Source: Isoetes taiwanensis (lineage: Eukaryota; Streptophyta; Lycopodiopsida; Isoetales; Isoetaceae). Taken from it: DNA of 64,000 bases. Made by a program: the position numbers and the translations under genes. The notes beneath the pieces were generated by a model. That model worked only from the letters and a program-made list of their open reading frames with translations, did no database searches and had not been told where the DNA came from. Shown here piece by piece: positions 1 to 64,000 of this stretch (within the stretch, counting starts at the first letter, position 1; every line of letters starts with the position of its first letter). The stretch covers positions 12,297,072 to 12,361,071 of the forward strand of contig JAJEKV010000040.1 in the NCBI GenBank assembly GCA_021234155.1, in the 5' to 3' direction.

Positions 1-1236
1 TTTTTTTATTTACTCAAGTGATTCTCTTTATCTTATCATCGTAGCCTATATAAGCTGAAGAATCAATAAAAAACTCCATCTGTAAAGATTGATGCAGTCC
101 AACACAATTCTTGATGCGATCCTTCACAAGCTTCATGCTTTGAACTTCATAATCCTTCAAGCTCTTAATTCCAAGCTCTTTCCTCTATGTTTTACTCAAG
201 GCTTCCTTCAAATGGCTCTTCTCCAAAACCCTTGCACACTATTGGCCATTTTTTGTAAAAGTTCTATCATAATTACATGGCGTGCCATGTATCTTTACAT
301 GTATGCTTATGTACATGTATATGCATACAGTTTCTAGACTATTAATAGCCAGTCCGTTACAACACATAGCCCAACATTCTCTCTCCATATTTGATGTTTA
401 TATAGTAAATTCCAACTTCAACGACATCCGAATCTTGCAATATCTGTTTTGTTTTTTCATTTTCCTCAGCAATTTACTCACTAACTTATATTTGTACTTA
501 TCCCTGGTAGTTGATGATACACATTGGCGTGTTGCTGTATTGGAGTCAAACAAGTTCCCCTCCAAGTGTATATATAGGGGAACTTGCTTCAAGCCAATAG
601 TTCACACACATTGGCGTTTGTGATGGGCAATGGTTCAAGGCTTAAGTATCATATTGGATTGCACAAAAAAACACTTGTTATTATGTGTGGATCCAAGATA
701 TTTATTTGGGATTTTGCAGAAGGCAATTGGTCGATATAGTTGGCAAGTTGGATCAAGAATTAAATAGGTTTTGTACAAGTTACTTTATATTCCACTTTAA
801 TGGTAATATTAGTTCTCTATCTGTTTGTGTGTGTTGCACATATATTCCATAAATGCATTCCACACATCCACAACTAATGCCCGACATCGTTGGACACACG
901 TTTCTAATATAAGATTATAATGTTTTGGTGTATATCATCGTGATATGTCAAAATGCGAATGCAACGGCCCATATTTACCCCCAAAATTGAATGATCAGAA
1001 CTATCCAACGGTCTAGTATCACGTAATAATCCGATGGCCTAGCTTCACTCAACCTGACAATCAAACGGGTGAAGGGGGCATATATAACATACATTTTATA
1101 TTTCATAAGTCATATTATCATATAGTAGTAGTAATGGTGCCAACATTACTGGGCATAAGTTGGAAACCTATTCAGCTCCGACTCCTTTTAATAAATCTAA
1201 TATAGTAGTTCTTTGCCTATTGCTCTATCCCATATT
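1..1236. other. AT-rich stretch without supported gene
   Basis: No open frame here looks coding; the short frames are low-complexity and are broken in the second copy (20,773-21,985). A short inverted motif around 'gttcccctccaagtg' and 'agggg aacttgcttc' near 550-590 is the only structure seen. Nothing else is supported. Confidence 0.6.
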
Positions 1237-2056
1237 TTGCTTTTGCTTTTCATTTTTTCCTCATTTTCCTACACACTTTCCTTTTTTCTTTTCTATTTTT
1301 TCATATTTTTCTTACACATTTTCTTTTTCCCCTTTCCATTTTTTCTTTTTCTTTTGTTTTTAACTTTATTTTCCCTCCCTTCTATTCCCTTTCCCTTCCT
1401 CCCCTTTTTTTTTTTCGATAAAGCTTTTTTTTCTTTTTCTTTTCTGCCCTTCCCATTATTCCCCTTCCTTTCCCTTTCCCTTTTCGCATGCACTTTTTCC
1501 GTTCCCTTTTCTCCACCTCTTTCAAGTGCCTCTTTTCCTCCTTTTCCCACCCTTTTCCAATTTTTCCATTCCCGTTTCCCCTCTTTTTTTTTTCCCTTTC
1601 ACCCTGCACATGCCCTTTTTCCGTTCTCATTTCTCCATCTTTTTTTCATATGCCCTTTCTTCCTTTTCCCACTTCTTCCCTTTTTCCATGCTCTTTTTCC
1701 CTTTCCTCATCCTTTCTCTCTGTCTTTTTGCCCTTGTCTTTTCCCGTTTTCCTTGTGCTTTTTTTGCCTTCCATTATTCCCTTTCCGCCCTGCTTTTTCT
1801 TTTCTCATGCCCTTTTTCCTTTCCCATCTCTTCACCATTTTCCTCTTCCCCTTTTTTCCTTTCTTTTCTCCTTTCCCCACCCTTTCCCTCTTCCCCTTTT
1901 CCCATTGCCCTTTTTCCCTTCTCTTTCCTCCCTTCCCCTTTTTCTTTTTTCTTTCCCTTTCCTCTTCCCTTTTCTCCCTTCTCTCTTCCCCTTTCATGCC
2001 TTTTGCCCTTCACTTTTCCACATTCGTCCTCCCTTTTTCTTTTCGCTTTCCTCCTA
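1237..2056. repeat. Polypyrimidine (C/T) low-complexity tract
   Basis: About 800 bases are almost pure C and T on the plus strand, with irregular CCCTTTTTC-type words rather than a fixed period. All frames on both strands stay open here (Phe/Ser/Leu/Pro-rich on plus, Lys/Glu/Gly-rich on minus) because T/C-only codons contain no stop, so these frames are not genes. The second copy lies at about 21,985-22,790. Such tracts can adopt triplex (H-DNA) structure; that is a general property, not shown here. Confidence 0.9.
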
Positions 2057-2169
2057 AGAGGTCAAAGCATGTCCAATTCACGATGGTGGGAAGTCGTGTG
2101 ATAAATCTTGGCCTTCGGATGTAATCTGGTGATCTTGGTCGACCAAATTAGGGAGTGGTTCATTACGGA

Positions 2170-2620
2170 CTTACGCTATAAGATTATAATATAAAAGATA
2201 TGTATATATCATATAGCATATATTTCATAAGTAAAATATATGTCATATAGGATATATAATGACATACATGACATGTCATATGCCATAAGTTAGATACAGG
2301 TCACATTATATACATATATAATTACATATATGACATATGTCACATGGTATATGTATCATAAGATCTATATATGTCATATATAATAGACATATAGGATATA
2401 TAATAACATATATGACATGTCATATGCCATAAGTTAGATATATGTCACATTATACATATAATTACATATATGACATATGTCACATGGTATATGTATCATA
2501 AGATCTATATATGTCATATATTTTAGACATATAGGATATATAATGACATACATGACATGTCATATGCCATAAGTTAGATATAGGTCACATTATATATATA
2601 ATTACATATCATATAGGACC
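2170..2620. repeat. AT-rich palindromic tandem repeat, ~142 bp period
   Basis: The block beginning GACATGTCATATGCCATAAG recurs near 2,270, 2,412 and 2,556, giving a period close to 142 bases. Units are rich in short palindromes (ACATGT, CATATG, AGATCT, ATATAT). Related arrays lie at 5,067-5,420 and 11,340-11,566 and in the second segment copy, so this is a dispersed satellite-like family. Confidence 0.85.
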
Positions 2621-2921
2621 ACACTTGTTTTTTCTTGAAAAGAATATCTATATTTCTCAATACAATGTGTGTACAAAGACGAAGTTCAAAATGGAAGGAG
2701 CAATACTTACACCCTGCAGTTAAAGCATGGTATTGTGAATAGAAGCTGAAAATTTCAGCACAAATGATGATTTAAAAAAAGAATGGAAAAAAGAAGCTGT
2801 TAGTCAAAAGTACTCTAAAATGATCTCAAAAATAGTTCCAAGAAGCAAGACACATCTTTGAACCAATTTATGAAAGTAGACTTCTTCCTGTCCAACGAGA
2901 TATATACCAGGAAAGTACCTC

Positions 2922-4326
2922 TTATCTTGGAAGTTGGTTCTCCTTGGCCTGTGCTTGCATGGGTTTCATTACTTCCTCCTTTATAGTGCTTGGAAACTGG
3001 TTCTCCTTGGTGTGAGCTTGCATAGGTTTCAGTATTTCTTCCTTAGTGTTTGGAACTTGGTTCTCCTTGGTCATCGTCACCAATTCATCATTTTCAGATG
3101 GACTTATATCCCAAACAACCTCCACACTTGGGTGATCTTCTGTTAAAGTGAACTTGGGCCCCACTTTAAAGCCATGCTCACGATTTTAAAATCAAACAAC
3201 AATGATTTCTCTTGCGTGAAGTCATATTGGAGTTTGAAAGACCTTGCCCAACCACCACTATTGAAGAATAAAGGTGCGAGCCTTGGTTGGATCTCCATTC
3301 CCAAGCTCCTCAACATCTCCAAGAAGATATAACGTGTCTCCTCCTCATTTGACTTTAATAAGTAACTTCCAAGTTTAGGTGGCTTCACTCCAACTTCGAT
3401 CCTTTTTGCTTATGGAGCTTCCATTTAGTAACACTTGAATTTCGAATTTTTATTTCTTTCTTTGCCTCAAGTGCACGAGCTTCTTTCTTCAAATGTTTCT
3501 CTCTCATAAGAAAGATTCTGCTTCAAGGACACCTTTTGCCTTTTGCATTGTGTGATGCAATTAAATTCTTTACTTTCTTTTCCATCTTAGTTACTGGCGT
3601 TGTAGCATAGGTGCTCCGCAGGTTCTAAAATTCATATGAGTTGTCTTATCCTTAAAATCTTTAGCCAAAGAAAGTAAAGCATTTGAATCTTGGCTCATCG
3701 GGATCGCTAGGAAAACCCTCAACTTTTTCATGCAACTTGCATGCCTCTTTCTCAACATCAGTCAAGAACTTTTCAATGTGAATATGCTGTGGAGATGAAC
3801 AAGTTCTCAGTAAGTATCTCATGAGCTGTAAGTACCCTGGTCTCTCTTGAATAACATCTTTAAGGTCATCATCCTCCAAATTACATGCCTTCTCCACAAA
3901 TAATTCATCAACATACTCTAACACTCGTGTAGAACACTCAACACTCCAAGCTAAATACCTATCCTCATAGGCTTCCACCATCTCCTCACAATTCTCCACA
4001 ATTACCTTGGCTGTGTTTTGAGGAATCTGTGAGAGAGTATGCAGCGTGCCCCAATCAACAAGGGAATTATCCCATTCTCTATGGTCCCATAAAGTTGGTC
4101 TGACCACAGGTTGAACAGGAGATTGGACTGCCTGATCCCCTTCGTTTCCACCACTACACCTAAATAGAACTTTTCTACATCCTTTTCTATCTTCCAGAGA
4201 ATGTCTAGCATCATCCCTTTTTACTATAATCAGCTTACCTTCAGTGCGAAAAGCAGAATTAGGGGACAAATTAGCAATCCGTTGAAGTAGGTCGGCGGCA
4301 TCCGATGAAGACGGCGACATATCCAT
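2922..4326 (-). pseudogene. Unrecognised minus-strand gene, frameshifted
   Basis: Minus-strand coding sequence that I do not recognise. The best start is the ATG at 4,326; the frame is open upstream to 4,413 but without another ATG, and a CTGCAG just upstream could be a splice acceptor. The first ~220 codons are open and look like a real protein: a Ser/Asp N-terminus, then a soluble mixed-charge region with an acidic stretch (LEDDDLKDVIQERPG). After about 3,690 a small indel shifts frame; the second copy retains a longer frame there ending in QDSNA...FRTxGAPMLQR. Further downstream, Lys/Glu-rich sequence and two open segments (3,388-3,143 and 3,164-2,922) continue in other frames. The last segment holds three imperfect ~20-residue repeats with core TKENQxP...EExxKPMQA. 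Whether the gaps are introns or frameshifts cannot be decided here. Function unknown. Confidence 0.45.
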
Positions 4327-4439
4327 AGCTTTCTTGCCCTGCAGAGAGCCAGATGTCAGACCAAATATGTTTTCTTTTCTTATGGTCGGAAAAAAGGTTA
4401 AGAAGAGTGCCACTGCCTATATTTTGCAAGTACTATTTA

Positions 4440-5066
4440 ATATGACCATTAACGACTTTGCTTGACGTATTTTTAATATGACGATTTAATGACTTTGTTT
4501 GACGTAATGTGACCGTGCGATACTTTTCTTTGTCTTCAATACGAAGCCAGCACACAGTCACAGGCCTAGTTTGCTGGCAGAGTTGGAAACAAGGTCCACC
4601 TTATGTCTATCCGTAAAAGAATATATTGGTATTGTATTGGCCAATATGCAATGGAACATACAACCTTTCTAATATTTTTAAGATAAAAAAACATTTGATT
4701 TATACCTCACACCCTCCTATTTCAAAGGCCAGATACATGTATGTATTATATTACAAGAGATTTTTGCTAGGCCAGATACATGTATGTATGAGATACATGT
4801 ATGTATTATTTTACAAGAAATTTATCACGGCGCCGAAGGCCGCCGCGATCATTTCTTTGGTTCCTAATCTGCGCAATCCGATTCACTATTAACGTCCAAC
4901 GTTGTTACATTTCTCCGACGACAATATACATTCCCTTCAAATCATACCCCCAAGGCCGTCGTGAACATTTCTTTGGTTCCTAACATGCACTAGTCCAACA
5001 TTGTACATTTCACTGACGGATCATACCCCCAATTACAATATTGTACACCATACTAACATGTTGTTG
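4440..5066. other. Intergenic AT-rich stretch with short direct repeats
   Basis: No gene is supported. The word AGATACATGTATGTAT occurs three times between 4,730 and 4,806, twice followed by TTACAAGA-type sequence. A phrase around 'aaggccgccgcgatcattt' near 4,838 is partly repeated near 4,950. Nothing else is seen. Confidence 0.6.
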
Positions 5067-5420
5067 CCTCATATGCCATAAGTTAGATATATGTCACATT
5101 ATACATATAATTACATATATGACATATGTCACATGGTATATGTATCATAAGATCTATATATGTCATATATTTTAGACATATAGGATATATAATGACATAC
5201 ATGACATGTCATATGCCATAAGTTAGATATAGGTCACATTATATATATAATTACATATCATATAGGATATATAATGACATACATGACATGTCATATGCCA
5301 TAAGTTAGATATAGGTCACATTATATATATAATTACATATATATATGACATATGTCACATGGTATATGACATATGTCACATGGTATATGTATTATAAGAT
5401 CTATATATGTCATATATAAT
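5067..5420. repeat. AT-rich palindromic tandem repeat
   Basis: Same repeat family as at 2,170-2,620. The GCCATAAGTTAGATAT word recurs at about 5,078, 5,215 and 5,300 with a shortened last period, followed by doubled GACATATGTCACATGGTATA words near 5,347-5,385. It directly precedes the left end of the TIR element at 5,500. Confidence 0.85.
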
Positions 5421-5499
5421 ATATGTTATATAAAGCAGAGTGAATTCTGAAGACAAGTTGGAATAATTTTTATATAATATACCTTGGAGGGTTATGTAT

Positions 5500-8400
5500 C
5501 GGGGTCTTTTTTGGCTCCTAAAATCGGCGTCTTCGACGCCCGAAATTCGCTTAAGAGAATTTGGGGATGAAAATCTAAGCGATTTTCCTGCCTGAAAAGG
5601 CCCCGCCGGAAACCGGAAATGCCGTGCGCCTCTCGAAAAAAAGAAAAAATAAAAAAAAGGGCAAAATCGCTTAAGCGATTTTCGCAGCGTCGGATTCTGG
5701 CGCTGCCGGCCGCTTTGGCTCGTAGCCTGACGGCCGGACCACGACGAAGGCCAAAGCGCCGCGACGGGCCGCACGGCCAGCCGTGGCGATTTTCCACTTC
5801 TTTGTTTTCACGAAAAAAAAAAAAAAAAACCAAAATCGCTTAAGCGATTTTCATTTGATTGTTTCGACTTGTTTCCACTTCTCTTGTTCATTACAGTTGG
5901 CGCTCGTTTGCTGGTTGATTTTGCAAGCATTTTTAAGTTAATTTTTCAAGGTATTGTCAGTTGCAATTCCTATATTTATGGTTGCAGTAGTGGTAGGAAG
6001 TATTAGAATCGATAAAATGAGTATTAGAATCGATTACCTTTGGAAATTAATTTAGAAAACAACGGTCGTGTTTGCTTAGCCAAGAAAAATCTTGCATTCA
6101 TACCGCTTCTTGTCAAGTCAGTAGTAGAGTTAACCAAGCCATCCTAGATCGGCGTTTAAGGCAATCATTGATAGTTGTGTGATTTTAGTTTTATTCCCCG
6201 TGCAAGTTTTACGCCAAAATAGGATGCCACATATGGAGAAACAATGCTGCCATATGAACTTGAACGTGTCCATTAATCTCAGATGTGGAGATGTAACAAT
6301 TATGTTCTACCACAGAAGCGACATTTATTTGTATTTGTTTGTTTCTTTATTTGCCATATAATATTGTGATTGTTATCTTTATGGTTGCAGTAATCAATTC
6401 TAAACTCATTTTATCTATACATTATGGTTACCAGGCATATTCCCCAAGCAGGCATTATAATATGGCGACAGGTGACCGATGGGGCAGAGATCTTACGCAG
6501 GAGAGTCGCCCGATAGGGATGGACGAGAGTGGGCTCCCGAATTACGTCGACCACGGACAGCCGTGCATGGTTGGGTACATCACTTTTGGTAACCGTGGTT
6601 GAGACCCCCATTAGATAGCTTGCATTTGTGTCTTTAGAGTTTTTCATTTGTACTTGTATGGTTGGTAGGCTAGCTAGCGCTGATTATGGAAGTTTGATTG
6701 AGGGAATATCGAGGCATATGGCTGATTGTCAGGCGCCTGGGCCCCCAAACAACCCGTGGCACACATAGTTTGGCCATTTTATGCAGATCGCGACGCGACC
6801 CTTGTCCCCATACAAACGGACAAGCTACGGTGAATTGGTATGCGTTCGACGGCGAAGGATGGTGCCATTGGGCACCATAATGCATATCCACGAGATATGT
6901 GGTGGCGGTGAGGGAACGTGTCGTCCTAGGAATGACGTCAGCGATACATCCCCTCTCCCGCAGGATGAGGAGGGGCCTGATGGTACGGCCACCGGAACCC
7001 GGCCGAGGCGTGGGCGAGAAGCGGAAATGCATCGCGATGGCCCTTAGAGACATCGCGTGCTTTGGCCGAGGGCCGGTTGTCGGTATCGCGAGGGCTCAAT
7101 GCGTATGACGGTCTGACATTACCTGGCCAGGCGAGGAGTTGGCGGTCGGGCGGTTGTCGGCATCATCAGGGCATACGGGGGCGGTGCACCCTCTATATAC
7201 TTCACGGGGAGGCGGGTCTTGTATGATCGCCGAGGGCCGATACAGGGGAGGATGTAGGTATCACGACGAAGTGAGTCGCGAGGAAGAACAAAGAAGGGGA
7301 ACCGCGATCGTCACGGGCGACCATCATTACCCTCTGATCTTGTGGCGACCATCGTCCCTCTGATCACGGAGGCGACCATGGCCCTCGACTCTGAGACACA
7401 GTTGCATTTCAGTGGCATGTCGTCCTCCACGGCATATAGCATGCCGATTTGGGCGGGGCCATCATTACAAAGACACCGACATGACAGGTCCCGGCCCGGA
7501 TATTGAGGACATACGGGCGATTTTGTTCATTCACACGCCACCTCCACCGCATGTCATAGAGCCCTCGTAGCCGGTAGATGTTTGATGAGTTGCGGGAGGC
7601 GGCCGCAAAGACATACTCCAGATTATCTGGGAAGAGAGGGTTCGTTCCCCAAGCTTGGCATCATTGGTGTCACCCTTTCCTCCGTTGCCCGGATGCACAT
7701 GGCCGTCTGCAGGGGCGAGGGACGGGCTAGAGGCTTCTTTCTCGTCTTTGGGATGGAGTTTGGGGGCGGCAACGCCTTTTATGCCTACTATTTCCGCTGA
7801 CCCTTGGATTGGGTGGGGAGGTGGTGAGAGGCCCGGTATGCACGAGACATTGTGTGCTACATCGAGGTTTGATGTTGCCTCTCTATTTACGGGAGGAGGT
7901 GTGTACATTTTGGGGACCTCTTCATTACCGCAGGGCGAGATATGTCGCAGGTATGGCGGTTGATAGCACACCCCCACGCATTACCCGAGAGATCTTGTCA
8001 TTTCGGTGAAGCAGCGAGAATGTCATTGTTGGGGCCGGCTTCCGCGGCGTTGGATGCAGAGCGCATGCAAGGCAATCGCGAATCGATTGAAGAGTGGGGA
8101 GGCGGATCGTAATGGTAATTATCAGTCGTGTCCTACGCGATTTATTCATGTGTTGTAAACCTTTACATCCCGCTGACCATGTAGCACGTAATGCGATGCA
8201 CGCATGCATCGATTCGAACCGGATGAGAGATCCACATTTGCAATGGTGGACCCTCGTTCGAAGATCACGAGGTCATGGCGGACACACTCGAATGTACCGG
8301 ATCGATGGCGGGAGCTTCGCGAGCTATCATTTTGGCCCATCTCGTCATGGGTGCGTGGCATAGTCCCCATCCCCCTCGTGTCTCCATAGGTACTCATGCG

Positions 8401-9412
8401 GTGTGGCGGTTGCGAGGGGACAATGGTACCTTTTGGTGCATATTGCGGACCACGTGAATGCGAGGCGACTTCGGGTGGCCCAGGCGTTTCGAGGGCTTTT
8501 GGTGCATGGATTCCCTGCCTGGCAGGGTGGGCCATACCGGGACTCAAATACGAGTGCAACCCATGGACGTACAACGGTGAGTTGTTTGCCTGCTGACTTT
8601 CTTACTTTTGGTTGTCTTGAATGCGTGCATCAAGTCCTTACCGTGTTTGGGATAGGGTATTGGGCAGGTGGCTAAACCACACTCATGCCGGACCAATCGC
8701 ACGGCGTTTTGAAACCGGTTGGGCTGCTGGCGGTGGCCCGGTCCCACCACAGAATCGATATTGGTCTTGTGGTGCCCATGTGCGTCTAAACATCCAGGCA
8801 TGTCATGCGAGGGCTTTCCTATGGCGAGGCAGACATAGACTTGCGGGGTTGACACTATCCTTCCCCACCACCTCATTTTTCACTTATATATGCTCCCCAT
8901 GACATCCTGTACCTTCCACCTTGCAGCCTCGCCTTTTCCCTTTCTTCCGCCTGCGTGTCGGTAGAAATTCGGCTTTAATTTGAATTTTTCTTTTCTTTTT
9001 TCTTTTTTTTTTTTTTTTCGTCGACGCCACCGACAAACATTGAAGGCGAAAATCGTTTAAGCGATTTTGATTTTTTTTTTTTTTTTTCCGGCCGTGGTTG
9101 GCTACTGACGGACGCCGATAAAGCGAAAATCGCTTAAGCGATTTTTATTTTTTATTTTTTTATTTTTCCCCGTACCGTGGTCGACGCCGGCAAAAATCGC
9201 AAAGCGATTTTTTCGCTTTTTTTTTAAATCACCGGCGGTGATCATTTTTTTGACGAGCTTAAAATCGCTTAAAGTTTAATTTCACTTTCCCCTTTTGAAA
9301 TTCGCAAAAGCGATTTTAAGAATTTGAAATTCGCTTGTTTAATTTCCCAAAATCAACAAAAGCAAATTTGGTCCGCGCGAGACTCCGATTTCGGGAGCCA
9401 AAAAGGCACCGA
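5500..9412. mobile_element. 3.9 kb TIR DNA element with palindromic subterminal repeats
   Basis: The ends are inverted repeats of about 34 bases: the left end begins TCGGGGTCTTTTTTGGCTCC and the right end, read inward on the minus strand, begins TCGGTGCCTTTTTGGCTCCC. Both continue with AAATCGG(C/A)GTCT. Outside the ends lies a 7-base direct repeat TTATGTA (5,493-5,499 and 9,413-9,419), a plausible target-site duplication. Inside both ends the palindrome AAAATCGCTTAAGCGATTTT or close variants recur (near 5,663, 5,832, 9,055, 9,124, 9,192 and 9,262). No transposase is recognisable, and a 7-base duplication with TCGG...CCGA ends fits no superfamily I can name with confidence. The degraded second copy spans about 26,190-30,092. 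Confidence 0.7.
6440..8900. other. GC-richer interior of the TIR element, possibly decayed coding sequence
   Basis: Base composition rises sharply inside the TIR element. Several short plus-strand frames look protein-like (for example 6,461-6,601 and 8,403-8,675) but none exceeds ~90 codons, and the second copy (27,140-29,640) breaks them at different points. A run with LQWWT then a HFRM-type motif (28,889-29,100 in the second copy) is weakly reminiscent of the N-terminus of Harbinger-type transposases, but no DDE residues can be placed. This is either a decayed transposase or a captured gene; product undetermined. Confidence 0.35.
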
Positions 9413-9552
9413 TTATGTATACCTCAATACTTATAGTATGGTTATGTGTATTACAAAAGGTTATGTATACCTGTTGTATACTAGTACACCTCAATACTTA
9501 TAGTATGGTTATGTGTATTACAAAAGGTTATGTATACCTGTTGTATACTAAC
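9413..9552. repeat. Two-copy 67-bp tandem repeat
   Basis: The block CCTCAATACTTATAGTATGG...TTACAAAAGGTTATGTATAC occurs at 9,422 and again 67 bases later, with a third partial TTATGTATACCTGTTGTATA. It abuts the right end of the TIR element and recurs at 30,098-30,230. Confidence 0.85.
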
Positions 9553-9604
9553 ACAACCAGATTACAATAAGATAAAAAGTACTATTATTCTTCTACTATT
9601 ACTC

Positions 9605-9835
9605 TTACGAATGATCGAGGAACCGGGAAAGAATTTCCGTAGAGATCCTTTCAATCATGAACATTTGATGCTCTCTATTCCATATAAGATGGATGATAAC
9701 ATCGAAGGGATCAGGATAATGGCGAGGATTGAGAGCAACAGTGGTGAGCCAGTCTTCAAGCGGTATATCTCGCTCGCGGCACCACTTGAAGTCATAGCTA
9801 GACGGAGGCCAATGTTGCTGCACTCGGCAATTTGA
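9605..9835 (-). pseudogene. Divergent minus-strand member of the small IHLxW protein family
   Basis: The minus-strand frame is open from upstream of 9,835 to a TAA at 9,605-9,607. From its Ser-Asn-Cys onward it aligns without gaps over about 67 positions with the small protein at 63,719-63,982. Shared residues include SNC, the D-x3-C pair, R-x-I, a Trp at position 29, V-x-I-H-L-x-W (with the extra I, DVIIHLIW) and the R-I near the end; I count about 19 identities. No in-frame ATG lies between the minus-strand TATA-like box (9,841-9,848) and the conserved region, and the C-terminus is altered (ISTE instead of ITSA). It therefore looks like a decayed or 5'-altered family member, transcribed divergently from the two plus-strand genes that follow. 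Function unknown. Confidence 0.6.
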
Positions 9836-9840
9836 TGTAT

Positions 9841-9913
9841 ATTTATACCCACCAAAATTATTGATGGTATATACCCACCAAAATTATTGATGGTATATAT
9901 ATAAAAATTATTG
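9841..9913 (-). promoter_or_regulatory. Promoter-like module upstream of the minus-strand family member
   Basis: On the minus strand, CATCAATAATTTT occurs twice (9,880-9,892 and 9,854-9,866), followed by GGTGGG and a TATAAAT box at 9,841-9,848. A third partial copy (CAATAATTTT) is at 9,904-9,913. The same 13-mer followed by a TATA box precedes both plus-strand genes, so this is the same cis module in the opposite orientation. Confidence 0.65.
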
Positions 9914-9970
9914 GATCATATACATACTTGTATGGTACTCGTATATACCCAATACTTTTGCTGCAGTGGA

Positions 9971-9997
9971 CATCAATAATTTTACTTGACTATAAAA
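9971..9997 (+). promoter_or_regulatory. CATCAATAATTTT + TATA promoter of the 10,034 gene
   Basis: CATCAATAATTTT (9,971-9,983) is followed by ACTTGAC and TATAAAA (9,991-9,997), 37 bases before the ATG. The leader CTCCATTCGGT...GTCATTCATC...CCCATG is shared almost word for word with the gene at 10,676. CAATAATT resembles half of the HD-Zip target CAATNATTG, but that reading is only suggestive. Confidence 0.75.
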
Positions 9998-10033
9998 GTA
10001 GCTCCATTCGGTGGTAGATGTCATTCATCTCCC

Positions 10034-10276
10034 ATGGCTTCCTTGCCTCCTCGTCCGGAGCACATCCAAACTATCAAGTGCTACATGAGCTACAATGATT
10101 TTGGTGAATGCGTGAGAAAGGGTGTCAAACTTGATCCCTATCTGCAATCCAAAGCTGATGGTCCTGAGATTCATTGCCTCGAGCTCACTCGTGTTGTGAT
10201 CCACCTATATTGGCTTCCTGATCAAGAGATCTATGAGCTGAATGCCATCACCTCAGCAGGTGTTGATGATGAGTGA
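10034..10276 (+). CDS. Small conserved IHLxW-family protein (80 aa), unknown function
   Basis: Encodes 80 residues. The ATG at 10,034 is chosen because the leader and start context (CCCATGG) are conserved in the tandem paralogue at 10,676; the frame is open upstream to 9,986 but holds no other ATG. No signal peptide or membrane segment is visible. Conserved positions are IKC-x-M-x3-D-x3-C in the first half and the block TRVVIHLYW...Y-E-L-x2-ITSAGV near the C-terminus, suggesting a compact beta-rich fold (inference). It is about 56% identical to the next gene with no gaps, and shares the C-x-M-x3-D-x3-C and V-V-I-H-L-x-W...ITSA blocks with the small genes carried antisense in two Ty3 retrotransposons (55.1 kb and 63.7 kb). 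I do not recognise the family. Its own promoter and leader support a real gene. Confidence 0.8.
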   Translation: MASLPPRPEHIQTIKCYMSYNDFGECVRKGVKLDPYLQSKADGPEIHCLELTRVVIHLYWLPDQEIYELNAITSAGVDDE

Positions 10277-10614
10277 ATCAGTGATGACTTGTAAAAATTG
10301 TGAAAGGATATAATGATATAAGCACTTCTGAAATATGTAAGGATGTATAAGAATAATGAATATTATTTGATGTATCGAACCTGAGTAATTTGTAACGGTG
10401 TGCTCTTCGACCTCCATTTTTTCTGCAGGCAGTCCCTAATTTCAAGCACACCTAATTTACTCAAGCACAAATACTTTTACCTTACTAAAATCCAAGATAC
10501 AAAGCATGATTTCACATGCCACATATATCCATACAAAATATGCATTATACTTGTACGTGTACGTGACTCTTGTACACGCTCAATAATGGCGCTACAATCT
10601 ACACCAATAATTCA

Positions 10615-10642
10615 CATCAATAATTTTACTTCACTATAAAAA
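10615..10642 (+). promoter_or_regulatory. CATCAATAATTTT + TATA promoter of the 10,676 gene
   Basis: CATCAATAATTTT (10,615-10,627) is followed by ACTTCAC and TATAAAAA (from 10,635), about 36 bases before the ATG. Spacing and flanks match the module at 9,971-9,997. A further CCAATAATTCA lies just upstream (10,603-10,613). Confidence 0.75.
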
Positions 10643-10675
10643 GCGACTCCATTCGGTAGAGGTCATTCATCGCCC

Positions 10676-10918
10676 ATGGATTATTCGCCATCTTCTGTGC
10701 ACCACATCGAGGCAATCAAGTGCTCAATGAGCTACAATGATCTTGTCGGTTGCCAAATAAGGGGTATTCTTCTTGATCCCTACCTGCAATCCAAAGAAAA
10801 TGGTGCTGAGATTCGTTGCCCCGGGCTAACTCGTGTTATGATCCATCTTATTTGGCTTCCTGAGTGCAATAGCTATGAGATATCAGGGATCACCTCAACA
10901 GGTGTTGAGGATGAGTGA
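10676..10918 (+). CDS. Second small IHLxW-family protein (80 aa), unknown function
   Basis: Tandem paralogue of the gene at 10,034: exactly 80 residues, 45 of 80 positions identical with no gaps. Invariant features are IKC-x-M-SYND-x3-C, LDPYLQSK in the middle, LTRV-x-IHL-x-WLP, Y-E, and ITS-x-GV-x-DE at the end. It keeps the three cysteines at the shared positions and gains one more (PEC) in the WLP loop. The ATG is fixed by the conserved leader. The region after the stop carries AATAAA at 11,016-11,021, a possible polyadenylation signal. The copy at 31,359 is disrupted by indels. Function unknown; clustering with a paralogue under the same promoter module suggests a recent tandem duplication of a working gene. 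Confidence 0.8.
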   Translation: MDYSPSSVHHIEAIKCSMSYNDLVGCQIRGILLDPYLQSKENGAEIRCPGLTRVMIHLIWLPECNSYEISGITSTGVEDE

Positions 10919-11339
10919 ATCAGAATTTCAGCAATATATAATGTAGTGATGTTCTGGCATATAAGATATAGTAATGCATAAGAGCACTTGTATTAATTTG
11001 AAATATGCAGAGAGTAATAAAAAATAACTACCTCCAGCATAAATACTTCTGAACTCCATATTGTTTGGGTTCTGGAGCGCGACGCTTATGAGATAGATAA
11101 AATCACCAATGACTATATATATATGATCTAAATTATAGTAATGTACAAAATCTTATGTATTAAGATGAAAGATATGTATTACAAGTACAAGATCTCATGT
11201 ATTAAGATGAACAATGTGCTATGTCTTTCCACATATCTACAATATATTTCGGAATTTGGACAGTTTTCGGCCTCTTGCCTTTGGCATCCCAGGCATAATG
11301 AATAGCATCTAAATTTTTGTACCTTGAAGGATTTTCGAC

Positions 11340-11566
11340 ATAATAACGTATTGTCACATGGTATCGGGAATGTCATACGAATGTCCCATGATATATGTAA
11401 TGTCATATATAACATATGTCACATAGTATATGTAAGGTCAGATGGCATACATCTCATATGTCATATAGTATACATAATAATACGTCTCATATGCCATAAG
11501 TCAGATATATGTCACATGGTATATATAATGTCATAAATGACATATGTCACATGGTATATAGTCATA
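11340..11566. repeat. AT-rich palindromic repeat array
   Basis: Words such as CACATGGTATAT, GACATATGTCACATGGTATA and CATATGCCATAAGTCAGATA mark this as another array of the family seen at 2.2 and 5.1 kb. The bases before it (10,919-11,339) hold only the 3' region of the small gene and AT-rich sequence without a supported gene. Second copy near 32,035-32,250. Confidence 0.75.
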
Positions 11567-11607
11567 ACATTATGCTTTTGTGATGCATAATGTATAATGT
11601 TGACATA

Positions 11608-11865
<258 letters not shown>

Positions 11866-12006
11866 GCCTCCAAGGCTTATTAGACGACAAATTTAAATGT
11901 CATCGTAAAACAATAGATGAGTTTCTGAATCATCTAGCTCATCACTCTTACTCAAATTGTCATTATCATCAACATTATGATTATGCATACAAACTTCTCT
12001 ATACTT

Positions 12007-12342
12007 TTAAAGCTCAATAAAATACCTCCCTACTATATTCCTATTTAGGGTGAAAAGGTTGGCGGATCTTGTGTAGTATATTCCAAACTTATCACGTAAT
12101 CCATTGTATGTTGTACATCGAAGCACCACATGGTCCTCATCCTCTACTTTAGCTTCCCCACATATTTTACAGTATCTTTGATCTCTAGGAATAATATGTC
12201 CCCATCTACCCACTTTCACACTTAAATGATGTGAACTAAACCAAATCCTACAAATAGCATGTCTTTTTAGGATAAAAATATTTTCCCTCAGGTGCCCTGC
12301 AATTTCCAACGTGGGGTTAATATTCTGCTTATACAAAATCAT
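12007..12342 (-). pseudogene. LINE retrotransposon C-terminal fragment (zinc-finger tail)
   Basis: This minus-strand frame of ~111 residues carries the typical tail of plant/animal LINE ORF2 proteins: a WFSSHHLSVKVGRW block, then a C-x2-C-x10-H-x5-C zinc-binding motif (YCKICGEAKVEDEDHVVLRC), then CTTYNGLRDKF and a VGRYFIEL end. The RT domain itself is missing here. A stretch homologous to the segment just upstream in such proteins lies at 16,525-16,740, which may be the other half of the same element separated by 4 kb. The second copy (32,714-33,055) differs mainly by a small indel that changes a few residues before the end. A dead fragment. Confidence 0.8.
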
Positions 12343-12519
12343 TTTGGTCTTGGGCTGCGACCATATCTTCTTATGTATTATCCTGGATATCTATTGTCTT
12401 AAATCAGATTTTACTAAGACCATGTTATGGTACAAGCATGGGGGAGTGGTCCACCGTGAAAGTGCTATAGGAAACTGGCAAAGCTATGTAGATGTTAATT
12501 CCAAATTAGCCCAGTAATA

Positions 12520-12948
12520 TAAGGGCAAGGGATAGTAATTATTCTTCATTAACCAAAATATTTATACACCTATGGATGGGGTCATGGATGCAAGGAAGAT
12601 AAAAGGAATACCAAGTATAGCAAAGAAAGGGATGTGACAAGGAAAGAATGTTATTAAATCTCTGTAGATTCTAAAGAAGGCCTTTTATTACATAAAAGAT
12701 GTACATCGACATATTTATAGGGAGCGTCAACGACTTAATCACAAAGGGGCAAACCATTATGTCCACTATTAGCCATGAAAAGGTTGAGCTATAGAAATCT
12801 ACGCAAAGGGTTAAAGGGGCACGTTTATTGGGATAAAAGGCAACAAGGCAATGGAAATAGACGCCAACTATTTTAAGTTTTAAAAGTAACTTTTGTAATT
12901 AAAAGGGGAAGTTGGGCTATCTCTAACATATAATTATAATAAGGTAGA
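12520..12948. other. Stretch without supported gene upstream of the heat-shock-like promoter
   Basis: No open frame looks coding. The sequence is nearly identical in the second copy (33,227-33,653), which may mean that it is functional, recently duplicated, or simply better polished. Nothing else is seen. Confidence 0.5.
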
Positions 12949-13104
12949 TTCTGGAATGTTCTATAATTGAACATAAAAATATAGATTTTTCAATGGTCAC
13001 TATAAATGGAAGGTACTAGAAGATAGAAGATGGAGTCTGTTTCTAGAAACATCTGGCGCCTTCTTGAATGATACAGAAAGCTCTTTTATCTTCGTATAAA
13101 AGGG
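12949..13104 (+). promoter_or_regulatory. Heat-shock-element cluster with TATA box
   Basis: TTCTGGAATGTTC (12,949-12,961) is a perfect trimeric heat-shock element of the form TTCnnGAAnnTTC. Two further dimeric sites follow, TTCTAGAA (13,041-13,048) and TTCTTGAA (13,061-13,068), then TATAAAAGGG at 13,095-13,104, 27 bases after the last site. This spacing is what a heat-inducible plant promoter looks like. The same sites are kept at 33,654-33,810. The downstream transcript has no recognisable ORF, so this could drive a non-coding or retroelement-derived (LTR-like) transcript. Confidence 0.55.
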
Positions 13105-14500
13105 AGGAGAAGGCGGCACTTCAACCCTAGCGGAGATTGAGTGCCGATTAATCTGAAGATGCAACCCTAGCGTGAGGTTGATTGCGAGAAGAATCTAAAC
13201 CCAGTCGTCCTGGATAAATACGAACGGGGGTGCAAATAACGTTTCCTTTTATAGAGAGAGCGGCGACAGAAAGCCCCTAGGGCGGCGGCAATACCTCGCC
13301 ATGCAGATTTCTACTGAGATTTCTACTTAGTTATTCAGACGGCTGCACAGGTAGAACCGAGAGGCAGGTTGTTCTATAGTTTTATTGAAGCCGGGTTACG
13401 AAGGGTATGAGCGAAGGATTCATGGAATGGGTTTACATAAACTAAATAGCTCCTAGAAGCTTCTTCTTTATTAAAAGTCTTTGGTTTACATAAACAGTGT
13501 GTGTTTTATTAGCGATACATAGTCCGCAGTCGCTCGATTATGCTTTATACGCCATTATCTTTTTCTATTTTCGGGGGTAAACCGGGCGTCGAAGGCGGCG
13601 CTTTCAGTAAGGATTTCGATGGGATTTCTTTTCTAGTTTGAAAACAATTGGTGAATTTTGATAAGAGCCAAAGGAGCCATTTGGGTTTTGCAAATCAACC
13701 TCTTGGTGAAAATCACTAGAATTTTGCGGTAACTTCTTACTATAAGCGTAGTGATGTCTTGAATGAATTAAGTATAAAAACTTGCCAAGCTTTGGTTTTT
13801 GAGGCGGTCAAATTTATTAGGCAAAAGGTTAGCTAATGCGGTGATTTACGGCCCGGCATATATGTTTTCAAGACAATAACAACAATGGTGTGGCATAGTT
13901 TTTGGAGACAATTTGGCGTGGCGGGGTTATGGACAGCGATTGCAAGCTTCTGGGAACTTCTCTCATCTTCTAAAATCATCGATTTTACAGCGTCTAGAAT
14001 GATCTAGGCGGTTCTCTTTGATATAAAAAAAGGAAGGGCAAGCAAATCAAAACCCGAGCTTAGGTTGATGGCAAGTTTGTTAAAGTTGGGTGTTTGTTTG
14101 GCGGTAGGTACGGTTGGTTTTATTTTGGTTGTATTGGAGGGCGAAGGCAAGCTGTGGATTTAATCTGGCGGAAGTAGTTTCTTCGGGGGGACGATTTGAT
14201 GGAAGCGTTCTCCGCTGCGGCTTTTATTTTTCTGCCGGGGAAGGAAATCGTTGTGTTAAGATCGGCCTCAATCAAGAGCTCCAGATGAATGTAGAACCTT
14301 TTGGATTCTTCTTTCTCCTCGATTGTTGCAGTCTAGGCCAAATAATTTATCTTCAAGTTTGTTAAAATCTGAAGGGCGGATACCTCCTTAGTAGTCTCTT
14401 TTTTAATCAATCTTTCTCAACCCGGACCCGGTGTTGCCTCTACCTAGCAGCATGGAGATCAAGCTTGAGCTTTGTTTTGGTGAGATTCTAAGATAAACAC
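13105..14500. other. Leader-like region with a second TATA block, no recognised ORF
   Basis: Sequence after the TATA box carries two AACCCTAGCG words (from about 13,125) and no convincing long frame. A second promoter-like block at 13,992-14,035 has TCTAGAATGATCTAGG followed by TATAAAAAAAGG (from 14,022), echoing the first block. A short plus-strand frame at 14,114-14,365 is not conserved in the second copy because of indels. It could be the untranslated part of a decayed LTR element; no LTR pair could be delimited. Confidence 0.35.
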
Positions 14501-16400
14501 ACGGAAAATGTCAAGGCCAATTTCGTTTCCTTCTACTCATCACACGCCAAGGGCGTGCACGGAGGGCGGCCGGAGATTAGATCATTTTGACCAAAAATGT
14601 TTTGTGCCCAATTTCGGCAAGCTATGGCCCTCAGCTGCTCTTCTAGAATTAGCTCTCCTTTGGATGCTGGGAAAGGGTCCTTATTTCCTTATGGCCTTCG
14701 TTTTCTTATGACAGGTAAAGATGAAATGTTCCTCAAGACTCCGTCATATCCAAATTATGCATTCTCTTTGTCATTAAGGTTTGCTTCCTTAAACTTTTAA
14801 CTCTTTTAATCTCAACTGCTTTTTGATCTATAACAATCTGAGGTGCTTTGAAGTGGTCCTCGAATCCATGTAAGTTTGTATTGGAACTTTGAACTGGTTC
14901 TCAAATCCACCTAAGTTTGAATTGGTGCAGAGGTTTTGGCAGTGGCATTACCATATTTTAAGGAAGTGAGATAAAGGTTAAACTACTTTTGTGTAAATCT
15001 GCAGTGCAGTACGATGATAATTGTTGCATCTAAAATATTCATTGTGCCAACTCATTATTTGATAAGCCAACCTCCTACAAGCTCTAAAGGCGAGGAGGCT
15101 ACTTACACACCAAAAGCCCTCCATAAGCCCTCATAGCCCTTAAGCATAGCATGTTGAAAGACCTTTTTTGTTTTAATTAAAAGGCGGTTTGAGAGGCGAA
15201 TAATGTCTGGATCATATCCAAAGCTTTTTATATTTTACAAATATCCAAAAAGTTAAATTTTAACATGTTTATTTTTGCCCCAAATTTATGCAAGATGTCT
15301 TTGACATGTTGAAGCCATGCCTCGTTAGCTTCCATTAAATCAATTTTTTCGGATACCTTGTGTAGAGAATACTTTTCGACATTTAGAGCTTTGCTCTCTT
15401 TGCTATGGTGAGAGCATGTGGGGTCATAAGGTCTATATGAGCTCTACTCTTTAGGTGGAATTGTATTGGGGGAGGTTGGTGGCGAAAAAGTCGGTAGAAG
15501 GGAGGATTCATATCAATTCCTCTTTTGAACTAACTGTCTTTCGTCTTTGTTAAAATAATAGTTGTCTTCGTGATAGGTCGTGTGGGATGATTGAAACAAT
15601 TGTTTATGTGCATTCTTCTTTCAATTACTCAAAATACACTTGAGTCGTCATCCTTTGGCAACTATAAGTTGATGTATTTCAAAGTAAAGCAATGCTCAAA
15701 TTGTAGGCAATTTTGAGCGTATATTTGGTCCCGATCGGTTATTGTATATACAAAAACATGTGCTACACTCAAAATCCGATTCTTTATGTGTGCATAGCAT
15801 AACTCCTTACATCTCTATTAACAATGGACATCAAAACTTCATACCCTTAGATAATGCTTGAGGATCAAACGTATTCCTCGATAAAATGCCAAAAAAAAAA
15901 AAAAAAAAAAAAAGATGTGGGCGGCCTTGGCCATAATAACTACTTGTATATATAATTGTGGATTATCAATTATTTACCAAGTAGCGTCCAACGACGGCCT
16001 TCTGCGACAAAATCCGATTCGGTGAAGGAGCGACCAGACTCGGGCATAGTTGCTTGTATCCAAGCTAATTCAGTGTTCTTAGGAAGTTCTGCCTAGATAC
16101 TCAGTTCCTTCAAGCGGTTTTGTGCTGGTCTAAATGCTTCTGCCGAAGCCCTATTGAAGCATCCTTTTCTTCCATAGCCAGGTATTTGCTTTGTTGATTG
16201 GAGGCTACGGTGAAGTAGCGTTGATCATTCCATTATCCAATTGCCAGAGCCAGTGTATCTTCCTATTCTTATCATTCCAAGATCGGAGGCTGGGGTGTAG
16301 CAATGGTGATCAATTCCAAGAGCCAGTAATCCGGTGTATAGCTTTGCCAGTATAGCCTTTCGGAGGTGGATCCAGTTGGGTGGTTAAGTACTCTACCATA
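14501..16400. other. Long stretch without supported gene
   Basis: Short frames only. The part 14,640-15,060 is nearly identical to 35,340-35,770. An A-run of about 24 lies at 15,889-15,913. At 16,195-16,340 a phrase around 'gcggaggctggggtgtagcaatggtgatcaattcc' type sequence is partly repeated, suggesting a small internal duplication. Nothing codes recognisably. Confidence 0.5.
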
Positions 16401-16524
16401 GCAATTTGACTGTATTGAGTTCCAGATTGATCAAAGATCTATTGTTTAATTCCATATTCAGTAATTCAAGGATGTTCAAAGAGTCCAAATCCATAAATCG
16501 TATCAAACCACCTCATCACATATC

Positions 16525-16740
16525 TCATTTATTGAGCCATTTCTTGATATCTTGGAACAAACCATTCTCCTTGCTGGCTAACAAAGCCATGCGTGTAATT
16601 CTAGGATCATCCATGAGTAACACCTTCTTAAAATATGTAATGCATCTAAGAATCGCTTTTCCTTCAAAAGGCATGAGACCATATTCTGCTAACATTATAG
16701 AGTAAGGTGTTTGGGATTTAACTCCTAATTCCAGTCTCAA
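16525..16740 (-). pseudogene. LINE ORF2 fragment (post-RT region)
   Basis: This minus-strand frame of 71 residues has the pattern S-x-TPYSIMLAEYGLMP, then ILRCITYFKKVLLMDDPRI. It matches the segment between the RT domain and the zinc tail of LINE ORF2 proteins (V..T....L.E.G..P......I.YF.KV..M). A T-run on the plus strand (16,748-16,770) abuts its 5' side. The frame stops at 16,525; coding-like sequence continues with stops towards 16,300. The copy at 37,241-37,456 encodes the same residues. The plus-strand frame across the same bases (16,406-16,705) is its shadow. Confidence 0.65.
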
Positions 16741-16746
16741 GGTGTC

Positions 16747-16777
<31 letters not shown>

Positions 16778-16984
16778 GAGATTGTTCATAGAGTGAACAT
16801 GGGCAGTGAAAAAATGCATCTCTAATATGTAGCATAATAACAGGGGGTTTTCTTTGTGTTTTTGTACGCTTTTCACTAAGGTTTTCCTATGATTTCGTGA
16901 TGTATTCAAATGGATGTACTAATGCGTACATCTAGAGTGCACCATTTCTTGAGCCATTGATTTTAGCTTTTTTTTTTCAATGGT

Positions 16985-17165
16985 CAACAACCAATGGCTC
17001 ACAACAAAAGCCCTCTTTTTGTGCTTGCAACCAATGGCTCACAACAAAGCCTATTTTTTTTGTGTGTGGTGCATAATGGACACATGAAGGGCTTGCAACC
17101 AATGGCTCACAACAAAAGCCCTATTTTTGTGTCTGTGGTGCATAATGGGCACATGAAGGGCTTGA
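16985..17165. repeat. Three-copy short tandem repeat (AACCAATGGCTCACAAC)
   Basis: The phrase AACCAATGGCTCACAACAAA followed by GCCCTNTTTTTGTG occurs three times (near 16,988, 17,030 and 17,097). The last two are followed by GTGGTGCATAATGG(A/G)CAC. The same array lies at 37,688-37,872. The in-frame translation is repetitive and probably not a protein. Confidence 0.85.
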
Positions 17166-17605
17166 AGGGCGCATGTAGTGCAGCATCCCCGCCGGTAACA
17201 CATTTCTTATCATAACTTTTGATTCAGAGCTCTGTTTGAGATGATTTTTATTGCGTTGGAAAGCTCTTTCCGAGATATTTTTGATAGTGTATGATATGGA
17301 TATGTTTGGTTAAGTTATCTATGCTAAAACAGCAATTTTTCGGCCGGGTTTGGTAGGCTTTCACATCCCTATCGGTGATTAATCTGAGGATTAGCTATTG
17401 GATATTGTTTTTCGGCTCATTAGAATGAAGCTTGCAAAAATTGCCATGCATTTTTTAGATTTTAGGCGGTTATTAAGCAAATTCCAAGGCTTGTAGATCC
17501 TTGTGCTAACAAGCGGAAAAAGTTTCCACTTTGGTTTCTCACCACAAGAATCCATGGAGGCCAAAGGCTGCTGCTAAATTCCAGTTGAAAAATATTTGTG
17601 TATGG

Positions 17606-17660
17606 GTGAATATGCACCCAAACCAAAGGGGGTTTAAGGGGGATTTTAATTTAAATGTGT
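17606..17660. repeat. Half-arm of the inverted-repeat (MITE-like) family
   Basis: GTGAATATGCACCCAAACCA followed by AAGGGGGTTTAAGGGGGATT matches one arm of the inverted-repeat element at 41,666-42,106 with a few changes. No opposite arm is near, so it is a truncated relative. A copy is present near 38,318-38,370. Confidence 0.6.
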
Positions 17661-17979
17661 TGGACCCAATGGTTGTGTCATTCCACTTGTTCGTGAACAT
17701 TTTTCCTTGATTGGCCAAACAATGAATTATGAAATAGTGATTATGTAGATGATAGTCCAGGCCATCCACATCTACCATTAGTAAGACAATCCCAACATTG
17801 GTAAAAGTACGTTCTGAACTTCTAAATAGACTGTTTATAGAATAAACGTCTTCTCCAGCATAATAACATAGTACCTTTGAATGAATATAACAGCGGAAGA
17901 TGAGGAACCATTAGAATATGTTCAAATATTCTCCATATCTCTTAATTTAAGTTTATATTTTGAATACACCATGGCCTTA

Positions 17980-18005
17980 AGAATAGAATAGAATAGAATA
18001 GAATA
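17980..18005. repeat. (AATAG)n microsatellite
   Basis: Four to five AATAG units in a row; the same run is at 38,689-38,712 in the second copy. Confidence 0.9.
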
Positions 18006-18269
18006 TGATTTTATAGTCCACACGAGGAGACCAAGCGGCCTATGGGACCCAAGTACTAAAAAAGAAGCGTGCCGGTATTACTACCCGGGATTAAAAACCC
18101 ATAGAAGGGTTTGAGGAGGAAAAACCTTAATGTGCAATAAGGATCTTTGACATCTTTCTGATTATATACATAATCACAAATCACGGTGAGATTAATGTCG
18201 GACGGGGGCATAAGCGAGTCGGCGTATCCATTACCTCGGTATGATCCCAACAAACCCTCTGATAGTGCT

Positions 18270-19363
18270 CGATTAGCTCATGCAAGGCGATGGGGCACAA
18301 GCTAGCAGAGTATCAGAGGCAGGATATCTTTGATGCAGCCGAGGGCGGGCACGGGGCGTGACTTTCATCCTCAATGGCCACGTTGGCGGCAGCGGACTCG
18401 TCCTCACGGGCTCAGAATCCATCTCCACTGTCTCAATGCGGAGGTGGTGTGCACTGTCGCGAATGGAAGCAATCACCCTGCGCTTTTCATGGGTAGATGG
18501 AGTGCTGGAGGGTAGTGGTGTGGGCCCTCGTGAGCATGGGATTAACACGTTGTCGATAATTTGCCACCTTGACATGTGCGAGGGCCTCTCCCAAAGCTTG
18601 GCCATGAAAACAAGCATCAAATCTCTTTGCTTCAAGGCATGGCGTTCCTTGAGTGTATGCTGCTTGGTCCACATCAGGTGTGCACGCACATTCCATAGCG
18701 AGAACCAGCGGGCTTGCTTGTCTTTCCGGCCGGACTTTGAGTCATTTGCGGGCCCCATCACCTGCGCCAAAGCAAGGTTAGGCGTAGGGCTTCATCATAG
18801 CCACCACCTTACGGAAGTAAATAATGTGGCGTTCAGTAGCGACCCTACGTAATGGAAGGAAGCACGTCTCTGGAGCAAGATGCGATATGGGACCGTGGAC
18901 TTCACTCGGTGCAGGGCCAAGAAGGTATACGGTACCTACTCTAGATCGTTCCAAGTGGTGAGGGATATCGGCCCCCACACTACGCCCCATAGAGGAGGAC
19001 GGTTCAACCAAGGCCACGAACAAGTGTGCTGGTGACCTCATGCATCTGACTCTGCCTTTGGTTTGTTGTTTTGCATTGCATCAGGGGCTTTCGACTGCGG
19101 TGACCCGTATTGCTGATGGATGCATCGGTGTGTGGTAGTAGAAAACTCAATGCCCAAATACTTATGAAGCTAGCCACCTCCACTACCTGCCCACAGTAAG
19201 TGAATGAGGAAAAGGCGTGGGTCTTGGGGATGATGGGACAGCCCGGCACCCTTGTCTTAAGCGAGATTAACTCATGTCGATTGGAATTGGCGGAAAGTGT
19301 CCAAAGCATCCGGTGGCGTTGCATGTCCTCACAGGGTATATCGCGGCGAGGAGTCAACATCAT
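18270..19363 (-). pseudogene. LINE reverse transcriptase C-terminal half, decayed
   Basis: Minus-strand frames broken by indels, but together they follow a LINE ORF2. EDMQRHRMLWTLSANS and a KTRV lie near 19,270-19,340 (just after the RT active site in family members). FTYCGQVVEVASF lies near 19,180-19,200, then an IPHHLERSRVGTV block, RHIIYFRKVVAM (near 18,790-18,840), and a tail with SHMSRWQIIDN (near 18,560). The YADD-containing part, present in the second copy at 40,060-40,100, is absent here: homology between the copies stops at about 19,365. A dead fragment. Confidence 0.7.
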
Positions 19364-19365
19364 CG

Positions 19366-20770
19366 GCCAATGTAGCAGGAACCTCCATGCACAATTGAAG
19401 CTATATGTAAACTATTTACTTGCATATCATGCACCATGGACCATAGGAACCCTAAACTAAGACGCAGCTCCATCTTCTACAATGATCATATTGTTGAAGG
19501 TTGAATTTAAAAAAAAGAGGCAATGTATGAGCATGAGAGATAAAACAGATAATCATACATGAAAATGAAATATATACGCTGCGAACTTCAAGCAATGTTT
19601 ACTCACGTGGCAACCTGAGAGGTTCATGGAGGCGATATAAAAAGCATCATTGTTTAATATCGGAAACACCAATATGAAAGAATTATGCCTACATGTAATA
19701 TCTTCTCCATGCTCTCAATTTGCTTTTTCCCTACCATGGAAAGAACTTATCATAAGTAGCACTATATGATATAAGCTATTAACTATCTACAAATCAAATT
19801 GATCAAAGCTCTCAACTTGTATGTCCTATGTATCAAGATTGTCATGTCCCCACATGTTACATCCAGAACAATGCGAGAAAAACCCTTACTATCCTAATCC
19901 AATTTAGCTTCTCTCTTTTAAATTACATAAAGTTGATTACATAAAAGAACATATCTACATGGCACTATCCCAGCCCATAAAGCATCAACGAAATTTAAAA
20001 TATTTCTTTTTCTATAATAAAAGATTAGATGATATCTAAACTCACCATCTACATCAACAAACAACAACTACATATATGACACTATCTCATCTCATAAAGC
20101 ATTGACAATATATTTTCATCTCTCTTCCAAACACCCAAATCTATAAGAAAGGCTAAAATCGGGCAATTTATTTGAGAATATGTTTACTACAACCCATTTC
20201 GCGAGTCTCGGGCAAAGATCACCTTAATAGAACTGTCAAAACCATGTGCATCAATGGGAGGCGATTTTTTACCTTACCGTATGTATCTAAGGGTCATAGG
20301 TATTTTTAAAAGTTCTTCTACCAATACGAGGAAGGGGTTAAATTTGCCCTATCGAGAAAACCGTTATACTAGGGGTTTTCAGGCTACCCTATGCATCGGT
20401 GGCATATCCCTTATAAAGAAGGTGGATCTGGGATCTCTGGTCAATTCCTTCTCCATTAAGATTGAGGTTTTTGGTTCTACCTAGAAGTTTGGTTAGGTGT
20501 CAATTTGCCCTCATCTTTCCTAATAATTGTTAGGAAGGAAATTTGTATAGTACTTGGTTATAGCTCGGACCAATTCTGCGGCTCTTCTCGGCTTTGATAG
20601 TTTGCTTGGATTCTTGAATTTAGAGGCTCCACATCAATTAATTCACTTGAAATCATCGAGGTCTATATGTTGAAAATTGAGCACCCATTCGACATCTTAT
20701 AAAACTATCTAGATCTCTTTTATTATCTTCCTTTTCCAAACTCTCTTAGAAATTCTCACGAGCACCACAC
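19366..20770. other. Unique spacer between the two duplicated segments
   Basis: AT-rich sequence with no counterpart elsewhere in the window. It contains one unrecognised open frame (20,176-20,484) and otherwise nothing I can support. Where it meets the second segment copy (around 20,765-20,775) there is no obvious repeat or signature of a mobile element. Confidence 0.6.
20176..20484 (+). CDS. Unrecognised ~100-residue ORF or exon
   Basis: Open from just after a TGA at 20,173 to a TAG at 20,482. The only early ATG is at 20,254 (76 residues), but the upstream part (a YYNPFRESRAKITL run) looks equally protein-like, so this could be an exon or a fragment whose 5' end is lost. Composition is balanced with alternating hydrophobic residues towards the end (SFSIKIEVFGST), which suggests beta strands. 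No signal peptide or known motif. I do not recognise it. Confidence 0.3.
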   Translation, partial: EYVYYNPFRESRAKITLIELSKPCASMGGDFLPYRMYLRVIGIFKSSSTNTRKGLNLPYRENRYTRGFQATLCIGGISLIKKVDLGSLVNSFSIKIEVFGST

Positions 20771-21984
20771 AAGTTTTTTATTTACTCAAAGTGATTCTCT
20801 TTTATCTTATCATCATAGCCTATAGGCATTTGAAGAATCATAAAAAAACTCCATCTGTAAAAGATTGATGGATCCAACACAATTCTTGATCGCGATCCTT
20901 CACAAGCTTCATGCTTTGAACTTCATAATCCTTCAACTCTTAATTCCAAGCTCTTTCCTCTATGTTTTTACTCAAGGCTTCCTTCAATGGCTCTTCTCCA
21001 AAACCCTTGCACACTATTGGCCATTTTTGTAAAAGTTCTATCATAGTACGCTGGTGCCATGTATCTTTATGTATGCTTATGTACATGTATATGCATCTGA
21101 GTTCTAGACTATTAATAGCGGTCAGATTTACAACATAGCCCAACATTCTCTCTCCATATTTGATGTTTTATATAGTAAATTCCAACTTCAAGCGACATCA
21201 GAATCTTGCAATATCTGTTTTGTTTTCATTTTCCTCGACAATTTACTCACTAACTTATATTTGTACTTATCACGGTAGTTGATGATACATTGGCGTGTTC
21301 TTGTATTGGGTAAACAAGTTCCCCTCAAGTGTATATATAGGGGAACTTGCTTCAAGCCAATAGTTCACACATTGGCGTTTGTGATGGGCAATGGTTCAAG
21401 GCTTAAGTATATCGTATTGGATTGCCTGAAAAACACTTGTTATTATGTGTGGATCGAGATATTTATTTGGGATTTTCTTGAGGCAATTGGGTCGATATAG
21501 TTGGCAAGTTGGATCAAGAATTAAATAGGTTTTGTACAAGTTACTTTATATTCCACTTTAATGGTAATATTAGTTCTGTTTTACATTTTATTGTTGCACG
21601 TATATTCCATAAATGCATTCCAGCACATCACAACTAATGCGGACATCGTTGGACACTGCGTTTCTAATATAAGATTATAATGTTTGGTGTATATCATGGT
21701 GATATGTCAAAATCACGAATACAGCTTGCCTATATTTACCCCAAAATTGAATGGTCGGGGAACTATCGACGATTACAGTATCATTAATAATCCAGATGCT
21801 TTAGCTTCCTCAACGTGATCAAGCCCAGTTGAAGGGGCATATATAACATACATTTTATATTTCATAAGTCATATTATCATATAGTAGTAGTAATGGTGCC
21901 AACATTCTTGGGCATAAGATTAAAACCTATTCGACTCCGGGCTCCTTTTAATAAATCTAATATAGTAGTTCTTTTGCTATTGCT

Positions 21985-22790
21985 CTATCCCGTATTTTCT
22001 TTTTGCTTTTCATTTTTTTCCTCGTTTTCCTACACACTTTCCTTTTTCTTTTCTATTTTTTCATATTTTTCTTTTCCCCTTTCCGTTTTTTCTTTTTCTT
22101 TTTGTTTTTAACTTTATTTTCCCTTTTATTCCCCCTTCCTCCCCTTTTTTTTTTTTTTTTTTTCGATAAGCGTTTTTCTTTTTCTTTTACGCCCTTCCCA
22201 TTATTCCCCTTCCTTTCCTTTCCATGCACTTTTTTAGTTCCTTTTCTCCCACCTCTTTCAAGTGCCTCTTTTCCTCCTTTTTCCACCCTTTTCCAATTTT
22301 TCCATTCGGGTTTCCCCTCTTTTTTTTTTTCCCTTTCACCCACGCCGTGCCGCTTTTTAGTTCTCATTTCTCCATCTTTTTTCGTATGCCCTTTTCTTCC
22401 TTTTCCCACTTCTTCCCTTTTTCCATGCTCTTTTTCCCTTTCCTCATCCTTTCTCTCTGTCTTTTTGCCCTTTCTTTTCCGTTCGTTTTGTCTTTTTTGC
22501 GCCCCGAATTTATTCCACTTTCCTTTTGCTTTTTAACTACCATTACCCCTTTTTCCTTTCCCATCTCTTCCTTGGTTTTCCTCTTCCCCTTTTCCTTTTT
22601 TTCATATTTTCCCCACCCTTTCCCCCTTCCTTTTCCATTTGCCACTTTTTTTCCTTCTCTTTCCTCCCTTCCCTTTTTTCTTTTTCTTTCCCTTTCCTCT
22701 TCCTTTTCTCCTTCTCTCTTGCCCTTCCCCTTTCATTGCCTTTTTGCCCCTTCACTTTTCCACCGTTCGTCCTCATTTTTTCTTTTAAAC
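21985..22790. repeat. Polypyrimidine tract, second copy
   Basis: C/T-only low-complexity sequence matching 1,237-2,056 with many small length differences. Open frames within it are compositional artefacts. Confidence 0.9.
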
Positions 22791-22929
22791 TGCTCACGGA
22801 GGTCAAGCGTATCCGATTCCGATGGTGGGAAATTAGGTTAATGATAAATCTTGGCCGGATGTAATCGGTGATCTTGGTCGAGGCAAATTAGGAGTGGTTA
22901 AATTCTGGACTTCTGTTATAAGATTATAA

Positions 22930-23360
22930 TATAAAAGATATGTATATATCATATAGCATATATTTCATAAGTAAAAATATATGTCATATAGGATATATAA
23001 TGACATACATGACATGTCATATGCCGTAAGTTAGATCTGAGGTCACATTATATACATATATAATTACATATATGACATATGTCACATGGTATATGTATCA
23101 TAAGATCTATATATGTCATATATAATAGACATATAGGATATATAATAACATATATGACATGTCGTATACCGTAAAGTTGAAATATATGTCACATTATACA
23201 TATAATTACGTATATGACGTATGTCTAAATGGTATATGTATCATAAGATCTATATATGTCATATATTTTTTTAGACATATAGGATATATAATGACATACA
23301 TGACGTATCGTATGCGTAAGTTAGATATAGGTCCGCATTATATATATAAATTACATATCA
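22930..23360. repeat. AT-rich palindromic tandem repeat, second copy
   Basis: Corresponds to 2,170-2,620, with scattered changes such as CATATGCC to CATATGCCG and GTCACATGG to GTCTAAATGG. Confidence 0.8.
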
Positions 23361-23639
23361 TATAGGACCACACTTGTTTTTTTCTTGAAAAGAATATCTA
23401 TATTTCTCTGATACAATGTTGTCACAAAGGCGAAGTTCAAAATGGAAGGAGGCAATACTTACACCACAGTTAAAGCATGGTATTGTGAATATTTGAAAAT
23501 TTCGGCTATGAATGATGATTTAAAAGAATGGAAAAAACATTAATCAAAGTACTCTAAAATGATGCAAAATAGTTCGAAGCCGAACACATCTTTTGAACCA
23601 ATTTATGAAAGTAGACTTCTTCTGTCAGCGAGATATATA

Positions 23640-25045
23640 GGGGAAAGTACCTCTTATCTTGGAAGTTGGTTCTCTTACCGTGCTTGCGTGGGTTTCATTC
23701 TTCTCCTTTATAGTGCTTGGAAGCCCGGTTCTCCTGGTGGTGAGAGCTTGCATAGGTTTTGATATTTCTTCCTTAGTGTTTGGAACTTGGTTCTCCTTGG
23801 TCATCGTCCGCGATTCATCGTTTTCGGATGGACTTATATCCGAAACAACCTCCACGCTTGGGTGTCTTACGTTAAAGTGAACTTGGGCCCCACTTTAAAG
23901 CCATGCTCTGATTTTAAAATCAAACGACAAGCGATTTCTCTTACGCATGTGAAATTCGTATTGGGTTTGAAAGACCTTGCTTAACCACCACTATTGAAGA
24001 ATAAAGGTGTCGGACCTTGGTTGGATCTCCGTTCAGGCTTCCTCCATCTCCCGAGAAGATATAACGTGTCTCCTCCTCATTTGACTTTAATAGTAACTTC
24101 CCAAAGTTTAGGTGGCTTCACTCAACCCGATCCTTTTTTTTATGGAGCTTCCGTTTAGCGACACTTAATTCGAATTTTTATTTCTGGCGCCTCCCAGTGC
24201 GCGAGCTTCTGTTTCAAATGTTTTTCTCTCGTAAGAAGATTCTGCTTACGAGGACACGCTTTGCCTTTTCGTTGTGTGATGCAATTAAGATTCTTTCTTT
24301 TCTTTTCAAATCTTTAGTTGCGTTGTAGCATGGGTGCTCCATGGGTTCTAAAATTCATATGAGTTATCTTATCCATGAAATCTTTAGCTTCAGTAGTAAA
24401 AGCATTTGAATCTTGTGACTCATGGGATAAGCTAGGAAAACCCTCACTTTTTTAAATGCGACTTGCGTGCCTCTCTCTCAACATCGGTGAAAGTACTTTT
24501 CAATGTGAATATCTTTGTGGAGATGAATAAGTTCTCGAGTAAGTATCTCATGAAGAACGTAAGTACTGGTCTCTCTTGAATAACATCTTTAAGGTCATCA
24601 TCCTCAATTGACATGCCTTCTCCTGAATAATTCATGGACATGCTCCCAACACTCGTGTAGAACACTCGACCTCGAGCTAAATACCTATCCTCCCAGGCTT
24701 CCACCATCTCATCACAAATTCTCCTGATTACGCTTTGGTACGTGTTTTGAGGAATCACGTGAGAGTATGCGGCGATGCCCCGATCGGCAGGGAATTATCC
24801 CGTTCTCATGGTCAGTAAAAGTTGAATTACGACCCGCGGGTTGAGCGAGGAGATTGAATTTTGATCCCCGCCGTTTCCACCACTACACCTAAATAGAACT
24901 TTTCTCGTCGCACTACATCTTAGGAGAATAATACAGCATCATCCACTTTCTTATGTCGGCTTACCTTGCCCGGTCAGCGAAATTAGGGGGACAAATTAGC
25001 AATCGGATTGAAGTAGATTCGTGACATCAGATGAAGGCGGCGACA
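23640..25045 (-). pseudogene. Second copy of the unrecognised minus-strand gene, heavily broken
   Basis: Corresponds to 2,922-4,326. Only one piece (24,758-24,444) stays open, keeping EMVEAWEDRYLARG and IEDDDLKDVIQERP; the remainder is broken by many indels. Around 24,300-24,420 it preserves a frame (QDSNAFTTEAKDFMDK... HGAPMLQRN) that the left copy loses by a small indel, which helps reconstruct the reading frame order. Not functional as written. Function unknown. Confidence 0.45.
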
Positions 25046-25769
25046 TATCCGTAACTTTCTTGCACTGCGAGGAGCAGGATGTCAGGCCGAAATATGTTTT
25101 CTTTTCTTATGGTGGGAAAAAGGTTAAGAAGAGTGCCCTTTATATTTTTCGCGAAATCTTATTTAATATGACCGTGCTGACTTTCAAGCGGCGTATTTTT
25201 AATATGGCGATTTTAATGGCTTTGTTTGGCGTAATGTGGTAGATGCGATACTTTTCTTTGTCTTGTCTGAAGCCGGCCCCGCGATCCATGAGCCCTGGTT
25301 CTTGGCGAGTTAAACAAGGTCCACACTTATCCCCATCGAAGTAAAAAATATATTGGTATTTATTGGCCAATATTCGATGGAACATACAACCTTTTAATAT
25401 TTTTAAGATAAAAAACATTTGATTTATACCTCGCACCCTCATTTGAGTAGGATACGTGTATGTATTATATTCTGAGATTTTTTGGGCGGAGATCGTGTAT
25501 GTATGAGATCGTGTATGTATTATTTTCTGAAATTTATCGGCGGCCAGAAGGCGTAGCGATCATTCTTTGGTTCTGTCTGTATGATCCGATTCAGCATTAG
25601 CGTCCAGCGTTGTTACGTTTCTAAAACGACAATATACATTCCGCTTGAATCATACCCCAAGGTCATTGAACGTTGGTTCCTAACATGCACTAGTCGGCGT
25701 TATTTTTCAGCGGCGGATCATACCCCCAATTACAATATTGTACACCATACTAACATGTTGTTGCCCCTC

Positions 25770-26125
25770 ATTATGCCGTAAGTTAGATATATGTCACGTT
25801 ATACATATAATTACATTATATGACATATGTCACATGGTATATGTATCATAAGATCTATATATGTCATATATTTTAGACATATAGGATATATAATGACATA
25901 CATGACATGTCATATGCCATATAAGTTAGATATAGGTCACATTATATATATAATTACATATCGTATAGGATATATAATGACATACATGACATGTCATATG
26001 CCATAAGTTAGATATAGGTCACATTATATATATAATTACATATATATATGACATATGTCACATGGTATATGACATATGTCACATGGTATATGTATTATAA
26101 GATCTATATATGTCATATATAATAT
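25770..26125. repeat. AT-rich palindromic tandem repeat, second copy of 5,067-5,420
   Basis: The same repeat words (GACATGTCATATGCCATA, GATCTATATATGTCATATAT), immediately left of the second TIR element copy. Confidence 0.8.
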
Positions 26126-26189
26126 TATGTTATATAAGCGAGTGGAACGAGAAGACAAGTTGGGTAATTTTATATATGCTATGGAGGGT

Positions 26190-29100
26190 TATCGGGGATC
26201 TTTGGCTCTAAAATCGAAGCGTCTTCGACGCCCGAAATTAACAAGAGAATTTGGGGATGAAAATCTAGCGATTTTCACGCTGAAAACCCGTAGGAAATCG
26301 CTGAAGATGCGCCTCACCGAAAAAAGAAAAATAAAAAAAAGGGCAAAATCGCTTAAGCGATTTTCGCGTGGTCTGGCGGCCTTTGGCGCCGCAGACTGCC
26401 GCCATACCGACGCGGCCCTTACGAAGGCCAAAGCGCCGCGGCTTTGGCCGCCTGCACGGTCCAGCCGTAAGCGATTTTCCACTTCTTTGTTTTTCACGCG
26501 AAAAAAAAAAAAAACAAAAGCGATTTTCATTTCGTGTTTTCGACTTGTTTCCACTTCTCTTGTTCATTCTGGGTTGGCTCGTTCTTTGGTTGATTTTGCA
26601 AGCATTTTTAAGTTAATTTTCAAAGGTATTTGTCGGTTTGCAATTCCTATATTTATGGTTCTGCGGTAGTGGTAGGAAGTATTAGAATCGATAAAATGAG
26701 TATTAGAATCGATTACCTTTGGAAATTAATTTAGAAAACAGCGGTCTCAGGTGTTTCTTAGCGAAAAATCTTGCATTCATAAAATTTTGCTTCTTGTCAG
26801 TATGGGAGTTAACCAAGCCATCCTAGATCGGCGTTTAGGCAATCGCATTTGCATAGTTGTGTGATTTTAGTTTATTCCCAAGGCAAGTTTTACGCCCAAA
26901 TGGGATGCCACATATGGAGAAGCAATCTTTGCCATATGAACTGAGCGATGTCCATTAATCTCGGATGTGGAGATGCTTAACCATTATGTTACACCGAGGC
27001 GGCATTTATTTGTATTTGTTTGTTTCTTTTATTTGCCATATAATATTGTGATTGTTATCTTTTATGGTTTGCGATGTCAATTCTAAACTCATTTTTATCT
27101 ATACATTATGGTTCTGAGGGCATATTTGGCGGGGCATTATAATATGGCAATTGGGTGGTAGATGGGAGATCTGAATCTTGGGGAGTGGCGGAGATAGGGA
27201 TGGGCAGTGGGCTCGTGTCGACGACCGGACGGTAGATGCGTGGTTGGGTACATCACTTTTTGGTAAATGAACGAAATCGGACCCCCGTTAGATAGCTTGC
27301 ATTTGTGTCTTTAGAGTTTTTTCATTTGTACTTGTATGGTTGGTAGGCTAGCCCTGATTATGGAAGTTTTGGCGGGGAATATGAGGGCATATGGGTGATT
27401 TGCGCACAGGCCCCCAAACAAGCTCTGCCACATAGTTTGGCCATTTCTTGCGAGATGCTTGTGGCCTTGCGAGGGTGTCCCCATCGTGGCGGACAAGCTA
27501 CGATTGAATCTCGTGCAATGGGCCGGTCTGACGAAGGATGGTGCCATTGGGCACCATAATGCATATCCGCGAGAGATATGTGGTGGCGGTGAGCGATATT
27601 AAATAGATCAGGAATGACCCCGTCGCGACCATCCCCTCTCGAGATGAGGAGAAGGGCGCCTCAATGAAGCTGACGCGGCTTGCGGGGCGGCGAAGCCGGG
27701 CAAGAGCAAATGCATCTGCGATTGGCCCATAGAACATCGCGTGCTTTAGGGGCGGCTGTCGGTATCGCGGGGCTCCATGCATTGCTTGACGATCCCTACG
27801 GCATTACCCACTGGGCCGAGGTTAGGCGATGGGCCGGTGTCTCCGGCATCATGGAAATCACGGTGATTGCACCCTATCTGCGGGAGGCGGTGCTATGATC
27901 ATCGGGGCAGCGACCATAGAAGGGGAGGATGTCATTATCGACAAAGTGGAGTCGCGGGGAAGGAGAGCAAAGAAGGGGCACGGTGATCGCGTGCGGAGGA
28001 AGCGATATCGTGCCTCACGATGATCTTGTGGCGACCATCGTCCCTCTGATCACGGAGGAAGCTGACCATGACCCCTCTGACTCTGAGACACGGATTTCGG
28101 TGGCATGTCGTCCTCCACGGCCTGCATATCGTAGACGAGGGAGCCATCATTCTGACACACAGACGAATAGCGAGTCCGGCGGATATTGAGGACGCCCGGG
28201 GCGAGCCTGTTCATTCACCGCGCCACCTCCCTTTGCATGTCACTTTAGAGCCCTCGTGCTTCGGTAGATGTTTGATGAGTTGCGGGGAGGCGGTGTTAAA
28301 GCGTACATCACGCTCGGATTATCTACGGGGAGGAAAGGGTTCGTTCCCACAACTTGGCATCGTGGTGTCACCCTTTCCTCATTGCGGATGCACATGGCCG
28401 TCTGGGTGGCGAGAGACGAGGGGCTAAGAGGCTTCTTTACATCTTGGGATGGAGTTTGGGGCGGGGAGCCACGGCTTTATGCCTACTATTTCTTTGCGGC
28501 CCCTTAGGGGTGGGGAGGTGGCGAGAGAGGCCCGGTATGCGAAGACATTGTGCGCCATGGGGTTTGATGTTGCCTCTCTATTTAGGAGGAGGGAGGTGTA
28601 CATTTTGGGGACTTCATTACCGGGAGCGGATATGTCGCGCGGTATGGCGGCGGTTGTTTACCACCACCCCCGTACCCGCAGATCTTGTCGACTTCGGTCG
28701 AGGAAGAATGAGAATGTCTCATTGTTGGGCCCGGCTTCCTTGCGGCGTTGGATCACGAGCCGGAGCGGGGAGGCAATCGTTAATCGATTGAAGAGTGGGG
28801 GCGGATCATGTCGGTAATTATCGAGTCGTGTCCTAGCCGCGATTTTATTCATGTGTTGTAAACCTTACATCGCGACCATGTAACGCGTATGCGGTGCACA
28901 AATGCATCGGTTGAACGGATGATGAGAGATCCACATTTGCAATGGTGGACCCACCGGTTCGAAGATCCACAGGTCATGGGCGGACACTTTCGAATGTACG
29001 GTCATCTGATGGGAGAGCTGCGAGCTATCATTTGGCCCATGTCATGGAATGCGTGGCATAGTCCCCATCCCCTCTCGTGTCTCCATAGGTTACTCATCGA

Positions 29101-30092
29101 TGTGAGTATGGTTGCGAGGGACAATGGTACCGCACAGTGCGTATTGCAGACTGTGTGGCACGAGGCGACTTCGAGAAGGGCACCTTGGCGTTTTGAGGGC
29201 TTTTGGTGCATGGATTCCCCGGCCGGGGTGGGCCATCTAGGGACTCAAATCTGAGTGCAACCCATGGGCGATACAACGGTGAGTTGTTTTGCCTGGCGAC
29301 TTTCTTACTTTTGGTTGTCTTGAATCGTGCATCAAGTCCTTACCGTGTTGGGATTAAATTATTGGGCAGAGTGGCTAAACCACACTCATGCCCAGGACCA
29401 GCAGCCGCGGCGTTTGGCTTAGGTTGGAGGCTGCTGGAACGGCCCGGTCGCCGCAGGGGCTCGATATTGGTCTTGTGGTGCCCGTAATGCACTGTCTAAA
29501 CATAGGCATCATCATGGAGCTTTCCCTATGGCGAAGGCAGGACATAAAGACTTGCGAGGTTCGACACTATCCTTCCCCACCACCTCATTTTTCCTTATAT
29601 ATGCTCCCCATGACATCATGCCTTCCCACCCTTTGACCTACCTTTTCCCTTTCTCCACTCTTAAAACGTGTCGGTAGAAATTGGCTTAAAGCGAATTTGA
29701 ATTTTTCTTTCTTCTTCCTTTTTTTTTTTTTTTTTTTTCGTCGTGAAAATATTTGAAAAGCCCGAAATGGTTTATGATTTTGATTTTTTCAGCGGGTATT
29801 ATTATTGCTTGGCCTTGGTGAAAATCGTAAGCGATTTTTATTTTATTTTTATTTTTCCCCGTGAGGTCGACGGGCCGAGGGCAAAATCGCTTTTAGCGAT
29901 TTTTAGTTTTAAATCACCGGCGCGGATCATTATTTTCGGCGGAAGCGAAAATCGCTTTAGCGAATTTCACTTCCCTTTTTGAAATTAAACTTAGCGATTT
30001 TTACGCGAATTGAAATTAAGCTTAGCGAATTTCCCAAAATCAACTTAACAAATTTGGTCCGCCTTGAGACTCCGTTTGGGAGCCAAAAGGCA
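26190..30092. mobile_element. Second copy of the TIR DNA element, degraded ends
   Basis: Corresponds to 5,500-9,412. The left end reads ATCGGGGATCTTTGGCTCTA and the right end GGGAGCCAAAAGGCAATCAT, so the terminal inverted repeats are recognisable but altered. Palindromic AAAATCGCTTAAGCGATTTT survives once near 26,345; at the right end variants such as AAATCGCTTTAGCGAATTTC remain. Shared by segmental duplication, not by separate insertion, because both flanks also match. Confidence 0.65.
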
Positions 30093-30289
30093 ATCATTAT
30101 GTATACCTCAATACTTATAGTATGGTTATGTGTAAAAAGGTTATGTATACATTTGTATACTAGTACACCTCAATACTTATAGTATGGTTATGTGTATTAC
30201 AAAAGGTTATGTATAAACATTTGTATACTAACACAAACTTGATTACAATAAGATAAAAGTACTATTATTCTTCTACTATTACTCTTACG

Positions 30290-30530
30290 AATGATCGGAA
30301 CGGTGACAGAAGGAGATCCTTTCAATCATGAACATTTGATGCTCTCTATTCCATATAAGATGGATGATAACATCGAAGGGATCGGGGATAATGGCGAGGA
30401 TTGGGAAGCAATGGTGGTGTGGGTCTTCAAGCGGGCTTATATCATTTCATGACACCCTTAGCGCCGCTTTAAGTCATAGCTAGAGCGGAGGCCAATGTTG
30501 CTGCACTTCAGCAATTTGATGTATATTTAT
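30290..30530 (-). pseudogene. Second copy of the minus-strand small-family member, broken
   Basis: Nucleotide match to 9,605-9,835. The frame is lost by several indels (for example near 30,310 and 30,410-30,470). Still recognisable is the minus-strand equivalent of the IHL-x-W segment near 30,350-30,370. Confidence 0.5.
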
Positions 30531-30718
30531 ACCCACCAAAATTATTGATGGTATATACCACCAAAATTATTGATGGTATATATATAAAAATTATTGGATC
30601 ATATACATACTTGTATGGTACCTCATTATATACCCAATACTTTTTGCTGCGATGGACATCAATAATTTTACTTGACTATAAAGTAGCTCCATTCGGTGGT
30701 AGATGTCATTCATCTCCC

Positions 30719-30960
30719 ATGGCTTCCTTGCCTCCTCGTCAGGACACATCAAACTATCAAGTGCTACATGAGCTACAATGATTTTGGTGAATCGTGAGAA
30801 AAGGGTGTCAAACTTGATCCCCTATCTGCAATCCAAAGGCGATGGTCACGAGATTCATTGCCTCGAGCTCACTGCGTGTTGTGATCCACTTATATTGGCT
30901 TCCACGATCAAGAGATCTATGAGTCAATGCCATCACCTGCCAGGTGTTGATGATGAGTGA
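30719..30960 (+). pseudogene. Second copy of the 10,034 small gene, frameshifted
   Basis: The ATG, leader and TATA-like box (CTATAAAG, upstream) are present, and the stop context GTTGATGATGAGTGA is kept, but single-base indels near 30,742, 30,792, 30,822, 30,873 and later break the frame of the 80-residue protein. In total only a few bases differ in length from the left copy. This is either recent decay or consensus error. Confidence 0.65.
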
Positions 30961-31358
30961 ATCGGTGATGACTTGTGTACGCGTAAGGATATAATGATAT
31001 AAGCACTTCCGAAATATGTAAGGATGTATAAGAATAATGAATATTATTTGATGTATCGAACCCATTAATTTGTAGCGGTGTGCTCTTCGACCTCCATTTT
31101 TCTCGCAAGGCGGTCCCCAATTTCAAGCACACCTAATTTACTCAAGCACAAATACTTTTTTACCTTACTAAAATCCAAGATACAAAGCATGATTTCACAT
31201 GCCACATATATCCATACAAAATATGCATTTAGCATGCGTAATGCATTGACTCTTGTACCGCGCCAATAATGGCGTACAATCTGCCGATAATTCACATCAA
31301 TAATTTTACTTCACTATAAAAGCGGCTCCATTCTGCGGTAGAGGTCATTCATAAGCCC

Positions 31359-31616
31359 ATGGATTATTCGGCCATCTTACGTACCACATCGAGGGAGCAA
31401 TCGGTGCTTTCAATATTTCCTAAATGATCTTTGCGGTTCTGCGAATAAGGGGTATTCTTCTTGATCCTACCGCAATCCAAAAAAAATGGTGTCAGATTTA
31501 TTTGCCGACTGCCAACTTCGTGTTATGATCCGTCTTATTTGGCTTCCGAAAGTTCTGAGTAGCGATGGCTATGAGATATCGAGGGGATCACTCAAAGCGG
31601 TGTTGAGGATGAGTGA
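31359..31616 (+). pseudogene. Second copy of the 10,676 small gene, frameshifted
   Basis: The ATG and leader are present, but the frame is lost within 20 codons by several indels and substitutions. The end GGTGTTGAGGATGAGTGA is retained. The promoter module CATCAATAATTTT plus CTATAAAA is intact upstream (about 31,297-31,322). Confidence 0.6.
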
Positions 31617-32034
31617 ATCGAAATTTCATATATATAATGTAGTGATGTTACGCATATAAGATATAGTAATGCATAAGAGCACTTGTATTAATTTGAAATA
31701 TGCAGTAATAAAAATAACTACCTCCAAAAGATAAATACTTGAACTCCATATTGTTTGGGTTGGAGCGGCAGCTTATGAGATAGATAAAATCACCAATGAC
31801 TATATATATGATCTAAATTATAGTAATGTACAAAATCTTATGTATTAAGATGAAAGATATGTATTACAAGTACAAGATCTCATGTATTAAGATGAACAAT
31901 GTGCTATGTCTTTCCACATATCTACAATATATTTTGAATTTGGGACGTTTTAGGCCTCTTGCCTTTGGCATCCTGCATAATGAATAGCATCTAAATTTTG
32001 TACCTTGAAGGATTTTTCGACATAATAACGTATT

Positions 32035-32250
32035 GTCACATGGTATCGGGGAATGTCATCTTAATGTCCCATGATATATGTAATGTCATATATAACATAT
32101 GTCACATAGTATATGTAAGGTCGGATGGCATACATCTCATATGTCGTATAGTATACGTAATAACACGTCTCATATGCCATAAATTAGGATATATGTCACA
32201 TGGTATATATAATGTCATAAATGACATATGTCACATGGTATATAGTCATA
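32035..32250. repeat. AT-rich palindromic repeat array, second copy
   Basis: Matches 11,340-11,566 with minor changes; leads into the (GA)n run. Confidence 0.75.
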
Positions 32251-32290
32251 ACATTATGCTTTTGTGATGCATAATGTATAATGTTGACAT

Positions 32291-32573
<283 letters not shown>

Positions 32574-32713
32574 CCTCCAAGGCTTATTAGACGACAAATT
32601 TAAATGTCATCGTAAAACAATAGATGAGTTTCTGAATCATCTAGCTCATCACTCTTACTCAAATTGTCATTATCATCAACATTATGATTATGCATACAAA
32701 CTTCTCTATACTT

Positions 32714-33055
32714 TTAAAGCTCAATAAAATACCTCCCTACTATATTCCTATTTAGGGTGAAAAAGGTTGGCAGATCTTCGTAGTATATTCCAAACTTATC
32801 ACGTAATCCATTGTATGTTGTACATCGAAGCACCACATGGTCCTCATCCTCTACTTTAGCTTCCCCACATATTTTACAGTATCTTTGATCTCTAGGAATA
32901 ATATGTCCCCATCTACCCACTTTCACACTTAAATGATGTGAACTAAACCAAATCCTACAAATAGCATGTCTTTTTAGGATAAAAATATTTTCCCTCAGGT
33001 GCCCTGCAATTTCCAACGTGGGGTTAATATTCTGCTTATACAAAATCATTTTGGT
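32714..33055 (-). pseudogene. LINE C-terminal zinc-tail fragment, second copy
   Basis: Same protein tail as 12,007-12,342 (C-x2-C-x10-H-x5-C, then TTYNGLRDKFGIYY), differing near the end where EDLPTF replaces TRSANL because of compensating indels. The EDLP-F form is closer to what LINE tails usually show, so here the right copy probably has the better sequence. Confidence 0.8.
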
Positions 33056-33653
33056 CTTGGTCAAACCATATCTTCTTATGTATTATCCTGGATATCTATT
33101 GTCTTAAATCAGATTTTACTAAGACCATGTTATGGTACAAGCATGGGGGAGTGGTCCACCGTGAAAGTGCTATAGGAAACTGGCAAAGCTATGTAGATGT
33201 TAATTCCAAATTAGCCCAGTAATATAAGGGCAAGGGATAGTAATTATTCTTCATTAACCAAAATATTTATACACCTATGGATGGGGTCATGGATGCAAGG
33301 GAAGATAAAAAGGAATACCAAGTATAGCAAAGAAAGGGATGTGACAAGGAAAGAATGTTATTAAATCAGTAGATTCTAAAGAAGGCCTTTTATTACATAA
33401 AAGATGTACATCGACATATTTATAGGGAGCGTCAACGACTTAATCACAAAGGGGCAAACCATTATGTCCACTATTAGCCATGAAAAGGTTGAGCTATAGA
33501 AATCTACGCAAAGGGTTAAAGGGGCACGTTTATTGGGATAAAAGGCAACAAGGCAATGGAAATAGACGCCAACTATTTTAAGTTTTAAAAGTAACTTTTG
33601 TAATTAAAAGGGGAAGTTGGGCTATCTCTAACATATAATTATAATAAGGTAGA

Positions 33654-33810
33654 TTCTGGAATGTTCTATAATTGAACATAAAAAATATAGATTTTTCAAT
33701 GGTCACTATAAATGGAAGGTACTAGAAGATAGAAGATGGAGTCTGTTTCTAGAAACATCTGGCGCCTTCTTGAATGATACAGAAAGCTCTTTTATCTTCG
33801 TATAAAAGGG
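33654..33810 (+). promoter_or_regulatory. Heat-shock-element cluster with TATA, second copy
   Basis: TTCTGGAATGTTC at 33,654-33,666 and TATAAAAGGG at 33,801-33,810, with the two TTCnnGAA dimers between them, unchanged from the left copy. The downstream sequence diverges from about 33,890. Confidence 0.5.
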
Positions 33811-33889
33811 AGGAGAAGGCGGCACTTCAACCCTAGCGGAGATTGAGTGCCGATTAATCTGAAGATGCAACCCTAGCGTGAGGTTGATT

Positions 33890-36800
33890 GGCAGAAGAAT
33901 CTAAAAACCCGCCGGCCCCGATAAATACGAATCGGGGTGCAAATAACGCTTCCTTTATAGAGAGAGCGTGAGAAAAGCCCCTAGGGCGGCGGCAATACCT
34001 CGCCATGCAGATTTCTACTGAGATTTCTACTTAGTTATTCAGACGGCTGCACAGGTAGAACCGAGAGGCAGGTTGTTCTATAGTTTTATTGAAGCTGGTT
34101 CTCAAGGGTATGAGCGTAGGATTCATGGAAAGGTTTACATAAACTAAATAGCTCCTAGAAGCTTCTTCTTTATTAAAAGTCTGCCGGGTTTACATAAACC
34201 GGTGTGTTTATTTGGCGATATACAGTCACTGTGTCGCCTGATTATGCTTTATCCGCCATTATCTTTTTTCTATTTTCGGGGTAAACCAAAGGTCGAAGAG
34301 AAAAAATTTCAAGTAAGGGGATTTCAGTAAGGATTTCTTTTCTAGTTTGAAAAACAGCTGAATTTTGATAAGAGCCAAAGGAGCCATTTGGGTTTTGCAA
34401 ATCAACCTCTACTGGTGAAAATCACTAGAATTTGCAGGTAGCTTCTTACTATAACTGTAGTGATGTCTTGAATGAATTAGCCGCAACTTGCCAAGCCGTT
34501 TTTGAGAAAAATCAAATTTATTAGGGTATTAAGGTTAGCTAATGCCGATTGATTTCGCCCCGGCATATATGTTTTTCAAGACAATAACAACAATGGTGTG
34601 GCATAGTTTTGGAGACAATTACGGCGTGGCAGGGTTATGGACAACAGTGCAAGCTACGCCGGAACTTCTCTCATCTTCTAAAATCATCGATTTTACACGC
34701 GTCTAGAATGATCTAGACGGTTCTCTGTTGATATAAAAAGGAAGGACGCGCGCAAATCAAAACCCAGAGCTTAGGTTGATGGCAAGTTGGGCGAAGTTGG
34801 GTGTTTGTTTGGCGGCCGTACCAGATTGGTTTTTTATTTTGGTTGTATTGGAGGGCCGAAGGCAAGCTCCGGATTTAGTCTGAACTGGAAGTAGTTTCTT
34901 TCAGGGGACGATTTGATGGAGCGTTTCTCCACTGCGGCTTTTATTTTCTGCCAGGAAGGAAATCGTTGTGTTAAGATCGGCCTCAATCAAGAGCTCCAGA
35001 TGAATGTAGAACCTTTTGGATTCTTCTTTCTCCTCGATTGTTGCAGTCTAGGCCAAATAATTTATCTTCAAGTTTGTTAAAATCTGAAGGACAGATACCT
35101 CCTTGGCCGTCTCTTTTTTAATCCAATCTTTCTCAACCCAGCCAGTGTTGCCTCTACCTAGCAGCATGGAGATCAAGCTTGAGCTTTGTTTTGGTGAGAT
35201 TCTAAGATAAACACACGGAAAATGTCAAGGCCAATTTCGTTTCCTTCTACTCATCTGCCAAGACTGTGCACCAGACGGCCAGGATTCCGATCATTTTGAC
35301 CAAAAAATGTTTTGTGCCCAATTTCTGGCTTAAGCTATGGCCCTCAGCTGCTCTTCTAGAATTAGCTCTCCTTTGGATGCTGGGAAAGGGTCCTTATTTC
35401 CTTATGGCCTTCGTTTTCTTATGACAGGTAAAGATGAAATGTTCCTCAAGACTCCGTCATATCCAAATTATGCATTCTCTTTGTCATTAAGGTTTGCTTC
35501 CTTAAACTTTTAACTCTTTTAATCTCAACTGCTTTTTGATCTATAACAATCTGAGGTGCTTTGAAGTGGTCCTCGAATCCATGTAAGTTTGTATTGGAAC
35601 TTTGAACTGGTTCTCAAATCCACCTAAGTTTGAATTGGTGCAGAGGTTTTGGCAGTGGCATTACCATATTTTAAGGAAGTGAGATAAAGGTTAAACTACT
35701 TTTGTGTAAATCTGCAGTGCAGTACGATGATAATTGTTGCATCTAAAATATTCATTGTGCCAACTCATTATTTGATAAGCCAACCTCCCTACAAGCTCTA
35801 AGGCAGAGGCTACTTACACACCAAAAGCCCTCCATAAGCCCTCATAGCCCTTAAGCATAGCAGTGAAAGACCTTTTTTTTGTTTTAATTAAAAGACGGTT
35901 TTGAGAGACGAATAATGTGCAGATCATATCCAAAGCTTTTTTATATTTTACAAATATCCAAAAAGTTAAATTTTAACATGTTTATTTTTGCCCCAAATTT
36001 ATGCAAGATGTCTTTGACATGTTGAAGCCATGCCTCGTTAGCTTCCATTAAATCAATTTTTCAGATACCTTGTGTAGAGAATACTCAGCATTTAGAGCTT
36101 TGCTCTCTTTGCTATGGGCGAGCATGTCAGGGTCATAAGGTCTATATGAGCTCTACTCTTTAGGTGGAATTGTATTGGGGAGGTTGGTGGCAGAAAAGTC
36201 AGTAGAAGGGGAGGATTCATATCAATTCCTCTTTTGAACTAACTGTCTTTCGTCTTTGTTAAAATAATAGTTGTCTTCGTGATAGGTCGTGTGGGATGAT
36301 TGAAACAATTGTTTATGTGCATTCTTCTTTCAATTACTCAAAATACACTTGAGTCGTCATCCTTTGGCAACTATAAGTTGATGTATTTCAAAGTAAAGCA
36401 ATGCTCAAATTGTAGGCAATTTTGAACGTATGACTGGTCCCTGATCAGTTGTGTATATACAAAAACATGTGCTACACTCAAAATCCGATTCTTTATGTGT
36501 GCATAGCATAACTCCTTACATCTCTATTAACAATGGACATCAAAACTTCATACCCTTAGATAATGCTTGAGGATCAAACGTATTCCTCGATAAAATGCCA
36601 AAAAAAAAAAAAAAAAAAAAAATGTGCTGGCGTCCTTGGTCAGCCCTGATAAAAACCGCTTGTATATATAATTGTGGATTATCAATTATTTACCAAGTAG
36701 CGTCCAACGACGGCCTTCTGCGACAAAATCCGATTCAGTGAAGGAGCGACCAGACTCGGGCATAGTTGCTTGTATCCAAGCTAATTCAGTGTTCTTAGGA

Positions 36801-37240
36801 AGTTCTGCCTAGATACTCAGTTCCTTCAAGCGGTTTTGTGCTGGTCTAAATGCTTCTGCCGAAGCCCTATTGAAGCATCCTTTTCTTCCATAGCCAGGTA
36901 TTTGCTTTGTTGATTGGAGGCTACGGTGAAGTAGCGTTGATCATTCCATTATCCAATTGCCAGAGCCAGTGTATCTTCCTATTCTTATCATTCCAAGATC
37001 GGAGGCTGGGGTGTAGCAATGGTGATCAATTCCAAGAGCCAGTAATCCGGTGTATAGCTTTGCCAGTATAGCCTTTCGGAGGTGGATCCAGTTGGGTGGT
37101 TAAGTACTCTACCATAGCAATTTGACTGTATTGAGTTCCAGATTGATCAAAGATCTATTGTTTAATTCCATATTCAGTAATTCAAGGATGTTCAAAGAGT
37201 CCAAATCCATAAATCGTATCAAACCACCTCATCACATATC
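33890..37240. other. Stretch without supported gene (copy of 13,190-16,520)
   Basis: Corresponds to the non-coding part of the left copy. It has an A-run of about 22 at 36,600-36,622 and the second TATA block near 34,729. No recognisable gene. Confidence 0.5.
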
Positions 37241-37456
37241 TCATTTATTGAGCCATTTCTTGATATCTTGGAACAAACCATTCTCCTTGCTGGCTAACAA
37301 AGCCATGCGTGTAATTCTAGGATCATCCATGAGTAACACCTTCTTAAAATATGTAATGCATCTAAGAATCGCTTTTCCTTCAAAAGGCATGAGACCATAT
37401 TCTGCTAACATTATAGAGTAAGGTGTTTGGGATTTAACTCCTAATTCCAGTCTCAA
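37241..37456 (-). pseudogene. LINE ORF2 fragment, second copy
   Basis: Encodes the same 71 residues as 16,525-16,740, and the surrounding bases are essentially identical, in contrast to the noisy tracts nearby. Confidence 0.65.
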
Positions 37457-37687
37457 GGTGTTTTTTTTTTTTTTTTTAAATTAGAGATTGTTCATAGAGT
37501 GAACATGGGCAGTGAAAAAATGCATCTCTAATATGTAGCATAATAACAGGGGGTTTTCTTTGTGTTTTTGTACGCTTTTCACTAAGGTTTTCCTATGATT
37601 TCGTGATGTATTCAAATGGATGTACTAATGCGTACATCTAGAGTGCACCATTTCTTGAGCCATTGATTTTAGCTTTTTTTTTTCAAT

Positions 37688-37872
37688 GGTCAACAACCAA
37701 TGGCTCACAACAAAAGCCCTCTTTTTGTGCTTGCAACCAATGGCTCACAACAAAAGCCCTATTTTTGTGTGTGTGGTGCATAATGGACACATGAAGGGCT
37801 TGCAACCAATGGCTCACAACAAAAGCCCTATTTTTGTGTCTGTGGTGCATAATGGGCACATGAAGGGCTTGA
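37688..37872. repeat. Three-copy AACCAATGGCTCACAAC tandem repeat, second copy
   Basis: Same array as 16,985-17,165; here the second unit keeps the full GCCCTATTTTTGTG. Confidence 0.85.
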
Positions 37873-38969
37873 AGGGCGCATGTAGTGCAGCATCCCCGCC
37901 GGTAACACATTTCTTATCATAACTTTTGATTCAGAGCTCTGTTTGAGATGATTTTTATTGCGTTGGAAAGCTCTTTCCGAGATATTTTTGATAGTGTATG
38001 ATATGGATATGTTTGGTTAAGTTATCTATGCTAAAACAGCAATTTTTCGGCCGGGTTTGGTAGGCTTTCACATCCTATCAGCTGATTAATACAGGATTGC
38101 GCTATTGGATATTGTTTTACGGCTCATTCCGAATGAAGCTTGCAAAAAATTGCCATGCATTTTTAGATTTTGAGGCAGTTATTAAGCAAATTCCAAGGCT
38201 TGTAGATCCTTGTGCTAACAAGCAGAAAAGTTTCCCACTTTGGTTTCTCACCACAAGAATCCATGGAGGCCAAAGGCTGCTGCTAAATTCCAGTTGAAAA
38301 ATATTTGTGTATGGGTGAATATGCACCCAAACCAAAGGGGGTTTAAGGGGGATTTTAATTTAAATGTGTTGGACCCAATGGTTGTGTCATTCCACTTGTT
38401 CGTGAACATTTTTCCTTGATTGGCCAAACAATGAATTATGAAATAGTGATTATGTAGATGATAGTCCAGGCCATCCACATCTACCATTAGTAAGACAATC
38501 CCAACATTGGTAAGCTGTTCTGAACTTCTAAATAGACTGTTTATAGAATAAACGTCTTCTCCAGCATAATAACATAGTACCTTTCGAATGAATATAACAA
38601 CGGAAGATGAGGAACCATTAGAATATGTTCAAATATTCTCCATATCTCTTAATTTAAGTTTATATTTTGAATACACCATGGCCTTAAGAATAGAATAGAA
38701 TAGAATAGAATATGATTTTATCGTCCACGGAGACCAACTGGCCTATGGGACCCAAGTACAAAGAAAGAGCAGCAGGCGTATTACTACCAGGATTAAAAAC
38801 CCCACAAGAAGGGTTTTCGGGAAAAACCTTAGTAGCAATAAGGATGCCGATCATACCGCACGATTATATACATAATCACAAGTACGGTGAGATTAATGTC
38901 GGATGTGGGGCATAACCGAAGTCCACAGATCCATTACCTCCCGGGAGGTATGATCCCAACAAGCCCTGA

Positions 38970-40385
38970 GGAGGCGGTGCTCGCGAGCTCATGCAAGGCC
39001 CGATGGGGCACAACTAACCAGTATACCGAGCCCGGATATGCCGGGTATCACGGATGTGCCCGGAGGGCGTGACTTTCATCCTCAATGGGCTCGTTGACAA
39101 AGACCGACGCACTCTCGTCCTCACGGGCTCCCGAATCCATCTCCCTGCCCTCAATGCGGAGGTGGTGTGCACCGCATGAATGGAAGCAATCACCCAAGCG
39201 CTTTTCATGGGTAGATGGGTGCGCAGTAGTGGTGTGGGCCCCGTGAGCATGGGATTAACCCGTTGTCGATAATTTGCCACCTTGACATGTGACGGGGCCT
39301 CTCAAGATCCCAAAGCTTGGCCATGAAGCAAGCATCCAAGTACCGCTTCAAGGCATCGCTCCTTCCTGGTGTATGCACCGGGTCCACATCCGTGCCTCGC
39401 ACATTCCATAGCGAACCACCGGGCTTGCTTGTCTTTCCAGCCAGACTTTGAGTCGCCAAGGGCCCATCACCACCGCCAAAGCAAGGTTGGGCAGCCGGCT
39501 TCATCCATAGCCACCACCTTCCGGAAGTAAATAATGTGACGTTCCAAAGCACCCTCAGAATGGAAGGAAGCCTGCCTCCGAGCAAGATCCGATATGGGAC
39601 CGTGGACTTCACTCCAAAGGTTCGGGCCAAGAAGGCCTTCTGCACCTACTCTAGATCGTTCCAAGTGGTGAGGGATATCACCGCCCCCACACTTCTGCCC
39701 CATAGAGGAGGACCGGTTCAACCAAGGCCCCGAACAAGTGTGCCCGGTGACCTCATGCATACTGACCGCCTTGTGATTTGTTGTTTTGCATTGCATCTGG
39801 TGGCTTTCCAGCCTGCAGTGACCCGTAACGATGGATGCATCCCGGTGTGTGGTAGTAGAAAACTCAATGCCCAAATACTTATAAGACTCGAGCCACCTCC
39901 ACTACCTGCCGGTAAGTGAATGAGGGAAGGCGTGGGTGCCGGATGATGGGACCAGCAGACACCCTTGTCTTGGCCAAGTTAACTCTCATGTCGATTGAAT
40001 TGGCGGAAAGTGTCCAAAGCATCCGGTGGCGTTGCATGTCCTCGGGGTATATGCGGCAGTCAACATCATCGGCATATATAAGTTGCCGGATTATGTGGTG
40101 CATCAACTCGCCTCCGTGCTCGGGCCTAGCCATTCTTCTAGCCGGTCAATGTACAAGTCAAGAGCGTCGGGGATAGAGGGCAGCCCCGGCGCACCCCAAT
40201 GCTACTAACAACGGGCTTCCCCGACAATTGTGAGACCACCGGAGCAAGCCCCTCAGATAGATGCGTATATAGCATTCTGCAAGTCGACGGGGGTCCCTAG
40301 CTGTCTCAATCTGTCCCACAACTTATCCCGAGGCACTGTGTCAAAAGCCTTTGCGAATATCTAGCATAATCACAGGGGGTCTTTT
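38970..40385 (-). pseudogene. LINE reverse transcriptase remnant with YADD motif
   Basis: Read on the minus strand this is a LINE ORF2 broken by indels. In order it shows LDIRK...FDTVPRDKLWDRLRQL (RT motif A region, with an extra base, near 40,300-40,372), GxRRGCPLSPTL-like sequence (motif B, near 40,165-40,200), LYIDRLEEWLG, LIYADDVDC (motif C, near 40,060-40,090), then MQRHRMLWTLSANS and NLAKTRV. The post-RT part follows: IPHHLERSRVGAEGLLG, RHIIYFRKVVAMDEA and SRWQIIDN. The endonuclease domain is not found. The left copy lacks everything upstream of the YADD region. Dead element. Confidence 0.8.
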
Positions 40386-40626
40386 TTGTGTTTTTGTACG
40401 ATATTCACAAAGGTTTTCCTATGATTTCATGGCCGTATTCATCCAAAATGAACAATTATTTCTAGAGTGCCGCTTATCTTGGCCATTCATTTTTTTTGAG
40501 AAGCAGCATCGTATGGTCACGATTAAAGTTATAATGTTTTTTTTATTAGGTTTTTTTAAAAAGAGTCGAATTGGGCATGCACGCATCGAACCCTTGTATT
40601 TAGGGTTTCTGTGCTTTTCTTTGCTG

Positions 40627-40773
40627 CTTCAAGAATCGTGATGCAGGTTAGTTGTCTGCCTTGTGCCCTTCAAGAATCGTGATGCAGGTTAGTTGTCTGC
40701 CTTGTGCCCTTCAAGAATCGCGGATGCAGGTTAGTTCTCTCGCCTTGTGCTCTTCAAGAATCGCGGATGCGTG
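40627..40773. repeat. 41-bp minisatellite, 3.5 copies
   Basis: CTTCAAGAATCGTGATGCAG followed by GTTAGTTGTCTGCCTTGTGC repeats at 40,627, 40,668, 40,709 and partly at 40,751; the later units read CGCGGATGC in place of CGTGATGC. Confidence 0.9.
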
Positions 40774-40779
40774 TTTAAG

Positions 40780-41244
40780 TTAGGATCGTGATGCGAGACC
40801 TGCGGGGAAAGAGTCAGGCGAAAGAGTGTGTGAATCGGGGCTTGGATACAAATCAAACCAGTTGGACGGATGAATTCGTTGATGTACTGGCCGGTGTTTA
40901 TGCAGTCCGATTGCATTGTCTTGAAGGCGGTGTCGAACGAAGTCGGCCGTAATTGATTCCGTGATCTTCAATGACGGATTTTTGCCGGGTTCTAGGGCAT
41001 ACGGTCCATTTGGGCTTTGTTTTTCCGAAGTGGAGGTTTCACCGCAAACCGCGGTGCAATTCTTTGTAATACCAAATATCGTTGGACCATTCACAACGCT
41101 TCCTTGGGAACCAAAATTACACATGGCCATTTTAAGGTGCACGTGGTTGTTGGTTTGCCACAAGGTCTTTGCCTCTGTTTTGTAGGTTGACACCATCTTT
41201 TGCCATAGGCCGATTGGATTTTGTGCATAATGTGTAATAGTCAT
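40780..41244 (-). CDS. Unrecognised cysteine-containing ORF (up to 154 aa)
   Basis: Minus-strand frame, with the ATG at 41,244 as first start; the frame is also open some codons upstream, so the 5' end is uncertain. The first ~115 residues look like a real protein: a hydrophilic N-terminus with NPIGLWQKM, a NNHVHLKMAMC segment, a glycine/threonine-rich middle with two more cysteines (NCTAVC), and GPYALEPGKNPSLKITESI. The last ~35 residues run into simple sequence next to the minisatellite and are probably not original. No signal peptide or membrane segment is evident. I do not recognise it; it is not clearly related to the small IHLxW family. It may be a fragment of a larger gene. Confidence 0.35.
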   Translation of the reverse strand: MTITHYAQNPIGLWQKMVSTYKTEAKTLWQTNNHVHLKMAMCNFGSQGSVVNGPTIFGITKNCTAVCGETSTSEKQSPNGPYALEPGKNPSLKITESITADFVRHRLQDNAIGLHKHRPVHQRIHPSNWFDLYPSPDSHTLSPDSFPAGLASRS

Positions 41245-41289
41245 AATATAGCCGCTAGAATTTCTATGGATCCAAGAAATAATGAGGGA

Positions 41290-41388
41290 AAGTGAGAAGG
41301 CAGTAAATTAAGACATGATTTGGGAGTGCATGCTCTAAAGATGAGAAGGCGAAATTAAGACATGATTTGGGAGTGCATGCTCTAAAGA
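41290..41388. repeat. Two-copy 48-bp tandem repeat
   Basis: AAGACATGATTTGGGAGTGC followed by ATGCTCTAAAG occurs at 41,309 and again 48 bases on. No gene in 41,390-41,660. Confidence 0.9.
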
Positions 41389-41665
41389 ATCACAACTATG
41401 GATTTGCAACATATGCTTAGGATCAAACTTGTGGTATTTCTTCATGGTTAAATACTTGCCAATGTTTTCCTCCTTAAACATTTTGTTACATTGTAGCTCA
41501 TATTTCATATTGATGTTGCATAAATTGGGTTTCGAAGTTCCATGCAATGACTTCATTTCTATAATTTATACATTCATGATTTGTTCAACTCAAATATTAA
41601 TTATGTTTTCTTCTCTTAGGGCCCAAGGGCCCAAAATTTTTTTTTTCTTATATACATATAACAAC

Positions 41666-42106
41666 CACCACATAAATCCCATTAACATTAATGAGCACAA
41701 ACCATTACATTTAAGATGTTAAAATTAAAATCCCCTTAGACCCCCTTTGGTTTGGGTGCATATTCACACGGGGTCACGAGGGCGGCGAGAGCCCTTAAAT
41801 TATATTATTATACACGTATCAAATTCACACCTTATAGTATATTAACTGAAATCTTATAGTATTTTGCACACCTAAGCATACAATATACAAAAATTCATAC
41901 AAGGATACCCCACAAACGAGGAACGCTATCTACGGTCCACATCAAGGAATATAAGGCATATATGCCCATCCGAAGGCTCTCGTTGCCCGGAGTGACCCCC
42001 CGTGTGAATATGCACCCAAACCAAAGGGGGTCTAAGGGGGATTTTAATTTTAACATCTTAAATGTAATGGTTTGTGCTCATTAATGTTAATGGGATTTAT
42101 GTGGTG
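41666..42106. mobile_element. 441-bp inverted-repeat element (MITE/foldback-like)
   Basis: The left arm from 41,666 (CACCACATAAATCCCATTAA...) and the right arm ending at 42,106 are inverted copies of each other for about 105 bases with a single-base difference. Weaker pairing continues through CACACGGGG...GAGAGCC for 30 more bases. The ~190-base centre is AT-rich and non-coding. No clear target-site duplication is seen at these edges, so the real boundary may be a few bases off. Related half-arms occur at 17,606 and 38,318. The element could fold into a long hairpin. Confidence 0.8.
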
Positions 42107-42684
42107 CGAAATCCACAAAGCAACAGTACAGATTCTGGCGTTGATTCCGGCTATCCTCTATGAGTGTTCACAGAGTGAAGATATGGTCAATAGTAGAATG
42201 CCGGGGGCGGAAGAGACATGGTCCATTGGCCCTTGGAATACATCATGCAATAAGTTTTTTTCCTTTAACTTAAGCATGTGAACCACCAACCACTGGCTTT
42301 AATGACGAGCCAGCAAAAGTTAATTCCCTAGACTGAATTAAGATCTCCAAAGAATTATAGGATACGATTCCTTTGGGCCCTGCTTCCCAAATATGGGTTT
42401 TGATTCAGACGGAGGGGAAACTTCCGGCAGTGAGGAAGGCAAGCTTGAAGCGGAAATACTTAGAAAAGAGTTTGAGGCTTGCTGCTCTCAACCTAGAGAC
42501 TGTCATGGACCCTAAGCAGAACAGGGGCGGCTATGGCCAGAAAAGGGCATTCTATGGCAGGGATGAGAGAAGCGGCTACCAAAAAGGCTACAAATCATCC
42601 TATGGCAAGAACCAAGATGATCATCAAACTGCACAAAATGTCAAAATGACGCAAGAGTATAATGATGACATGGACGACTTACAG

Positions 42685-44543
42685 GTTTTGTGACTTGAAA
42701 TATCTGAAATTTCTGTTGTTTGTGCTACTTTCTATTAATCCATGTGTTTAATAGAGCATTTGACTTGTCTATAATGAACCCGTTCATGCAGTTCCTGCTG
42801 TGGATAATAATATCAGATCCCATATTCTGAGATCCATATAATACCCATAATGCCTTTGAAAATCCATTTTAGTGCTTTATTGGACTAATGTTTGATCTAG
42901 ATGGAATCAAAACCTGTACATCTGAATTCGGGTATGTTAATAAGTACCACATAGATACACAATGACAGAATGCAAGGCTGTGAAAGCTTTAACATATGAG
43001 AACTATGGATCTAATATAAATCATGTTGTGATCATCAGTTTAAATGGTTCTCATACAGTAACTTAATATTGGCTATAAGCCATCTGATTCTTGTAATTCA
43101 TTACATACTAGTAGGGGCAAAAGGAACAATGGGTGACAGGCGATAAGCCGAAAATCCCAATGTACCTTTTGGCCCCTGTAGTATTACCAAGCTTATTGCT
43201 AATATCTACTTGTTTGGCTACAGGTACGGGATTTTACTCTCATTGTATCTTTTGCTTCTAGGATGGAATGGTTTACAAGGATCTTGGAGCAGTGACTCTC
43301 CTCTTGTTTATGATGTTTTCAAAACGGTTCTCCAAAAAAAGACTTACTGTACACCAACAGGGTTTTGTATTGCTGTCCCTATGTTTTAGATATGTTCTCA
43401 GGGCAGTTGGTACTGTTAGACACAGTTGTCATTGATACACAAAATATTTCAGTCTATTTTGCTAACTTAGGACTGATAAAAAACGGAGCCATATAAATCA
43501 TCTACATATGGTACCCGGGTTTTCTTACACCACCAGTCATCAGATTACTCAGATGAAAAATCTTGAGATGTTTCACACTGATGCATATAAACATATTCTA
43601 AACTTTGGAAATATTAGTGTATTTTACAAATAGAGTTGGTTAATAGATGGTTCATCTCCATTATGCAGTATGATGCTTGTTCTTTCTGATATAGTGCAGT
43701 TTGCAATGATTGGCTGTGTATTCCATCATATTTTAGCCTCATAAATTAATACACAGCGGAAAAGGGTATCCTGAATAGAATATTGAGTGATTTCAGTGTT
43801 CTGGTATACCCAATATAGTTGCAATAAGATCAAATATGGTTTTAGAATGATTGCAGACACGGGCCCTGATCCCTATAATTGAAATATGTCTGTTGGTCTG
43901 ATGTAAGACCTTCAAAATTACGTGATAAATGGCTAAACATGCTGAACATATACTAAAATCCTTTCAGGGATTAAATACAAAGAAACCTAGTGTAAAAACA
44001 GTAAGTCTATAATAGTAGACTTAAAAAGATTTTTGGCTTTTTTAAAAAAAAGAGGAGGGCCTCGTCTCTAAATGACTCTGGAAACTATACATCTGGATCA
44101 TATAAATTATAGATTTAGAGTCTTTGACCTGAGAAAAGAGATATTCTACATGTTTTCAGATGAGACATAATAGTACTATATAACATGATTTTGATCAGAC
44201 ATATTGAAATATAAACATATTTTCATGACAAGGGTTTAAGTGATACTATGTTTAATGTGGCTCAGTATTAAATGTAGGGTGATAATACTGCTAAGGGATT
44301 GACCAAGGCAGATGTCTGGTCTAGATGTTCTAGTTCAGGCTGGGTTTTTTTTAGATACTTCACCACGGTGGTACATCCACGGTTGTCCTTTACCTTTAAA
44401 TAATTGATTGAGCAGAATAGTTATCCTGGGTTAAGACCTAGATATTTGAGAATTAAAAAACACATGAGTTGTTTGTCTTTAATTATTACAGTTGTATTGA
44501 TTGACATAAGTTTTTAACAAATTCTGCATCTTGCACACTACAG
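42685..44543 (+). other. Probable spliceosomal intron, 1,859 bases, phase 0
   Basis: Begins GTTTTGTG after ACAG and ends TTGCACACTACAG. Removing it joins DMDDLQ to DTNEEDEE in frame. All frames inside are closed repeatedly. It contains a hairpin at 43,108-43,181. Inference from sequence only; no transcript is seen. Confidence 0.6.
43108..43181. repeat. Hairpin-forming inverted repeat inside the intron
   Basis: The arm at 43,108-43,133 (CTAGTAGGGGCAAAAGGAAC...) pairs with 43,156-43,181 over about 26 bases with few mismatches; the 22-base loop reads TGACAGGCGATAAGCCGAAA plus two bases. It could be a small foldback insertion or an RNA structure. No hammerhead core (CUGANGA...GAAA) is formed. 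Confidence 0.6.
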
Positions 44544-46420
44544 GATACAAATGAGGAAGACGAGGAATATGAAGTTATTCCTCCAATATGGAACGATCAG
44601 TTGATAAACTTGGAGTACAACAAAAACAGAATAGAATGTCCTAACTATGCTGTTCAAACCATTCTATGTTGTATCAGAAATGGGAAGGTACATGAGTTTA
44701 TTCTGGAAAGAGAGGCCATCAGAAGAGCTGATCAGCTTTCCTTGGTTTCGCACCTTGGCTTTAGCGGATGGTTACTATTACTGCCTCATATTAACAAGCT
44801 ATCCGACAAGGAGGATGATGTTTATCCATTTATGGCTAGTGCATATGACAGCCTGGCCAAGAAAGTGTACGATTGGACCAACATAGAAGATGAAAGCACT
44901 AAAGATTTTGTACTTGGTGTTAATTCATTGGAAGAGGTCAATGAATTGAAATGCACGCATGCCAAAGATGAGGAGCAGATACGCCTCAATAAACCTGCTG
45001 TCAATAATTACAGCACACAAGGTAATGATGATCTGTTTGGTGATGATATTCTAACAGAAGAAGACAAAGCTATTTTACAGCCTAAAACCTCACAAGCTGA
45101 TGGAGGACAGGATATAGACTTCAAATTCACATTGAGAAATTGTTTGAGGTTTCCAATTATTCCTGAACGCCTGGTAGAAAGCCATGGCTTACTATGTAAT
45201 CAAGCCTTATGGCGTACAAAAAATTTTGGAGCATTAGCACCAATTAATGAAGAGGCATGAATGCTACTTGGGGACGTGTCAAAAGAAAGGGTAGTTGAGG
45301 CCACTACTGCTGCTTACAGAATGATAAGGATGAAGAAAACCAAGATCAAATTAGAGGTCAACTCACGGTTCTTTGACCAAAAGTGCACCAAAAGTGATTT
45401 GATGGTGCTGGCACAAAAGGGACATATGGCATACACTAATATGCGATGAGATGATTTCTATCTAAAACGGATTTGGCGCACTATGTGTCCCTACTTCAAA
45501 TGCATTTGTGAAGATAAGGGAAAGGGAAGATTACCCAACCATTGTAACGAGAATATGATTTGGTTCGATCATGGCGTTTGGTATATGCTCAATAACCTTA
45601 GCAAGATTTATCCTAACATGTCTATTGCTGGCCAGATGGTTGCTTTTAGAAACTGTTTGAAGGCCACACTTAAAGAAGGGATTGTCAACTTCATTGCGTA
45701 TTTGGAAGTTAGACGGATATTAATCGGCATGACTATGAAAATATCTGAAAACCATGATGCTGATTTAAAGATTGGGTTTCCCAAGGGATTAATGACCGAG
45801 GTTTGTGAGAAGACCATAAAATCAATTGACTTCCTCAAAGGCACTGCTGTTACTGTAAGCACCAGCAGCAACAAGATACCGAAACAAGGCAGGTCTGCTA
45901 AATCTAGTGGATCACGGATCACCATTAATGCTCCACCCAGAGTCACAATGTTACCTTCAATGGAGAACAATGAAAATTCTGAGAGTCCCACAATTGAGGG
46001 ATTACAAACTCCTGGCAACATAGGTCACTCTGTTACAAAAGGGGACAGCACCAAAGTGAAAACTCTCATGGGGGATACTGCACAGCAACTTCAATATGAT
46101 AAATGAGGTATTTCTTTCTTTATGTGAAATTCCTTTAGCAATAAAATATGCATTTACACTTTAAATGTCATATATACTTCTGATACATATGGATTGTGTA
46201 TACATAAATGACTGATAACTAAGGTTCAGTATCATCATAACAAGGGTCTCATTATTTATGAGTTCCCCTTAGGCTAATAAGCCCAAAACTATCCAGATGT
46301 CTGGAAGTTGATGCTATTCAGGTGAATAGTCATCGAGACCATTCTCTCCAATAATTTTAATATTCTACCTTTTTAGCTTTATACTAACATAGGTAGTCAT
46401 ATAACGCGCGCATTTTGCAG

Positions 46421-48438
46421 AACTCCAAATTATTAGTGAAGGACGTCCTGGGGAGGATTCATCTAAGTGACAACTCGGTCAAGCAGAACAAGAGAATCGT
46501 GCACTGTACATTCTTGTCCAAAATTCTGGACAAGATCTGCATACCTAATATATGCTATAGAGCTATGACAGAGGTTCTAGATGGCATTGGAGAGAATATA
46601 ATGACTGACATTATGTTTTCCTGGAAATACACAGAGAATCTGAGGGACCTTTGCTATAAGCCTTTTTCCATCTTTGCCCAAGACGACATTGAAAACTGCC
46701 CATGTTCTATACCTCATCTACAGAAATTTATAGACCCATCTATTGGGCATATACGTACAAAGACCTTGGGATTGTAAAAAATAAGCAATTGAGAAGGATG
46801 TTCCAACATGGTCTGAACCATATCCCTGACAAAAGTCTGGAGCTGGACGCCTTCCAAAAAATGTTGGATGAGTCTGTTGAATACATCTTTGAACTCAACA
46901 GATATACATATCCTAATATTGACAGTGCAGACAAAGAAAAGGTTAAAGCACTGGTAATACAAACAGCTGTTCAGGATGTTAAAAGAGCCTTTAAATCAGA
47001 TAGGACTAGAAAGTTTCCCCTCAATGACATTAAGGTGGTCAAAAGTATCGAATGGATGAGCAAATACCTGTATATTGCTGGAGTTGATAAGGCTACCAAC
47101 AACCCTGCCTTTATCTGTCCAAAACACATGCAAGATATGACCCATATCAGGTTAAGAAGCAAAGATTTCAGGGAAATAGAAACAGACCAGATTGCCATTG
47201 TTTGGAAAGTGAAAAAAGAAATGAATGACATTTTACCTTATACAGATTGTAACAGTGAGAGACTGCCATATTTATTGGGCATTTATAAAGCTCATAAACG
47301 AGATTATCGATGGATTACAAATGCTCATGGAACTCTCTATACTCCATTTGCAAATGCTATTACTGCCGTTCTTAACATGATCACAGAAATATGGCCTGAT
47401 ATTGCCAAAGACCTTTGTGAAAACTTTTGTAATCTGTTTCTAGGAAGAATAAACCCTAACTGGATGGTACAATCAATTTATGATGTCGTACTTAATCTAC
47501 CCGCCAAAATCACAGATATCTTTGTGGCAGATATTACCAAGTGCTATGAGAGCATTCCCCTAATCGGGGACACAGGCATTTGCCAGGTTATTACCAAAGT
47601 TATTAATGCTACTTGGAGATACATGAAAAAGAGACATCATAACAATAAACTGTGGATTAAAAAGGTTGGGGAAGATGACTATACGACCAAATGGTTTAAA
47701 ATTGACCCCAAAGGAAAATGTTGGTCACTGATCACTAAAGAAACATGTATACAAGCTAATATTTGGCTGATCACCAATTGTTTCATTATGAAGGGTGTTA
47801 AAACATGGGTACAGACATGTGGTATACCTATGGGCTTTGCATGCAGCCCATGTTGGTGTAACCTATACCTAGCATGGTTCGAGGTTATGTTCATTAAAGA
47901 TCTGGCCACCCAAGGAAGATATAAAGAACTAGAAATGTTTAAATTCACTTTCAGATATATGGATGACCTTCTAGCCTTAAATTGTGAAGGCATTAAAAGG
48001 TTTCTAGGGTCCACATTTCCTGGGCAACATGAAGATTTAAAAATCTATGACATGAACTTTTTGGGAATAAAAGAAGAAACTGTCATGGCTTTTGAAAGTG
48101 ATCCCTTGGCTGCATATGGTACCAAAGGTAACTTCCTAAACATGTGTATCGAAGTCATCAGCAGAGCTAATGGCATATTCAGAACTGTAAAGTTTGACAA
48201 GAGAGACAACCTTCCATTTAAGGCACTCAAGTATGTGCATGCCAACAGCTGTAGGCCATACTTTCAAGCTAGAAACGTCATCATATCTCAAATTTTACCA
48301 CATTTGTATATCAATTCCAGTCCAAATGGTGCTGCTAATGATATCAGGGCCTTAATTCAAAGTTTTACTGATAATGGCTTCGACTCCAAAGGACTCCATT
48401 ATAGAGTATACAAGTATGTGCAACAGAATGAGTTCTAA
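46421..48438 (+). pseudogene. Reverse transcriptase domain of the Penelope-type gene
   Basis: Translated in two frames joined at about 46,768. It starts with a helical region, the CPCSIPHLQKF and PSIGHIRTKTLG block, then a long helical N-terminal part. RT motifs follow: VDKATNNPAFIC; LLGIYKAHKRDYRWI (K-x-H-K and R-x-I, motif 2/3); FVADITKCYESIP with the motif A Asp at 47,528; a long insertion of ~75 residues; TCGIPMGFACSP (motif B, 47,815-47,850); FRYMDDLLAL (motif C, YMDD at 47,956-47,967); then FLNMCIEV (motif E-like). All catalytic aspartates are present. The C-terminal ~100 residues (KFDKRDNLPFKALKY..., SRPYFQARN...) match the conserved thumb region of such RTs. The TAA at 48,436 ends the frame. 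Confidence 0.8.
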
Positions 48439-48552
48439 GGACTGCCATATGACAAAACAATACTGGAGCAACTCTTAATATCAAACTGATAAAGGTATGA
48501 CTTAAATACTAGAAGATGTATGCTTATGTATTTCATCTTATGGGATATGCTT

Positions 48553-48579
48553 TAGCCCCTACTGTAATTGTGGGGGCTA
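48553..48579. repeat. Short inverted repeat after the RT gene
   Basis: TAGCCCCTAC and GTGGGGGCTA can pair around a 7-base loop, 115 bases after the stop codon. It may belong to the 3' end of the element or be a transcription-end structure; no proof either way. Confidence 0.4.
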
Positions 48580-48649
48580 GCATTCCCCATGATCACAGAA
48601 CAATTGTGAATAGGTGAGTTAAACCATTTCCCATGGTAGGAGGAAGGGT

Positions 48650-48846
48650 TTTTTTTATTTAATTATTAGAGATTGTTCATAGAGTGAACATGGGCAGTGA
48701 AAAAATGCATCTCTAATAACTATAAGATTGGTGTCATTCCACTTGTTCGTGAACATTTTTCCTTGATTGGCCAAACAATGAATTATGAAATAGTGATTAT
48801 GTAGATGATAGTCCAGGCCATCCACATCTACCATTAGTAAGACAAT
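48650..48846. repeat. Third partial copy of the 16.75-17.8 kb segment
   Basis: 48,660-48,712 repeats 16,770-16,829 (ATTAGAGATTGTTCATAGAG ... GCATCTCTAATA) and 48,730-48,846 repeats 17,671-17,787; about 840 bases between them are missing. The match resumes on the other side of the Ty3 element at 61,976-62,066. So the Ty3 element inserted into a third copy of this sequence. Confidence 0.9.
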
Positions 48847-49417
48847 TGTTTGGGGTCTGGGTTCGGGAACTCCTGCAAGACAGCCCTCTGTGAGGACCCT
48901 TGGATCTAACAGGAGAATCCGGGGGGACTATGTCACGCGGGATTTGCAAGAAAAGAACAAGAAGAAGAAAACGGAACAGAAAAGAACAATGAGAGGAAAA
49001 TGATAAGCTTCCTTGATATCAATGATGAACATACATGAGCTCTCGCAATCGAGAGAAGACTGAAGAGAGACAAGACTCAAAACTCATCTAGCCCTCATAT
49101 GCTAGCTCTATTCATATATATAGTACAATGGCCTCTGGCCCAATATAGACACTCTGACTGATCTCGGTGCCGACTCCTGGAAGGAGGCCTGTTTTGCAGG
49201 AATGTTGGCGGTGCCTCTTGAAATGCCTAGAATCACGCTGACGCTGACGCGGGCGGTGACGGCCCATCACTTGTCTGAGCGGCGCCTCTTGATAGGCTGC
49301 TGCTTGGTCTTCTGCGGGGCCTTGGATGGCTGACCGTGGTTGATCATGGATCCTTGAGCTTGACCTGGTCCGTCAGATGTGATGAATAGTCCCTGCACTG
49401 TGAGGCGCAGACTAACA
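48847..49417 (-). repeat. LTR (3' LTR with respect to the element)
   Basis: 571 bases, begins TGTTTGGGGTCTGG and ends CTAACA on the plus strand. Nearly identical to 61,405-61,975 for the first ~480 bases, while the last ~90 bases differ by clustered changes. On the element's strand a TATATATATGAATAG box (complement near 49,110-49,122) fits the LTR promoter. Confidence 0.95.
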
Positions 49418-49431
49418 CTCCCCCACCAAAC
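49418..49431 (-). other. Polypurine tract
   Basis: On the minus strand GTTTGGTGGGGGAG lies directly before the 3' LTR, where plus-strand DNA synthesis is primed in LTR elements. Confidence 0.8.
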
Positions 49432-50330
49432 AACACCGTGAAGAAAAGGAGGAAGTGTTTCGAGGGCTGGAAGCCCCGGCCGAAAGTGATCCTCACGGAG
49501 TGAGGACGGGCACCATTATGGTAGCGCTAATGAGATCTGGCGTTTTGAAGAGTAGGAGGAGTGTTGAGCCCAAGGGCGTGATCAAGGCCAATGAGAAAAT
49601 GAGAGCGCACCATGTCTTCAAGGGCCGCATGGGCTTCTTAAAGAAACAAACCGGCACTCTATGAGGAGGCAAAACGGAGACCGAAAGCAATCGACGCCGG
49701 GCATTCGGATTGCAAAGAAAAGATGGGACGCCGGCCGATTTGAGGAGTTGACCAGAGGCTCTTGAGAGCAAAAGACGAAACCGCCCGACGTGGCGGTCAA
49801 GGGTCGTGGGAGGTGGCCGCGATGTCGCAAGAAGGTGTCGAGGCCATAAATGGCATCCCGGGTCGTTGCCAACCACGCCGCATTGGCAAATATAGATCCA
49901 GGTTTTCGTGAGTGTCTAAGGTGGCATTATCCTCCCGCTGGATCGTCGACGGCGGGGATCCCAACGGAGATCCTGGCCGAGATTTGAGGCTGAGTGGATC
50001 CCGCGTGGCCATCCATGACCTTGGTCCGCAGGGGAAGACGCCAATCAGAAGTAAGAAACCCCGTGGAGGGGCACCCAGAGAAGCATACTGAGGAGAGGAG
50101 CCGGGCCCGTGGGCGGCCGAGCCCCGCCCCCACTCATCGACAAGGGCGAAGGATCTAGAGCCTTGCACCAACGATCCCAATTCGAAGCGGCCGTCGAGAG
50201 TAAACAGAGGGCTATCCCAACCCGTGGGAACTGCCTTGCTATCCTAAGAGCACGCATTGATTGTAACCCGCCAGTGTCGCATGAAAACTTTCAGGCAAAG
50301 GGAAGATCTTGGGATGTCCCGGATACTTCC
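49432..50330. other. GC-rich 3' internal region of the Ty3 element, non-coding
   Basis: GC-rich sequence between the stop of the extra ORF and the PPT. Minus-strand frames up to ~127 codons exist but overlap each other and show no motif. Probably the 3' untranslated region of the element. Confidence 0.5.
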
Positions 50331-50974
50331 TTATTTGTTGCGCTTCAAACCTTGCTTGAGAGGCAAATGATGAGCAAGCTCCGGCATGTACTCTTGATGA
50401 AGAGCATGTGTCTGATCATGATTAGACAGATAGGGGTTGTTATCCAAAAGCAACCATTGAAGTGTGGGGTCACCCTGAAAGTTCTGATGTGGCCCATCTC
50501 GAAATTTGTCCTGTGTATCTGCCAGATAGAAATCATGAAAAATGTATGCCATTGGCTGAACAACTCTGAAGGTGATCATATCCGGATCGTCACAGTGAAT
50601 GAGATCAAAGACTAAAAGGGCACAAAATAAACCTTTGTCTTCAACAGAGAGGTCGGGCCAGATCCGAAGAAAATCCTGCGTGCGCAGGGGAACATCAACA
50701 GGACCATCAGCCGTATGCCACTTCAGAAGAAAGAGGTGGCGGCGGGCAACCACATAATCCAGATAACTGGAAGGAATAGGGTAGTCAACAGGCAGGTTGA
50801 GAGCAATGGTAATATAGCCTTCAAGTTTTGTCTGAGCCTCATCAGCAGACTGAATAGTTTGCTCTAGCTGTTGTTCGAGGTCACGGATCCTGTGGTCCTT
50901 TTCTAACAGAAGGCGTGTCTGGTCACGGACCCGTTTCTGAGAAGTGTTAACCTGTGAGGAGGCTTGCCCAGGAG

Positions 50975-53125
50975 CTTGGTTCGGGAAATTTTTGGACTAC
51001 TAAAGGAAAATTTCCTGTACTTTGTAGGGCAACCTGTTAATTCTTAATTCTTGCCTACAATTTCCTTTAATTTTAAAACCAACAAGTTGCCTACAGTTTC
51101 TTACAAACTATAAACCAACAAGCAAATTTGATACTTAAAATCGAATCCACACATCCAAATACACATATTCAATGTAAAGTATACATATTAATGCCCCCAA
51201 GAAATAAGAGAAACATGTTTATCTCTAATAGCAAAACAGTTGCAGCAGCTATAAATGGGTCCTGCATAACTTCAATCTCATGTTGGAATATAGCCATTTC
51301 TAGAATAGATGTCTGGTTCTTGTCCTTTCAGCTCCAAAATGTGATGTCTTTTTTCAAGGTGCTGCCATTGGATTTACCTAAATAAAATAGATACTATATA
51401 TTAATAAGTATATATCTTGCAACAACAACAGGCATCCAATAAAGGAACAACATGCATCCAAATCTAGAAATCCATTCAAGAAAATATCACAAGTTCAAAA
51501 TATGGCATTCAAATTGTAAAACAAATGGCATGACCTAGAAGACCATTGGCTCACCTCCTCCTATTAAAACTTTAAATTGCAAAATTAATCAGCTCCTGTC
51601 ACTGCAGTTAAAAAGGGTACATCAATATAAAATGGCTACTTTATGGATACGACAGTCATTTAGAATTTAGCATAGTCTAGTAAATGCAAAGAAATCTAAT
51701 CATAAATTTGCTTCAAGTGCATACATTTCAAAAACTTACAAATATTAGTGGATGGCTATTTTCCCACTAGATAAAACTTGTGAGCTCAAGTGATAGTAGG
51801 GCAAATAAATTAATGCCCATAACTTTATGGGCACAACCGTCATCTCATTTTAGAGTTTTACATATGCAGACTAGGTCTAATAATATTCAATCTTAGCAAT
51901 CATAAATTTCCTACCCAACCTAAAACTGATACCATATAGCATATGCCCATATCTCAGAAGCTCATAAATATTAGTATATGGTCCTTCTCCATGCTTTTAT
52001 AACGGGTCAGAACATGGCATTTATATTTTAAAGCAAATGGCAGGACTAAACTAACATGAGTTGCTCACCTTCTCTTAGTAATTCTTGAGATTTCCCTTGC
52101 AAAATCGATCTGTTCTATCACCTGCAGTAGACATGGATACACTAATAATGTAGCAAAATAGAGAAAAAAACAATGGAAGAAATACCAATAACATTTCTGG
52201 TCCAGCTTTTAAAGAGGGTCCAGACCAGAATAAGGCATCAAGCAATGGCATGACCTATAAGAACATGAGTTTCTCACCTCCTCTTGTTAGAACTTGAGTT
52301 TTCCTTTGCAAAATCGCTGCTCCTGTCACCTGCAATAAACATGGGTACACCTTGAAATAAAATGTAGCAGAATATAGAAACAAATAATAAAAGAAAAACC
52401 GATAAACATTTTTGGTCGAGCTATTGCAGCGGGTCCAAAACAGGGCATTCCTAGAAGAATATGAGTTGCTCACCTCATATTAGAACTTGAGATTTCCCTT
52501 GCAAAATCAATCTGTTCCTCTCACTGCATTAGTAGACATTAGTAAACAGATTACACCAATATAAGATATAACAAAATCAGAGGCACCTTTTGTAATGCTG
52601 GAAGCCATTGCATCCACCCAGCATGTAAAACTTGTGCTAGATAGCTAGACAATGCTGCTCTCACTAAATGATGCAGTGCTTTCTAGATTTTAAAAATGCC
52701 ATTGCCTCCAGCCAGCTATCCTATAATCGATCCTTCCTTCCTCCTCCCTTCTCCTGCTGCACCCGCAAGCGGCCCACCATGATGGAAAATTTGGAAAACG
52801 GAGGGAGAAGCAGAGCTAATGAGCTAACCTTGGACGGAGGAGCAGTAGCTGGCCGCCCTGTTAGCGCCGTCCTCTGTAAGTATGAACAAAAATAAACTTC
52901 AAAAAGTCCTACGCAAAACCTAAAAGCGGAATTGGTGTCTCGTGAAAATTCCGATAAAAAAAATTAGGCATTGTCAAATTTCCGCCTTTTAAAATGTCCC
53001 ACGTGTCTTTTCCGAAGAAGGTAATTTTTTTATCGGGAGTGGATCCGAAGAATTTTTTGGTAACAAGACTTTTTCTAATTTTGGACGGTAGCTTGCTCTT
53101 ATTCCGGGAAATTTCCCGAACCAAG
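50975..53125. mobile_element. 2.15 kb non-autonomous TIR DNA transposon nested in the Ty3 element
   Basis: Perfect 17-base terminal inverted repeats CTTGGTTCGGGAAATTT at both ends and an 8-base target duplication CCCAGGAG (50,967-50,974 and 53,126-53,133). The interrupted coiled-coil reading frame confirms the edges. No transposase is encoded. An 8-base duplication fits hAT-like elements, though the ends do not match the usual CAGGG start. The interior has four imperfect repeats and AT-rich sequence; a 75-codon frame at 52,668-52,895 has no recognisable motif. Confidence 0.85.
51540..52545. repeat. Four imperfect ~200-bp repeats inside the DNA transposon
   Basis: The phrase GAGTTGCTCACCTCCTCTTA-type sequence, then AACTTGAGATTTCCCTTGCA, AAATC, CTGTTCCTGTCACTGCAGTA and GACATGGGTACACTAA, recurs near 51,550, 52,070, 52,270 and 52,470 with increasing decay. 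The internal repeats may act as transposase-binding or regulatory units, but this is not testable here. Confidence 0.7.
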
Positions 53126-54324
53126 CCCAGGAGCATTGAGTCGAAGCACGGCAATCTCCGCGTCATCAAGAAGTTTCTGTTTCTGAACCTCCGTAAGCTG
53201 ATCTTGGAGGGATGTTAGCTGAGAGGTCTGCGTGGAGAGCTGAGCCGTCAAAGAGGCAATCTGAGCGTCACGCTCTGTAAGGTGTTGAACTTGAGTACTG
53301 TAATTTTCACAAAGCTCGGAGTACAAAGCGTTGAGCTTAGCAATATCTTTCTCCTTGTCACTAAGGAGGGTGTCTTTGGACTTGTTTTGCTCCAATAAGG
53401 CCTGAAGTTCGGATTGAAGCTGAGCCTGTTGATCTGCAAGTAGGCTGGTCTGCGATCCGTGCACTTTTGAGATCTATGCGGCCTGTAAGAGAGCCCCATG
53501 CTTTTCTTGAAGTTGGGCTTCCAAAGTTTGAACTTGTGCGATTAAATTTTGAAGGTTACTGGTCAACGCATGATCCGAGGTCGTCAGGCGTGTGAACCCC
53601 ATTCATAAGAGCTTCTTGGGATTCTTGTAACTTTAGAACAGCAGCCTTGAGCATCCTGGCCGATATTGATACAACAATTTGACGAGGGTTTGTGGTGGTG
53701 GTGGCCAATTTGTTGCCTTGTTTGTGACGTTTGGGACACATGAGGAGGACTAGAGTGCTTGGTTTCAGAGAGGAGGAGGAGACAAAGTGACATGCGTGTG
53801 TTTGAAGGTTGACATGACCGGTAAGAAGAAGGGCGTGAAGTGCCAACTTGATGAGTCTTAGGAAGGGACTGCTGAGTGGAATTTTGAGAATGAGAGTTTG
53901 TGGGAGGAAAGTAATGACAGATGAGGGCTTGAAGATGGCCTCCCACAGAAGTTTCAGAGGTAGAAGTGGCAGCCCGAAGACGGTCTACTTCTTGGAGAAG
54001 ACGGTAGAGAACAAAGAATTGGGGCCAATCAATGTGGTGGGTTGAGCGAGTAGCGTTGACTACGATATTATAGAAAGGTTTATTGATATGGGTGTTCTTG
54101 ATAGAATACCCAAGGTACTTGCGCCACAGAAACTTAACAAAAGTTTCATGGGGCTTGTCAATATTTGTGAGGCGATGCACGTTTGCATGATAAGCAGGTG
54201 CACCAAACTCAGTGACATCAAGATCCTGTATGGCAGACCAAGATAAACAAGGGGTTTGCAAAGGAATATGGAATACCTCGGAAATCAGGTGTTGAGTCAG
54301 CGAAATGGTGGTGCCATCGACCAC

Positions 54325-55020
54325 TGTGGTGTATCCATGCGGCCGTTGACGATGTTAGCGGCGAACCGCCTAACCGGGTCGATTTGGAGCGGAAGTTCCA
54401 TTTGAGAGAATTCGTAGAGTTTCGCTGCTCGCGACATCGCAACGTATCGGGCCAACAAGGGCTTCACGGAAAGTGGGCGCCAAGAAAGAGACAGACTTCG
54501 AAAAAGAGCCGCCCCCGGGAGCGAGTTTGAAGTGTAGGAAATTTTGGTGCAGCCATGGCAAAGATGGGCGAAAAGAACAAGTGATTCAAAGCTGGGAGGA
54601 CGAAAGCAAAGAACGGAGGACTAAGGCGCAGAGAGAGAGACTAAAAGGTTTAGGGGCGCAAAGGTGGGCTAAGGGGCATGATAAGGGCTAAGCCGCAACC
54701 GCGTGGATGGTGCCGTGGCTAAGGATGCTAAGGGGCGAGTGAGAGGCAAAAATTTGGCTAAGTCCCCAAACAACAAAGGGAGAAGCAATGAACGGTGGAG
54801 ATGAGGCGTGAGAGAATGATGGGATGTGACAGGTGGCCAAAGGACACACATTAATGTTCGACGGGCGTGAAAAGAAGGAATGGCATTTAATGCTGGCAAC
54901 TCGAAGTGGGATATCCTTAAAAGGAATGTGTCAAAAGGTACCATGGCGAGATATGCGGCGGGAGAAAAGATTCTCATTTTAGAAACAGCCTTGCATTGCA
55001 AACACGTTGGCGATTTTTTT
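54325..55020. other. Intergenic region of the Ty3 element between the two extra ORFs
   Basis: Lies head-to-head between the sense extra ORF (start 54,324, minus strand) and the antisense small gene (start 55,095, plus strand). It may therefore hold promoters for both. Frames on either strand here show no motif. Confidence 0.5.
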
Positions 55021-55021
55021 T

Positions 55022-55065
55022 GATTGGTCCACGTCGACAAGGAGTTCCTCAGTTGGCTATATAAG
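55022..55065 (+). promoter_or_regulatory. Promoter-like site of the antisense small gene
   Basis: GATTGG (inverted CCAAT box, 55,022-55,027) and CTATATAAG (55,057-55,065), 30 bases before the first ATG of the small gene, on the strand opposite to gag-pol. A stretch CCACGTCGAC lies between them. Confidence 0.5.
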
Positions 55066-55094
55066 ACGAACCGGGAGTGAAGCAAAGGCATCCG

Positions 55095-55364
55095 ATGGCG
55101 CTTAGCATGGCTGCTGCTGGTTTGAACGAGGACTGCACTATGCCCACGAACTGTCAGGAGTGGATTACCTGCAAGATGAATTGTCTGGACCTCTGGCGCT
55201 GCCACAATCGTGGCGTGAGAATGGACGGCTGGTGTGCCGGGATGGCTGAACATCCCGACCCGAAGACCAACGGGATGGAGGTGGTTCTGCCTACCACATC
55301 CTGCGCATCACCTCTGCTCCAAACCCGGAGTAGAGGGTTTTTCTTCTTAGGACTTAGTAGATAG
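55095..55364 (+). pseudogene. Antisense small IHLxW-family gene in the Ty3 element, C-terminus lost
   Basis: Plus-strand frame inside the minus-strand retrotransposon. From the ATG at 55,107 (MAAAGLNEDCTMPTNCQEW) it is about 85% identical to the gene at 63,719-63,982 for 60 residues, keeping the cysteines of NC, C-x-M-x-C, and W-R-C. After MEVV a 28-base deletion (near 55,284) removes the I-H-L-x-W segment and shifts the frame. The original ending (TACCACATCCTGCGCATCAC...CCGGAGTAG, stop at 55,331) is still readable in another frame. It lies tail-to-tail with integrase about 150 bases away. As written it is a broken copy; the intact form is in the second element. Confidence 0.7.
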
Positions 55365-55482
55365 GGCTCTGAGCCCGTTTTTGTATATAGGGCAGTGCCC
55401 ATAGCGAAATAGCCGGGTCTGCGCCTACATTTTGTAAAAAAATTCCACCTATAATAGAAATATGCCACCGGTTTAGTCACTA

Positions 55483-56900
55483 TCACGCTGTGTGCGTGTG
55501 CGAACAAAGATCTGCTTGTGGATGTGCACTTTCTGTTGTATGAAATGTTTTGAGGCGAAAGCCATTAACCAGTGTAGGTAATGGAGTGCCATCTAACTCA
55601 GCTAGTTGAAAAACGCTGGGTCGAACTACTTGAACAATTTGATAAGGGCCAAGCCAACGAAACTTTAGTTTACCCGGAAAATTTTTGTACCGAGAGTCAT
55701 AAAGAAGAACCAAATCGCCTTCGTTGAATGTTTTGGTCTTCAGCCGTTTGTCATGTAAAGATTTTTGCAACTGTTGTCCATGAAGAACACGAATATAAGC
55801 ATCCCTTCTAAGTTCATCCAACTGTTCCAATTGATAAACCCTTTCTTTGAGTAAAAGAAAGCGGATTATGGGCAGTAGCCAGTTGAAAACGGAGTGTTGG
55901 AAGTATGTATTCAAACGGCATGAGAGCTTCTTGACCATAAACCAATTTGAAAGGGGTGTGACCTGTAGCTATTTTGAAACAAGGATTGTAAGCCCAAAGA
56001 ACAGTAGGAAGTTTGTTTTGCCAATCAGTGCGAGAAGCATCACAAATTTTCTTAAGAATTGTGACCAGAGTTTTGTTGGTGCTTTCTGCCAAACCATTCC
56101 CTTGAGGATAGTAAGGTGTGCTCTTGTGATGATGTATCGAGAAGATAATCCGTCGGCTCCTTGATGGTATGATTGATAAAATGGACACCACGATCACCCG
56201 ACCAGCTCAGGTAGGGCAGCCGAATCGTGTGATGATTTGTTGATAGATGACTTTGGTGTCGGCGGGCCGCAGGTGTTGTCCGGAAGTGCGCAAGCTTCCG
56301 CCCCATTTGGTAGCATAGTCGGTGAGAACTGAATGTAGCGTGGCACGGATGTGCCGCCAGCAGAGGATCGATGGGTCCCACAAAATCCATTCCCCATTTG
56401 TCAAGGGAAGTGGCGTGGCAACCGGCGTCAAAGGAAGAGCGTCACGGGCCGTGGGCGCCCCACACACCGGCAAGCATCACACGCGGGCGGGCGGGCGTGA
56501 GCGTCTTTGAAGAGCGTGGGCCAAAAATAACCAGCAAGAAGGATTTTGCGTGCCGTGGTGTCACCATGAAAATGACCACCACCGAGCCCTTCATGGGCTT
56601 CTCGAACAATATCTGGGACCTCATGAGGGAGAACACAGCGTCGAAGAATGGTATCCTTACCCTTTTTGTAAAGATGGCCTGCAACCATGGTGTAGTCACG
56701 GACCTCGCGGAGAAATTGATGTCGACGGGATTGTCGCTTGGCTGGAGAGAGCGTGGCGTCCTCTGGTGGAAGAGCGCCTGTGAGGAGATACTGCTGAAAG
56801 TCATGGAACCAATGTGGTGTTGCCGTGACCAGAAAGAGTTGAGCGTCAGGAAAGGCGTCTGAGACTCCAGTAGAGGGATCATCTGTGTGGATGCGTGAAA
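55483..56900 (-). pseudogene. Ty3 integrase, frameshifted
   Basis: Minus-strand integrase of the full-length element. The N-terminal zinc region (HEGLGGGHFHGDTTARKIL...CDAC) lies in the frame ending at 56,428, with the second Cys pair damaged. The catalytic core is spread over three frames between 56,473 and 55,940: MDFVGPID for the first Asp, then the D-R-G-V-H-F and N-G-L-A-E-S-T-N-K-T blocks in other frames. The C-terminal part (55,938-55,483) has FRWLGPYQIVQVV (GPY/F motif) and ends without a chromodomain. In the second element the same protein is one open frame, so this copy is inactive as written. Confidence 0.8.
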
Positions 56901-58560
56901 GATAATCCGGGACAACATGAGATTTGCCGGCCTTGTGAACAATTTCAAAAGGTGCAAATTCTTGCAGAAGGAGGACCCAACGAGCAATGCGGCCCGTGGG
57001 CGTGGATTTGTTGATCAAGTAAAGAAGTGCCTGGTGGTCAACAAAGAATTTGATTTGACTGCCCAAAAGATAGTGACGGAAGCGTTGGACGCAGAAAATT
57101 AAACCCAAGGCTTCGCGCCTGCGGGCGAGTAGTTGCGTTCGTTATTGAGGAATTGAGTTTCCTACCGACGAAGCGGTTTGGTTTGTCACATGATCATATT
57201 CTTGAGAAAGAACAGCTCCAATAGCAAACGCTGAGACATCAACATGAACATGAAAGGGCTTGTCCCATTGAGGGGGAACAAGAACCGGGGGCCTGAGTAA
57301 GCAAAAACTTCAACTTTTGGAAAGCAGCATCCGCCTGGGAATTCCAAGCCCAGTTGGATTCATCACCCGTGAGTTTATGAATGGGATCGCAATGGTCGCT
57401 GAGGGCCGGGAATGAAGGTGGAGTAATAATTGACCTTACCCAAAAAAAGAGTGTTTCCTTGATATTGGCTGGTGCTTGAGCCCGAGGAGCACACAACTGA
57501 TTTTGGCAGGATCCGTGGGGATACACCTTTCTTGACCACATGTCCCAACAGTAACACGAAGTGACGCAAAAGGTGCATTTCTCGGGATTGAGACTAATGC
57601 TTGGGACTCATCACATTTTCGAAAGACGAGTTCCAATTTATCCAAATGGTCAGCCATGGAATCAGAGGGCGAGAGAAGTCATCTTGAAAAATTTGCAAGA
57701 AGGGATTTTCTTTCATAAAATCATGAAAATCGAGAGCATGATACGTAAAACGTGGATGGAGAGTTTGATAATCCAAAAGGAACCACCTTGTAGGCAAAAA
57801 AGTGCCCTTACGGGGTGGTGAAGGCGATCTTGAGTTGATCAGATTCTTTGATGGAGATCTGATTGTAGCCAGAAAAACCATCCATGAAGGAGTACATCTC
57901 ATGTCCAGCAACCTCTTCCAGAACCTGGTCTGTGAAGGGAAGGGGAAAATGATCACGCCCGTGGCCCGATTGAGTTTTGGTAGTCCACACAAACGCGGAT
58001 CTTACCATTGTGTTTGAGTGCAATGACGATGGGGCTCACCCACTCAGAATGTTTGACCTCATAGATCAAACCTACAGCAAGGAGTTTGTCAATTTCTGCC
58101 TTGACGCGATCACGGTAATTGGGGTTGAGCCAGATCGCTGTCGTTGCTAGACTGGGCGTGCATCAGACTTGGTAGGAATGGTGAGTTCCCCAAGGTTTTG
58201 TTGATCCCCAAGATCTCGTAGCTCCGTGCTTAAAAATGTGTTTGAACTTTTTGAAAAGCGTGACGGCCCTGTTACGATAGGGTGTCGGAAGATTGGCAGC
58301 AATCCGGACAGGCTGATTGTTGCCGACGTCCACAATCTCTACGTCAGGAGTTTGAATATGGGGGATAACTTCCATGTCCTGGACAATATGAGCAGGAGGT
58401 TGAAGCATAACAGATGCGTGGCGCTCTGCGTGGTGAAAAGAGAGGTTGCCGAGGTTCCTCAAGCGAGGTTGCTTCATGACGTGTACTTCCCACGTGAGCT
58501 GCAGGAGGTTCAAGCGTCTGTCAAACGTTGGATTCGATTGCAAGGAGCCAGGTAAGGGTC
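56901..58560 (-). pseudogene. Ty3 reverse transcriptase-RNase H, frameshifted
   Basis: Minus strand. RT: FPLPFTDQVLEEVAGHEMYS, FMDGFSGYNQI (motif A Asp near 57,878), AFTTP, and LQIFQDDFS (motif C, 57,677-57,691, FQDD in place of the common YxDD). The RT-RNase H connection ADAAFQKLKFLLTQAP lies near 57,310. RNase H: HVHVDVSAFAIGAVLSQEYD (first Asp near 57,236), then FFVDHQALLYLIN and FEIVHKAGKSHVVPDYLSRI. At least four frame changes break the sequence, so it cannot make an active enzyme as written. Confidence 0.8.
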
Positions 58561-59340
58561 AAGCAAAGCAGCCACAACACGGTCTCCGATCAAGAGTCAT
58601 TTCTCCCCAAGGATCAAAGATACTGTGGGTAGGATGATGAGAGGCGCACATCACCGGTGGAGCCCGAACTTGATAAATATTCCGGGCGCCCCTAGAGTCG
58701 GTGTGTGAGAGAGAGGGTTCAAGATTGTCGACGGAAATGATTTTGCCTGTTTCCAAGTCCATGGTGGCATTGAGGTGACCATCGCTGATGACTAAACCGA
58801 TCCGCGGGCCCAAGAATGAATGCTCTTGGCTGGCGGGAAAAAGGTCTGCCGACCAACATTTCATAATCACCGGATATTCTCCAGCCTTCCAAACACCAAA
58901 TTCCAAGGGGAATCTGAGATCACCTATGTTGATGTGAAGAAGAGGCGTGACGCCTTGAGGTCTCGTGGATATGGCCATTGGCCAATTTGATGTCATATGG
59001 GGCACAATAGAGTTGTTTGATGCCCATTTGTTTGGCGGAGTTTATCCGTGATGAGATTGACATGCGCTACCTCCGCCAATTTGAACATGATTGACTTGTT
59101 GATTGCCCACCGTGGCATGGACCGTGGGAGTAGAGGTAGCAACAGCCCCAACCAAAACAGTCGGGAGTGGTAACTGGTCCTTGAGAGCAGGACAGAGTTT
59201 CAAAATTGTGGCCACGCTTAAAGGAATTTTGATTTTGGCTAGCTCCTCTTGGAGTTCAGAGGCACATGAGAAAAAGGATCTACTGGATCCACAAAAAGGG
59301 AGTGCGTGGTAAGGAAGCAAAGAACTTCTTTGAGTAGGTC
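58561..59340 (-). pseudogene. Ty3 protease region, frameshifted
   Basis: Minus strand. VQIGGGSA (59,050-59,080) corresponds to the retropepsin active site region, but with G where the catalytic D of DGGS would be, next to a frame break. A second landmark, ANGH followed by a GDLRFPLEF-like strand, is at 58,900-59,000, and ISDGHLNATMDLETGKI lies near 58,740-58,790. The assignment rests on position between gag and RT plus these patterns. Confidence 0.6.
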
Positions 59341-61357
59341 AACCTCCCGCATGGCCCGATATTGGGATATGTCCGAGCGTGGAGGTTGAGACGTGGAAGG
59401 TGCGTCTTGTCGTTGTTGAGCTCTCGTGGTGGCATGGACATTAGCCAACGTGCGGCCTTCAGTAGTTTGCATGAGGTTCAAAATGCTTTGGCGAACTTTA
59501 GGCATGACATTCGGCATGAGTTTCTCCAAGTCCGGTGCAAAATGGACCTTTTTGTCTTCTGCATGAGGAATGGCGTCGACTGTAAAGGCAGGTTGCGTGC
59601 CATTAGGAATAATGGTTAAGGGACGTGACGCCCTGGTCTGGCGTGAAACCAAACCAACCCAATTTGATGGCTGGACTGGAGGATTAAGAGCCTGAAAAAT
59701 TTCTTCCTGTGCTTGTTGATCCATCTGAGGTTGATTGGCAGGAGCTGGTTGATAGCGTGATTGCTGAGGCGCGCGAGGTGGCTTCCGAAGAACTGGACGC
59801 GGGCCTTGTTTGCCATTAGCAATCCAGAGTTGGTAAGCCGTGAGGCGGACTGATGTGGTCTGATTGGTGCGTAAAGTCGCACTGAACTTGGGGAGTTGAG
59901 GACACGCCGTGGTGGTAACCCCATTCTTGGATGTGATAACACCGAAGCTTTGAAGGATCAAAAGGAGAACGTGTGTTGGATCCCCGTTGTTGCTCCTGAT
60001 TGGCGATAGAGTTGATTGGGTTGGGCGCAGCGGTGGTGGCTGCCGATATGGCGATTGGTGCCGAGGTGTTGTTTGCACTTGATAAACCATCTTGTTGCGG
60101 AAAGGTGTAGGATGAGTGCGAAAGTGCATTCTTCCTTGGCATGATTGCACATGTTGCGGCGTTTACAATGAGGCGGGCCATTGGTGGAGTTGCACTCATT
60201 CGCCAAGTGGCCTTGATATTTGCAGATATGGCACCAGATCCGATCGCGGCCATGGATTGGCGTGTTGAGGTTGAACAAAGATGCCGGGGAACCATGACGG
60301 GTGGAATGAAAGGGAGCTCCCTCAAGAGCCACGCCACGGGAGGAAACATTGACCGAAAGTGATTGACAAGATCGATAGCACCGCTCCAAAGTCTTGGTAG
60401 CGCAGTATTGACCATGAGTCCGATAGCTGGAGGAAGTCCTTGGAGAAACCAGACCAAGATCGGCTCGTGGGGGGTACTCTTTGAGTTTCTTGGCGAGAAT
60501 GTGAAGACGGTCCGCAAAAAGGCCCTGCACTGTGGGCTCTTGTTGAAGGTCATTGAGTTGCTTGAGATGAAGTTGATCATCATCCGTGGTCCCATAGTGA
60601 GAAAGAAAAGCGATTTTCATTTCGGACCAATCTTGTTTCCAGTGGCTTTTTGTTGGACATGAGCCATTGATGAGGGGAGCCACGCAATGTGGTGGAAAAG
60701 ATGTGGAATTTCAGTTGAGGTTGCGCATGACCATTCGGGACAGCCAGAGCCTCAAATTCTTCCATGTGGGCCTGAGCACTTTGGTCTAAAGGTTTGCCTT
60801 TCGTGTTGCCAAAGGTGGGATAAGTCAGCTTAAGGGTCTGAAAAGTAGAGGTAAAAGTGCTGGGCTGGACAGGAATAGGATAGTGAGGATATTGAGGTGG
60901 AGTTGGAGGTGGTATGGTGCCTGAAAAACCCTGCGGAAGGGGTTGCTGAGGGGGAGGTGGTGTCTGATCATTGGTTTTGAGGTCGGTAAGGTTGTAAACA
61001 GGAAGAGTGGTGGGAAATGTGGGGAAAGGAAATTCCTGGGGAGGAGCAAAAGAGACATGTGGATATCCCTGTCCACCCGTAGGAGATGATGGTTGTGAAG
61101 GAAGAGGCGTATGGCCGGAGGACTGATGGATGAAGGCATGTTCTGGGGTATGAAAGTAAGGCTTGAGGTGGGGAATTTGGACGAGACATGACACGAGGAG
61201 TGGGTGGCGCCGACTGAGCCCTAGACCGAATGTGGCCTCCCTCAATGTCATAAGCAGATCCATACATGTCACGAACAGCTTCCCTTCGATGATGGCGCTC
61301 CAAGCGAGACGCCGTCTGGGAAAGAAGTTCTTCTGGCGTGAAGTTTCGGACAGACAT
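59341..61357 (-). pseudogene. Ty3 gag with zinc knuckle, frameshifted
   Basis: Starts at the ATG 61,357 (MSVRNFTPEELLSQTASRLE), 28 bases after the PBS. A Pro/Gln-rich region follows, then the gag core (KLTYPTFGNTKGKPLDQSA...; L-x-G-x-P-x-x-W block near 60,690; FLSHYGTTDDDQLHLKQLND near 60,560). One CCHC knuckle C-HI-C-KYQG-H-LANE-C lies at 60,192-60,232, followed by a linker to the protease (EDKKVHFAPDLEKLMP). Frames change at about 61,100, 60,640 and 60,100. Confidence 0.75.
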
Positions 61358-61385
61358 GGCGACAGAAGAAAGGAAAATCTAATCA

Positions 61386-61403
61386 GACCCGGCAGCGGCG
61401 ACA
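61386..61403 (-). other. Primer-binding site, tRNA-Asp-like
   Basis: On the minus strand TGTCGCCGCTGCCGGGTC follows the 5' LTR after one base. It resembles the TGGCGCCGTTGCCGGGGA site of plant Tat/Athila elements (reported as tRNA-Asp primed) with a few mismatches. Confidence 0.7.
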
Positions 61404-61404
61404 G

Positions 61405-61975
61405 TGTTTGGGGTCTGGGTTCGGGAACTCCTGCAAGACAGCCCTCTGTGAGGACCCTTGGATCTAACAGGAGAATCCGGGGGGACTATGTCACGCGGGA
61501 TTTGCAAGAAAAGAACAAGAAGAAGAAAACGGAACAGAAAAGAACAATGAGAGGAAAATGATAAGCTTCCTTGATATCAATGATGAACATACATGAGCTC
61601 TCGCAATCGAGAGAAGACTGAAGAGAGACAAGACTCAAAACTCATCTAGCCCTCATATGCTAGCTCTATTCATATATATAGTACAATGGCCTCTGGCCCA
61701 ATATAGACACTCTGACTGATCTCGGTGCCGACTCCTGGAAGGAGGCCTGTTTTGCAGGAATGTTGGCGGTGCCTCTTGAAATGCCTAGAATCACGCTGAC
61801 GCTGACGCGGGCGGTGACGGCCCATCACTTGTCTGAGCGGCGCCTCTTGATAGGCTGCTGCTTGGTCTTCTGCGGGGCCTTGGATGGCTGACCCGTGGTT
61901 GACTGCGGATCCTTGAGCTTGACCTGGTCCGTCGTATGCATGAATAGTCCTGTACCAGGAGGCACAGGACTAACA
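61405..61975 (-). repeat. LTR (5' LTR with respect to the element)
   Basis: 571 bases. Near the element-outer edge it contains the inverted pair AGTCCTGT...ACAGGACT (about 61,946-61,971), which is damaged in the other LTR. A TATA-like TATATATATGAATAG is at about 61,668-61,681 on the minus strand. Confidence 0.95.
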
Positions 61976-62066
61976 ACAATCCCAACATTGGGAAGCTGTT
62001 CTGAACTTCTAAATAGACTGTTTATAGAATAAACGTCTTCTCCAGCATAATAACATGGTACCTTTC
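61976..62066. repeat. Continuation of the third partial segment copy
   Basis: Matches 17,783-17,873 (CCCAACATTGG ... CAGCATAATAACATGGTACC). It ends abruptly at 62,067 where Ty3 pol sequence of the second element begins, marking a junction by insertion of a truncated element or by recombination. Confidence 0.9.
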
Positions 62067-63596
62067 AAAGCCACGCCCACGGGTAGAATTGCTCGTTGGG
62101 TTCTTCTTCTGCAAGAATTCGCTCCCTTCGAAATTGTTCATAAGGCAGGCAAGTCTCATGTGGTGCCTGATTATCTTTCGCGCATCCACACTGATGATCC
62201 CTCCACGGGTGTTTCTGATGCTTTTCCAGACGCTCAATTGTTCCTGGTCACGGCCACGCCCCATTGGTTTCACAACTTTCAGCAATATCTTCTCACTGGT
62301 GCTCTTCCTCCAGATGATCCGACGCTCTCTCCAGAAAAGCTTCGCTCACGCCGCCGTCAGTTTCTCCGAGAGGTCCGTGACTACACTATGGTTGCAGGCC
62401 ATCTATACAAACGCGGTAAAGACATGGTCCTCCGTCGTTGTGTCCTTCCTCATGAGGTGCCCGATATTGTTCAACAAGCCCACGACGGGCTTGGTGGTGG
62501 TCATTTTAGTGGTGACGCCACGGCACGCAAAATTCTTTTGGCAGGATACTTCTGGCCCACGCTCTTCAAAGATGCCCACGCTTATGCTCGCACGTGTGAC
62601 GTCTGTCAGCGTGTGGGAAAGCCCACGGCCCGTGACGCTCTTCCATTGACGCCGGTCGCCACGCCACTTCCCTTCAGCAAATGGGGAATGGACTTTGTGG
62701 GGCCCATGGACCTACCGGCGCGGCACACCCGTGCCCGCTACATTCTGGTCATCACGGATTATGCTACCAAATGGGCGGAAGCTTGTGCACTTCCAGACAA
62801 CACTGCTGCCAGTACCGCCAAGGTTCTTTATACGCACATCATCACGCGTTTTGGTTGTCCCACGGAACTTGTTAGTGATCGTGGCGTGCATTTTGTTAAT
62901 CATACCATCAAGGAGCTGACGGACTATCTTCACATCCAACACCGGAAGAGTACACCTTACTATCCTCAAGGAAATGGCTTGGCTGAAAGCACCAACAAAA
63001 CTCTCATCACTGTTCTTAAGAAAATTTGTGATGCTTCTCGTACAGATTGGCAAGACAAGTTGCCTACTGTTCTTTGGGCTTATAACACCAGTTTTAAAAT
63101 TGCTACTGGCCACACTCCTTTCAAGTTGGTTTATGGTCAAGAAGCTCTTATGCCCTTTGAATATATTCTTCCGACCCTCCGATTCCAACTTGCTACAACA
63201 CCTAATCCACCTGCTGCCCTCAAGGAACGGGTTTATCAATTGGAACAGTTGGATGAACTTAGGCGCGATGCTTACATTCGTGTTCTTCATGGACAACAGT
63301 TGCAGAAATCGTTACATGACAAACGACTTAAGACAAAAACATTCAAAGAAGGTGATTTGGTTCTTCTTTATGATTCTCGTTACAAAAATTTTCCGGGCAA
63401 GTTAAATTTCAGATGGCTTGGCCCTTATCAAATTGTTCAAGTTGTTCAACCCAGTGTTTTCAAACTGGCCGAATTAGATGGCACTCCCTTACCTACTCTG
63501 GTTAATGGCTTTCGCCTTAAGCAATTTCATATAGAAGTTACAGACAATTCTACAAAAGATGCACCACAAAGTTCTGAAACAACAGATAGTGACTAA
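62067..63596 (+). CDS. Ty3 RNase H C-terminus + integrase, 5'-truncated but open
   Basis: Open for about 510 codons on the plus strand; the first ATG (62,055) is in flanking DNA, so the native start is missing. It starts inside the RNase H tail (TPTGRIARWVLLLQEFAPFE, VVPDYLSRI). Integrase follows with an H-x5-H...C-x2-C finger (HDGLGGGHF, CDVCQR), and the DDE core WGMDFVGPMD / SDRGVHFVN / QGNGLAESTNKT. The spacing of the last two fits DD35E. The GPY/F region (FRWLGPYQIVQV) and a short acidic tail without a chromodomain follow. Close relative of the full-length element at 48,847-61,975. All catalytic residues are present, but without gag, protease and RT it is a fragment. Confidence 0.88.
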   Translation, partial: KATPTGRIARWVLLLQEFAPFEIVHKAGKSHVVPDYLSRIHTDDPSTGVSDAFPDAQLFLVTATPHWFHNFQQYLLTGALPPDDPTLSPEKLRSRRRQFLREVRDYTMVAGHLYKRGKDMVLRRCVLPHEVPDIVQQAHDGLGGGHFSGDATARKILLAGYFWPTLFKDAHAYARTCDVCQRVGKPTARDALPLTPVATPLPFSKWGMDFVGPMDLPARHTRARYILVITDYATKWAEACALPDNTAASTAKVLYTHIITRFGCPTELVSDRGVHFVNHTIKELTDYLHIQHRKSTPYYPQGNGLAESTNKTLITVLKKICDASRTDWQDKLPTVLWAYNTSFKIATGHTPFKLVYGQEALMPFEYILPTLRFQLATTPNPPAALKERVYQLEQLDELRRDAYIRVLHGQQLQKSLHDKRLKTKTFKEGDLVLLYDSRYKNFPGKLNFRWLGPYQIVQVVQPSVFKLAELDGTPLPTLVNGFRLKQFHIEVTDNSTKDAPQSSETTDSD

Positions 63597-63718
63597 CAGC
63601 GGCATATTTATATTACTAGAGGCAAATTACAAAATGTGAGCATTGCCCACTTACGTCCGCTATGAGCAGAGCTCTATGGGCAGTGCCTTATTTACAAAAT
63701 CCTAAGATTAAAACCCCT
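63597..63718. other. Tail-to-tail spacer between integrase and the small gene
   Basis: 122 bases, also recognisable in the full-length element (about 55,334-55,482). Words shared by both include GGGCAGTGCC, ACAAAATGTGAG/TACAAAATGTAG and GCGGCATATTT. Likely contains both transcript ends. Confidence 0.6.
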
Positions 63719-63982
63719 TTACTCCGGGTTGGGAGCAGAGGTGATGCGGAGGATGTGGTAGTAGTTCTGCTCCAGATCCCAGCGCAGATGAATCACCACC
63801 TCCATCGCATTGGTCTGAGGGTCGGGATGCTCAGCCATCCCACTGCACCAGCCGCCCATAGCGATGCCACGGTTGTGGCACTTCCAGAGATCCAGACAGT
63901 TCATCTTGCAGGTGATCCATTCCAGACAATTGCTCGGCATTGTGCAGTTCTCGTTCAAACCAGCCGCTGCCATACTCATCAT
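63719..63982 (-). CDS. Antisense small IHLxW-family gene in the second Ty3 element
   Basis: Encodes 84-87 residues on the strand opposite to integrase. Starts are possible at 63,982, 63,979 or 63,973; the last gives MAAAGL, the form shared with 55,107. Features: four clustered cysteines (C-TMPSN-C, C-x-M-x-C, W-K-C), a G-W-C-x-G middle, and the C-terminal block MEVVIHLRW...Y-H-I-L-R-ITSA. It aligns with the 80-residue proteins at 10,034 and 10,676 with one gap and with the minus-strand relic at 9,605 with none. No signal peptide. Its upstream region is cut off by the window end. The frame is intact in this element while the full-length element's copy has a 28-base deletion. Function unknown; being kept in two elements suggests it serves the element or was captured before they split. 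Confidence 0.75.
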   Translation of the reverse strand: MMSMAAAGLNENCTMPSNCLEWITCKMNCLDLWKCHNRGIAMGGWCSGMAEHPDPQTNAMEVVIHLRWDLEQNYYHILRITSAPNPE

Positions 63983-64000
63983 CGCCAAAGGGTGTCACCG

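Follow-up and report, generated by a model that had tools for sequence, protein, structure and literature searches.

Antisense additional open reading frames (ORFs) of plant Ty3 elements have been described, and their function is given as not known in two papers (PMC11963269, PMC7264820). According to the same papers, the antisense ORFs of Retand/Tat elements (TRP28, PF04195; gene23 of maize Grande) lie between pol and the 3′ LTR and are present in most copies, for the antisense gene of Grande a promoter of its own was shown, and for the antisense proteins of Retand and Grande a role in regulation was proposed (PMC11963269, PMC7264820). Recently active Retand elements are assigned there to Eudicotyledons and Liliopsida only (PMC11963269). 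In bdelloid rotifers, ORF3 types common to LTR and Penelope-like retroelements were read as the result of exchange (passages of PMC5408684). VANC of the Arabidopsis VANDAL elements is described as a non-transposase protein with an anti-silencing function, whose sequence-specific targets often form tandem repeats (PMC5735166).

Here we analyzed a family of small proteins encoded in a 64-kb stretch of the quillwort Isoetes taiwanensis genome (the window). Like the Retand/Tat genes, as far as the passages cited describe them, the copy at 55.1 kb of the window lies antisense between pol and the 3′ LTR, and the position, putative promoter and constraint of the sequence type to which it belongs (P3) resemble those of the accessory genes of flowering-plant Retand elements. 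The quillwort protein differs from them in that it is much smaller (~80 residues), has no TRP28 match and occurs in a lycophyte, and in that the family also has a relative in an unrelated kind of element. TRP28 (PF04195) was not matched in Pfam scans of the five window members (E ≤ 10) or of six sequence types (E ≤ 1). As with bdelloid ORF3, the accessory gene type is present in differing element classes; however, the bdelloid ORF3 proteins are enzymes or membrane proteins with known relatives, which the quillwort protein lacks in the databases searched, both bdelloid carriers are retroelements whereas one quillwort carrier is a DUF7869 element, and antisense placement is absent from the descriptions in the passages of PMC5408684. 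The likeness to VANC would concern the mode of working alone. Antisense placement itself is already known from the plant Retand/Grande elements, in the sources as cited, but the protein family and its sharing by two kinds of element look new. A literature search of titles and the starts of abstracts, with subscription journals and repeat databases outside its scope, did not find the family described, and DUF7869 was named in no paper found in the literature searched.

The protein family in the window

Four members are clustered near 10 kb, and two P3-type members are borne by Ty3 elements. The cluster starts with a P5-type relic (9605-9835, minus strand; frame 9605-9823), divergently oriented to the P1-type gene (10034-10276, plus strand; TATA box at ~9991), and continues with the P2-type gene (10676-10918, plus strand; TATA box ~41-43 bp 5′ of the ATG) and a C-terminal fragment of a P6-type gene (11054-11116, plus strand; tblastn 5e-7, 76% identity over 21 residues). 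The original prediction had proposed a minus-strand relic and two plus-strand genes of exactly 80 codons that are 56% identical, and the frame coordinates and the comparison of P1 with P2 bear this out (80 codons plus stop each); the three members that it placed in the cluster are present, but the fourth, the fragment, had been overlooked. Uninterrupted P5-type frames of 81 codons are present elsewhere in the genome (L041, L042). The two further members that had been proposed antisense in Ty3 elements were also found at the expected coordinates and strands. At 63.7 kb a P3-type gene of 84 codons plus stop lies on the minus strand (63719-63973; other possible ATGs at 63979 and 63982) behind a pol on the plus strand, and at 55.1 kb a broken P3-type gene lies on the plus strand (55107-55330; frame 55107-55286; TATA box at ~55058) behind a pol on the minus strand. 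A net 28-nt deletion and a frameshift removed the IHLxW segment from the 55.1-kb copy.

In single-pair BLASTP comparisons, the 63.7-kb protein matched P1 (1e-9), P2 (8e-8) and the relic (3e-9), and the relic matched P2 (4e-5). In leave-one-out searches, a profile of P1 and P2 only detected both the 63.7-kb frame (9.6e-9) and the relic (0.0018), and a profile of the two Ty3-borne frames only recovered P1 at 6.4e-7 and P2 at 6.6e-6, whereas the top matches of the three models in the reversed window, used as the control, were at 3.5, 0.8 and 1.2. In a shuffle test of seven pairs z ranged from 5.6 to 46, and the observed score was reached by 0 of 5000 shuffles in six pairs and by 3 of 5000 for the relic and P2. 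Judged by these sequence comparisons, the five frames are one protein family, which has at least six sequence types; the genes that had looked host-like and the retroelement genes do not fall into unrelated families, since the profiles match across the two groups. Within the shared pattern of the original prediction, the IHLxW segment is not invariant: across the six types the invariant residues are C16, M18, D22, C26, V54, I56, H57 and I72 (P1 numbering). An ungapped alignment of ~67 positions had also been claimed for the relic and the 63.7-kb protein, and BLAST gives 55 residues.

The view that no named family shows this pattern holds for the databases searched: proteins and profiles gave no convincing match in Pfam, NCBIfam, PHROGs or the PDB sequences, with RsfS (RsfS/Iojap) as the best PDB profile match, a weak one (E 0.033 over 25 positions). 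In the AlphaFold prediction the P3 protein folds compactly, in the order beta-alpha-alpha-beta-beta (pLDDT 81, pTM 0.69; five window sequences), and this predicted fold had no clear structural match. Neither the fold nor the sequence matches indicate DNA or RNA binding.

Frame-broken copies of P5, P1 and P2, which the original prediction had missed, lie at 30288-31613, within a 20.7-kb near-duplicate (2-19367 against 20774-40073, 87% identical) that differs by 952 indel events and 996 substitutions, in patches separating near-perfect stretches. The published assembly (1658.30 Mb, 204 scaffolds and 909 unscaffolded contigs) was made from Nanopore reads with gap filling by LR_Gapcloser, as stated in the passages of PMC8566536. 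The near-duplicate probably arose by gap filling that was left unpolished, and a real tandem duplication or an independent locus is less likely, since the indels and substitutions form patches as such filling would give, and the broken genes at 30.3-31.6 kb were left out of the counts of independent loci. Long frames of low complexity with much Phe, Pro and Ser, which stem from a stretch rich in pyrimidines, were observed at 1213-2124 and 22003-22841, and recurring palindrome-like AAATCGCTTAAGCGATTTT segments beside T-runs at 9000-9330. In addition, a 578-codon reverse-transcriptase-like ORF on the plus strand (46702-48438; RVT_1 E 5e-5, under the Pfam cut-off), with 44601-46106 upstream, is presumably Penelope-like by its look.

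Two kinds of carrier

The Ty3 element that carries the 55.1-kb copy was delimited by self-alignment and an empty site at 48847-61975 (minus strand). Its 571-bp LTRs (48847-49417 and 61405-61975) are 97% identical, and the empty site at 17675-17881 shows a 5-bp target duplication. The element was inserted in a repeat (flanks 48731-48846 and 61976-62069), of which empty copies lie at 17.7 kb and, in the near-duplicate, at 38.4 kb. Its pol pieces carry RNase H and integrase domains, with RVT_1 only below the Pfam cut-off, and the small gene lies between the end of pol (55483) and the 3′ LTR (49417). Two sense ORFs on the minus strand, one of them coiled-coil-like, were also seen between pol and the 3′ LTR (53099-54354 and 50331-50996), and neither matched a Pfam family above cut-off. 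The 63.7-kb gene follows a Ty3 pol fragment with the integrase (62055-63596, plus strand; Pfam rve 6.5e-13, Integrase_H2C2 7.4e-12).

The assembly searched for further copies comprised 1,658,258,908 bases in 1110 contigs. The P2, P3, P5 and P6 queries had at least 150 confirmed genome matches each, every match listed having E ≤ 5.6e-23, and loose candidates numbered 4479, 5440, 2924 and 3969, respectively; for P2, 150 of 150 scored matches were confirmed at E ≤ 1.9e-35. With at least 150 confirmed copies each, the four types are repeats. Genes of the P5 and P6 types pair head-to-head, as seen in 37 of 37 neighbouring pairs picked by eye from the matches listed, with 252-338 bp separating the matched stretches; these pair counts come from copies that share descent.

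A Ty3 pol adjoins the P3-type gene in each of the 17 distinct loci, of which 12, with that of the window among them, belong to L009-L020 and five further ones to L031-L040, and the gene and pol are convergent in all ten of the ten-kb loci L031-L040. The surroundings of P2 are of another kind. In nine of ten ten-kb loci P1 precedes P2 on the same strand by ~530-670 bp, and in nine of ten (the exception is L025) a long ORF lies downstream of P2 in convergent orientation. This ORF is unbroken in L024 (2002-4653, 884 codons), where it matches DUF7869 (PF25273) with 140.4 bits against a curated cut-off of 26 (E 6.6e-41); the query used for DUF7869 was the L024 ORF itself, to which the L021 ORF is 46% identical. 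The domain matches the main ORF of this second carrier and is uninformative on the small gene, and the ORF may encode a transposase. The tandem pair at 10 kb, which had been taken as host-like, belongs instead to a cassette that is dispersed in the genome (150 of 150 scored P2 matches), of which it is one copy and which stands tail-to-tail with a DUF7869 ORF in nine of ten ten-kb loci. Hence two kinds of element that are unrelated to each other carry the family. The original statement that it is carried by retrotransposons therefore stands for the antisense copies in Ty3 elements but is too narrow, as DUF7869 elements carry it too.

Since the earlier loci had been chosen by the small gene, a second sample was drawn by carrier, with five of the at least 150 pol matches and five of the at least 150 DUF7869 matches listed, taken at spread ranks. 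In all ten (5 Ty3, 5 DUF7869) a family member was found directly downstream of the main ORF, antisense and tail-to-tail. Seven of these copies are uninterrupted, with 80-86 codons, and three (L049, L050 and L056) are frame-broken. The member behind the DUF7869 ORF of L056 is diverged, apparently frame-broken and unlike the other types. The convergent stop codons lie 122 bp apart in the window Ty3 copy and ~132 bp apart in L024. Between the two carriers, no DNA similarity was detected at the small gene, and no common replication machinery was detected.

Constraint, promoters and cassette exchange

Purifying selection on the protein is strong in the Ty3-borne copies (dN/dS 0.07-0.10), and the P1 and P2 types show only mild constraint (0.46-0.65). 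For P3, mean dS was 0.79, dN 0.059 and dN/dS 0.07 (17 loci), and differences at the three codon positions numbered 823, 587 and 3218, whereas the ratio was 0.58 for P1 (8 loci), 0.46 for P2 (13 loci) and 0.50 for P5 (3 loci). These gene-selected ratios lean low, because the loci come from the best-matching rows, ranked by similarity to the query, and the carrier-selected sample, which serves as the check, gave 0.10 for Ty3, where dS was finite in 7 of 10 pairs and two loci with shifted tails were kept in, and 0.65 for the DUF7869 copies of 4 of 5 loci (the frame-broken L056 left out). The differences between P1 and P2 of the window itself are nearly equal across the codon positions (19, 21 and 23). 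When genes of the same loci were compared, the ratio was 0.13 for pol and 0.056 for the P3 gene (45 pairs), and 0.116 for the DUF7869 ORF and 0.33 for P2 (18 pairs), so that constraint on the Ty3-borne protein is no weaker than that on pol, and the proteins borne by DUF7869 elements evolve faster than the protein of their carrier. In the ten Ty3 loci among L009-L037, dS of the P3 gene exceeded that of the neighbouring pol roughly threefold (0.70 against 0.24, 45 pairs).

In the DUF7869 loci mean dS was 0.906 for the ORF against 0.097 for P2 (18 pairs). In three pairs of loci (L024/L026, L022/L027 and L023/L022) P2 and its surroundings from -600 to +400 are 84-96% identical, whereas beyond +400 identity is 61-86% (51% in one last bin), and the step lies close to the DUF7869 stop at ~+377. 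A promoter-plus-gene cassette has been exchanged among diverged DUF7869 elements; the pairs that show the step compare the same two element groups and may reflect a single event, and L024 compared with L029 or L030 gave no equally sharp step.

The genes carry promoter-like sequences at fixed distances. The distance from the start of a TATAWA box to the ATG is 41-44 bp in 13 of 13 P1 loci and 12 of 12 P2 loci, 48-57 bp in 16 of 17 P3 loci, and 51-52 bp in 3 of 3 P5 loci; taken together, 44 of the 45 loci have the box so placed, compared with 7% of 51-bp stretches drawn at random from the window, although these counts are not independent because the loci are related by descent. The strict pattern was found in neither of the P6 and P7 examples (one each). 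In addition, a 13-mer, CATCAATAATTTT, is found ahead of the TATA box in P1, P2 and P5 genes and is doubled in several P5 genes. In the window it lies in two copies upstream of the P5-type relic (9854-9892, minus strand), and once upstream of P1 (9971-9983, plus strand) and of P2 (10615-10627); its eight window matches, four of them inside the near-duplicate, compare with 0.41 expected. In 18 loci, 41 of 42 matches lie no more than 250 bp upstream of a family gene, in zones to which 7.4% of the bases belong; L044 and L046 are one place, so that two matches enter this count twice, and here too the copies share descent. The motif is nearly missing from the ten Ty3 loci, with one match in 99 kb, so that the Ty3-type promoters differ from the DUF7869-type ones. 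Beside the TATA boxes of the DUF7869-type genes, CATCAATAATTTT is a candidate target of the encoded proteins.

Possible roles of the small protein

That the frames are protein-coding accessory genes of mobile elements is nearly certain. The best explanation overall, to which we give a probability of about 0.45, is that they are translated accessory genes with their own promoter, whose products act in trans on element expression or silencing. The gene would be transcribed from its own promoter, counter to the main transcript of the element, and the transcript would yield a small alpha/beta protein with an effect in trans on the expression or silencing of elements, in a mode like that of VANC on VANDAL and like the role proposed for the Retand/Grande antisense proteins in the passages cited above. 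By this analogy, VANC-like anti-silencing would be the favoured working model, and it is tentatively that we take the protein to regulate the expression or silencing of elements and not to take part in an integration or packaging step. In favour of the overall explanation are the homology within the family, the copy numbers, the constant association with the two carriers, the constraint on P3, the placement of the TATA boxes and of CATCAATAATTTT, the confidently predicted small fold, and the published precedent for position, promoter and role. Weighing against it are the mild constraint on P1 and P2, the frame breaks in three of ten carrier-selected copies, the scarcity of CATCAATAATTTT in the Ty3 loci, the P6 and P7 examples that do not fit the strict TATAWA pattern, and the fact that no fold or sequence match indicates nucleic-acid binding. 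A fuller version, in which one family of trans-acting regulators, counterparts of VANC, serves Ty3 and DUF7869 elements alike, moves as a promoter-plus-gene cassette that docks antisense 3′ of the main ORF, and acts through its DUF7869-type members on the repeated CATCAATAATTTT, is in our judgement improbable as a whole; a target shared by both carrier groups is not supported, because CATCAATAATTTT is missing from the Ty3-type promoters.

The protein might instead be a cofactor of the replication or integration of the element, for example in nuclear import, packaging or the choice of integration site. The constant adjacency to pol or to the DUF7869 ORF fits such a role, as does a P3 constraint that equals or exceeds that of pol (0.056 against 0.130 in 45 pairs), but the carriers share the gene and yet no detected replication machinery, and the swapping of cassettes between diverged DUF7869 ORFs argues against tight co-adaptation, which leaves this role improbable. 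It would also be conceivable that the antisense transcript matters and not the protein, so that a convergent overlapping RNA damps the element or ends transcription and the ORF is incidental. This is a published alternative for such ORFs (a passage of PMC7264820), it agrees with the tail-to-tail arrangement in 10 of 10 carrier-selected loci and with stops just 122 bp (window Ty3 copy) and ~132 bp (L024) apart, and the mild ratios of P1 and P2 fit it less badly; but the strong codon-level constraint of the Ty3 type (823/587/3218) and the presence of one protein family in two carriers with no DNA similarity detected at the gene make it distinctly unlikely.

A host gene family captured by the elements, with the 10-kb cluster as a host remnant, is the least probable of these alternatives and very unlikely. 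Although the tandem and head-to-head cluster with its own putative promoters looks gene-like, P2 and its neighbours recur as dispersed repeats whose element flanks are shared, and no solitary non-repeat member was seen among the at least 150 matches listed of thousands of candidates.

Under the favoured reading as trans-acting accessory genes, two kinds of element carrying one small family suggest a shared helper that is kept and traded. A lycophyte has a small, highly constrained antisense gene, and a related gene occupies the same position in an unrelated kind of element. The retention of one small protein by two unrelated selfish elements points to an obstacle on the host side that both face, such as silencing, and the family supplies a candidate DNA motif and a compact protein for testing this idea.
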